The translations under genes were made by a program, and so were the position numbers. Under the pieces are notes generated by a model. It was not told the DNA's origin. It worked only from the letters and a program-made list of their open reading frames with translations, and searched no databases. This document shows, piece by piece, positions 1 to 43,856 of a stretch of 43,856 nt of DNA (positions are counted from its first letter, which is position 1; every line of letters starts with the position of its first letter). Origin of the DNA: an uncultured Candidatus Actinomarina sp. (GTDB taxonomy: Bacteria > Actinomycetota > Acidimicrobiia > Actinomarinales > Actinomarinaceae); the NCBI GenBank assembly GCA_902596545.1, contig CACJUH010000009.1:1-43856 (forward strand), given 5' to 3'.

Positions 1-612
1 AACACAAGTTTTTCTGAATTGGAATTTGAATATAAAACGAATGGTGCAATATTGAAACCTTGGAGTAATCAATTTTCTGATCCAATAAAATATTCCACTA
101 AAAAAGATATTTGGCTTAGAGGTCATCAATATGAATTTAAATTGTTCGATGGAAAAGTTATTGTTTCAAACAGCCCAACTAGAGGTTCTTGGGATATCTA
201 TTATGCATATCACAATTTAGAAACTGAAAGAAATATGAAAAATCTTTCTTTTAATGTTCCAAAAAATATGAAAGGGTATTTAAACAGTATCGATTTTGAC
301 ATAACAACAGGTCTTCAATTTCCAGATGAATCAGGCTACAGATCCAGATGTGGTCTGAGGTTAAATTGTATTTACTTAGAATTGTCACATGAATCATGGC
401 TATACATCAGAAAAGACCACCCTGTAATAACACAAGAGATTGATATGAGCAAAACAAGAAGCTTAGGCTGTGAAATTTACTACATGTGTAATCAGCCTTT
501 TAATTGGTTCAAAATTAATTCCGAAGAGTTTCCAATTACATTAGATCGGTGGGCCAATTTTTGGGGTGGACGAGACTTTAGAAAATCAATCAGACAAAAG
601 GAGGAATCATGA
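1..612 (+). CDS. Hypothetical protein, 5' end cut by window edge
   Basis: The reading frame is open from base 1 with no start codon required, so the gene very likely begins left of the window; a TTG at 19 is only a formal start. About 203 visible residues, rich in aromatic and charged residues (for example the stretch around DRWANFWGGRDF near the end), no membrane segment and no motif I recognise. The TGA stop overlaps the ATG of the next gene (ATGA), so the two are translationally coupled. It is the first of three coupled genes ending directly at a tRNA-derived attachment-site scar, so it may be cargo of an integrated element. Function unknown. Confidence 0.7.
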   Translation, partial: NTSFSELEFEYKTNGAILKPWSNQFSDPIKYSTKKDIWLRGHQYEFKLFDGKVIVSNSPTRGSWDIYYAYHNLETERNMKNLSFNVPKNMKGYLNSIDFDITTGLQFPDESGYRSRCGLRLNCIYLELSHESWLYIRKDHPVITQEIDMSKTRSLGCEIYYMCNQPFNWFKINSEEFPITLDRWANFWGGRDFRKSIRQKEES

Positions 613-1010
613 AGAATGATTTATATTCACGATTATATATAGATGCACATTTGTGCAGACCTAAATGTGGAGATTTAGGAGAAATAAACTTCGAAACAGG
701 AAAAGGAATAGTTTATTTAGCTGCTTTTAGGGGCCCTTGGATAGCAGCAATATTTCTCCAATCAAAAGGTTATGAAATAATTACTGATGAAACATGTAAT
801 CAATGCGGAGATAAAGTACAGATAATTAGAAATCTCTCTGAATTTGAGCGAAGGAGATGCAGAGATTGTAATGATTATTTTCATATTGAAACTGTTGATT
901 GGTCTACCCACTCATTCACAATCGTAGATGGTGAGCTTGTAAGAGATAGATACTATTATCAATGCCCTACACATTATGGACCTCAAGACAAGGGTATGAT
1001 GTTTGTATGA
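609..1010 (+). CDS. Hypothetical zinc-ribbon-like protein
   Basis: 133 residues. Two CxxC pairs (C63/C66 in CNQCG and C84/C87 in CRDC) spaced as in a four-cysteine zinc ribbon, plus C16/C20 near the N terminus. Such ribbons usually bind one zinc ion and act in nucleic-acid or protein contacts, but the family is not recognisable here. The start overlaps the previous stop as ATGA, preceded by an AGGAG-like ribosome binding site at about 600-605 (AGGAGG-type, rare in this window), and the end overlaps the next start the same way. Soluble, no signal peptide. Context is an unknown three-gene unit beside an attachment-site scar. Confidence 0.72.
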   Translation: MKNDLYSRLYIDAHLCRPKCGDLGEINFETGKGIVYLAAFRGPWIAAIFLQSKGYEIITDETCNQCGDKVQIIRNLSEFERRRCRDCNDYFHIETVDWSTHSFTIVDGELVRDRYYYQCPTHYGPQDKGMMFV

Positions 1011-1594
1011 AAAGAAAAAATAAAATTCTTCTAACTTCATTAGTTTCACTTGTAGTTGGTGCTGTTGCATTCTATGCGTTCTCCCTTTATGAATCGTTTT
1101 CAGAGTACGATGATGCTTTCTTATATATTGAAGGGGAAGAAGATATTGTATTGACTCAAAACGAATTTGAAAAAACCTCAAGAGTTTTAGAAAAATGGCA
1201 GTGGGGTGATAAACAAACCCCAGAGGATGAGAATTTCAGGATTATATCAATTGATGGATACGAGTGCGTAAAAGTATGGACTTCTCAACCACGAGCTCTT
1301 TTAAACAGTACTCATCCACTTGAACAATTTATTGATAATAGTTTTATATATGATTCACAAAATTTTTCTACTTACAACTGTATGAAAAATCTTGATTTAG
1401 ACAACTTTGATGGTGAATTCTATTTATATGGACAGCCATTTTTCTATGATGAACAATGGTGGCTATATAAGTCTTTTGAGCCCAAAAGAAACCTAATAGC
1501 TTTTGTTTGTTCAGACTCCTGCTTTACTTCTTGGCAAGATTTTGCAAAACCTGAACCGATTCTTAAAAGTGATCAAATTTATTTAGAAAAATAA
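1007..1594 (+). CDS. Hypothetical membrane-anchored protein
   Basis: 195 residues from the ATG at 1007, which overlaps the previous stop (ATGA); an in-frame start at 962 would lie deep inside the upstream gene and is less likely. Residues about 5-27 form one hydrophobic segment after a KRKNK basic cluster, giving an N-in anchor with an outside domain of about 165 residues. The outside domain contains several cysteines (ECVKVW, NCMK, CSDSC) that could form disulfides, and many aromatic residues. No family recognised. The stop at 1592-1594 is directly followed by the scar region that holds the tRNA-Val fragment. Confidence 0.7.
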   Translation: MKRKNKILLTSLVSLVVGAVAFYAFSLYESFSEYDDAFLYIEGEEDIVLTQNEFEKTSRVLEKWQWGDKQTPEDENFRIISIDGYECVKVWTSQPRALLNSTHPLEQFIDNSFIYDSQNFSTYNCMKNLDLDNFDGEFYLYGQPFFYDEQWWLYKSFEPKRNLIAFVCSDSCFTSWQDFAKPEPILKSDQIYLEK

Positions 1595-1724
1595 GCCCAC
1601 ACCAAGCCCACAAATTATTCAAAAACATATGATAATGTCTGATACTTTCCAGTACATTCTGATACAAGCCTTATGCTTGTTGATGTTGTAATTTGAGAAC
1701 CTCTAATACTCTCTAGTATTTAAT
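1595..1724 (+). repeat. 10-bp-phased GATAC-like repeat array beside tRNA fragment
   Basis: Non-coding stretch with several phased repeats. GCCCAC occurs at 1595 and 1606 and matches the acceptor end of the tRNA fragment downstream. GATAA/GATAC/AGTAC/GATAC start at 1631, 1641, 1651 and 1661, exactly 10 bp apart. CTCTAATACT and CTCTAGTATT follow at 1701 and 1711, also 10 bp apart. Spacing of one helical turn places all copies on the same DNA face, as expected for arm-type recombinase sites or a cooperative regulator. A related array lies at 3192-3282. Inference: part of an attachment site. Confidence 0.6.
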
Positions 1725-1775
1725 CGTTCTTCCCTTACAAGGAAGAAGTCACAGGTTCAAATCCTGTAGCGCCCA
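1725..1775 (+). other. 3' part of tRNA-Val(TAC): attachment-site scar
   Basis: Reads as the 3' two thirds of a tRNA: anticodon stem CTTCC/GGAAG (1729-1733/1741-1745) closing the loop CTTACAA (anticodon TAC), variable AAGTC, T-stem ACAGG/CCTGT with loop TTCAAAT (1751-1767), acceptor strand AGCGCCC (1768-1774) and discriminator A. The 5' acceptor strand (GGGCGCT would pair) and D-arm are absent upstream, so it cannot be a working tRNA. CCA is not encoded, as in the intact tRNAs here. A T-run follows at 1781-1786. Such 3' fragments are classic products of tyrosine-recombinase integration at a tRNA gene; the intact tRNA-Val should lie at the other end of the element. Confidence 0.85.
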
Positions 1776-1804
1776 CAAGGGTTTTTTAGCAAAAGTATTA
1801 AGAG

Positions 1805-1924
1805 CTACGAAAGCAGTGATAAAAATACTATAAAAGGCAGCGATATCAATGCGAAAGATATATAAATTAAAAAACCAATTATTAAGAGAATAATTGCACC
1901 TATAAATATTTTATTCGCATTCAT
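1805..1924 (-). CDS. Possible 39-residue hydrophobic peptide
   Basis: An ATG at 1924 opens a 39-residue frame ending in TAG at 1805-1807. It is almost entirely one long hydrophobic segment (starting MNANKIFIGA, ending FLSLLS). It occupies the otherwise empty stretch between the tRNA-Val scar and the serine hydrolase gene. No clear ribosome binding site is seen. AT-rich DNA yields such frames by chance, so this is a weak call; it could also be a decayed end of a longer membrane protein gene. Confidence 0.25.
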   Translation of the reverse strand: MNANKIFIGAIILLIIGFLIYISFALISLPFIVFLSLLS

Positions 1925-2019
1925 AAAAATTAATGTTACAACTTCTCTATTTTTTTCATAAATTGTGCAATTCAAAGAAAAAATAAAAATATTAATATAA
2001 AGAAAAAGACAGGTGATTA

Positions 2020-3180
2020 ATGTTGAGCTATTGCCATGAAGATTTCTCAGAAGTAAAAAGAATATTTAATCATAACTTTGATAAGTATAAAGAGATAGGG
2101 TCTTCTTTGTGTGTCATTGTAGATGGTGAAATAGTAGTAGATATTTGGGCAGGACACAAAAACAAAGATAGGACTAAAGATTGGAGCAAGGATACTCTTT
2201 CAGTTGCTTTTTCTAGTACCAAAGCTGCACTTGCTTTATGTGCACATATGTTAATTGAAAGAGGCGAACTAAATCTAAAAGAAAGAGTTACAAAGTATTG
2301 GCCTGAATATGGAAAGAATGGAAAAGAAGAAACAACAATTGAAATGATTTTAAATCACTCAGCTGGATTGCCTGCGTTAAGAACAAGAGTCAAAAAAGAT
2401 GGATTTTTAGATTGGGATTATATGGTGAAACTAATCGAAAATGAAAAGCCTTTCTGGAAACCTGGAAAAGAAACTGGATACCATATGATGACTACAGGGT
2501 GGTTAATTGGTGAAGTTATAAGAAGAGTTACCGGAAAATCTCTTGGTGAGTTTTTTAATAATGAGCTAAGAGAACCCTATGGTTTAAATTATTGGATTGG
2601 TTTACCTGAAGCCGAAAATGAAAGAGTAGCTGAGATTGTTCCCTTTGTTCCAAGTTCTAATGATAAACCAAGTGATTTTGCAACGGCTTTTAGAAACAAC
2701 AGTAATTCAATGCAAAGACTTTCCTTAACAAATACGGGTTATTACGATTACAATGCAAAAGAAACTTACAGAGCTGAATTAGGAGCTATTGGAGGAATAG
2801 CCGATGCGCGCTCTTTAGCAAAATTGCTTACTCCTTTAGCTCAAAACAATGGAAAGCTTCTTTCAAGAAATACTATTAAAAAATTAAGTAAATCAAATAT
2901 AAAAACACCTGTTGATAACATGCTTCTTTTTCCAACTAATTTTTCAAATGGATTTATGTTAAATATGGATAACAGAGCTAATTTTAAAGGTGAGGGTGGA
3001 TCATTTATTATTGGTCCTAATGCTTTCGGACATGTTGGGTACGGAGGAAGTAGTGCAACATTTGTTGATCCAGATTCTAAAATTTCTTTTGGGTATCTCA
3101 CAAATAAACTAGGTGGCGAATATCTCATTAACAACAGAGCTCAAAGCTTAATTAACTCAACCTACAAGTGCTTAAAATAA
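2020..3180 (+). CDS. Serine hydrolase, beta-lactamase / EstB-like family
   Basis: 386 residues of the class C beta-lactamase fold (PF00144). The nucleophile motif SxxK is S65-S-T-K68; a YHxxTxGWL stretch (about 160-168) supplies the conserved tyrosine; the C-terminal GHVGYGGS followed by FGYLTN matches the third conserved element of EstB-type esterases. Family members hydrolyse ester or amide substrates; beta-lactam activity is not implied. No signal peptide, so probably cytoplasmic. The start is an ATG preceded by AGGTGAT. The gene stands alone between two tRNA-Val-derived scars, which suggests it arrived as cargo. Confidence 0.9.
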   Translation: MLSYCHEDFSEVKRIFNHNFDKYKEIGSSLCVIVDGEIVVDIWAGHKNKDRTKDWSKDTLSVAFSSTKAALALCAHMLIERGELNLKERVTKYWPEYGKNGKEETTIEMILNHSAGLPALRTRVKKDGFLDWDYMVKLIENEKPFWKPGKETGYHMMTTGWLIGEVIRRVTGKSLGEFFNNELREPYGLNYWIGLPEAENERVAEIVPFVPSSNDKPSDFATAFRNNSNSMQRLSLTNTGYYDYNAKETYRAELGAIGGIADARSLAKLLTPLAQNNGKLLSRNTIKKLSKSNIKTPVDNMLLFPTNFSNGFMLNMDNRANFKGEGGSFIIGPNAFGHVGYGGSSATFVDPDSKISFGYLTNKLGGEYLINNRAQSLINSTYKCLK

Positions 3181-3191
3181 TTTAAACGAGA

Positions 3192-3282
3192 GATACCCTG
3201 TGATACTTTCTGATACGATTTAAAGATAAGAAAGAAAGGATACAGTAGGATTTAAAATCTTTAATATTCTGTAATATTTAAT
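3192..3282 (+). repeat. Second phased GATAC array, related to 1631-1724
   Basis: GATAC starts at 3192, 3202 and 3212, exactly 10 bp apart, within 12 bp of the serine hydrolase stop. TAATAT follows at 3262 and 3272, again one turn apart. The 24 bases at 3259-3282 match 1701-1724 at 20 positions by my count. Order and spacing therefore repeat the arrangement upstream of the tRNA-Val fragment, which makes common origin more likely than chance. Confidence 0.6.
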
Positions 3283-3332
3283 GAGTTTTTCTACAATGAA
3301 GAAATTAAAGTTTTCGATCCTGTTATAACCAC
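3283..3332 (+). other. Decayed copy of the tRNA-Val 3' attachment scar
   Basis: Aligned to 1725-1776 with one 2-base gap it agrees at about 32 of 50 positions by hand count, including TACAA of the anticodon loop, the GAAGAA that follows it, ATCCTGT of the T-arm and a terminal CCAC, then ACAAG and a T-run. The T-stem and acceptor pairings are lost, so it is not a tRNA. Together with the matching upstream array it looks like an older, eroded attachment site. The next gene starts 10 bases downstream. Confidence 0.55.
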
Positions 3333-3342
3333 AAGACTTTTT

Positions 3343-4512
3343 ATGAATAAAAATATATTTGTTACAGCTTTCCAGGCAATGCCGAATAAAGGTTCTGAAA
3401 ACTATGTAGGCTTCTATATTGTAAATACACTTATTAATAAAGGATACAATGTATACCTTTATACACCGTTAATAAACCAGGTAGAAATTAGAAATTATTT
3501 TCAAGATAATCTACCTAAGAATCTATTCTTTCCAAAAATAAACGACTCTATTATGTTAAAAATATTTAAACCTGATCCATTAAGATATTCTCAATACATA
3601 TCCAATATTTTTTGGGAATTAAACATAAAAACTTATTTAAAATATAACGATTTCGAATACGATCTTTATTATCATATTAACCCATCCTCTTGGTGGGCGT
3701 ATAACGGTATGGTCAATAACGCTCATCCTGTTTTGTTAGGGCCAGTAATGGGCTATAGATTCCCGAGAAAAGGCCTATGGGGCTATTTAAAGTTCAAATC
3801 ATTTATATTTGAACTCATTAGATTACTAATTCTTAAATCTCCATATGCATTCTTTAATAGAAGAAAAATTATTAAATCTTCTTCGAATGTATTGATAGAT
3901 GGCGAAAAGAACATCTTTAATATAGATAAATATACAAATATATCCCACACATTAAGTGGGATTGACACACATAAAAATAGAGTTAAGCCAGAAATTCCAA
4001 AAGTAATACTTTCTGGAAGATTTGTTGATATTAAAGGATATCCCATTGCTTTAAAATGTCTAAAAAGAATTGAGAAGGATTTTATTATAGAAATTTATGG
4101 GAGTGGACCTCAGGAACAAAACATCAAGAAGTTAATTAAAAAATACAACCTTGAAGATAAAACTATATTCAAGGGTTATGTCGACACAAGAGAGCTAGCA
4201 ACTGCTATGTCATCTTCTAATGTATTTGTTGCTCCTTACATCAGGGAGAATGCTTCATTAATGGTATCAGAAGCACTATATGCTGGGCTACCAGTTGTAA
4301 CTATTAGTGATACTGGACCTTCAAGTGTTTGTTCATTTTTTAACAGCAATCTATCTAAAATTTCAGAAGGAACTGGAGAAGAATTAATAGAACATTTAAA
4401 GAAAAATATTGAGTATTATTTGGATAATTTTATTATAGAAAATCCGAAACCTACATCAAATTTTGACGAAGATATAGTAAGAGAAGTTGAAAAAATAATA
4501 AATACATTTTAA
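3343..4512 (+). CDS. Glycosyltransferase family 4 (GT-B fold)
   Basis: 389 residues. The C-terminal donor-binding half has GRFVDIKG (225-232), a GSGP turn (253-256) and the E-x7-E motif (E302 and E310, in ENASLMVSE), followed by AGLPVV, typical of retaining GT4 enzymes that use a nucleotide sugar. The N-terminal half is less conserved and would bind the acceptor. Cytoplasmic or peripheral to the membrane. It is the first gene of the glycan region but lies between a decayed tRNA-Val scar and a third trace of that site, so it may have been acquired separately from the Gmd module. Donor sugar unknown. Confidence 0.9.
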   Translation: MNKNIFVTAFQAMPNKGSENYVGFYIVNTLINKGYNVYLYTPLINQVEIRNYFQDNLPKNLFFPKINDSIMLKIFKPDPLRYSQYISNIFWELNIKTYLKYNDFEYDLYYHINPSSWWAYNGMVNNAHPVLLGPVMGYRFPRKGLWGYLKFKSFIFELIRLLILKSPYAFFNRRKIIKSSSNVLIDGEKNIFNIDKYTNISHTLSGIDTHKNRVKPEIPKVILSGRFVDIKGYPIALKCLKRIEKDFIIEIYGSGPQEQNIKKLIKKYNLEDKTIFKGYVDTRELATAMSSSNVFVAPYIRENASLMVSEALYAGLPVVTISDTGPSSVCSFFNSNLSKISEGTGEELIEHLKKNIEYYLDNFIIENPKPTSNFDEDIVREVEKIINTF

Positions 4513-4522
4513 GTTATGTCAT

Positions 4523-4548
4523 CCAATACCATCTAATACAATTAGAAT
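4523..4548 (+). repeat. Trace of phased AATAC repeat and TAGAAT box before gmd
   Basis: CCAATAC (4523) and CTAATAC (4533) are 10 bp apart and resemble the TAATAC units at 1704 and 3262. TAGAAT at 4543-4548 lies 10 nt before the gmd ATG and could be a -10 box. No tRNA-like sequence follows. It may be the last trace of a third attachment site or simply the gmd promoter. Confidence 0.35.
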
Positions 4549-4558
4549 ATTATATATA

Positions 4559-5590
4559 ATGAAAGCCTTGATAACAGGAATTACAGGTCAAGATGGAGCC
4601 TATCTCACACAACTCTTATTAGATAAAGACTATGAAGTTCATGGCCTACTAAGAAGGTCTTCGTCTATTAACACTTCTCGAATTGATGACTTAATTTCAG
4701 AATACACGGCAGAAAATAGGCTTCAATTACATTATTCTGATTTGCTTGATTCTTCTTCAATTACCAACTTGATAAATTCAATAAATCCTGATGAAATTTA
4801 TAATCTTGCTGCTCAATCACATGTCTCTGTTTCTTTTGAGAATCCAATTTATACAACTCAGGTGGGCACATTGGGGTCGATCACAATTTTAGAAGCATTG
4901 AAACACTCTGATAAAAAAATAAAATTCTATCAAGCATCTTCATCTGAAATGTTTGGTGGAGGCTCAAAAGAAAGTCTTAATGAAAGTTCTGCATTTAATC
5001 CAAAAAGTCCATATGGTGCATCTAAGGTATTTGCACATGATATTACAAAAATCTACAGGGACTCGTATGATGTTTTTGGTGTAAATGGAATATTGTTTAA
5101 TCATGAATCACCCTTAAGAGGCGAAACTTTCGTTACTAGAAAGATTTCAAAAGCCGTTGGAAGGATTACAGCTGGAATCCAAGAAAAATTAACCTTAGGA
5201 AATCTTGATGCCAGTCGAGATTGGGGGTATGCGAAAGACTACGTTCAAGGAATGTGGCTAATGATGCAACATGAAAATCCTGAAGATTGGGTTTTGGCTA
5301 CAGGAGTAACTAAGACAGTCAGAGAATTTGCTATTGAAGCATTTAACCACGTAAATTTAAATTGGGAAGATTTTGTATTAACTTCAGAAAAGTATCTGAG
5401 ACCAAACGAAGTTCATTATTTACTTGGAGATTCTTCAAAAGCAAGGAAAGAATTGAAATGGAAACCATCAGTCGATTTTTCTGGCCTTGTAAAAATAATG
5501 GTTGAATACGATATCAATGAGGCAAAGAAAGATTTAGCGTTATTAAAAGATAATTTAATATCACCAACTTGGGAATATCCTAAAATATAA
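4559..5590 (+). CDS. gmd: GDP-mannose 4,6-dehydratase
   Basis: 343 residues, usual length for Gmd, an extended short-chain dehydrogenase. NADP-binding GITGQDG (7-13), RRSSS at 33-36 region, catalytic SSE (128-130) and Y152-x3-K156 in YGASK, and the family signature GETFVTRKI with the following basic residues. It converts GDP-D-mannose to GDP-4-keto-6-deoxy-D-mannose in the cytoplasm. Downstream genes (Fcl-like, cupin, DegT aminotransferase) would process this intermediate. The gene for GDP-mannose synthesis (ManC) is not in the window. No Shine-Dalgarno sequence; TAGAAT 10 nt upstream suggests a leaderless or very short leader. Confidence 0.96.
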   Translation: MKALITGITGQDGAYLTQLLLDKDYEVHGLLRRSSSINTSRIDDLISEYTAENRLQLHYSDLLDSSSITNLINSINPDEIYNLAAQSHVSVSFENPIYTTQVGTLGSITILEALKHSDKKIKFYQASSSEMFGGGSKESLNESSAFNPKSPYGASKVFAHDITKIYRDSYDVFGVNGILFNHESPLRGETFVTRKISKAVGRITAGIQEKLTLGNLDASRDWGYAKDYVQGMWLMMQHENPEDWVLATGVTKTVREFAIEAFNHVNLNWEDFVLTSEKYLRPNEVHYLLGDSSKARKELKWKPSVDFSGLVKIMVEYDINEAKKDLALLKDNLISPTWEYPKI

Positions 5591-5594
5591 AAAT

Positions 5595-6515
5595 ATGAAA
5601 GTCTTAATAGTTGGCTCTAATGGATTTCTTGGTAGCCATGTTAAATCTATTCTCAACAATGAATATGATTACGAAGTCCTACAAATTACTGGTAAAGAGC
5701 AGATTGATGTTACAAAATATGATGATTTAGATAAATACTTGTCAAAATCTAGACCAGATGTAGTAATAAATTGTGCAGCATTTGTCGGTGGAATATCTTA
5801 TGGGTATAAATATCCGGCAAGGATGCTGTATGAAAACTCAATGATGGCCATAAATCTTTATAAAGCTTCACAAAAAAATAAAGTTGAAAAGCTAATTAAT
5901 CCAATTTCGAATTGTGCTTATCCAGGGAATTTAACTACTTATAAAGAAGATTATTTTTTTGATGGACCGCCAGACGATTCAGTTTACAACTATGGAATTG
6001 CAAAAAGACTCTATGTGCAACTAGGAAAAAGCTTTTATCAAGAGAAAAACTTTTCATCAGTAAATGTAGTTATTTCTAACATGTATGGCCCCGATGATCA
6101 TTTTGATATTGAAAGGTCACACGCATTAGGTGCAATTATTAAGAAGGTTCATGATGCAAATAAAGATACTAATAAAGAAGTTGAACTTTGGGGAACAGGA
6201 AAACCAATTAGAGAATGGCTTTATGTAAAGGATGGAGCTAAAGCGCTAATTAATTCAATTAATCTAGATTCTGGACATCATTTTTTTAATGTTGGTGTAG
6301 AGAAAGGAATTTCAATTTTAGATTTAGCAGAAATAATTAAAGAAAAGTTTGGTTGGGATGGCAAATTTGTATTAGATACTTCAAAGCCAGATGGAGTGTC
6401 TGAAAAAAAGGTAGATGGTACTCTCGGAGTAGAAAAATTAAATTGGAAACCTGAAACAAACTTAGTTGATGGAATCCAAACTACTGTGGATTGGTATATT
6501 AATAAACATGAATAA
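5595..6515 (+). CDS. GDP-L-fucose synthase-like epimerase/reductase
   Basis: 306 residues. SDR Rossmann motif GSNGFLG (7-13), NCAAFVGGI, and Y133-x3-K137 (YGIAK). The Ser and Cys used for epimerisation by Fcl are kept in ISNCAYP (S105, C107), and a histidine follows in RSHALGAI. This favours a true 3,5-epimerase/4-reductase producing GDP-L-fucose from the Gmd product, though relatives make other GDP-deoxysugars. Four bases separate it from gmd, so they form one operon. The start of the next gene overlaps its end by 8 bases. Confidence 0.85.
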   Translation: MKVLIVGSNGFLGSHVKSILNNEYDYEVLQITGKEQIDVTKYDDLDKYLSKSRPDVVINCAAFVGGISYGYKYPARMLYENSMMAINLYKASQKNKVEKLINPISNCAYPGNLTTYKEDYFFDGPPDDSVYNYGIAKRLYVQLGKSFYQEKNFSSVNVVISNMYGPDDHFDIERSHALGAIIKKVHDANKDTNKEVELWGTGKPIREWLYVKDGAKALINSINLDSGHHFFNVGVEKGISILDLAEIIKEKFGWDGKFVLDTSKPDGVSEKKVDGTLGVEKLNWKPETNLVDGIQTTVDWYINKHE

Positions 6516-6933
6516 TAAAAATATTAAAAATATAATTCATAATGACGAGCTTTACTCAAGTATTTTTGATTTAGACAACATAAGTGAAGGCTTAGATTTT
6601 CTTACTAATGATGATGCATTTGTACAGGTGGGAACATGGAAATATGAAAAAGGTAAAATACTTGATGCACACTATCACAATACTTTTGATAGAAAATCTT
6701 ACATCACTCAAGAAGTAGTTCTAGTACTCGAGGGGATTATTGTTTGTAATCTATACACAACAGATGGTGAGTTTATTGCTAGTGAAGAAATTAAGCAGAA
6801 TCAATTAATTATTCAATATCAAGGAATACATGAATATGAAATTATAAATAATAGTAAGGTATTGGAAATTAAAAATGGTCCCTATTTTGGACCTGATAAG
6901 GACAGAACAAGAGTAAACATTAGAAATGATTAA
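6508..6933 (+). CDS. Cupin-fold protein
   Basis: 141 residues from the ATG at 6508; an upstream TTG/ATG at 6466-6469 would bury the start in the previous gene. A single cupin barrel: HYHNTF (H55, H57), the glutamate in the ITQEVVLVLEG strand, and a later HEYEI histidine make a plausible metal site. Related small cupins occur in sugar loci as isomerases or as proteins of unknown role. It lies between the Fcl-like gene and the aminotransferase, overlapping both by 8 bases, so it is probably part of the GDP-sugar pathway. The exact reaction cannot be told from sequence. Confidence 0.75.
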   Translation: MNNKNIKNIIHNDELYSSIFDLDNISEGLDFLTNDDAFVQVGTWKYEKGKILDAHYHNTFDRKSYITQEVVLVLEGIIVCNLYTTDGEFIASEEIKQNQLIIQYQGIHEYEIINNSKVLEIKNGPYFGPDKDRTRVNIRND

Positions 6934-7996
6934 TCAAGTTGAGCCAAATATTTCAAGTGAAGACATGGAAAGCGTATCACGATACATGCAATCTGGTTCT
7001 TGGATTACAGAACACAAATTAACAAAAGATCTTGAGGACAAAGTAGCAACCTATGTAGATAGAAAATATGCGGTTGCAGTTCCAAATGGAACAATTGCTA
7101 TATATTTAGCACTAATTGCTTCCGGAATAAGAGATGGACATAAAGTAGCTGTCCCAAATATAACTATGATAGCAACTATAAATGCGATCATTTGGGCAGG
7201 TGCTGAACCAGTGATTGTTGATGTTGATAATACTCTATGTATGTCACTTGATTCCTTAAAAAAAGTACCTGAAATTAATGCTGTAATTTTTGTTCCATTG
7301 AATGGAAGAGTTGGCTCGGGTTTAGAAATACAAGAATATTGCAAGGATAAAGATATTGTTTTAATTGAAGACTCAGCTCATGCATTAGGGTCTTCATATT
7401 TAAATCAAAAATGTGGCTCATTAGGAAGTCTTAGTATTTTTTCTTTCACCCCACATAAGATAATCACTATGGGGCAAGGAGGAATGGTCCTGTCAGATGA
7501 TGAAAACTTATATCAGAAATTAATTGATATAAAAACTTTTAATAGAGAAAAAGATAAAAGCGACGTTCATAAAGGTTTTGGGCTTAATTTTAAAATTACA
7601 GATTTGCAATCTTCACTGGGTTTATCACAACTCTCTAAATTGGAGGAATTTATTAAAATGAAGAAAAACCTTCATAGACAATATTCAAATAATTTAAATG
7701 ATAAATATTTAAAGTCATTTAATGAATATGAAACCCCTTGGTTTATTGATTTTTACTGTATAAGCGAAAACCAAAGAGAAGAATTGTATTTATATCTAAA
7801 GCAAAAAAATATTGAAACAAGATTTTCATATCCTTCTTTAAGTAGTCAATCATATTTACAAAATATAGAAAAAACAGATTTAACTTTTTCTGAAAAAGTT
7901 TCCAACAATATTTTATGGCTTCCATCATCTACTAACCTATCAAGAGAAGATGTTGAATATGTTTCTAGTGCAGTTAATAACTTTCTTGAAAATTAA
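6926..7996 (+). CDS. DegT/DnrJ/EryC1/StrS sugar aminotransferase (perosamine synthase-like)
   Basis: 356 residues. PLP-dependent fold type I: internal-aldimine lysine K178 in FTPHK, D149 in EDSAHALGS contacting the PLP ring, and GQGGMV after the lysine. Lysine rather than histidine at the active site argues for transamination, not ColD-type dehydration. With gmd three genes upstream the natural substrate is GDP-4-keto-6-deoxymannose, giving GDP-perosamine; this is inference from context. The end part is somewhat short compared with RfbE/Per proteins. Overlaps the cupin gene by 8 bases; a 15-base gap precedes the next gene. Confidence 0.87.
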   Translation: MINQVEPNISSEDMESVSRYMQSGSWITEHKLTKDLEDKVATYVDRKYAVAVPNGTIAIYLALIASGIRDGHKVAVPNITMIATINAIIWAGAEPVIVDVDNTLCMSLDSLKKVPEINAVIFVPLNGRVGSGLEIQEYCKDKDIVLIEDSAHALGSSYLNQKCGSLGSLSIFSFTPHKIITMGQGGMVLSDDENLYQKLIDIKTFNREKDKSDVHKGFGLNFKITDLQSSLGLSQLSKLEEFIKMKKNLHRQYSNNLNDKYLKSFNEYETPWFIDFYCISENQREELYLYLKQKNIETRFSYPSLSSQSYLQNIEKTDLTFSEKVSNNILWLPSSTNLSREDVEYVSSAVNNFLEN

Positions 7997-8011
7997 GACT
8001 ATCTTTATTAA

Positions 8012-8698
8012 GTGAGTAATTTAAATACATCCCTCAGAGATACGTCGTTAATAATCGCTACATATAACGAAGAGGAGTCTCTTCCATTCGTATTAAACGA
8101 AATCAAAGAATATGATTTTGGTGAGGTAATTATTGTTGATGGTTATTCAACAGATAATACAGAAATGATTGCGAAAGAGTATGGTGCTACTTTCATAAAA
8201 CAAGATGAAAAAGGTTGGGGCAGTGCTGTCTTGCAGGGAATTTCAGTTTCGACTAAAAAATATATTACTTATATGGATGGGGATGGTTCTTATAATCCTA
8301 TTGCAATACTAGAAATGAAATCTTTAATTCAAAATTATGATGCTGTTTTTTCATCTAGATATAAGGATGGTGCAAAAAGCCCTGATGATACATTTATTAG
8401 AGCAATTGGAAATCGATTGTTTACATTTCTTGTAAGGATCTTATTTAAATGTCGAATTTCAGATGCTTTATTTTTCTACCCATTATTTAAAAGAGAAATC
8501 CTTGAAAATATCGACTTAAAATCAAAAGACTTCACTCTTTGTTTAGAACTACCAGCTTTGGTACATTTAAATAAATTAAGATATACGGAGATTTTAAGTT
8601 TAGAAAGGGAAAGATTTGCAGGAGTTACTAAAGTTAACGCTTTTTATGATGGTTTAAAAATCCTAAAAGGCATGTTAAATCTTAGGTTTAGGGTATGA
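8012..8698 (+). CDS. Glycosyltransferase family 2, dolichol-phosphate-mannose-synthase-like
   Basis: 228 residues from a GTG start. GT-A fold: SLIIATYNEE (12-21), VDGYSTDNT (42-50) and the DxD-type DGDGS (89-93). The length and the GNRLFTFL stretch fit the DPM1/ArnC-like branch without C-terminal membrane helices, which moves a sugar from a nucleotide to polyprenyl phosphate on the inner membrane face. That product would feed the GT-C-like proteins of this window. Overlaps the next gene as ATGA. The specific sugar is unknown. Confidence 0.88.
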   Translation: MSNLNTSLRDTSLIIATYNEEESLPFVLNEIKEYDFGEVIIVDGYSTDNTEMIAKEYGATFIKQDEKGWGSAVLQGISVSTKKYITYMDGDGSYNPIAILEMKSLIQNYDAVFSSRYKDGAKSPDDTFIRAIGNRLFTFLVRILFKCRISDALFFYPLFKREILENIDLKSKDFTLCLELPALVHLNKLRYTEILSLERERFAGVTKVNAFYDGLKILKGMLNLRFRV

Positions 8699-9240
8699 AG
8701 CTTCATCTTGGTTCAGGTAGTAGATATTTAGAAGGGTATTTACATGTAGATATTGCTGATTATGAACATATAGACATTAAGTCTTCAGTAGACAAACTTA
8801 ATACTATTGATAATGATACTGTTGATGAAATTTACGCCTCACATGTTCTAGAGTACTTTGACAGAAATGAAGTTGAATCTGTTTTAAACGAATGGAAAAG
8901 AGTTTTAAAAAAAGATGGGGTATTAAGAATTGCGGTACCAAACTTTGAAGCATTAATTAAGGTATACCAAGAAACAGCTGAGATTGAAAAAATTTTAGGA
9001 CCTTTATATGGTAAATGGGATTTGACCGATGGTAATTTTATTTATCACAGAACTGTATATGATAAAAATAGTTTAACTGAACTCTTAGAGCGTATAGGGT
9101 TTTCTGATATTGAATTATGGAACTGGAGAGAAGTGTTCAAAGATAATTTAGGATATGATGATCACTCCCAAGCGTATTTTCCTCACATGGATAAAGAAAA
9201 TGGAATTCATGTAAGCTTAAATATTCAATGTAAAAAGTAA
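8695..9240 (+). CDS. Class I SAM-dependent methyltransferase
   Basis: 181 residues. Short Methyltransf_11-like protein: LHLGSGS (3-9) as the SAM loop, LHVDI as the acidic end of strand 2, VDEIYASHVLEYF as motif II, and VLRIAVPNF after the predicted strand 5. Proteins of this type occur in polysaccharide loci, often annotated as glycan O-methyltransferases. Overlaps both neighbours by 1-4 bases. Acceptor unknown. Confidence 0.82.
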   Translation: MKLHLGSGSRYLEGYLHVDIADYEHIDIKSSVDKLNTIDNDTVDEIYASHVLEYFDRNEVESVLNEWKRVLKKDGVLRIAVPNFEALIKVYQETAEIEKILGPLYGKWDLTDGNFIYHRTVYDKNSLTELLERIGFSDIELWNWREVFKDNLGYDDHSQAYFPHMDKENGIHVSLNIQCKK

Positions 9241-10913
9241 TGAAAAGTAATACTAAAACATTAATTTCATTTATAACTTTTATAATCTCTCTTTTTACTT
9301 CGTATTTTTTAGGTGAAATTTTTTATAATTCAATTGATGGAACTGATTTTTATAGATATTTCAGATACATAGAGTACTTCAATGGAACTGTAGAAACACC
9401 TTCACGTGAGCAGGGATTGTTTTACTTTTGGTTTATCTCTAATTTTATTGAACTCTCCCAAAACTATTATCTTCCCGATAAATGGGAATATGTTTACAGT
9501 ACAGCAATCCAGTTTGGAAACTTCCTTCTTTACTTAGTAGGATTATTGGGGTTATTTTTATGGCTAACTTCAAAAAAAATAAATAAAAGTGTAATCTTTC
9601 TTTCTTTCTCAGTTCTTAATTTTTTTCCACCAGTTTATGGTGGAAGGTTAATCATGAAACCAGAAATAATAGTTTTTTGTTTTTTGCCTTGGGTATTTAT
9701 AGGTATTGATAATTATTTTAAGAATCAAAAAAAATTGAACTTAATTTTAGTTGCACCACTGCTTTCCTTATTAGTCACAAGTAAAGGGACAATAGCAATA
9801 ATGGTATTCTTATCACTTCTTTATTTATATTTTGAAGACATAAAAAAAATTAATATAAAAAAATTGTTGCTACCTGTTGGGATTTTTACAGTTTTAACAA
9901 CTTTATTGTATAACGAAAATTCTAATATCAATTCGGTAAGTCTTTTATCGCACCAAGAATTAGATCAGTACTTATTTAAAGCCCAGATAAGTTTCCTATA
10001 TAATATTAATTTTGTTGAGTTGTTTACTAATCCCTTTAGGAGTCAGCACGCAAATTCTTTGATTGGTATAACATTAATTGATTTATTCGGGGACTATTTC
10101 AATAGATACTGGGATCACAGTAGAAGTCTTTTTTTAGCAAACAGAAGAGAGTTATTTGAATTTTTACCAAATCCTAGAAGAAACATTTCTTTATTTCTAT
10201 CCACTATATTTGTTATATCATCAATATTTTCTAGTTCAAATAAAACCTTTAAAAAACACCAAATGGTTTATTTAATTGGAACATTAATTTTAGCGCTAAC
10301 TTCTTTAGGCCTTTTTGGCTTGCACTTCAATCCAGAAAAAGGTGATACAGTTAAAACACACTACTATTTTTATTTAATTGCAATTTCATTCACAGTTATA
10401 TTTGTTCAATATTTATCAAATAGAAAGTACTCAATACAATTAGTCTCTGTATTTTTAACAATCATCATGTCTTTATTCATTTTTGGTTTTCCAAAAACTT
10501 ATAATTCAGAATATAAAAGTATAATGCAAGACAAACTAGCTGTAACTATTGGGTGTAACATTTCTTCTTTGTATTATGACAATTATTTTTCTGATGAAAC
10601 CAAATGTCTTAATAAAAAAATTGCAACTTGCGGTTTTTATGAAGAGTATGCAAAGCCAGAAAACCATCCAGACGGATATTTAATATTTCAAAATGATGAT
10701 TTTTTTAATCCAATCAATTTAATTGATACTTCAGGCTATACAGTTACCGTAAATGGGTATGCTGAGTGTTTAAATTATGCTGAAGGGGGATATTACAGGA
10801 ATATAAATAATATTTTTAATGAAGATAGAACTCCTCTAATAAATAATGTGGTGATGCTCCTATCTTTTATTTCAGTTATTGGATTTACGGTCTTAGCAAA
10901 AAAAGATAACTAG
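9240..10913 (+). CDS. Polytopic membrane protein, GT-C-like
   Basis: 557 residues with many hydrophobic segments spread over residues 8-420 and a last one at about 538-553; an outside domain of about 100 residues near the C terminus contains several cysteines (GCNIS, KCLN, TCGFYE, ECLNY). The first loop after TM1 has GTDFYRYF followed about 30 residues later by SREQGLFYFW, resembling the acidic loop and substrate loop of GT-C glycosyltransferases. An O-antigen polymerase is the main alternative. It ends the plus-strand operon and converges on the next gene with a 9-base gap. Confidence 0.65.
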   Translation: MKSNTKTLISFITFIISLFTSYFLGEIFYNSIDGTDFYRYFRYIEYFNGTVETPSREQGLFYFWFISNFIELSQNYYLPDKWEYVYSTAIQFGNFLLYLVGLLGLFLWLTSKKINKSVIFLSFSVLNFFPPVYGGRLIMKPEIIVFCFLPWVFIGIDNYFKNQKKLNLILVAPLLSLLVTSKGTIAIMVFLSLLYLYFEDIKKINIKKLLLPVGIFTVLTTLLYNENSNINSVSLLSHQELDQYLFKAQISFLYNINFVELFTNPFRSQHANSLIGITLIDLFGDYFNRYWDHSRSLFLANRRELFEFLPNPRRNISLFLSTIFVISSIFSSSNKTFKKHQMVYLIGTLILALTSLGLFGLHFNPEKGDTVKTHYYFYLIAISFTVIFVQYLSNRKYSIQLVSVFLTIIMSLFIFGFPKTYNSEYKSIMQDKLAVTIGCNISSLYYDNYFSDETKCLNKKIATCGFYEEYAKPENHPDGYLIFQNDDFFNPINLIDTSGYTVTVNGYAECLNYAEGGYYRNINNIFNEDRTPLINNVVMLLSFISVIGFTVLAKKDN

Positions 10914-10922
10914 CTTTTAAAT

Positions 10923-12368
10923 CTATGGAAGAGTTACTTCGATTATTTGACCAGATGTAGTACCAACAAGAAGAGTTTCATTTCCCGAATCGTTAATTGT
11001 AGTAATTGAATAAGGAATTAAGTTTTTTTCTAAAACAATCACTTCACTTGCTTTCTGAACATTAATTGCCCAAATAGTACCGGTACAAAAGTCACCAACA
11101 AAAAAGTAGTCTTTCCATTTTGTTGAGTTAGTTAATTCTGTCCCTCCAATAACTGCGCAATAATCATTCCCGTGAGGAAATACATAATTAGGAAATACTG
11201 TTGATTCTATTAACTCATTTTGTGTTGCAATGTCAACAGGTGTACTTGGATAATTAGCATTGAAATAAGACTCAAACCAAGGCCATCCAAAAAAAACAGG
11301 TTCTTTAATATTTTTTATATTGTCAATAATATTTATTTCTTCCCAATGAGAATTTCCAACATCTGGAATAATCAGACTATCATTCTGGAAAAAACATGAC
11401 CACGGGTTTCTCAATCCATAAGCCAAATAATTTATTCTTGGATCATTTGCTTCTGTTAAGGGATTGTCTAAAAGATCAACATTAGAGATTGAAAAGACTT
11501 TTCCCCATAATGTATCAAATTTTGCTGAATGTCCTGGACTCTCTAGATCACCCAGACAAAGAATAATATCTTGGTCTTTTTGTAAGATTTTTCCTCCCCA
11601 GTGTATTTTTGTAGTTTCAACGTTACCGTCAGAAATAATTGCTAAACTTTCTTCATTCCCGAGTTCTAAGTCTGGTAATACTTCAAATGCAGAAAGATGA
11701 TATTTATTATCTACACCTGTATAGGTTACAACCAAATAATCTTTTGAGTTTAAATTCATAAAATCGAATGTGTGAAGTCCAGACTCTCTTTGTGTTCTTG
11801 TTTGATCAGATAAATCTAGAACTTCTACAACATTTTTTTCTGAATCAACTCCGTAGATAAATCCTTCTGTTTCAGAAAACATGTAATTAAAATTTAATGG
11901 ATTATTAACTCTGATAAAAGAAACAATATTTTGACCCTCTATAACTATGTCTATACTGGCTTCTCCAAAATTTGGAGCTTCTATCAAGTTTAAATCTTCA
12001 ATACCCTTGTCACTTAGTTGCTGAAGATATAACTCATATTCACTTAATTTTAGTGATTCGGTAACTGCATTTTTTTTAATCCCAACAACTAAATCAACCA
12101 AATCTCCGTCTTTAAGTTCAGATCCCTGAATTAGATTTGTACCTAAAACCATATCTATACACTCTTCTCTGTCGGTAACTTGCTTAACTATCCGGATTTC
12201 AATTTTAATTTCATTATCTGATTAAATTTTATTCATGATTTCCAATGACTCATCAAGCGATATCTCGCAATTGTTAAAGCTTAATGGCAATGAAGCTGGG
12301 TAGCTGGTTGCACAATAGGTAAAAAATAATACCATTAGAAGAATTAATTTATTTAAAGATTTTGGCAC
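10923..12368 (-). pseudogene. Glucose/sorbosone dehydrogenase-like beta-propeller with in-frame stop
   Basis: The conserved body (409 residues, ATG at 12152) resembles PQQ-type soluble aldose dehydrogenases (GSDH): HTFDF, YGLRNPWSCFF, PDVGNSHWEEIN, FGWPWFE and the late GGTEL/GDFCTGTIW stretches. Upstream in the same frame a GTG at 12368 starts a 48-codon leader with a hydrophobic stretch (LILLMVLFFTYCATS), ended by TAA at 12222-12224. The frame then continues for 23 sense codons without a usable start until the ATG at 12152. So an exported enzyme seems to have lost its leader by a nonsense change, or the shorter form is made in the cytoplasm, where PQQ chemistry is unlikely. A sequencing error is also possible. 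Confidence 0.7.
12222..12368 (-). CDS. Separated signal/lipoprotein leader of the dehydrogenase
   Basis: 48 residues from GTG 12368 to TAA 12222-12224, in phase with the dehydrogenase body downstream. Residues about 8-20 form a hydrophobic core ending in YCATS, like a signal peptide or lipobox, then a polar stretch with one cysteine. On its own it is only a leader. It is listed separately so the gap of 270 bases before the ATG of the body is explained. Confidence 0.6.
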   Translation of the reverse strand: MPKSLNKLILLMVLFFTYCATSYPASLPLSFNNCEISLDESLEIMNKI

Positions 12369-12425
12369 ATTTCAATATTAGCCTTTGTAGTTTTTATAAA
12401 AAATTAATAGGTTAATTTATATTAA

Positions 12426-14543
12426 CTATCCACTAGGGACTACAAATGAAAACTGGTCCAAATAATAAGCTTCATGAGAATCTATTTGAGATTTATAATC
12501 ATATTTTATAGTTTGATTATTAAGAATTTCTACACTTGTGCTTGTATCAAATAATGTAATTGACTGAAATATATATTTGTACTCATTTTCCCAAGTGTCA
12601 CTCAAAGCGGACTCATTAGAAACTATGTTGTTAATATTTAATCTAAAACTATATTCATCATTATCTAGTATTAAATAGACATCTTTATATTTTGTTTTCT
12701 TACTGCTTCCAGTATCAGGAACCATTTGAAACTTTAATTTTACAAATTTTGCCTTTGAAGAACCGTCTACTATTCCATTGAAGTTAAAGCTTACTACATC
12801 ACCCACATTTACGATCTGATTTCTTGGACCAGTGTTTAAAAATTCTCCAGAAACCTGATCAGCAGAATTCATTGACGGTGGAGTATATGAAGACGCATTA
12901 CTGTTTATTACAAATGACTTATTAAATAAAGGATTTGCAGTATCTTGAAAAGTCGTGGTTGTAACCGAAGATGTACCACTTGATCTCCAAGAAAAAGTTG
13001 TAATCTTTTCAAGTGAATATCTGTCAATATTACAACCCGAAAAATTAAATTGGTTTACAGTCAACTCTTGACCAAGAAGTACTTGAAATCTCATACCTGT
13101 TTCGTTTCTGAAAACTAAATATGCACTATCTGAAATTATGGTTTCTTTATTCAAGTTTTTAACAGCTTTAAGGCTAGTGCCCGAGTTATAAGCTCTTATT
13201 TCAGTATTTAAATATCCTCTTTCAACAGTAAAAATTTGGTCCTCTTTCGCTGTAACTTTCATTAATTCAGTACCAATTAACAAAATTTCCCCAACAAAAG
13301 CTTGGTTTTCATTACTTAATTCAATTACTGTATCATCAATTTCAATTTCACTAGATGTGTCGAGCCTGTTGTCTGATATCGTATCTGTAATGTAAACGAT
13401 ATTAAAAGTGTCTGTTGTGCTAAATGCTTCTCCTGCTGCAACATTTTTGTACAGTCCCGATGAACTATTTTTAGAGGTAATTAAGACTTTACTAACTCCT
13501 GCATGTGAAGAAACTTGTTGAGAAGAGGTTGTTCCTACTGAGAACTCACGATTGCCTGTAGCTTTAACAACAGTACCATCTCCACTTTCTGCAAAGCTGT
13601 AGAACCAAACTCCATCAGATAAGTTTTCAAGATTAAAAGTGGCTTCTGTTAAATTCAAAGAAGTTGATACAGAAGTCGGTACTACATTTGTTATTCTTGA
13701 TGAAAATGGCGGTATGAAGTAGAAATTATAATTTGTACTACCGTCTCCAACTATTTTTATTTTAATTTTATTACTGTCTTCCTCAAATATTTCAGTAGTG
13801 TTTGATGATTGTGAAAAAGAACCATTGCTTACATTCAATGAGCTCGGGACTGCTCCATTTGAATACAGGTTTGAAACGCCAGTATTGAGTGATCCAAGAT
13901 AAGGAGTACCACATACACTGTCTGAATTTTCAATTCCTTTAAATAAGCTAACTACTTCGTTTGAGGACAGAGAGATGCTAGGGACAGTACCATATTGATT
14001 ATTTGCTTCACTTAAGTTTGCTTCAACTACTGTTGTTGTTGTTGTGCTTGGAACAGTGGTTGTTGTTGTGCTTGGAACTGTTGTGGTAGTGGTAGTTGTG
14101 TCAGAGTTAGAATTGGAAGTGTAGCTATTAATTCTGTCTTCACAGCCAGTAAATTCTCTCATCTTGTTAATTGTGTTTGGCCCAACATCGCCATCTGGGT
14201 CTAAACCAACATATGCCTGAAAATCACGAATTGCATCTGCAGTTTGCTGACCTAAGTATCCATCTTCATCACCAGCATCAAACCCATACTTGTTAAGAAA
14301 TATTTGAACATTTATTGTCTTTTCGAAATTAGTATTTTGATTATTATCTTCAATACATTCTTCTTCAAGAATCACAGTGGTTGTAGAGGTACTAGGAGGT
14401 ATTTCAACCGTTGTTGTAGTTGAAGTAGTAGTTGAAGTAGTAGTTGAAGCTATAGACTCTTCTACATCATCACTATTCCCAAAAGAGCAATGTGATAACA
14501 ATAAGAAAAAAATTAAAAGAAGGTTAATATTTTTATTCTTCAC
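12426..14543 (-). CDS. Thr-rich lipoprotein with peptidoglycan-binding domain
   Basis: 705 residues from a GTG start. Signal peptide with lipobox LSHC (lipidated C19), then a Ser/Thr linker (about 33-59), a PG_binding_1-like domain at about 75-130 (NKYGFDAGDEDGYLGQQTADAIRDF then GDVGPNT), a second linker of TTTTTVPS units (about 148-172) and roughly 530 residues of beta-rich sequence without a recognised domain. It should sit outside the membrane and hold peptidoglycan. The threonine linkers are likely O-glycosylated in actinobacteria, and the window is full of glycosyltransferases, so it could be an acceptor; that is inference. It has no operon partner; TATCAT lies 6 nt before the start. Confidence 0.85.
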   Translation of the reverse strand: MKNKNINLLLIFFLLLSHCSFGNSDDVEESIASTTTSTTTSTTTTVEIPPSTSTTTVILEEECIEDNNQNTNFEKTINVQIFLNKYGFDAGDEDGYLGQQTADAIRDFQAYVGLDPDGDVGPNTINKMREFTGCEDRINSYTSNSNSDTTTTTTTVPSTTTTTVPSTTTTTVVEANLSEANNQYGTVPSISLSSNEVVSLFKGIENSDSVCGTPYLGSLNTGVSNLYSNGAVPSSLNVSNGSFSQSSNTTEIFEEDSNKIKIKIVGDGSTNYNFYFIPPFSSRITNVVPTSVSTSLNLTEATFNLENLSDGVWFYSFAESGDGTVVKATGNREFSVGTTSSQQVSSHAGVSKVLITSKNSSSGLYKNVAAGEAFSTTDTFNIVYITDTISDNRLDTSSEIEIDDTVIELSNENQAFVGEILLIGTELMKVTAKEDQIFTVERGYLNTEIRAYNSGTSLKAVKNLNKETIISDSAYLVFRNETGMRFQVLLGQELTVNQFNFSGCNIDRYSLEKITTFSWRSSGTSSVTTTTFQDTANPLFNKSFVINSNASSYTPPSMNSADQVSGEFLNTGPRNQIVNVGDVVSFNFNGIVDGSSKAKFVKLKFQMVPDTGSSKKTKYKDVYLILDNDEYSFRLNINNIVSNESALSDTWENEYKYIFQSITLFDTSTSVEILNNQTIKYDYKSQIDSHEAYYLDQFSFVVPSG
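14030..14100 (-). repeat. Tandem repeat coding TTTTTVPS linker
   Basis: Two near-identical units built of GTTGTTGTG-CTTGGAAC-type blocks on the plus strand, flanked by further GTT/GTG codons. They encode the second threonine linker of the lipoprotein. Such repeats vary in copy number by slippage. Confidence 0.75.
14411..14450 (-). repeat. 12-bp tandem repeat coding STTT linker
   Basis: Three tandem copies of a GTAGTTGAAGTA-type 12-bp unit encode the TTTSTTT stretch of the first linker of the lipoprotein. The unit length of four codons keeps the frame when copies are gained or lost. Confidence 0.7.
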
Positions 14544-14584
14544 AATTGAATGATAATTAAAATAATTTACAAATGAAAAGTTTT

Positions 14585-15979
14585 TTAATCTTTATTGAAA
14601 ATTCTTAACAAATAATTCTTTACAAAATTGATTATTAAAATTAAGGGCTGCTTGTCAAGAATATCCTCAAATGCATCGACAAAATAATCTATATCACTAT
14701 TTTCAATAACTAATGGTGGGCTTATGAATAATTTAATATCTTTATTAAAACCTGCGTAGGTAAGGATTTTATATTTTGTATATAATTCATTGATAATTGC
14801 ACTTACATATAGCTTTTCTACAAATCTGGGATCCTTAGTTATTTCTAGTGGAAGAATTTTTAACAGCTTGTCTGTGTTTAAAAGATTAACTTTTTCAAAA
14901 CCAATACCCCAATGAAATCCATCTCCTGACAATGAATTCACATTATTTAATTTTGTTAAATTTTCAACTTTTGAAGCCAGATAATCTCGTTTTAGATGTA
15001 TCTGTTTAATAAATTCTGCATCAGAAAAAATTTCTAGTGTTTTCAGTGCAATTTTGTCTTCTTCGACATAATTTGAATAGGTAGAAGAATGTAATAAAGC
15101 ATCTTTTTGACTTCCGTATGATTTTTTAAAAACTTTACTGTCTACTGTATAACCTGAAATAGAAGCGATACCCCCTCCAAAGCTTTTTGAATAAGTGACA
15201 ATATCTGGGCAAAGATTTTCTTCGTTCATAAAATAAAATAAATTGGACGTTCTGTAGAAGCCTGAGTAAACTTCGTCAAAAATTAAAATAATATCTTCTT
15301 CTTTACAAATATCATTAATTAAACAAAGTTTTTCATATTCCACTGGTTTAGCTAATGATGCACTAAAAGGCTCTAATATAATTGCATAAATATTTTTTGA
15401 ATTAGCCTCAATAGTTTTCTTTAAAAGATCTATATCGGTTACATCTATGCATTTTGTTTCGAGTGATGTTTGAAAATCAAAATATACTTCAGGGGAGTCT
15501 GTTATCTGCGAGGTGGCAATTAGTTTTCCGTGAAAAGAGTTCTCATTATGAATTAGTAAATTGCGATTTCCGTTGTGATATTTGTATGCAAGTTTTAAAG
15601 CACCTTCATTTGCCTCAGCACCAGAGTTACAAAAAAAAGAATAATCTAAATTACCAGGAAGTAATAAAGCCATTTTTTCTGACAATAGTGCAATACTTTG
15701 ATTAAAGAATAGTCTAGAAAATGGCATCATTTCTTTAGAAGCAAATTCAATTCTTTCTTTAAGGATACTCGGATGATTATATCCAAGGTTTTGAGTACCA
15801 AATCCAGATGTCAAATCTAATATTTTTTCACCTGATTCTGTGTAGATAAAACTTCCTTGAGCCCTAAGAACTTTTTCTTTTGAGAATTCAAACTTGTCTA
15901 AGAGGCCAACTTGACCAATATTAAAATAATTTTTGTACAAATCTTTTATTTCTTTATTCGATTTATTATCTTTATTCAT
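14585..15979 (-). CDS. Class III PLP aminotransferase
   Basis: 464 residues, usual length for class III (PF00202). NSGAEANEGALKLA (118-131), FDEVYSGFYRT with D235-E236, and PLP lysine K265 in TYSKSFGGG. Family members move an amino group to an aldehyde or ketone, from glutamate-1-semialdehyde to sugars. Its start overlaps the end of the GMC oxidoreductase gene by 8 bases. That pairing matches the oxidise-then-aminate logic of Neo11/Neo18-type aminoglycoside enzymes acting on a primary hydroxyl. In this glycan locus the product may be an amino sugar or amino-polyol. The C-terminal about 25 residues (LILIINFVKNYLLRIF) are hydrophobic and unusual for the family. Confidence 0.87.
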   Translation of the reverse strand: MNKDNKSNKEIKDLYKNYFNIGQVGLLDKFEFSKEKVLRAQGSFIYTESGEKILDLTSGFGTQNLGYNHPSILKERIEFASKEMMPFSRLFFNQSIALLSEKMALLLPGNLDYSFFCNSGAEANEGALKLAYKYHNGNRNLLIHNENSFHGKLIATSQITDSPEVYFDFQTSLETKCIDVTDIDLLKKTIEANSKNIYAIILEPFSASLAKPVEYEKLCLINDICKEEDIILIFDEVYSGFYRTSNLFYFMNEENLCPDIVTYSKSFGGGIASISGYTVDSKVFKKSYGSQKDALLHSSTYSNYVEEDKIALKTLEIFSDAEFIKQIHLKRDYLASKVENLTKLNNVNSLSGDGFHWGIGFEKVNLLNTDKLLKILPLEITKDPRFVEKLYVSAIINELYTKYKILTYAGFNKDIKLFISPPLVIENSDIDYFVDAFEDILDKQPLILIINFVKNYLLRIFNKD

Positions 15980-17471
15980 TATTTAATCTCTCAGCCAGCC
16001 TTGATGTCAAAGCAAGCATTGTAAGTGTTGGATTTGCAATTCCTCCGGTTGGAAAAACAGAAGTGCTATTAATAATTAAATTGTCAATACCGTAATAATT
16101 TTGACTCATATCACATACGGAATCATTTTCATTTTGACCCATTTTTGTAGTACCCATATGATGACCAATTCCAAAAATATTTTTTTCTAAATAATTTTTT
16201 AATTTTTTTTCATCAGAATCAAAAATATCGTTTAATTCAAAGTCAGATTCCATCTCATTAAATATTATATTTAAATCTATAATTGAGTTTTTTAAATTAA
16301 CAAAATCATCGTTGGTAAAATTCCAATCCAAAATCACGGTATCATCACTGTCAATGTATATTTGATTTTTTTCATCAGGTTTTTGTTCTAAATGTAGTAC
16401 TACAGAGTATGATTTGTTCTTTGTGAATGCACTTTTTATTTTTTTTACAAACATGTCTAATACATCAATAACTAAATAAAATAAATCTTTAATTTTTATG
16501 CTTCCTGTTGAGTTTAAGTTTTTAGTTAAAATAACATGTCTTAATCTATAAAGTGATTTACTTTGATATACGTTTGAGTTTCTTAAAACAAAATAATTTC
16601 TGACATCTTGATTTGTGGATTTAAATCCAGAAAAGTATTTTGATTCCATCTCCTCTAACTTATCATCAAAAAGATGCTTAACGGTAGGTGGTGAATATGT
16701 TTTGATAAATTTATTTATTAATGGATTTTTTATAGAAACCCTTCCTACTTGAATTTGTAGGTGTTCCATAAAATATTTTCCTAAGTTGTGATTTAAATTC
16801 TCATCTGGTAAAAAATTCATAAGTAATCTAGTGGTTTCTATTCCACCAGCAGAAATAATTAACTTCTCTAGTTTTACTTCATTGGTATAACCATTTAAGT
16901 TTTCTAATATAACACTACTAATTTTATTTTTGACTAAATTCATTTTGATTAAGTTTGTTTTAATTAATACATCAATATTTTCACTCTTTTCTAAATACTC
17001 TCTGGAATTCTTTATGTAGTTTCCTCTAGCAATATTTATTGAATATGGTTTGATACTTTTCATGTTTAATTTATCTGGATCAATATTTTGAGGAATAATA
17101 TTTAGGAGTTCATATGCTTTTTTGTAATGGATCTTTAAATCAGCTTTTAATATGTTCCAAGTGCTGTTCTGGCTATAGTCATAATCATCAAGCTCCATAC
17201 ACCACCCACCCCACACATTTGCATTTCCACCAAACATTCTTATTCTTGAATAATGTGAAGCGTAATTTTTCGTAGGCCAATTTCCTAAATTTTTTACTAC
17301 TGCATGCGAAAGCCGGTTTATTTCTCTATTAAATTTAAAATCTCCTGATTCAACTAAAAGAATATTTTTCTCTTCCAAATTTATCAATTGAGACAAAGCT
17401 AGACCTGCAATTCCTGCTCCAATAATTACTATGTCGTAATGTTCTTTTATCTGGTCTTTATTAATAATCAT
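15972..17471 (-). CDS. GMC-family FAD oxidoreductase
   Basis: 499 residues. FAD-binding GAGIAG (18-23) followed by LLVESG, a middle FGGNANVWGGW stretch, SAGGIETTRLL, and the C-terminal GHHMGTTKMG with catalytic-type histidine and a closing PTGGIANPTLTMLAL, all typical of glucose-methanol-choline oxidoreductases. It would oxidise an alcohol on a sugar or polyol; no signal peptide, so it acts in the cytoplasm. Operon with the class III aminotransferase (8-base overlap). Its start codon is only 9 bases from the start of the divergent gene at 17481, so its promoter must overlap that gene. Confidence 0.88.
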   Translation of the reverse strand: MIINKDQIKEHYDIVIIGAGIAGLALSQLINLEEKNILLVESGDFKFNREINRLSHAVVKNLGNWPTKNYASHYSRIRMFGGNANVWGGWCMELDDYDYSQNSTWNILKADLKIHYKKAYELLNIIPQNIDPDKLNMKSIKPYSINIARGNYIKNSREYLEKSENIDVLIKTNLIKMNLVKNKISSVILENLNGYTNEVKLEKLIISAGGIETTRLLMNFLPDENLNHNLGKYFMEHLQIQVGRVSIKNPLINKFIKTYSPPTVKHLFDDKLEEMESKYFSGFKSTNQDVRNYFVLRNSNVYQSKSLYRLRHVILTKNLNSTGSIKIKDLFYLVIDVLDMFVKKIKSAFTKNKSYSVVLHLEQKPDEKNQIYIDSDDTVILDWNFTNDDFVNLKNSIIDLNIIFNEMESDFELNDIFDSDEKKLKNYLEKNIFGIGHHMGTTKMGQNENDSVCDMSQNYYGIDNLIINSTSVFPTGGIANPTLTMLALTSRLAERLNNE

Positions 17472-17480
17472 TTCTAAATA

Positions 17481-19619
17481 ATGAAAGGTAAGTTGGCTAT
17501 ATTTAAAATAATTTCTTTATTTTTCATTATTATTATTTTAGTTGTGAAAAAACTAATTAATTCCAAGTATTTACTGATATCATTTTTTTGCTTAATTTTA
17601 CTATTTCCCGAAAACAGTAATTCAATCTTGCCATCTATGCCATTAGACAATAGTTTAGAGGTATTAATAGCTACATTGATGATTGCCTTGGCTATTAAAT
17701 TAAGAAACAACAAAAAAGTTTTTACTATTTTATTTTTCACGACTCTTTTACTTAAAATTATCTTACTTTTACTTCCATCAGATATGTGGAAACTTTGCTA
17801 CCAAGATGATTTAATAACAAGATTCCCTGGCGAAATTGGACAAACTATTGACAATCAACTTGAATGTGAAAAAGTTTATCATTTGAATGTTCAAAATAAC
17901 TCATCTTTAGCTAGAGAAATAAATTTCTATTCTGATCCCAACTCAGAATGGCTAGGGGCTAATGGTTCCAATTTTAATCTTAGTTTTCTCAATAATAAAA
18001 AATTTAACTTCAAGAGTGATGGTGATCTTGATAGAAGATGGCTTCCTTTTTCATTGACAGTTACTAAAGATTTTGATTCAAAAACTGAATTCTTAAGATT
18101 CGTGTATGTAGGTGATCTGACAATTTATAAAAATAATGAAAAAGTTTATGAAGGAAAATCATACTTAAAAAGTAACGAAATTCAAATTAATGGAGTTAAT
18201 AATAAAACTCTCAAAATTTTGTATAAATTTGAAAAGAGCAAAGGCGAAGAAATAAGACTTTTAGCCACAAATTCTAGAGGTTATCCTCCTGATTTATACG
18301 GTAAGCTTCAAGTATTTGACTCAAACTCAAAGATTTACAAAACTGAAAAAACAATTGTAACTAGATTTGTGGAAGCAATTTTTATTCTATTGATTTTTTA
18401 TTGTTTATTTTCTTTAAGTATTGGTAAGAATAAAAATGATTTAATTAATTTTCTTATCAGCAAAAAAGTTCTTATTATTTTTTATTTTTTACTTATATTC
18501 TTCATTTTTTCACCTTCAAGAATTGAATCATTTCCAGTATTATTAATTTTCGACTCTTTCAGTATTTTTATATATTTAAGTACATTTTTAATTTTTTACT
18601 TTTATGATTTAAAGCCTTTTGAATTGTTTCTGATCAGTTTAGCCGTTACTTTTTTATTAATGGACTTGGACTATAAGCTTTACAATGAATATATAAGACC
18701 AGGTGGTTCAGATTCTTTAACTTATGAATACTTTTCTAGGTTGATACATGAAGGAAGCTTTTTTCAAGGGGGTGAAGATGTTTACACATATTCTCCAGCT
18801 GCAAGATACTTTATTTATTTTTCTCACATAATATTTGGTGAAAAATTAAAGTATTTATTTATAACTCTTAATGCGCTTGTGGCATATTTGGCTGTTCTAG
18901 ACAATAAGTTTAAGTTTGATAGGAAGAATATTTTTATATATCTTGCGTTTATATATCTTACATCAAATGCAATAAATCGTATTTTTATTTTTGGTATGTC
19001 TGAAATATTTTCTCTTGTGTTGTTAATGATATATTTCAAATCAGAACGATTAAAATCTACTTTTCCCATATGTTCTGGATTTATTCTAGGTTTAGCCTTA
19101 ATCAACAGGCCAATTTTAGCTCTTGGAATATTGGTAATAGCTTTAGTTACAAAAAACCGTAAGACTATTTTGTCTTTTTTATTTGTAACAGCTCTTCCGT
19201 TTTTTCATAATTTATTTTATGGAAGTAAATTTACAATTTTCACAGAGGACTGGAACTACCAAGGAGATGTCCTAGGAGAAAATTTCACCTATCTAGAACA
19301 AATAACTCAAATTATTGAAACAGCTACAAAAAATTTTCATTATATTGTAATGAATCCATTTTATTACGATATATATATGAGGGTCGGCAGACTGCTTCCT
19401 TTTATTTTTTTAACTGCTATTGTTGTATTCTTTTATATACTGTTTCAAAAAAGAACAAACTTAAATTTCTCAAAAGAGTTAATTAATTTACTACCTACGA
19501 TTCTATTAGTGGCTCCACTTGCAATTTATGATCCAACATTTTTCTATCCACGATTTTTACTTATCCCACATATAACTTTTCTGTTATATTGTCAAAATCT
19601 AAAAAACGAATATAGCTAA
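17481..19619 (+). CDS. Large GT-C-like membrane protein with inserted outside domain
   Basis: 712 residues. About three hydrophobic segments in residues 1-105, then about 180 polar residues (110-290) predicted as a beta-rich outside domain, then many membrane segments to the end. After the domain, GGSDSLTYEYFSRL and about 30 residues later YSPAARYFIYF resemble the acidic loop and substrate loop of GT-C glycosyltransferases that use polyprenyl-phosphate sugars. The outside domain could bind carbohydrate, but no known fold is recognised. An internal ATG near codon 53 is an alternative start, which would relax the crowding with the divergent gene. Confidence 0.68.
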   Translation: MKGKLAIFKIISLFFIIIILVVKKLINSKYLLISFFCLILLFPENSNSILPSMPLDNSLEVLIATLMIALAIKLRNNKKVFTILFFTTLLLKIILLLLPSDMWKLCYQDDLITRFPGEIGQTIDNQLECEKVYHLNVQNNSSLAREINFYSDPNSEWLGANGSNFNLSFLNNKKFNFKSDGDLDRRWLPFSLTVTKDFDSKTEFLRFVYVGDLTIYKNNEKVYEGKSYLKSNEIQINGVNNKTLKILYKFEKSKGEEIRLLATNSRGYPPDLYGKLQVFDSNSKIYKTEKTIVTRFVEAIFILLIFYCLFSLSIGKNKNDLINFLISKKVLIIFYFLLIFFIFSPSRIESFPVLLIFDSFSIFIYLSTFLIFYFYDLKPFELFLISLAVTFLLMDLDYKLYNEYIRPGGSDSLTYEYFSRLIHEGSFFQGGEDVYTYSPAARYFIYFSHIIFGEKLKYLFITLNALVAYLAVLDNKFKFDRKNIFIYLAFIYLTSNAINRIFIFGMSEIFSLVLLMIYFKSERLKSTFPICSGFILGLALINRPILALGILVIALVTKNRKTILSFLFVTALPFFHNLFYGSKFTIFTEDWNYQGDVLGENFTYLEQITQIIETATKNFHYIVMNPFYYDIYMRVGRLLPFIFLTAIVVFFYILFQKRTNLNFSKELINLLPTILLVAPLAIYDPTFFYPRFLLIPHITFLLYCQNLKNEYS

Positions 19620-19653
19620 TTACCGGTTATAAAGTATATAATCATCAATAACT

Positions 19654-20877
19654 ATGAAAAAAGTTACAGAAATTAACTTCTTAACATTGTCGATAGTTAT
19701 TTCATCATTGTTTTTTATTCCTGTTTTTTTGAGAGCTAACGTTGGATCTGATTGGGACTCCTACGCTCTTGTTGGTACATATATTAATTTCATAGATTCT
19801 GGTATTTACATTCCCTCCAGACCACCAGGATTTCCTGTATTTGAGATTCTCATTGGATTAATGTCATACATATCAAATTACTTGGGTCTGAATAATTTTG
19901 AACAAGGGTTGTTGATTATTCAATTTCTGACTTTAATTTCTTTAAATGTATTGATCTATAATTTTTTTAATAAGACCGAAAATAAGAAGAGTCTTTTCTT
20001 CTTTTTAATTGTTCTATCACCAATTTATTTAATATCCGGCCTAAGTATTATTGATTATTTTTTAGGCAGTTTATTTGGATTCTCTGCTCTTTACTTAGCA
20101 TTGTATAAAAATGATTTGAATTATCATCAAATTTTAATATCTGTACTTTTATCACTTGCTATAGGAGTGAGATTAAGTAACGTAATATTTCTTTTTGTAA
20201 TATTGATTTTATTTTTAATCAAAAAAGAAAACCTAAGCAAAATTTTTATAATTGGATTTACTACAGTTGTGTTAAGTGGTTTTTTATATTTTCCATTTTA
20301 TAATAATTTATACAACTTTTACACTGATACAAACATATACAGCTCGATATCAGAAATGTCTTGTGTAATCAACCTAACCAATACTGATCATGATTTAATC
20401 GGAAGGTTGGGGAGATTCATACTTAAACAAATAAACTATTTTGGAACTTTAGGATTTATATTTTTTCTAATCTTATTAAAAGATATAAAAATAAAAATTG
20501 ATAACACTACAACTTCTCTTTTCTTAATATTTTTGTTTTTTCAATTAAGCTTTTTGAGACTTCCAACAGAGGAAGGACATCTGATTCCAGCTTTTATAGC
20601 ATTAATGATTATGCTCAATCAGTTAAGTCAATATAATTTAAAAATACTGGTAACTGCAGTTATCTTTACATTCTTAAGTAATTTCATTGATATAAAATTT
20701 TATGAAGTAGATCAGGTTGATTCTGCTTCAGAAATAACTTTAAATTTGTCTGTCGCAGAAGGTTTTTTCATTGAAGATTATAAGTTAAGAAACTTAAGAG
20801 GAGTAGATAAAGAATTCAATTACTCTAATTCTCAATCTACACTTTTCGATGCATGGAAGAACGGCTGTCCAAATTGA
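19654..20877 (+). CDS. GT-C-like membrane glycosyltransferase
   Basis: 407 residues, about ten hydrophobic segments. The first outside loop reads GSDWDSYALVG and is followed by SRPPGFPVFE, the DxD-like and RPPGYP-like pair seen in GT39/ArnT-type enzymes, which transfer sugar from a polyprenyl carrier on the outer membrane face. Acidic soluble tail of about 60 residues. TATAAT at 19637-19642 ends 11 nt before the ATG, a possible near-leaderless start. The next gene overlaps its end. Confidence 0.72.
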   Translation: MKKVTEINFLTLSIVISSLFFIPVFLRANVGSDWDSYALVGTYINFIDSGIYIPSRPPGFPVFEILIGLMSYISNYLGLNNFEQGLLIIQFLTLISLNVLIYNFFNKTENKKSLFFFLIVLSPIYLISGLSIIDYFLGSLFGFSALYLALYKNDLNYHQILISVLLSLAIGVRLSNVIFLFVILILFLIKKENLSKIFIIGFTTVVLSGFLYFPFYNNLYNFYTDTNIYSSISEMSCVINLTNTDHDLIGRLGRFILKQINYFGTLGFIFFLILLKDIKIKIDNTTTSLFLIFLFFQLSFLRLPTEEGHLIPAFIALMIMLNQLSQYNLKILVTAVIFTFLSNFIDIKFYEVDQVDSASEITLNLSVAEGFFIEDYKLRNLRGVDKEFNYSNSQSTLFDAWKNGCPN

Positions 20878-22037
20878 TAAAAAGAGATAGTATTGCCATG
20901 GTTTTGTATGCAAGGTTTCCATCAGAAATGGCATATAGTCACCATATAATACAAGTTGCTAAGGGTTTTGTGGAAAATAATTGCGATGTAAATATTTATT
21001 ACCCAAAAACCTACAACAAAAAGACTTTAAAAGAAACTCCTGAAGAATATTATGGCAACTTAACAAATATTAGATTTATCCAAATTAATAATGTTGACAT
21101 AACTAGCTTCAAGATTTATGAAATTTCACCAAATTTTGTAAAAAAATTCCTTTTCAGCTTAAATACATTTATTTGGGCAAAAAAACTCAAGCAAAATAGA
21201 AATGAAAATTTTATTTGGTCAACAAATCCTAACATTTTGGTTATTGCAAAAAAATATTTTAAACATGTCATTTATGAAAAACACGGTCAGGCAAAATATA
21301 TTCAAAAACTTTCTATTTCGATTCTTAAAAAATCTAAAAATACTTTGATGATTGGTGTTACAGAATTTGCTTTTAATGAACTCTCAAAAGATTTCAATAA
21401 TGCTCTATATCTTACAAATGGAGTAGACAAAAACTTTATTTCTCAAAAGGAAAAAGTTTTATCATCAAACCATGTAACTATTGGATATATTGGAATGTTA
21501 GAAACATATGGTGTTGATAAAGGAGTTTTAAATTCAATTAAAGAAATAGATAAACTTTCAATAACAACAAAGTTGAACATAGAAGTTATTGGTGGGCCAG
21601 AAAATAAGTTAAATGAATTAAGAGATTTTATTAAGACAGGCAGTCAAGATAAAAACTATTTAGTAAAATCAAGTATTCCTCATAGTGAAGTATCCGAAGT
21701 GTTGAGAAGTTTTGATATAGGAATTGTCCCCTATCCCAACGATAGTCATATGAACAAGTATGCTTCGCCGATGAAGATTTTCGAAATGGCAGCTTGTGGT
21801 GTTCCAATTCTTGCTTCAGATATAAAATCTCATAAAGAGTTAGAAAAATTTAACTTGGGAATCGTTTATTTTAAAAATGGTAATTTTTCTGACTTTTCCT
21901 TAAAGCTTCAGGAGCTTATCTTAGATGCAGATTTACGAAAAAAACTAACTGAGTTGTCAAAAAAGAATATAGTTAATTTATCCTGGGATAAAAGGATGGA
22001 AACAGTTCTAACTAGCGCTCGTAGCTCAACTGGATAG
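20853..22037 (+). CDS. Glycosyltransferase family 4, 3' end inside tRNA-Arg
   Basis: 394 residues (ATG 20853; an ATG at 20898 giving MVLYARFP is nearer the usual GT4 start and is a good alternative). The C-terminal half has GYIGMLETYG, VIGGPENKL, and YASPMKIFEMAACGVPILASD with the conserved Glu, typical of GT-B retaining enzymes. The family normally ends soon after the YSWDK-like element (LSWDKRME here); the last seven codons (SARSSTG) are read from the acceptor and D-arm bases of tRNA-Arg, which also supplies the TAG stop. This suggests an end formed by recombination or drift into the tRNA. Confidence 0.88.
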   Translation: MEERLSKLIKRDSIAMVLYARFPSEMAYSHHIIQVAKGFVENNCDVNIYYPKTYNKKTLKETPEEYYGNLTNIRFIQINNVDITSFKIYEISPNFVKKFLFSLNTFIWAKKLKQNRNENFIWSTNPNILVIAKKYFKHVIYEKHGQAKYIQKLSISILKKSKNTLMIGVTEFAFNELSKDFNNALYLTNGVDKNFISQKEKVLSSNHVTIGYIGMLETYGVDKGVLNSIKEIDKLSITTKLNIEVIGGPENKLNELRDFIKTGSQDKNYLVKSSIPHSEVSEVLRSFDIGIVPYPNDSHMNKYASPMKIFEMAACGVPILASDIKSHKELEKFNLGIVYFKNGNFSDFSLKLQELILDADLRKKLTELSKKNIVNLSWDKRMETVLTSARSSTG

Positions 22038-22088
22038 AGCACCTGACTTCGGATCAGGGGGTTGTGGGTTCGAGTCCTACCGAGCGCG
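22015..22088 (+). tRNA. tRNA-Arg(TCG)
   Basis: Acceptor stem GCGCTCG/CGAGCGC (22015-22021/22081-22087) pairs perfectly; anticodon stem CCTGA/TCAGG with loop CTTCGGA gives anticodon TCG; T-arm has GTGGG/CCTAC-type pairing with TTCGAGT. CCA is not encoded. The 5' 23 bases overlap the GT4 gene and its 3' end is one base from the stop of the convergent gene, leaving no room for a separate promoter, so it is probably cut from the upstream mRNA. Confidence 0.96.
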
Positions 22089-22089
22089 C

Positions 22090-23190
22090 TTAATTAAAAT
22101 AATCTAAAATTTTATTTACCCTTTTTTTCATGGAATAATCTTGAGCCGTTAAGGGTGTTTGATTTTTTTTATTTAAAGCACTGTTAAGTGCCAATTGAAA
22201 CGAATTAAAGTCGTTAGGATGATAAAAATCTATATCATCACTTAATGGAAGGTTTCTGTGGCTGTTTAAATCTGTTGCAACAACATTTAATCCCGAAGCC
22301 AAATATTCAAAATATTTTAGTGGGGACGTATAGAGATTTGCATGTCTTGAAGTGTTGTTAATCAGCAATCCTACTTTCGCAGTAGAAAGTATCTCACCAA
22401 CCTGTTTTTGATTTAATTTTTGTAATATTTGATAATCTACATTTGATTTACTATTAATTATTTTTTCTTCTATTGATTTGATTCCTTTTTCATCTGATGA
22501 GATGATAATAATTTTTAGGTCGCTCATTTCTAGCTTTAATGTGTTTTCAAAGATAATTTCGAGTCCTCTGGATTCTCCAAATCTATATAAAGATCCAGCG
22601 TAAACAACATGATTTTTTTTCTCTGGTTGATTATAGAAAAAGTCATCATCATACCCGCTGCTTACTACTCCAACTTTGGCATCATTGTGTGGCTGTAATT
22701 CTTTTTTAATATCATCAGTTAGTGCTATTACTTTTGAATTGTCACTTTTTAGACCTGCAGTTACAAGTGTCTTCTTTAATTTTGTAATCTGATGACATTC
22801 ATAAACAACTTTTGCATTCTTTTTTGACAAAAAGTAAAAAACCCATTCAGATCTTGTTAAGTAAAGCTCGTCTTGAGATGCATAATATTTTTGTACAGTA
22901 AAAAAAGACCACAAAAAATGGCTCATCAAATACCAATACTTCTCTAAAATTTTAAACTTTTTGAATGGCAGTGGGTGAATTGTTCCAACTAACTCAATCT
23001 CATCATGGAAATCATATTGTCTTCTTATTTGATCTAAATTATCCGAGCTGTCCTGATTTCTTAGTGGGTAAATTAGAGCAGTGCTTATTCCAAGCCTATT
23101 AATATGTTTTAATGTTGAAATGGTTTGGATTGAATTAGCTGTTTTTGCAGGAAAAGTTTGATAGGTAATATATTTTAATTTTTTTTCCAT
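22090..23190 (-). CDS. Glycosyltransferase family 4-like
   Basis: 366 residues. VVYAGSLYRFGESRGLE begins the donor-binding half, followed by LLINNTSRHANLYTSPLKYFEYLASGLNVVATDLNSHR, in which the Glu of KYFEYLASG holds the UDP/GDP ribose as in GT4. The N-terminal half starts YITYQTFPAKTANSIQT, a loop that usually binds donor phosphate. Cytoplasmic. Single-gene unit; TAAGAT 6 nt before the ATG may be its -10 box. It converges on tRNA-Arg with one base between. Confidence 0.87.
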   Translation of the reverse strand: MEKKLKYITYQTFPAKTANSIQTISTLKHINRLGISTALIYPLRNQDSSDNLDQIRRQYDFHDEIELVGTIHPLPFKKFKILEKYWYLMSHFLWSFFTVQKYYASQDELYLTRSEWVFYFLSKKNAKVVYECHQITKLKKTLVTAGLKSDNSKVIALTDDIKKELQPHNDAKVGVVSSGYDDDFFYNQPEKKNHVVYAGSLYRFGESRGLEIIFENTLKLEMSDLKIIIISSDEKGIKSIEEKIINSKSNVDYQILQKLNQKQVGEILSTAKVGLLINNTSRHANLYTSPLKYFEYLASGLNVVATDLNSHRNLPLSDDIDFYHPNDFNSFQLALNSALNKKNQTPLTAQDYSMKKRVNKILDYFN

Positions 23191-23251
23191 ACGTTAATCT
23201 TATGCTAGATTTTAATTACATATAAGACATAAAGCATAATATTATTTTTTC

Positions 23252-24094
23252 ATGAAAGCTGATCCAGGATACTTTGGCCCACAATCAATGATGTGGAAAG
23301 TAAATAAAGAGATTACTGTACTTTTTGGAGGAGCAAGGGCGCTTCTTATGCACGCTGCTCATCCACTTATTGCAGCTGGCGCAAGACAGACTTCATTTTA
23401 TCAGCGTGATCCATGGAAAAGATTAATTAGGACATTATCACTTCAAAACTCAGTTACATTTGGCACGAAATCTGAAGCAGATGAAAGTGCGCATAGAATA
23501 AATAAATTACACGAAGTAATAAATGGTAAAGACGAAGTATCTGGTGGTTATTATGATGCATTAGATCATGAACAATTACTTTGGGTTCATGCTTGTTTGC
23601 AAATTTCATCAATTTATTTTTACGAAAAAACTGTTAAGAAACTTAGTAACGAAGAAAAAAATCAATACCATGTAGAAAACATGAAGTCAGCTGAGCTTGT
23701 CTTGGTAGATATTAAAAAAATGCCCAAAACACATGATGAGTTAAAAAATTGGGTAATTAATAAATCTAGAGAACCAAGATATTTAATGCACACAGACGTT
23801 GCTAAAGATGTACAGGACATAATAGCTGGAGGTCCTGTACCAACTCACATTAAACCAATCTGGCCATTTATTGCTTTTACGGCATTTAATACTCTTCCAA
23901 GAGAATTTAAGTCACTTTATGGCATAAAAGAAACAAAGTTAAAAAATGTCATTTTAGAATTTAATTTAAAATTTTTGAAATATACAAGACCTTTTTTACC
24001 ACCATTTTTTCGTTTAATTGCTCCTGCTAGATGGGCTAAGCAGAGAATAGTAAGGAATCCCAATCTTAAATTTAAAGATAAGGCAAACTTTTAA
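23252..24094 (+). CDS. MpaB/DUF2236-family oxygenase
   Basis: 280 residues. Family features: early GGARALLMHAAHPLIAAG (about 26-43, with H34 and H37), a WKRL stretch with tryptophan and arginine, LLWVHACLQ in the middle, and a conserved Arg/His region (REPRYLMHTDVA). Members related to MpaB and latex-clearing oxygenase bind haem b and are frequent in actinobacteria; the substrate here is unknown. No signal peptide. It is not a glycan gene and probably belongs to the stable backbone with the tRNAs. The 61-base gap to the divergent glycosyltransferase holds AT-rich -10-like boxes. Confidence 0.85.
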   Translation: MKADPGYFGPQSMMWKVNKEITVLFGGARALLMHAAHPLIAAGARQTSFYQRDPWKRLIRTLSLQNSVTFGTKSEADESAHRINKLHEVINGKDEVSGGYYDALDHEQLLWVHACLQISSIYFYEKTVKKLSNEEKNQYHVENMKSAELVLVDIKKMPKTHDELKNWVINKSREPRYLMHTDVAKDVQDIIAGGPVPTHIKPIWPFIAFTAFNTLPREFKSLYGIKETKLKNVILEFNLKFLKYTRPFLPPFFRLIAPARWAKQRIVRNPNLKFKDKANF

Positions 24095-24101
24095 TCGTTA
24101 A

Positions 24102-24107
24102 TATAAT
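24102..24107 (+). promoter_or_regulatory. Consensus -10 box of a likely leaderless gene
   Basis: TATAAT ends 8 nt before the ATG at 24116. A transcript from it would begin at or within a base or two of the start codon. No Shine-Dalgarno sequence is present. No good -35 box is seen. Confidence 0.5.
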
Positions 24108-24115
24108 ATTTAATT

Positions 24116-24427
24116 ATGAATGAAGAAAATAATTGGAAAGAATTTTCAGATGATATATCTAACATATCAAAAAAAATCAAATCAAGCATTGCAGATGAAG
24201 AAAACATTGAAGATTTAAAAAACTCTTTAAAAGCTACTAAAGAATCTATTTCAAATAGTTTTAATGATCTTGCACAAATTGTTGAAAATACCGTAAAAGA
24301 TGAAGAAATTAAAGAAGATGCTTTAAATCTTGTCAATAATTTGAAACATGAAATGTCAAATATTGTTGACACAGCAAAAGAGAAAGTATTGGAAGTTTTA
24401 AATCTTAATAGTTTAGAAGAAGAATAA
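24116..24427 (+). CDS. Small acidic helical protein of unknown function
   Basis: 103 residues, almost all predicted amphipathic helix with regular spacing of Ile/Leu/Val and many Glu/Lys/Asp; no cysteine, no signal, no membrane segment. Repeated segments such as ENIEDLKNSLKATKESI and EEIKEDALNLVNNLKHEM suggest a helical bundle or coiled coil. Similar small proteins are found in actinobacteria without a defined role. It follows mpaB by 21 bases with its own TATAAT and precedes the tRNA cluster. Confidence 0.72.
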   Translation: MNEENNWKEFSDDISNISKKIKSSIADEENIEDLKNSLKATKESISNSFNDLAQIVENTVKDEEIKEDALNLVNNLKHEMSNIVDTAKEKVLEVLNLNSLEEE

Positions 24428-24471
24428 TTTAAATTTAATATACCAAATAGTGTATTATTCAATGAGAAACT

Positions 24472-24544
24472 GGGTCGGTAGCTCAATCGGCAGAGCAGGA
24501 GCCTTTTAAGCTCAAGGTCGTGGGTTCGATTCCCACCCGACCCA
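24472..24544 (+). tRNA. tRNA-Lys(TTT)
   Basis: Acceptor GGGTCGG pairs with CCGACCC; anticodon loop CTTTTAA gives TTT; T-loop TTCGATT. The anticodon stem has one terminal G-A mismatch. CCA not encoded. A run of T follows at 24546-24551. A possible -10 (TATTAT) lies at 24453-24458. Confidence 0.97.
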
Positions 24545-24593
24545 CTTTTTTATCTCTTTTAAAATAAACTTATAGTATTCTTATTAAATAGTT

Positions 24594-24668
24594 GGGGGCG
24601 TGGTGAAGTCTGGAGTTCACGCCTGCCTGTCACGCAGGAGGTCGCGGGTTCGAATCCCGTCGTCCCCG
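24594..24668 (+). tRNA. tRNA-Asp(GTC)
   Basis: Acceptor GGGGGCG with CGTCCCC (one G-T pair); anticodon stem CCTGC/GCAGG, loop CTGTCAC, anticodon GTC; T-arm CGGG/CCCG with TTCGAAT. CCA not encoded. TATAGT at 24571-24576 is a possible -10 box. Confidence 0.97.
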
Positions 24669-24674
24669 CAATTA

Positions 24675-24747
24675 GGCCAGATAGCTCAGTCGGTAGAGCA
24701 CTTGTCTGAAAAACAAGGGGTCGGCAGTTCGATTCTGCCTCTGGCCA
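24675..24747 (+). tRNA. tRNA-Phe(GAA)
   Basis: Acceptor GGCCAGA/TCTGGCC; anticodon stem CTTGT/ACAAG, loop CTGAAAA, anticodon GAA; T-loop TTCGATT. CCA not encoded. Only 6 bases follow tRNA-Asp, so the two are co-transcribed. Confidence 0.97.
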
Positions 24748-24780
24748 CTGGGGTTTTCTATTTTTTAGTCGGAAATTTAC

Positions 24781-25695
24781 TTAAAGACTTGCTATTTTTT
24801 TATAGTAATTAATTGTTTCTAATAAACCTTCATCGAATTTTGTTTTTGATGCCCAACCAAGATTTTTAAATTTTGAACTATCCATAATTTTCCTCATCGT
24901 TCCATCAGGTTTAGAAATATCAAATACAGTTTCTCCCTTATACAGCAAGATTTCTTTAATTAAGTTTGCAATTTGTTCTATAGTGTATTCATCTCCACTG
25001 CCTACATTGTAGACTCCCTTAGGCACCTTGTTTGTAATAGAAAATCTTACTGCATCACAGATATCTTTTACGTAGGTTACTTCCCTCTTTGGCTTTCCTG
25101 TTCCCCAGAGATTTACCTCAGGATCTCCCAATTCTTTTGCTGAGACAAATTTTGCTATTAAAGAAGGGATAACATGTCCTAAATCTTTGTCAAAATTATC
25201 ATTTGGCCCATATAAGTTAGATAAAACTAGAGTCGTGATATTCATATTTTTTTCAAGATTTAGAATTTCGGCTGCTTTTATCCCAACTATTTTTGATAAA
25301 GAGTAGCCATAGTTTGAACTATCTATATTGTTTAAATCTAAGTCATTCTCTCTAAATGGAGCTTCTATATTGTTTGGATAGATAGTATTACTTGCAAAAA
25401 ATATAATATTTTTTATATCTAAATCTAAACACGCATTGAATACATTCCTTTGAATAGCTAAATTAGAATCAAAGAACAAAAAATTATTATTTAAATTAGC
25501 ACCAATTCCTCCGACCTTTCCTGCAGCTAGAAGAACATAATTGGGGTTAATCCCCATTAAAACTTTTTTAATTTCTTGCTCGTCGTTTAGGTCTAGATTC
25601 TCTCTATTCAAACCCACAACCTCGAAATCTTCATTTAAGAAGCTGGTAAGGTTACTCCCTAAAAACCCATGACTGCCAAGCACTACTACTGTCAT
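24781..25695 (-). CDS. GDP-L-fucose synthase-like reductase lacking the catalytic Cys
   Basis: 304 residues from the ATG at 25695, which overlaps the previous stop (ATGA); an in-frame start at 25797 would run through the upstream gene and lacks the Rossmann start. GSHGFLG (7-13), LLAAGKVGGI, Y131-x3-K135 (YSLSK), NLYGPNDNFD and GHVIPSL with the family histidine. Compared with Fcl the SxC pair reads S102-N-T104, so the epimerisation cysteine is replaced by threonine; it may only reduce, or act on another GDP-keto sugar. It is last in the unit with the TylF-type and GT2 genes. Confidence 0.86.
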   Translation of the reverse strand: MTVVVLGSHGFLGSNLTSFLNEDFEVVGLNRENLDLNDEQEIKKVLMGINPNYVLLAAGKVGGIGANLNNNFLFFDSNLAIQRNVFNACLDLDIKNIIFFASNTIYPNNIEAPFRENDLDLNNIDSSNYGYSLSKIVGIKAAEILNLEKNMNITTLVLSNLYGPNDNFDKDLGHVIPSLIAKFVSAKELGDPEVNLWGTGKPKREVTYVKDICDAVRFSITNKVPKGVYNVGSGDEYTIEQIANLIKEILLYKGETVFDISKPDGTMRKIMDSSKFKNLGWASKTKFDEGLLETINYYKKIASL

Positions 25696-26462
25696 TTGAA
25701 GAGTATAAGGCCTTGTCCTGTGTTTAGGGGAACAAAAATTGTATTTTCGTCTTCTAATAATTCTGACCCTAGCAAGGTTATGCCATCTGTAAACCAACCA
25801 CCATAGTCGTCGAGTAGGATTGCTGAATTATTACTTAAATATTTTTTTATGTACATAATAGATCTTTTAGCTGATTCATAAGTATCTACATCAATGTGTA
25901 CAAAAGAAATCTTTTTATCAAAACCAGTTTTTTCTGCCGACTCAGGAAATGTTCCTGTAATAATTGTCGGGTTACTATCGGTTAATTTAAATACAGATTC
26001 TACGTCTTCAACAGTAGCATCTGAATATTCTGACCCACTAAAAAAAGAATCCTTATCGCTAGCCATTACAACTCCGTCAAATGTATCAAAGCAATAAATA
26101 TCAACATTCTTAATATTTGAGTTTGTTAAATTTAATGACACCAATGCGCTTACTCCACCTTTCCATGACCCAATCTCAACAAATGCAGTATCTTCTCTTA
26201 TAAACTGTTTTGAGTGAATCCAAACTTGATACAACCTACTAATCGGATTAAGTGTATAGTTTTCTACCTTCTTAACAGAATCTAAAAAGAATTCATCACT
26301 TAGCCATGGTTTATGGAAATACTCGAACAATGTAATACCATAGTCACTTCTCTTCTCTCTGTGACTATTTCCTATTTGAAAAAAAAAGAATAAAAATTTC
26401 TCTATTACTATAAGGATTTTTCTATTTCTTTTAATTTTTTTAAGTTTAAATTTATCTTGCAT
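25692..26462 (-). CDS. TylF/macrocin O-methyltransferase-family protein
   Basis: 256 residues. SAM motif EIGSWKGG (96-103), YCFDTFDG as the strand 2 region, SFVHIDVDTYES and LLDDYGGW, which carry the acidic metal-binding residues of TylF-type (PF05711) enzymes. These methylate sugar hydroxyls with SAM and Mg2+. A basic, hydrophobic N-terminal stretch (about 10-30) could touch the membrane. It overlaps the upstream gene by 11 bases and the downstream one by 4, so all three are co-expressed; the product is likely a methylated deoxysugar. Confidence 0.85.
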   Translation of the reverse strand: MQDKFKLKKIKRNRKILIVIEKFLFFFFQIGNSHREKRSDYGITLFEYFHKPWLSDEFFLDSVKKVENYTLNPISRLYQVWIHSKQFIREDTAFVEIGSWKGGVSALVSLNLTNSNIKNVDIYCFDTFDGVVMASDKDSFFSGSEYSDATVEDVESVFKLTDSNPTIITGTFPESAEKTGFDKKISFVHIDVDTYESAKRSIMYIKKYLSNNSAILLDDYGGWFTDGITLLGSELLEDENTIFVPLNTGQGLILFK

Positions 26463-27777
26463 TACTACTCATTTTGAATATTTTTATTGAATTAAATAAG
26501 TAAATAATTAATTTATAGCCATCTCTAAATCTTTTAATTTGGGTAACTCCATAAACTCTTGCCTGATATCTAACAGGTATTTCAAGTATTTTAAGACCAA
26601 AATAACCTGCTGTAAAAATCATATCAAAATCACCAAAAGGATCTTTCATTTGTACTAATTCTTTCCAAAGTTTAATTTTATTGAAATCTTTTCTAAAAAA
26701 AACTTTTGTACCACAAAGGGAGTCTGTTATCTTTTGACCAATAATTATTGAAACAATATATTGAAAAATCCTATTCCCTAAATTATTAACTATTCGCATT
26801 GCCCCGCTTTCCATACCGTAAATTAGTCTCGTTCCATTTACAAAGGATGCTTTCCCCGTATCAATTACTGAGTTAAACTGCACTATTGTTTCTGGGTTTA
26901 CTGATATATCAGCATCGAGGATAATAATTACTTCCTTGGAGGCCTCTTCTACTGCTTCCCAAACAGCATTGGCTTTTCCTTTTCCAGTTTGTTTAATTAC
27001 TTTTACTTCAAATGGCCAAGAGCGGGCTTCTTTAATTTCTTTTGCAACTTCATAAGTTTTATCTTCAGAATCACCAATTGCAAGAATTATTTCATGATCT
27101 TCTTCTAATTTTGGAATCTGGTTGAGCAATGGTTTTAGATTTTTTTCTTCATTTTTTGCTGGGATAATTATAGATTTAGAATATTTTTTTTCTTCATTAA
27201 ACTTTTCTTGTTGATTCAATATAGAATATATTCTTATTCCAAATGAAAAAGGAAAAAATAATATTTCTAATATGTTATTTATTAAACTTCCCAAGCCCAA
27301 CATTTTAAAAGGGAAAATTTGTTTATTTCTTTGAGTCACAAATTCTAATCCGGTAACTTTAGCAATATTCAAGACAATATTTGAATTTATAAAGAGTCTT
27401 TTCTGATTTTCATCTTTTAAGTTAAGCCTTTCAAATAAATTTAGTATTCGGTTCCATTTTTGATTAATTGAGCAAATTACAATAACCCCATCCTTCCCAA
27501 GCAGTTTATTAACCATACTTAAAAGTTCTAATATGTCTGTAGAAACTTCAAACAAGTCAGTTAGGATGATTGTTTTGTATTTTTTATTCTTAAATGCTGT
27601 TGACTCAATATTTAGCCCTACTTCTGGATCTACCAAAATAGTTTCTAGAAAACTAGGATGGTTTCTAAAGGATGATTTGGAGTTAACCAAGCTCAAGGCA
27701 CTTTTTTCTTCAGGAATTAATCTCATAATTTCATTCATATGGCGTTTGTAGAATGTCTTTGAGTTAATAAATTTCAT
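26452..27777 (-). CDS. Methyltransferase-like domain fused to GT2
   Basis: 441 residues. Residues about 1-165 resemble the second half of a class I methyltransferase (TIILTDLFEV, GKDGVIVICSIN) but lack the glycine-rich SAM loop, so this part may be structural. Residues about 195-430 are a GT-A GT2 domain: KSIIIPAKNEE, GDSEDKT, TGKGKANAVWEA, and LDADISV as the metal site, related to dolichol-phosphate-mannose synthases. A hydrophobic stretch near 165-188 joins the two. First gene of a three-gene minus-strand unit. Confidence 0.82.
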   Translation of the reverse strand: MKFINSKTFYKRHMNEIMRLIPEEKSALSLVNSKSSFRNHPSFLETILVDPEVGLNIESTAFKNKKYKTIILTDLFEVSTDILELLSMVNKLLGKDGVIVICSINQKWNRILNLFERLNLKDENQKRLFINSNIVLNIAKVTGLEFVTQRNKQIFPFKMLGLGSLINNILEILFFPFSFGIRIYSILNQQEKFNEEKKYSKSIIIPAKNEEKNLKPLLNQIPKLEEDHEIILAIGDSEDKTYEVAKEIKEARSWPFEVKVIKQTGKGKANAVWEAVEEASKEVIIILDADISVNPETIVQFNSVIDTGKASFVNGTRLIYGMESGAMRIVNNLGNRIFQYIVSIIIGQKITDSLCGTKVFFRKDFNKIKLWKELVQMKDPFGDFDMIFTAGYFGLKILEIPVRYQARVYGVTQIKRFRDGYKLIIYLFNSIKIFKMSSNAR

Positions 27778-27832
27778 TAAGTTTCTTTTCTTTAGTACAT
27801 ATTAATTGCTCAGATAGTTTTAAAATTAATTT

Positions 27833-29176
27833 ATGAAAAATATGCTCACATCTTCGGACAAATTAGTTTTAATTTCATGCTCTATAGTGAGTATTTTTTT
27901 ACTTATCCCTATTTTAATGATTGATGGCATAGATAGATTTGCATATCCTTCTCCAGATTTAAATGCTCATATTTGGTATTTAAAAGAAGTAATGAGTTCG
28001 GTAAAAGAATTTAACAATGTTCCAATTCAAGATCAATTTGGTTATAACATTGGACATAACCTTCCTTTATTTTATTTAATTTATGCTGTAATAGTAAAAA
28101 CATTTCAACAGTTAAACTTTGATTTAAATCAGTCTTTGCAATATTCAATTTTTTTTACAAATTTCTTTTTGATATCAATAATTAATTTCAATATTTTGAA
28201 GTCAATAAAACAAATAATTGACAAAAAATTTCTGCAATATCTAATATTGTTATCAATTTTTTTTTCTTATGAAATTGCAATAAATGTTTGGAGGTGGATA
28301 CCCAGTATTTGGGCTTTTACTCTTTCTACAATAGTTATTAGATATACTTTAGAAATTCTCGATAATGGCATATCGAAAAAAAGACTGGCAAAGCTACTAA
28401 TTGCATATGGATTTGCCTTTTCATTTAAAATTTCAGTAGTTTCAGTTTTGGTAGCATCATTTTTTACTATCTTTTATAAGTTTTTTGAATGGTTTAAAGA
28501 AAACCTAAAGGATATTTGGATGTTTTTATTTATACCAATATTTATTAATTTCTATACCTTTTTTACAACTATAGGGTGGGAAAGAATCCTTAACAATCAA
28601 TTAAAGTCAAAATACAGAAGTGAATACAATCTGAATATAGATAGTTTTAATGAGTTTTTATTTTCATTTCAGCTATCTAGTTTTATAGGCATTGAGCCAA
28701 TCAGACCAAACTATGGCACTATGGTGAGTGTACTAGACAAATTAAGTCAGAGTTTATTTACCTTTTCAAATAACAAATTATTTCTAACAATCGGTTCATA
28801 TCTTTTTGTAATTTTTTTAGTGATACACATAAAATTTATAATCTCATCAACAAATTCTAAAGATAGGAACTTTAAGCAATTTTTATTAAGTGCTGAATTA
28901 ATAACAATAATATTATTTGTTTACTATTCGCTTTATCTTCCTATAGGCAACCCAAGTAGAATGAGATACAACTTATGGTTAATTTTAATATTTTTTCTTA
29001 TTACTGGTTTTCAAATTCAAAGTGAAAAAAAACAGAGTTTAAATTACTTCTATTTTTACTCTGCTATTTATAGTTATTTAATAATTACTTCCCACTCAGT
29101 TTTTATATATATGAATAATTTGTTTGATTATGACTTTGATAAATTACTTAATAAAGCTCTAAATCTTTTCATGTAA
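27833..29176 (+). CDS. GT-C-like polytopic membrane protein
   Basis: 447 residues, about ten hydrophobic segments. First outside loop carries SPDLNAHIWYLKE, an acidic motif after TM1 at the position where GT-C enzymes place their catalytic Asp. NIGHNLPLFYLIYA follows at about 30 residues. A TAAAAT box 6 nt before the ATG is a possible leaderless promoter. Nine bases separate it from the next membrane protein. Donor and acceptor unknown; a polymerase cannot be excluded. Confidence 0.65.
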   Translation: MKNMLTSSDKLVLISCSIVSIFLLIPILMIDGIDRFAYPSPDLNAHIWYLKEVMSSVKEFNNVPIQDQFGYNIGHNLPLFYLIYAVIVKTFQQLNFDLNQSLQYSIFFTNFFLISIINFNILKSIKQIIDKKFLQYLILLSIFFSYEIAINVWRWIPSIWAFTLSTIVIRYTLEILDNGISKKRLAKLLIAYGFAFSFKISVVSVLVASFFTIFYKFFEWFKENLKDIWMFLFIPIFINFYTFFTTIGWERILNNQLKSKYRSEYNLNIDSFNEFLFSFQLSSFIGIEPIRPNYGTMVSVLDKLSQSLFTFSNNKLFLTIGSYLFVIFLVIHIKFIISSTNSKDRNFKQFLLSAELITIILFVYYSLYLPIGNPSRMRYNLWLILIFFLITGFQIQSEKKQSLNYFYFYSAIYSYLIITSHSVFIYMNNLFDYDFDKLLNKALNLFM

Positions 29177-29185
29177 AATAAACTA

Positions 29186-30616
29186 GTGAAGCAATTGAAA
29201 AGTTCATTATTTACCTGGTTGATTTTAATAAGATTCAGTATTTTAATTACATTAATATCTCAGAGCTACAGTGATTTCAAATTAAATTATTTTGATTGGA
29301 GAGTTTATGGTTTACTAGTTTTCATTTGGTTTTTAATAGAAATGAAAATATTAAATTTGGGAAGAGAGAGTAACCTGTATTTTACAACTTTTGTAATTGT
29401 TGGTGTTTTAAAAATGGTTTTAGCTCTTGTTGATAATAATTTTTCTGATGATATTTTCTATTCACCTCCCGATTCAGGAATCTATAAAGCATTGGCAGAT
29501 GGACTTTACAGATGTTTTGAATATTCGAGAAATTTAAATTTGTTCTGTGAAGGAGAGCCTTATTTTAAGAGAGGGCCTAGTTTTACAATACTTTTATCTT
29601 TGCTTACTTTGGGTGGAAATATTTCTGTGATTCCATTTATATTTATTCAAGTAATTTTATGTGCTATAACTTTTAAATTAATAATTGATGAGATACAAAA
29701 AAATAATATTTCTTTTGGGGTTGCTGCTGTGTTTATATTGTGTGCAATAAATCCACTAATACAAAGTTTCTCAAGAGTAGTTTTGATGGAAACTATTGGA
29801 TCGTTTCTTATAGTTTTAAGCTTTACACTTTCAAGAAAAGACAAACGCGTAAGAGGTTCTTTATTTATATGGTTAATTCTATTGATTTTAAGTTTGTTTA
29901 TGAATTTACAATTCTTTGTTGGAGTGTTGTTGTTTTATTTAAAAAATATTTACCAGAAAAATGAAAATTTTAAAAATGTGCTTATTACTTTAGTTGTTCT
30001 TATATTTTTTGTATTTGCTTGGGGTGAGAGAAATAAAAATTATATTGGATATTGGGACTTCAACCCTATATCAGGTTGTTACCTGGAAAAAAATATTATA
30101 GAGTCAACTGAAGCATTCAAATTAGGTACCAATATTACGGAAATAAGAAATAGTGGCCATACTTATAAACTACTGAAAGATACAACAATTAAAAACCAAA
30201 CTTCTACACCTGAAGTATGTAAAAAGTTTTTAGATATAATACCTACTTACTATTTTGAAAATACTTCATATATATTTTCAACTTATAAAATTTTCTTAAA
30301 TAACTTTGCAAGCCCAACACAAGCATGTCAATACAAAAGCATTGTTTGTGAAAATGGATATTGGTTTTGGATAATTGGAACAATATCAAATTATATTTTT
30401 GGCATATCTTTGCTTGTTTTATTTATAAGGAAAAAAACCTATATCTATGATATTTCTGTTTACGGTGCAATTTTATTATTAATTATAACTTTAGTTACAG
30501 TAGATTCACCAAGGATGAGAGTAGTGTTTCAGCCCATATATTTTCTAGTTATTGGAGTTGGGTTGTCTCAAATTTTTAATTTTTTAAAAAATTTTACTTA
30601 CAAAAATATAATTTAG
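29186..30616 (+). CDS. GT-C-like membrane glycosyltransferase
   Basis: 476 residues from a GTG start. About ten hydrophobic segments; SPPDSGIYKALADG in the first outside loop and KRGPSFTILLSLL after it fit the GT39/ArnT pattern. A loop of about 110 residues between later segments (GCYLEKNII to CENGYW) has four cysteines. The stop TAG is directly followed by the ATG of a 59-residue protein. Confidence 0.68.
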   Translation: MKQLKSSLFTWLILIRFSILITLISQSYSDFKLNYFDWRVYGLLVFIWFLIEMKILNLGRESNLYFTTFVIVGVLKMVLALVDNNFSDDIFYSPPDSGIYKALADGLYRCFEYSRNLNLFCEGEPYFKRGPSFTILLSLLTLGGNISVIPFIFIQVILCAITFKLIIDEIQKNNISFGVAAVFILCAINPLIQSFSRVVLMETIGSFLIVLSFTLSRKDKRVRGSLFIWLILLILSLFMNLQFFVGVLLFYLKNIYQKNENFKNVLITLVVLIFFVFAWGERNKNYIGYWDFNPISGCYLEKNIIESTEAFKLGTNITEIRNSGHTYKLLKDTTIKNQTSTPEVCKKFLDIIPTYYFENTSYIFSTYKIFLNNFASPTQACQYKSIVCENGYWFWIIGTISNYIFGISLLVLFIRKKTYIYDISVYGAILLLIITLVTVDSPRMRVVFQPIYFLVIGVGLSQIFNFLKNFTYKNII

Positions 30617-30796
30617 ATGAAAGAAAAAAGAACAAAAGTAATTCAAATAGTTGTAGGCACTTTGATTCCAATAGTTTATACAATTATCTACATTCCACCA
30701 GATGTAACTGCGGGACAAATTATTTCTGCGGTAATTATTTTTTATGTAATTTTATATTTTGCTATTAGAACTTTGAAATACTATAAAATTATATAG
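30617..30796 (+). CDS. Small two-helix membrane protein
   Basis: 59 residues. The ATG touches the stop of the upstream gene with no gap. Two hydrophobic segments (about 8-25 and 34-50) are separated by a short PPDVTAGQ turn, with a basic N terminus (KEKRTK) and a basic C terminus (RTLKYYK), giving an N-in/C-in hairpin. It may be an accessory subunit of the GT-C-like protein before it. Its end overlaps the convergent FkbM gene by 8 bases. No family recognised. Confidence 0.7.
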   Translation: MKEKRTKVIQIVVGTLIPIVYTIIYIPPDVTAGQIISAVIIFYVILYFAIRTLKYYKII

Positions 30797-31601
30797 CTTC
30801 TGATATAAAAATATAGTTCCCGACATTCTCTTTTGACTCAACTAATGGTTTAAAATTGTTATTTTCCAAGAAATCGTATACAAGATCTTTTTGTGAATCT
30901 ATTATTTCAATAAATAATAGATTGCAATATGTTAGATATTCTTCAATTGCAAAAAGAACATCTAATTCACTCCCCTCTACGTCAATTTTTATAATTTCAA
31001 ATCTTGAATGATTAAACTCAGAAATCTGTGTAGTTTCAACAATTATTGTTTCAAACGGAATATTTTTTTCTTCAAGTAAATATCTCTCACTAGTTCCATA
31101 GCTAAAATCATCACCTGTTGGAATATTGAACTCAATATTAAGTTTCTGTTGTGAAACAAATTTATTCATAACTTTATGATTTGAATTAAACTCCGATAAA
31201 TTTTTTAAATTTTTATTCAATATTTTAAAAACTGCTGGATTTGGTTCAATACTTAGTGATGAAATACTTGGATTTAATTTTATTGCAAACAAAGTGTACA
31301 GACCTATTCCAGATCCTATATCTAAGAAGGAATTAGAATTTTTTACTACCTCAATAAACTTATTAAATATTTTCTCTTCTTTTTTTGTAACTCCAAATAT
31401 GCAAAGATCTCTACTTACCGAATCATATTGGCTGTTAAATATATCAATATTACTTTTATAGATGTTATTAAAACCATCAAGTTGAATAAGATTCCTGAAC
31501 CTTCTTGAAATTAATTTTTTCCTTAATAAAAAAATTATAAATTTTTTAATTTGTTTAATATAAAAAATTTTTCTTAGGACAGATTTTGTTTTATTTATCA
31601 T
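30789..31601 (-). CDS. FkbM-family methyltransferase
   Basis: 270 residues from the ATG at 31601 (MINKTK); a start at 31631 would overlap the upstream gene by 41 instead of 11 bases. SAM loop SFLDIGSGIGLYTL, LSIEPNPAVF as the acidic strand 2 end, and EIIKIDVEGSELDVL, the FkbM hallmark (PF05050). Members O-methylate sugars or polyketides. The N-terminal basic helices could attach to the membrane. Co-transcribed with the flippase gene. Confidence 0.88.
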   Translation of the reverse strand: MINKTKSVLRKIFYIKQIKKFIIFLLRKKLISRRFRNLIQLDGFNNIYKSNIDIFNSQYDSVSRDLCIFGVTKKEEKIFNKFIEVVKNSNSFLDIGSGIGLYTLFAIKLNPSISSLSIEPNPAVFKILNKNLKNLSEFNSNHKVMNKFVSQQKLNIEFNIPTGDDFSYGTSERYLLEEKNIPFETIIVETTQISEFNHSRFEIIKIDVEGSELDVLFAIEEYLTYCNLLFIEIIDSQKDLVYDFLENNNFKPLVESKENVGNYIFISEAI

Positions 31602-32787
31602 AGACTCTATAAAGATAATACAAGGATGCAACTAGAGAAAGTACAGATGCGTATGTATGGTGAAGAATTGCATTGTATAAATTTGTAGCAGGATCAAAAA
31701 TAAATAAATAAACTAACAAAAGAGCTCCTATTAAATAGATATTGAAAATTGCCCTACCCATTTTTAAAGCTCTGAATATTGTTGATATACATAACCAAAA
31801 TATTCCAAACACTGTATACAAAAGAATTAATAAATATGATGACGAATCATAATTATAAATTGGAAACAGTAGGTTATAGATTTGATTTTGAAAAAACCAA
31901 AAAATAAGGAAATAAGAAGAAATAAATAAGATAACTCTTGAGAAATAATCTTTAAGCAGGATTTTATCTACCTTATTAATTTTTACTACATAAACATTGT
32001 GGAGGACCGGATGAATTGCTAGTCCAATAGATGAAATCATAAAGTAAGTTTTCAATTGTGCAAGCTCAAGAGAAGATAGGTGAATAATCCCCAGTGATAA
32101 ATATATATTAGCAAGTATCCAACCAGACGGAACTGTAAGCAAATCGAAGAATCTATATTTTCTTATTAAGCCTCTGAATTCTGGTGAAAAAGATTTAACT
32201 AAAAAATTAAATTGCTTTTTTGAAATAATAAATGTACTTGCTAGAGCGGCAGTAGAAATTAACAAGTAAAAGAATCCTGGAAAAGTATTTATATTTTCAG
32301 TAAATAAGTAAATCAAAAAAAGTGAGAGAAGTAAGTATGATGAAGACAGGTAGACACTTTTTTGTTTGTAGTTAGTTAAGTACATTATTCTTCTAGAAAG
32401 TAGAAGTGTTGAAGTCGATATCCCAGACAACCATAAAAGGATTAAATATATAACTATCTCTCCTACAGAATCTAAAAGTGTGCTTAAGATTAAAGCAGAG
32501 TATATCAATGAAAAAATTTGAACAAGATAAGACTCTCTAATTGAAGTTTTTAGATTACTTATTAACAACTGATTTTGATTCTTTTCATCTAAATGATTCC
32601 AATGAGTTACTACTGGTTCAACTAAATAAGCTTGATAAGAACTATTAAATAAAACGTTAATGGTATAAGTGCTACTTAAAACGGCAAAAGTTGTGAATTC
32701 GGTATTTGCGCTAAGTATCAAAAATAAAAGAAATGGCGAAGAAGAATAAATAATTTGATCAATCAGAGATATGTTAATATTTTTCAT
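31591..32787 (-). CDS. Wzx-like polysaccharide flippase
   Basis: 398 residues with about twelve hydrophobic segments in two halves, polar intervals of the MOP-superfamily type and no catalytic motif. N-terminal YSSSPFLLFLILSANTEFTTFAVLS resembles the start of Wzx/O-antigen transporters. It would flip the polyprenyl-diphosphate repeat unit across the membrane. It precedes the FkbM gene. Assignment rests on topology, size and locus, as these proteins share little sequence. Confidence 0.72.
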   Translation of the reverse strand: MKNINISLIDQIIYSSSPFLLFLILSANTEFTTFAVLSSTYTINVLFNSSYQAYLVEPVVTHWNHLDEKNQNQLLISNLKTSIRESYLVQIFSLIYSALILSTLLDSVGEIVIYLILLWLSGISTSTLLLSRRIMYLTNYKQKSVYLSSSYLLLSLFLIYLFTENINTFPGFFYLLISTAALASTFIISKKQFNFLVKSFSPEFRGLIRKYRFFDLLTVPSGWILANIYLSLGIIHLSSLELAQLKTYFMISSIGLAIHPVLHNVYVVKINKVDKILLKDYFSRVILFISSYFLIFWFFQNQIYNLLFPIYNYDSSSYLLILLYTVFGIFWLCISTIFRALKMGRAIFNIYLIGALLLVYLFIFDPATNLYNAILHHTYASVLSLVASLYYLYRVYDK

Positions 32788-32835
32788 TAAAATTTAATGA
32801 TAATAAGAATTTAAAATGAGATTTAGGAAAAAAAA

Positions 32836-33717
32836 TTGAATTCAGTCTCTACGATAATCCCGGTACATAAATACAATCAAACAACTAGAGAAGCTATTTT
32901 ATCTGCTATTAATCAGAACTATGCAGAGCAAAAAATACATGTAATAGTAAATTCTATTGAAAAAAACCTCATAAATAAGATAAGTACAGACTTTGGACAA
33001 AAAATTGAAATTACGAAGATTGATGACCTCGGTGTATCATTCGCTCGTAATAAAGGAATTGAATTAAGCACTTCAGATTTTATTGCTTTTCTTGATTCTG
33101 ATGATACATGGTATCAAGATAAGTTATCAAGACAAATAAATTACATGATAGAAAATAATTATTCTATTTGTGGGACTCTAATGGACTATAGAACCAATAG
33201 TTATGAATCAAAAATTACAGTTGGTAATACATCTAATAACCAAGATTTCATAAAAGAAGCAAGATATATGCCATTTCCAATTTCATCATTAATAATAAAA
33301 AGCTCTTGTTTGAAAGATGATTATTTTTTTAGTGAGACTCTTGGAACTAATAAGTATGGACAAATAGAAGATCTTGAATTTATTTCAAGATTAGCTAATA
33401 AGTTTACGATTACAATATTTCCATTTTCTACAGGATCTTATTTAATTAATGATAAAGGAGCAACATCTATGGAATTTGTAAAACAACGAAGTGCAAGCCA
33501 TCAACTAAGCAAGCTACGTATTGGAGGGGATGTTAATTTAATAAATGATTTTAGTTTCAAAATAAAATCAACAAATAAAATTAGACACGAAAATCTGCGA
33601 TTAAAATTTATAACTCATTTTATCGATAGAAAATATTTTAAAGCTTTAATTTATGTTTTGTTTTTACTTTTCACTAATCCATATTTAACAATTAAGAAAA
33701 TAAGTCAGCAATTTTAA
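32836..33717 (+). CDS. Glycosyltransferase family 2
   Basis: 293 residues from a TTG start preceded by a TAGGAAA stretch; no ATG fits the frame. GT-A fold: STIIPVHKYN (5-14), VSFARNKGIE, and DSDDTW (87-92) as the metal and nucleotide motif. The second half carries one acidic EDLEF (catalytic-base position) and ends with a short hydrophobic segment. It adds a sugar to the growing lipid-linked unit on the inner face. A single plus-strand gene among minus-strand genes, convergent with the next by 3 bases. Confidence 0.88.
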   Translation: MNSVSTIIPVHKYNQTTREAILSAINQNYAEQKIHVIVNSIEKNLINKISTDFGQKIEITKIDDLGVSFARNKGIELSTSDFIAFLDSDDTWYQDKLSRQINYMIENNYSICGTLMDYRTNSYESKITVGNTSNNQDFIKEARYMPFPISSLIIKSSCLKDDYFFSETLGTNKYGQIEDLEFISRLANKFTITIFPFSTGSYLINDKGATSMEFVKQRSASHQLSKLRIGGDVNLINDFSFKIKSTNKIRHENLRLKFITHFIDRKYFKALIYVLFLLFTNPYLTIKKISQQF

Positions 33718-33720
33718 CTT

Positions 33721-35085
33721 CTAAGCACTTTTATTTTTAATCATTGCAACTGGGGTTCTAAGAATAATAATTAAGTCTCTTAAGAATGATTGAGTCTCTA
33801 TGTAATTCAAATCTAATCTTATGCGTTCATCAAAATCAATAGATAACCTATCTGTTAATTGCCATGGTCCTGTTATGCCTGGCCTTACAGATAATCTTTT
33901 CCTATGCCAGTTTTCATATCTATCTATTTCATCAAATACAGCCGGTCTTGGACCAACTATAGACATTTCTCCAATTAAAACATTTATAAATTGTGGTATT
34001 TCATCAATTGAATATTTCCTTAAAAAATTTCCAAACTTGGTTACTCGTGGATCGTTATGCAACTTAAAGCCGATTCCTTCTAAATCATTCTTATCAAGAA
34101 GGTCTGCTCTTTCATCATCAGCACCAACCCTCATAGTACGAAATTTATAGATTTTAAATCTCTTTGCATTTAAACCTCCCCTTGTCTGTGTAAAAAATAT
34201 TGGAAAACCTGAATCAACTACGATAAATATCGAAACAATTATTGAAATTGGTAAAAATAAAAAGCCGATTAATAATGTAAAAAAGATATCAAATATTCTT
34301 TTGAAAAAATACTGATTTGATTCAAGGTAAGAGGTTGAATATGAAATAAAATTTTGACCATCAATAATTTCAAATTTAGGAATTATCGTTGTTTTAATTT
34401 CAAATAAATTATCGACCTTTACACTGAGACCAAATTCCACAATATGATTTATCAAAATATTAATTTGGTTAGGATTTTCAAATTTTGATCCTGTAATCCA
34501 TACCTCATCATAAGGGTTGTTTGATATTTCCTCATTGATTAGTTTTAGGTCTGAGCTCGAAATCGTATTTATTAAATTTATACCAGGGACAGTTTTAAAA
34601 TAATCTTTGCTTAAATTTGAATCAAGATTTATTAATAATATATCTTTAATGTGATACCTAGATCTAATTTTCGCGTAGAGCCTTACAAGAAACAAAAAGA
34701 AAAGAAATCGAAAAATAGTAGCAGTTATAATTGTTAATCTACTGAAATCTGTAATTCTCAATACCCAAAAAATTACAATAAGTGACGTTGAAAATTTTAA
34801 TTCTTGTAATAAAAAAGTCTGTAATTGATTAGATTGATTTTCTAAATTAAAAATTCCTTTAAAAATATTAAAAGAGAAAAGTAGAAGAAAAAATACAAAA
34901 AATACTATTAAATATAAATTTGAGAATGAAGCAAAAATAGTTGAGGCAAATATTTCTGAAAGCCTTTTTGCAACTAAGTTAAAGTTTTTTAAATAGTCTT
35001 GTGGAATAATTATAAAACTGGCAATTAAGTAAGAGAATACAGTTGTTACGGAAAATACAAATCTGAATATTCTATCAACTAACAT
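33721..35085 (-). CDS. Polyprenyl glycosylphosphotransferase (initiating enzyme)
   Basis: 454 residues. About four or five N-terminal membrane segments, a middle soluble domain, one further membrane segment in KRIFDIFFTLLIGFL, and the catalytic domain (PF02397): KIYKFRTMRVGAD, RKYSIDEIPQFINVLIGEMSIVGPRP and RPGITGPWQ. Such enzymes (WbaP/PglC type) attach the first sugar-1-phosphate to undecaprenyl phosphate, starting the repeat unit. This is strong evidence that the window codes a Wzx/Wzy-type glycan. Confidence 0.96.
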   Translation of the reverse strand: MLVDRIFRFVFSVTTVFSYLIASFIIIPQDYLKNFNLVAKRLSEIFASTIFASFSNLYLIVFFVFFLLLFSFNIFKGIFNLENQSNQLQTFLLQELKFSTSLIVIFWVLRITDFSRLTIITATIFRFLFFLFLVRLYAKIRSRYHIKDILLINLDSNLSKDYFKTVPGINLINTISSSDLKLINEEISNNPYDEVWITGSKFENPNQINILINHIVEFGLSVKVDNLFEIKTTIIPKFEIIDGQNFISYSTSYLESNQYFFKRIFDIFFTLLIGFLFLPISIIVSIFIVVDSGFPIFFTQTRGGLNAKRFKIYKFRTMRVGADDERADLLDKNDLEGIGFKLHNDPRVTKFGNFLRKYSIDEIPQFINVLIGEMSIVGPRPAVFDEIDRYENWHRKRLSVRPGITGPWQLTDRLSIDFDERIRLDLNYIETQSFLRDLIIILRTPVAMIKNKSA

Positions 35086-35088
35086 AAT

Positions 35089-36090
35089 TCATTTTAACCT
35101 AAATGAATTTGCATTCTCAGCGAGACTAATTAGATAATCCTTAATATCCTTAGACATACTCTTTTTGAGTGATTGTTCAATGTCCCTTTTTACTCTAAAA
35201 ATTGGAGTTATTGAATCTAAATTTGAGACTGTACTTTGCAAATTACCAGCTAAAAATGAAGATTTTTTAATAATATTTTCTATGTTTATTTGAGAATTTT
35301 TTGGAATTAAATAAGTAAAGTATCTTAATAGTTTTTTATAATCAGTAAAAGAGGATGCCTCGTTATAGTTGAAGCTAAGTTCTGATGAAATTTCCCAGTT
35401 TGATTTAGTAAATGAAATTAAATCTAACCATGTAGTGAAATCCTTATTGTATAGATTATTTACTTTCAATTGACTAGCTGTTAATAATTCATTTGCTATG
35501 TCATATGTTGTTGTAATATCAGACAAAAAATCGAAATCATCTTTACCAATCTTTATTTGAGTTAATAAAGCTAGGGATTTTAGAAATATACTATCGTTAC
35601 CTATAAAATTACCAATCCTAATTACTCTTGTCGGAAAATCTTTTTTAACTATATAGTTTTCTTGAACGCTTTTTGCTAGAGTGTAAAAGTCATCCCAGGA
35701 ATAATTCTGAACTATTTTATCACTAGGCTTCGATCCATAACCACCAACTGCTGTTGTACTTATATGCACCGCTTCATCAAAATGTTTTGCATTGTTAAAC
35801 AAATTATCCATTATTAATTTGTTATCTTTGATTACAGTATTAGCAAAGTTTCCAAGGGAAAATGCCAAGTTAATTATTAAATTAAAGTCATTATTATTAA
35901 TATATTTTTCAAGTTCCCAATTACCATCATTAAGTAAATCTTGTTCAATATAATTTGTATCTGGATAAAGTTTTTTGACTATATGTTTAGGTTTTCTTCC
36001 TAAAACAAAAACGTCTTGATCTGTAGTTCTTTTAAAGTGTGTCTCTAAATTTCTGCCTACATTTCCCAAGCCGCCAATTAATAAGATCAT
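35089..36090 (-). CDS. NAD-dependent SDR (epimerase/dehydratase type)
   Basis: 333 residues. Rossmann GGLGNVG (6-12), LINLAFSLG, HISTTAVGGYGS and a YTLAK pair (Tyr-x3-Lys). The C-terminal half (about 210-330) does not resemble a usual sugar-nucleotide domain, so the substrate is unclear. Its start overlaps the Gfo/Idh gene stop by 4 bases; 3 bases separate its end from the initiating transferase gene. Probably a nucleotide-sugar modifier. Confidence 0.8.
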   Translation of the reverse strand: MILLIGGLGNVGRNLETHFKRTTDQDVFVLGRKPKHIVKKLYPDTNYIEQDLLNDGNWELEKYINNNDFNLIINLAFSLGNFANTVIKDNKLIMDNLFNNAKHFDEAVHISTTAVGGYGSKPSDKIVQNYSWDDFYTLAKSVQENYIVKKDFPTRVIRIGNFIGNDSIFLKSLALLTQIKIGKDDFDFLSDITTTYDIANELLTASQLKVNNLYNKDFTTWLDLISFTKSNWEISSELSFNYNEASSFTDYKKLLRYFTYLIPKNSQINIENIIKKSSFLAGNLQSTVSNLDSITPIFRVKRDIEQSLKKSMSKDIKDYLISLAENANSFRLK

Positions 36091-36983
36091 GATTTAATCT
36101 TTTCATTTATGGCATCTATCACTCTTAATGTATTTTGAAATTTTAAAAGATTATATTTATCAACATTATTTATTGAAAAGTTTTCCATATAATCTATAAC
36201 TTCTGAAAACACTCCAATAGCTGATTGTTTGTTGCCGTTATTGAGAGAATGGATATTGTTCTTTTTTATCTTAAGTATTTCACCATTTAAATTTGTATTT
36301 AGATGATAAGACATCCCATTTTCAAAATTAATATCTATTTGATTTATCAATTGTCTTGTCCTCGAATATTGAATATCTACATTGATAGAATTAATTAAGG
36401 ATTCTACAGATATCTCCTTAAAACAATCATCATTGATTTTCTTGATTTGTACTTCTAAATTAGTTTCCTCCATGCCTGTTACAAACAAAATTGAATCAAC
36501 TAAGTGCGTAAATTCATCATCTAATATGCTTTCTAATTTTTGTGGATTCCAATTATATGGGCTCCCTTCACGCGCTGATATAGATGTAATTTTAGAATTC
36601 TTCATTTCATTCAATATAAAGTCTTTAAAACAAAGATAGTTTGAAAAGAATCTTCTTGAATGACCTCCTGCGATTTTACTATCTTTAATTTCACCTAAAA
36701 TTGTTTCATATTCACTTAGCGAGGAAAAGGTAGGTTTTTCAACGTAAAAACTTTTTCCAATTGAGTGAAGATCTTGAATTAACTGGAAATGAGTGCTTGG
36801 TGGTGTAAGTATGTATATTGTGTCATATGTTTTATCTTTATCAATTTTATCTATCAGCCGATTATTAAAATTTACAGATACTTCAGAAGGATTATTATCA
36901 AAAAATTTATAATTTGATTTATTTTTTAAATTTGGATAGTAATAGTCTTTGAATACATTGCCTGTTCCAATTATTAAATTCAT
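36087..36983 (-). CDS. Gfo/Idh/MocA-family oxidoreductase
   Basis: 298 residues. Short Rossmann start IIGTGNVFKDYY (4-15), ILTPPSTHFQLI and the EKP motif (82-84) whose Lys is catalytic in this family; a later GGHSRRFF fits the usual substrate region. It would oxidise or reduce a sugar hydroxyl with NAD(P). TAGAAT at 36992-36997 lies 8 nt before the ATG, so the transcript may be leaderless. Co-expressed with the SDR gene. Confidence 0.85.
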   Translation of the reverse strand: MNLIIGTGNVFKDYYYPNLKNKSNYKFFDNNPSEVSVNFNNRLIDKIDKDKTYDTIYILTPPSTHFQLIQDLHSIGKSFYVEKPTFSSLSEYETILGEIKDSKIAGGHSRRFFSNYLCFKDFILNEMKNSKITSISAREGSPYNWNPQKLESILDDEFTHLVDSILFVTGMEETNLEVQIKKINDDCFKEISVESLINSINVDIQYSRTRQLINQIDINFENGMSYHLNTNLNGEILKIKKNNIHSLNNGNKQSAIGVFSEVIDYMENFSINNVDKYNLLKFQNTLRVIDAINEKIKS

Positions 36984-36991
36984 ATAAAAAT

Positions 36992-36997
36992 ATTCTA
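36992..36997 (-). promoter_or_regulatory. -10-like TAGAAT before Gfo/Idh gene
   Basis: TAGAAT on the minus strand ends 8 nt before the ATG at 36983. The same hexamer precedes the gene starting at 40787 (10 nt) and gmd (10 nt). No Shine-Dalgarno sequence intervenes. Suggests leaderless or very short-leader transcription. Confidence 0.45.
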
Positions 36998-37016
36998 ATT
37001 TATAAATAGATTTCTA

Positions 37017-39083
37017 CTAATCAATAGATAACTTCAAGCTTTGAATTGATTTTGCGATAATAAAGCAAAATAAAAATGCGTTGGAAAACAAAATTAGATT
37101 ATCAGATTTTAAGTTATTTATCAGTATAAGTGCTGTGAGTAGTGGGAATAATATTTCATAATTCTTTTTTCTAGACAGTTTATTTATTAATGTAAAAAGA
37201 ATATATAAATACAAGAACACACCTACTAACCCGTATGAATAAATTATGTAAAAAAGATAAGAGTGCGGATTGTGTTGTGTACTGTGATAAGCCCATGATT
37301 CTGATATTGAACCTGATGAATTGCCAATTATTACCTCTAAAAAGTTGGGATTATAGGATTCAAAAAACCCAGACCAAGGTATTTCTCTGTTTATTAAATA
37401 ACTTGTACTAGACAAAGATACTCTTAATGGATCTAAAGAATTAATAAATTTTGAAGATGATGATTCAGATAAGGCTATTCTCTCATCAAATGTCTCAGAA
37501 GTAGGCAAAATAAAGCTAGGGATTAGCAGCAACAAGATTATAAAGAGTAATGTAAATTTACTAATCTTAATTTCAAAATATTCATTAGTAACAAGATAAA
37601 ACACGCCAATTATTGTCAAAATAATTGATGAGCTTGAAGATGTTAACAACAGTCCATATATTGAAAATAATAGTGAAAGTAACATAGTTAATTTATTATT
37701 TTGTCCTGATTTAGATTTCAAGTTGTAAACTCCACATAAGGTAAAAATCATAAATAATTCTCCTGCACCTTCTGCGCTATAAAATAATCCTCTCCAATCA
37801 GTGCTAAAAATTTCTGGGATTGCTTCTGCTTTTCTTAAAGAACCTGTAATTATTGTTAAATTATTATTTAAAAATTCATTTATACCCAAAAAGAAAGTAG
37901 TTATAACTGTAATAATTCCTCCATAGGAAAGAAGTTGAGAAATTTTATGAATATTAGATTTATTTAATTTACCTTTTGAATAATTTAATACAAAAGCCAG
38001 CAATGACAAATGCATTAAAGCAACGATTAAACTAGCTAAAATATCTGGAGATTTTGATAAAAATAGTAAATTTTTAAGTGGAAAAGATGAACCCCCTATT
38101 CTCATTGAGAAATTATGAATTTGGTAATAAGAGAGCTCTTGATTATCTCGATTAATAGAGTTTATTTCCTGACTGCTCAAATAAGTCGGTGTATCACTCT
38201 CTAACTCAGCATCAAATAACATATTTGAAAATATTCCTTGATTATTAAAATTGTTGTTTAACTCAACAGATATTGAGTTATTTAATGAAACTGATGGAAT
38301 TACAAGAAAAACAAAAATAATTTGAAAAAATCTATTTCTCATAATTTCCTTATTGATGTGTGAAATTAAAAACATAAACCAGACTGAAATTTGTGAATTA
38401 AATATTGTAAGTGGAAAAATAAATGAAAGAAAGAAAATATAAGGAAACTTTTCTATATTGATTTCTTTCTGTCTGTTTTGAATTAAATATAAACAAATAG
38501 AATATATGAATATATTTAATAATGTAAAACTTTCATAAATAAAAATTGGTAAAGAAAATAGATAAGGAAAATAATTAAACTTGTCTTCTGTAGATTCTTT
38601 TTTGGATACATTTTTTGTAAATAATAAAAAAAGAAGAGTATAGAAAATAAGTACTAAGTTTTTTCCTGATGTATTGTCAAAACCATAATTGACTGTTACT
38701 TTTTCGTTATCGATATAGGCCCCTTGAGCTGTTGATGTAGAGTGCATTCTTAAGAAACACGTACTATCCGCCAAAATTGGTTTGAAGTAAAAAGATGAAT
38801 CCGTTAATTTTTCAAGTGAGTTAGCCATGTAAAGCATGTCTGTAAACCCATACTGACAATCCGTACTAATTGGAGGCATCTGTCCTCCTTCTAAGTCAAA
38901 GTATTCATAATTAAATGGATTTTCAAGTGAAGGAATAAATGTTGTAATCATGAGTGAAATAAACAAATAAACCAATAAAATTATTGTTATGAACTTATTT
39001 TTAGTTTTCAATAAGTTCATTATAGGTGAAAAAAAGAATCCAAAATTGTTAAGGATGTAATAAATAAATCTTTTAAAACTCAA
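37017..39083 (-). CDS. Wzy-like O-antigen polymerase/ligase
   Basis: 688 residues, longer than usual (about 400-500). Many hydrophobic segments. A large C-terminal outside loop (about 545-610) ends in STQHNPHSYLFYIIYSYGLVGVFLYL, the hallmark of Wzy_C (PF04932) proteins, with the conserved His of HNPHS. It would polymerise repeat units, or ligate the glycan, outside the membrane. An additional soluble loop at about 50-130 contains two cysteines. It lies between the formyltransferase-like fusion and the Gfo/Idh gene. Confidence 0.85.
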   Translation of the reverse strand: MSFKRFIYYILNNFGFFFSPIMNLLKTKNKFITIILLVYLFISLMITTFIPSLENPFNYEYFDLEGGQMPPISTDCQYGFTDMLYMANSLEKLTDSSFYFKPILADSTCFLRMHSTSTAQGAYIDNEKVTVNYGFDNTSGKNLVLIFYTLLFLLFTKNVSKKESTEDKFNYFPYLFSLPIFIYESFTLLNIFIYSICLYLIQNRQKEINIEKFPYIFFLSFIFPLTIFNSQISVWFMFLISHINKEIMRNRFFQIIFVFLVIPSVSLNNSISVELNNNFNNQGIFSNMLFDAELESDTPTYLSSQEINSINRDNQELSYYQIHNFSMRIGGSSFPLKNLLFLSKSPDILASLIVALMHLSLLAFVLNYSKGKLNKSNIHKISQLLSYGGIITVITTFFLGINEFLNNNLTIITGSLRKAEAIPEIFSTDWRGLFYSAEGAGELFMIFTLCGVYNLKSKSGQNNKLTMLLSLLFSIYGLLLTSSSSSIILTIIGVFYLVTNEYFEIKISKFTLLFIILLLLIPSFILPTSETFDERIALSESSSSKFINSLDPLRVSLSSTSYLINREIPWSGFFESYNPNFLEVIIGNSSGSISESWAYHSTQHNPHSYLFYIIYSYGLVGVFLYLYILFTLINKLSRKKNYEILFPLLTALILINNLKSDNLILFSNAFLFCFIIAKSIQSLKLSID

Positions 39084-39122
39084 TGAAGAGGTGTGGACCA
39101 GGTTGAAAGTTATAAGGATTTT

Positions 39123-40787
39123 TTATTGTTTCGTGGCTTTCCAAATATCAAAAACAGTGTATTCGTTGTTTGAATGTAGATGATGAGAACCTAAAATTTT
39201 ATTTGAATAAAAAGACTCATAAGACACCAATTCTTCTTCATGATAAGAATCTTCGCTAAGATTAGAGATTTGTCTAATTGAGATGCCTTCTCCATATTTT
39301 TTATTAAAACCATATTTTTGTGCAACTCTAAATAAATTCTTATCTTTAATAAGTAGTCCTGCATTTCTGCCATAAGTAGGGTCCATTAAAATTGGATTTT
39401 TTTTATGGGGCTTCCATACATCGCTTAATAAATCTTCAGAATAGTAAATGTTTAACTGATAATTGTGATCACCTAAAAATAGTTCATCTACATTAGTCAT
39501 CATCCACCAAAGATTATTGTGATAAAAAACCATAGTATCTGATGCATCAATACTATCTTTTAAAACTTTTTCTAGTTCCCATTTAAGCGGAAATTCAATA
39601 CATTTATAAAGTCTTATGTCTTTATTTTTAGAGCTTTCAGGAATCATATAAAGAGTTCCATTGTGTTTTAATAGATATGGAAATGAAAGATGAAAATCTT
39701 CTTCTATGGCTGTTCCTACTTTGTGATAATCTGATTTATCTAATCTATAAACATCGATTGTACCCTTGTCTTTTTCATAATCGTAAGCTTCAAGAAAACA
39801 GTAGTGTTGATTTTCAACTTCAATTACAAAAGGGTCCGCCAAGAATGTATTCTTTGGGTTATTAATATATGTTGCTTTTCTATATTCTAAGTTTCCCCAA
39901 TCTGTATTCTGGAATCCTACTAAATACCTATTATTTGCGTTCTTAAATTTTTTTAAATCTTTTCTATTTTTATATTTTTTAAATATGTATTGAAACATTT
40001 GAAAAATTGTAGGATCGGTGTTTAAGAGAAAAGGAAATGGATAATTATCTAAGAAATTTGGGAGTTGTTTTTTATTAGATATTTGTAATAAAATTTTTTT
40101 TAGATTATGAAAAGATCTCAAATTTAACTCTGCTTTATTTAACAGCCAAGATCTCTGAGTAGGAATAAATCCACGAAACAATATATTTCCATTATCTAAT
40201 TTTTCGGTTAACTTTTGAATTATATATCCTGACTTTGGATCACCGTTGTACACTTCCCAAAATCCAGCTGGTCCACCCCTGTAATTAAAATCACTTCCAT
40301 GGTGCATAGAAATTATGCCATATTTAGTTATATTGAGTAGCTCTCCTCTTATAATTTTTTTATTAAATCTTAGAAGAATATCAAAATCAAGATTTTTTAT
40401 AGCTTTTAAAGATTCCTCAGAAACAGTGAATGATAGATTTGACTTAGATTCTATTTCTTCATATTCAATTTTGTCCAAACCTTCTTTGTCAATTTTGAAT
40501 TTCTGCATGGAATCATGGTGTATTCTATTGTGTTTCAAATTTCTATTTTTTTCTGTTTTGAGAATAAAATTTTTAAGACGTCTTTTAGGTAAAGTTTTCC
40601 ATGCGTTTAATGAAAATATCTTTTGGGATTTTGATTTTTTTGCATTTTTGGAATTTTGATTTTTTGGAACTAGGTAATGTGAAATTTCTATATCTGAATT
40701 TGATTTAGACCATCTAATTAAATCGACTACATATTTACTTACATAAAGATCATCTAAAATTAAACCAATTTTTAAAGATTTGTTCAT
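39123..40787 (-). CDS. Formyltransferase-like / GINT-type propeller fusion
   Basis: 554 residues from the ATG at 40787 (a TTG at 40808 is less likely). Residues about 1-240 resemble Formyl_trans_N: DILLRFNKKII, then ISMHHGSDFNYRGGPAGFWEVYNGDPKSGYIIQKL and GNILFRG, as in methionyl-tRNA and sugar N-formyltransferases. Residues about 285-550 match the five-bladed propeller-like N-terminal domain of glucosamine inositolphosphorylceramide transferases: FLADPFVIE, HYCFLEAYDY, LSFPYLLKHNGTLYMIPES, and DASDTMVF. It may formylate or transfer an amino sugar. Catalytic state of the formyl domain is uncertain (HGS, with the family Asn/His/Asp only partly seen). Confidence 0.75.
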   Translation of the reverse strand: MNKSLKIGLILDDLYVSKYVVDLIRWSKSNSDIEISHYLVPKNQNSKNAKKSKSQKIFSLNAWKTLPKRRLKNFILKTEKNRNLKHNRIHHDSMQKFKIDKEGLDKIEYEEIESKSNLSFTVSEESLKAIKNLDFDILLRFNKKIIRGELLNITKYGIISMHHGSDFNYRGGPAGFWEVYNGDPKSGYIIQKLTEKLDNGNILFRGFIPTQRSWLLNKAELNLRSFHNLKKILLQISNKKQLPNFLDNYPFPFLLNTDPTIFQMFQYIFKKYKNRKDLKKFKNANNRYLVGFQNTDWGNLEYRKATYINNPKNTFLADPFVIEVENQHYCFLEAYDYEKDKGTIDVYRLDKSDYHKVGTAIEEDFHLSFPYLLKHNGTLYMIPESSKNKDIRLYKCIEFPLKWELEKVLKDSIDASDTMVFYHNNLWWMMTNVDELFLGDHNYQLNIYYSEDLLSDVWKPHKKNPILMDPTYGRNAGLLIKDKNLFRVAQKYGFNKKYGEGISIRQISNLSEDSYHEEELVSYESFYSNKILGSHHLHSNNEYTVFDIWKATKQ

Positions 40788-40857
40788 AGATGAAATAATT
40801 CTAATCAAATAAAATATAATTTGAACTTCATCATAATTAAATTAAAAAATATCACTT

Positions 40858-40863
40858 TATAAT
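40858..40863 (+). promoter_or_regulatory. Consensus -10 box of a likely leaderless gene
   Basis: TATAAT ends 6 nt before the ATG at 40870, with no Shine-Dalgarno sequence. It lies in the 82-base gap between divergent starts at 40787 and 40870. Confidence 0.45.
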
Positions 40864-40869
40864 TAATTT

Positions 40870-42072
40870 ATGACCAATATCTTTAGGGCAGCAATAGGGT
40901 TTTTGATTCTCATTAGGGTTTGGTTCTTACAAATAGCATTAAAATCAAAAAATATTTACTTAACTAAAGACTCCAATCATTACATTGAGCTTTCAGAGGA
41001 TATTAATTATTTTTTCTTCAACGACAACCTTGTTGATTACTGGTTAAGTACTTTCAGACTTCCCGGTTACCCAATTGTTTTAAACATTTTTTCAAACTTT
41101 TTAGATATAAAATATGCTGTCTATATAAATTTTGTTGCAGATTTAGTTACCTTGTTCTTGCTTTACAAATTACTTTCCATGTATTTTGAAAGTAAATTTA
41201 CGTATATTGGATGCATTGTTTTTCTAACAAATACAAATATATTGATGAGTTCAACTCAAATAATGACAGAAAGCCTAAGCACAATGCTTTTGATTGCTTC
41301 TTATTATTACTTTAAAAATAAAAAATATTTTTTTTCTGGAATATTTATAGCTTTATTGTCAATATTTAAACCACTGGGAATTTATTTAGTTCTAATGTAT
41401 GTTTTATTACTAGTTTTTGAAAATAAAAATTTTACAAAGCAAATATTAAAGTTGATAATATTGCCAGTAATTATTATTAGTGGGATTTATGTTAACAATT
41501 TAATACAATATGAATCTGGATTTTATTCTACTAGTAGCTATTTTCATCTTCAATGGTTTAATGATGCTAGTAAGTCAATATGTAGTAACTATGATTTCAA
41601 TGATTTAAATGTTTCAGAACCAGGTTATGCCTTTGAAAACTGGTTAGAGACGCAAGGCTTATCAAAAACATCTGAGTCAAAAATCTTAATTGATAGTTTG
41701 AAGACAGATACAAACAGCAACCTTTTCAAAAATATACACTGTAAAGGAATTTCTATGATCAGAAGCAGTATTTGGAACATGTTTGGAATAAGAAGTTCTA
41801 ATTGGAATAATTTTGATTTTAATAATTTTTTTCTAATAATGATTAAAGGATTTTCATTAATTTATGCAATTTTGATGAACCTATCAGTTTTAAAAACTTT
41901 TTTATACAAAAACAGAGAACAAATGATATTTCAAGTTTTATTAATTACATTATTTTACATTCTGGTAACCTCTACTTTACCTTTTGGTAATTCAAGAACA
42001 AGAGTCTTAATTGAGCCGATGTTGGTATTGTTATTCATAGATAATTTGTCTAAATTAAAAATTAAAAATTAA
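40870..42072 (+). CDS. GT-C-like membrane glycosyltransferase
   Basis: 400 residues, about ten hydrophobic segments. TKDSNHYIELSED in the first outside loop and STFRLPGYPIVLNIF after it match the acidic and RPPGYP-like loops of GT39/ArnT-type enzymes. Later SSTQIMTESLSTMLL is a common element in these proteins. Should transfer a sugar from a polyprenyl phosphate outside the membrane. The stop overlaps the convergent gene stop by 4 bases. Confidence 0.72.
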   Translation: MTNIFRAAIGFLILIRVWFLQIALKSKNIYLTKDSNHYIELSEDINYFFFNDNLVDYWLSTFRLPGYPIVLNIFSNFLDIKYAVYINFVADLVTLFLLYKLLSMYFESKFTYIGCIVFLTNTNILMSSTQIMTESLSTMLLIASYYYFKNKKYFFSGIFIALLSIFKPLGIYLVLMYVLLLVFENKNFTKQILKLIILPVIIISGIYVNNLIQYESGFYSTSSYFHLQWFNDASKSICSNYDFNDLNVSEPGYAFENWLETQGLSKTSESKILIDSLKTDTNSNLFKNIHCKGISMIRSSIWNMFGIRSSNWNNFDFNNFFLIMIKGFSLIYAILMNLSVLKTFLYKNREQMIFQVLLITLFYILVTSTLPFGNSRTRVLIEPMLVLLFIDNLSKLKIKN

Positions 42073-43043
42073 TTTTTAAAACTATACGGAGTTGAATTCT
42101 TACCAAGGTAGCTTTTCCCTGCATTCCAGCTTTTTATTTGTGACTCAATTTCTATATCTACAGATAAAGACCATTTATCTAGAAGATAATTGTAAATACT
42201 GTCTTTCTTACGAAACTCAAGTTTATGGTCATTAATTTTATAACAGGGAATCATACAAAAAGGAGTTGCGGTAAAAAAAGCCTCTGTAAAATTAGGGATG
42301 TCTTCTTTAGTAATATCTTCTTCAAAAACTTTAATCCCATTGTCTTTGGCAAGTTCGATTAAATACTGCCTCGAAATCCCTCTAAGCATATTTTTTGGTT
42401 TTGGTGTAAAAAGTTCTTGATCTTTTACAAAAAAAACATTCGAACCCGTACCTTCACAAATATTACCCTCGGGATCTTCTAACAAAGCCCAAGCTCTCTC
42501 TAAATTCATTTTAGAAACATCAATATTTGCCATCATATAATGAAGTCTGCTTCTATTTTTCACAGCAGCATTAAGTAAGTCATCTGGAATCATTTTTTGA
42601 TTTGAAATTACAGCATGAATGCCCTTATTGAAATATTCAGACATTCCGGAAACAGTCCATTTCAATGGGAAGTCTGCAATTGTTAAGACAGGTCCTTTTA
42701 ATGCAAAATCAACATTATCTTCGTAAATGCCAAGCAACCCTCTTGACAAATTAATCATCAATCTGTGTTCATCGTCTGAATCGAATACTTCATTATGATA
42801 ATTTGTTACCATATCCACAGCTTCATATATTTCATTTTCTGAGTATGGGATATTGATTTCAACAAACTCAGCTGATTCTATTAATCTCTCAATATGGTTA
42901 TTAAGTAAAAAATGGTTTTTATTGAAAGATCTTGTCATTTCAAAGACCATATCACCAAACATTAAAGCTGAATCATATATAGGAACCACTGCTTCAGATT
43001 CCGGTACTAATTTACCATTAATCCATACTTTTCTATTACTCAT
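42069..43043 (-). CDS. Class IV PLP aminotransferase (branched-chain / D-amino-acid type)
   Basis: 324 residues from ATG 43043 (MSNRKVW); a start at 43055 is possible. WINGKLVPESEAVVPIYDSALMFGD is the common start, K162 in AAVKNRSRLHYM is the PLP lysine and E197 in GNICEGTGSNVFF the ring-contact Glu. Members serve branched-chain amino acid, D-amino acid or aminodeoxychorismate lyase reactions; sequence alone does not decide. Its start lies inside the end of the cytidylyltransferase gene (8-base overlap), so the two are coupled, suggesting a role in the glycan rather than in amino-acid supply. Confidence 0.83.
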   Translation of the reverse strand: MSNRKVWINGKLVPESEAVVPIYDSALMFGDMVFEMTRSFNKNHFLLNNHIERLIESAEFVEINIPYSENEIYEAVDMVTNYHNEVFDSDDEHRLMINLSRGLLGIYEDNVDFALKGPVLTIADFPLKWTVSGMSEYFNKGIHAVISNQKMIPDDLLNAAVKNRSRLHYMMANIDVSKMNLERAWALLEDPEGNICEGTGSNVFFVKDQELFTPKPKNMLRGISRQYLIELAKDNGIKVFEEDITKEDIPNFTEAFFTATPFCMIPCYKINDHKLEFRKKDSIYNYLLDKWSLSVDIEIESQIKSWNAGKSYLGKNSTPYSFKN

Positions 43044-43746
43044 TGTATATTCCATCCACTAATTTAATTTTAGATAAATCCTTGCATAACTCTAAGTCTT
43101 CATGACTATCAATTTCAAATACTTGCCAAGATTCCATTTTGTAATGATCAATCTTTCCAAACAATCTAACTTTATTTTTCTTAAATAATTCCTTATCGAA
43201 TATATAAAATGATCCATTCTCGATAATTTGTAAATTTTTTGATTGCCTGAGAGTTCGCTTGTTATTTTGAAAGTTAACTTCTTCAAGTATGCCTTGATTG
43301 TTTAATCCCCATATTAAGTAATCTAAAGCGTCGTTTGAAGAAAATAAAGAATCTAAGCCTTCATTATGAAACTTATCTAATGCATTGCTAAAATCAGAAA
43401 ATTTTCTTAATGGCGATGTAAGTTGAGGAAAGATGATGCTTTTAAAGTCAGCTTTATAATTGTCCTCAATATATTCTATAGAGTGTAAAAGAGCTTCCTC
43501 CGATGTGCTTTCATCACCAGCAAGTTCTAGTGGCCTATCTATTAAAGAGCAACCAAGTATTGAAGCTTTTTCAAGTACTTCTTTAGAGTCTGAGGATACA
43601 AATATATCAATTTTAAGTTTTTTTCTTAATTGGTTTACAGTAATTTCCAATAGAGATTTATTGTTAATTGCTTGAAGGTTTTTATTTTTAATCCCTTTAC
43701 TACCGCCTCTAGCCAAAATTATCGCGACAGAGTTTATATTATTCAT
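43036..43746 (-). CDS. CMP-sugar synthetase (NeuA/PseF/LegF-like)
   Basis: 236 residues. ILARGGSKGIKNKNL (10-24) is the CTP-binding signature of acylneuraminate cytidylyltransferases (PF02348); FVSSDSKEV, FPQLTSPLRK and NGSFYIF follow in the usual order. It activates a nine- or eight-carbon ulosonic acid as a CMP derivative; which one cannot be told, since the synthase and epimerase genes lie outside or are absent. Divergent from a gene starting at 43785 with 38 bases between. Confidence 0.88.
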   Translation of the reverse strand: MNNINSVAIILARGGSKGIKNKNLQAINNKSLLEITVNQLRKKLKIDIFVSSDSKEVLEKASILGCSLIDRPLELAGDESTSEEALLHSIEYIEDNYKADFKSIIFPQLTSPLRKFSDFSNALDKFHNEGLDSLFSSNDALDYLIWGLNNQGILEEVNFQNNKRTLRQSKNLQIIENGSFYIFDKELFKKNKVRLFGKIDHYKMESWQVFEIDSHEDLELCKDLSKIKLVDGIYNE

Positions 43747-43784
43747 TAGATATTATTTACTATACACTTATTAGTATTAAAAAA

Positions 43785-43856
43785 ATGAAGTATTTGATGA
43801 GCTTCCATAATCAACAAGGGTTGGAGAACATACTTCCAATTGCTCAAAAGCTTTGT
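43785..43856 (+). CDS. Start of a gene running off the right edge
   Basis: An ATG at 43785 opens a frame to the window end; the 24 visible residues (MKYLMSFHNQQGLENILPIA onwards) look like a real protein start, with a first beta strand and a following helix as in glycosyltransferases or epimerases. The minus strand is also open here (stop at 43777-43779, ending in SSSNTSFF), so a minus-strand gene end is the alternative. Confidence 0.45.
   Translation, partial: MKYLMSFHNQQGLENILPIAQKLC

What the first reader, a model, noticed from the sequence alone, without database searches (positions are those of the whole stretch)
1595..1776. Orphan 3' fragment of tRNA-Val(TAC): fresh attachment-site scar
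The 51-base segment 1725-1775 folds as anticodon arm, T-arm and acceptor strand of tRNA-Val, all stems paired, while the 5' half is missing. Two GCCCAC copies just upstream repeat its acceptor end. Integration by tyrosine recombinases at tRNA genes leaves exactly this. It is on the plus strand, so the intact tRNA should lie left of the window and genes 1-1594 would be inside the element. Seen: fold and missing half. Inferred: integration history.
Basis: partly seen in the sequence, partly recalled or inferred. Interest (0 to 1): 0.72.

Follow-up and report, generated by a model that had tools for sequence, protein, structure and literature searches.

The report
Integrase-less gene cassettes at a tRNA
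A broken-off tail of a valine tRNA gene marks where a small gene cassette was inserted in a tiny marine actinobacterium; it is one of many such cassettes in the genus, which carry paired landing signals but no insertion enzyme, so the enzyme probably comes from elsewhere.

Summary
Window 1729-1776 is the 3' part of tRNA-Val(TAC), from the anticodon stem to the acceptor, with the 5' half missing. The host is Candidatus Actinomarina; the window is a whole contig (C9). The assembled genome has no intact tRNA-Val(TAC). Relatives keep one copy, about 49 nt after a FAD oxidoreductase gene; here contig C11 ends 33 nt after that gene. The intact tRNA therefore most likely lies in the C11|C9 gap, left of the window as predicted.

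In relatives, 16 of 23 intact tRNA-Val genes are followed by one to three such fragments, separated by cassettes of 0.4-5.3 kb. Well-preserved cassettes carry the same 11-bp tandem repeat pair near both ends, different from cassette to cassette (0 of 100,000 permutations matched as well). This is attP anatomy: arm sites on both sides, crossover in the anticodon loop.

No cassette examined encodes an integrase; 42 genus genomes hold only XerC/D-like recombinases plus one integrase and two remnants. Best reading: non-autonomous cassettes inserted by an integrase in trans. The tRNA repeats were published in 2020; I found no published account of the arm pairs or the missing integrase.

The parts
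1..1594 (+). Cargo of cassette A (left end off the contig): three ORFs, 19-612, 609-1010, 962-1594, no Pfam match
   Evidence: no orthologue of ORF3 in 41 genus genomes
1593..1614 (+). Right-end arm-type pair of cassette A: 11-bp tandem AAGCCCACACC/AAGCCCACAAA
   Evidence: equivalents in other cassettes match their own left-end pair
1615..1728 (+). P arm, GATAC-like motifs at 1631, 1641, 1651, 1661 (10-bp spacing); the arm plus core is 86% identical to that of G023 (L080) over 184 nt
1729..1789 (+). Core: tRNA-Val(TAC) 3' fragment (1729-1776) plus terminator-like GCCC-ACAA-GGGTTTTTT; anticodon stem-loop 1729-1745 is the presumed crossover region
1793..3182 (+). Older cassette B; ORF 2020-3180 is a beta-lactamase-family (PF00144) hydrolase
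   Evidence: homologues next to tRNA-Val or its fragments in G020 and G021
3183..3342 (+). Decayed second P arm plus tRNA-Val core
   Evidence: local alignment score 45, best of 2000 shuffles 28.5
3343..24748 (.). Envelope-sugar (glycotype) island to the right, ending with tRNA-Lys, -Asp, -Phe (24472-24748); tRNA-Arg at 22015
   Evidence: island described in PMC7771536

Best explanation
The fragment is the attR-type junction of a small non-autonomous cassette that inserted at tRNA-Val(TAC) by tyrosine-recombinase site-specific recombination. A circular form would carry, in order: an arm-site pair, a P arm of about 110 nt, a core copying the tRNA from the anticodon stem to the terminator, a P' arm of about 25 nt, and a second copy of the same arm-site pair. 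Recombination in the anticodon loop rebuilds the tRNA on the left and leaves a tRNA tail on the right. New cassettes insert between the tRNA and older ones, so a tandem series grows. The cassettes have the DNA sites but no recombinase, so the integrase must act in trans (a phage or a transient helper element), and the cassette-specific arm pairs suggest several helpers of differing arm specificity. Shown: anatomy, matched pairs, side of the crossover, tandem order, an inserted cassette compared with an unfilled site, absence of integrase genes in the held genomes. Inferred: the circular intermediate, the helper in trans, and that the arm pairs are read by an integrase N-terminal domain.
For: Fragment boundary exactly at the anticodon stem; matched pairs at both cassette ends, 14 of 15 cargo-distinct cassettes, sum 258 against permutation maximum 232 in 100,000; all 21 intact tRNAs have CTTCCC while all 11 fragments with the type-1 P arm have CTTTCC; fragments downstream of 16 of 23 intact tRNAs; C1 insertion against the single fragment in G001; 42 genomes with only XerC/D-like recombinases plus one 336-aa integrase and two remnants, no resolvase; an autonomous element at tRNA-Ile in G034 with integrase and the same kind of end pairs; actinophage attP sites with arm-site pairs flanking a tRNA core and crossover at the anticodon loop (PMC10865867).
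Against: No helper integrase, phage or circular form was found. Genomes are incomplete (51-95%). Some cassettes lack a P arm or pairs (16 of 36 intervals), and one (L204:8679) has unmatched ends.
Confidence: 0.72

Rival explanations
1. Decayed cis-mobilizable elements: each cassette once carried its own integrase and lost it after insertion; the arrays are fossils.
For: Integrase remnants exist at tRNA-Ile (G001, G015) and tRNA-Phe (G002); CIMEs are defined this way (PMC5704250).
Against: At tRNA-Val no cassette examined has an integrase remnant, while arm pairs and cores are well preserved; loss every time, leaving both arms intact, is less simple.
Confidence: 0.2
2. Homologous recombination between repeated tRNA-Val cores and arms, not an integrase, now shuffles the cassettes.
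For: Cores are near-identical repeats; cargo-less intervals in L078 and L205 look like deletions between matched pairs.
Against: It does not explain the first arrival of diverse cassettes, nor the element-specific anticodon-stem base that never enters the tRNA. A 64-bp core is short for homologous exchange (own knowledge).
Confidence: 0.06
3. The fragment is a chance or functional RNA unrelated to integration.
For: It folds well.
Against: Near-identical copies at defined places across the genus; 0 expected by chance; conserved att-like surroundings.
Confidence: 0.02

Closest known systems
tRNA-bounded cassettes of the flexible genomic island fGI1 in Candidatus Actinomarinales (Lopez-Perez et al. 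2020, PMC7771536)
   Same: Same organisms and island type; direct repeats of part of a tRNA gene at the ends of small cassettes, five tRNAs named as targets.
   Different: That text gives no arm pairs, P arm, crossover position or recombinase survey; the word integrase does not occur in it.
ssrA genomic islands of Dehalococcoides (PMC3146451)
   Same: Tandem islands downstream of one RNA gene, bounded by repeats of its 3' end; 15 lack an integration module.
   Different: Serine recombinase system; 16 islands there do carry the integration genes, here none at tRNA-Val does.
Cis-mobilizable elements (CIMEs, PMC5704250)
   Same: Retain attL and attR, lack integration genes.
   Different: CIMEs are tied to an integrase-bearing neighbour by accretion; no such neighbour was found here.
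Lambda-type actinobacteriophage attP sites at tRNA genes (PMC10865867)
   Same: tRNA 3'-half core, anticodon-loop crossover, pairs of arm-type sites around the core.
   Different: Those are phages with their own integrase; here only the site is present.
Tycheposons (Prochlorococcus; Methylophilaceae in PMC10872708)
   Same: tRNA-anchored cargo islands in streamlined aquatic bacteria.
   Different: Described as 4-200 kb elements marked by a tyrosine recombinase gene; here cassettes are mostly smaller and have none.

Membership tests
Tyrosine-recombinase integration at a tRNA gene (attL/attR pair) | Direct repeat of the tRNA 3' part with an intact tRNA at one end | tested here: met
   16 of 23 relatives' loci; own intact copy inferred in the C11 gap
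Tyrosine-recombinase integration at a tRNA gene (attL/attR pair) | Tyrosine integrase in the element | tested here: not met
   No PF00589 match within the tRNA-Val arrays
Tyrosine-recombinase integration at a tRNA gene (attL/attR pair) | Arm-type sites on both sides of the core | tested here: met
   Matched pairs; binding itself not tested
Cis-mobilizable element (CIME) | attL and attR kept, no integration genes | tested here: met
Cis-mobilizable element (CIME) | Mobilised together with an adjacent integrase-bearing element | not testable with these tools
   No such neighbour in the arrays examined; needs experiment
Integron gene-cassette array | Folded attC sites and an IntI integrase | tested here: not met
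   Core is a tRNA tail with arm pairs; the recombinases checked fit XerC/D models far better than the integron model
Tycheposon | Tyrosine recombinase gene and cargo at a tRNA, 4-200 kb | tested here: not met
   Cassettes mostly under 4 kb, no recombinase; definition from PMC10872708

The most novel reading that the evidence does not exclude
A genus-wide, integrase-free cassette exchange: one tRNA serves as landing site for many cassettes whose matched arm pairs act as address labels for a changing set of helper integrases supplied by phages or transient elements, giving integron-like arrays without a resident integrase.
Probability: 0.4. Interest if true: 0.75.

Novelty: new variant of a known kind. 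Interest (0 to 1): 0.56.

Why it matters
Streamlined ocean bacteria are thought to have few mobile elements, yet they swap genes. This gives a concrete, readable mechanism for one hot spot: small cassettes, several with restriction systems and surface lipoproteins, that carry complete attachment sites but no recombinase. The matched arm pairs make the missing helper searchable: an integrase whose arm sites equal a given pair should mobilise those cassettes.

Tried and rejected
Helper search: the core (exact and degenerate), P arm and P' arm in viral contigs gave nothing relevant; the two contigs found carry intact tRNA-Val genes. The G034 integrase finds no relative in viral contigs by this method and only phage integrases at about 30% identity or less among the best phage records. 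A phage-record search with the whole unit found only the tRNA part, mostly in phage tRNA-Val genes. Serine recombinases as the agent: none in 42 genomes. The reading of GCCCAC as an acceptor-end repeat was dropped once other cassettes showed other pairs at that place. XerC/D as the agent was considered: present in nearly all genomes, but arm-type pairs do not fit their known dif-type sites (own knowledge); not excluded. Fragments of the window's Arg, Lys, Asp and Phe tRNAs: none in the window.

Full report
WHAT IS THERE. Bases 1729-1776 are the 3' part of tRNA-Val(TAC): anticodon arm, variable loop, T arm, acceptor strand, with no 5' half. The fold is better than nearly all shuffles, and tRNA finders skip it, as they should for a truncated gene. 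The window is the whole of contig C9 in a 1.10-Mb, 17-contig assembly. The same core occurs in named single-cell genomes of Candidatus Actinomarina, the genus to which the relatives belong.

WHERE THE INTACT tRNA IS. Of 37 tRNA matches in the own genome, 36 are full-length; those whose anticodon was read include Val(GAC) but no Val(TAC). A pattern for its 5' half finds one exact copy in most relatives and none here. In relatives the copy follows a core B12-type ribonucleotide reductase and in several a FAD oxidoreductase ending 44-53 nt before the tRNA. In the own genome both genes are on C11, which stops 33 nt after the oxidoreductase. The missing tRNA therefore most likely sits in the gap between C11 and the window; how many cassettes the gap also holds is unknown.

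THE UNIT. Aligning all copies shows three parts. Upstream of each young fragment is a P arm of about 110 nt with GATAC-like motifs, at exactly 10-bp spacing in the window. Before it is an 11-bp tandem pair; in the window it is AAGCCCACACC/AAGCCCACAAA at 1593-1614. Just after the preceding core, at the other end of the same cassette, lies a second pair. The pair differs between cassettes (CCCCAC, CACCCAC, GACACAC, GACACC, CCGAAC, CCGCAC, GACCCAC, CCCCTAC, CACGCAC, CACACAC, CAGAAC, GACGCCC), yet the two ends of one cassette agree. Among 15 cargo-distinct cassettes with both pairs, 14 agree; the summed match is 258 against a permutation mean of 183.5 and a maximum of 232 in 100,000. The exception, L204:8679-10957, may be two fused cassettes. 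Lambda-type actinophage attP sites have pairs of arm sites around a tRNA core (PMC10865867).

CROSSOVER. All 21 intact tRNAs have CTTCCC at the anticodon stem; all 11 fragments with the type-1 P arm have CTTTCC. The element-derived base stays with the fragment and never enters the tRNA, so strands are exchanged to its right, most likely in the 7-nt anticodon loop between the inverted CTTCC/GGAAG.

ARRAYS AND ORDER. Across the stretches examined there are 23 intact tRNAs and 53 fragments; at 16 intact loci one to three fragments follow downstream in the same orientation. The window fits: cassette A (1-1776), older cassette B with a beta-lactamase-family hydrolase (1793-3182), then a decayed second unit at 3183-3342. 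Right of the scar the window matches G015:C26 at 88% from 1815 on, but in G015 a different cassette with a CCGCAC-type pair abuts that flank. A clean comparison comes from contig C1: this genome has a 3,005-bp cassette between two fragments, G001 has one fragment at the same intergenic place. Cassettes can thus be found at a tRNA tail with no tRNA.

NO INTEGRASE. PF00589 hits in 42 genus genomes are XerC/D-like proteins (five sampled fit XerC/D models best, though below the curated cut-offs), plus one 336-aa integrase, one 145-aa truncated one and one remnant; resolvases are absent. The full integrase lies in an element at tRNA-Ile in G034, flanked by two identical tRNA-Ile copies and by matched 11-bp pairs (GGTGACTTTTT and GGTGACT/AGTGACT), with an R-M system. 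It shows what an autonomous relative looks like. Val cassettes carry R-M systems, HNH and T5orf172 nucleases, a NucS-like protein, an Hsp70-like protein, proteases and lipoproteins. The PHROG families listed for the cargo set are methyltransferases, helicases, proteases, an HNH endonuclease and unnamed families, not structural genes (first 25 of 47 shown).

MECHANISM AND LIMITS. The anatomy fits integration by a lambda-type integrase acting in trans. That step is inferred: no helper was found in phage or viral collections, and genome completeness is 51-95%. Decay of once-autonomous elements and homologous exchange are the main rivals and may both contribute; cargo-less intervals look like deletions between matched pairs.

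NOVELTY. tRNA-fragment repeats bounding cassettes in this island were reported in 2020 (PMC7771536), and integrase-less tandem islands are known at ssrA in Dehalococcoides and as CIMEs. The matched, cassette-specific arm pairs, the P arm, the crossover evidence and the genus-wide lack of an integrase for these cassettes are what this analysis adds. It is a new variant of a known kind.

Noticed in passing
L158:4842-9882 (G034:C1): Autonomous element at tRNA-Ile(GAT): two identical 78-bp tRNA-Ile copies, 336-aa tyrosine integrase, MvaI/BcnI-type R-M, tRNA-Leu, matched 11-bp pairs at both ends.
   Followed up: partly
G000:C1:151098-154157 (L041:13098-16157): Cassette of two lipoprotein-like genes between two tRNA-Val fragments far from any tRNA-Val; G001 has a single fragment at the same place.
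   Followed up: yes
L078 (minus strand, 11073) and L205:10467: A left-end arm pair fused directly to a P arm with no cargo between, as if cargo was deleted between matched pairs.
   Followed up: no
L159:6208-11208 (G002:C1): tRNA-Phe with two 3' fragments downstream and a truncated integrase between them; a similar system at a second tRNA of the island.
   Followed up: partly
L201:4790-9423 (G015:C1): Duplicated tRNA-Ile with an integrase C-terminal remnant and a tRNA-Val fragment inside.
   Followed up: partly
L083, L084, L089, L204, L205: A small membrane protein of 55-57 aa (TPTQxIL...RLTYFVYFKN) recurs as a companion gene in many cassettes.
   Followed up: no
L125 and L156: Contigs labelled Flammeovirgaceae and Bacteroidia carry the Actinomarina tRNA-Val core; probably misbinned.
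   Followed up: no
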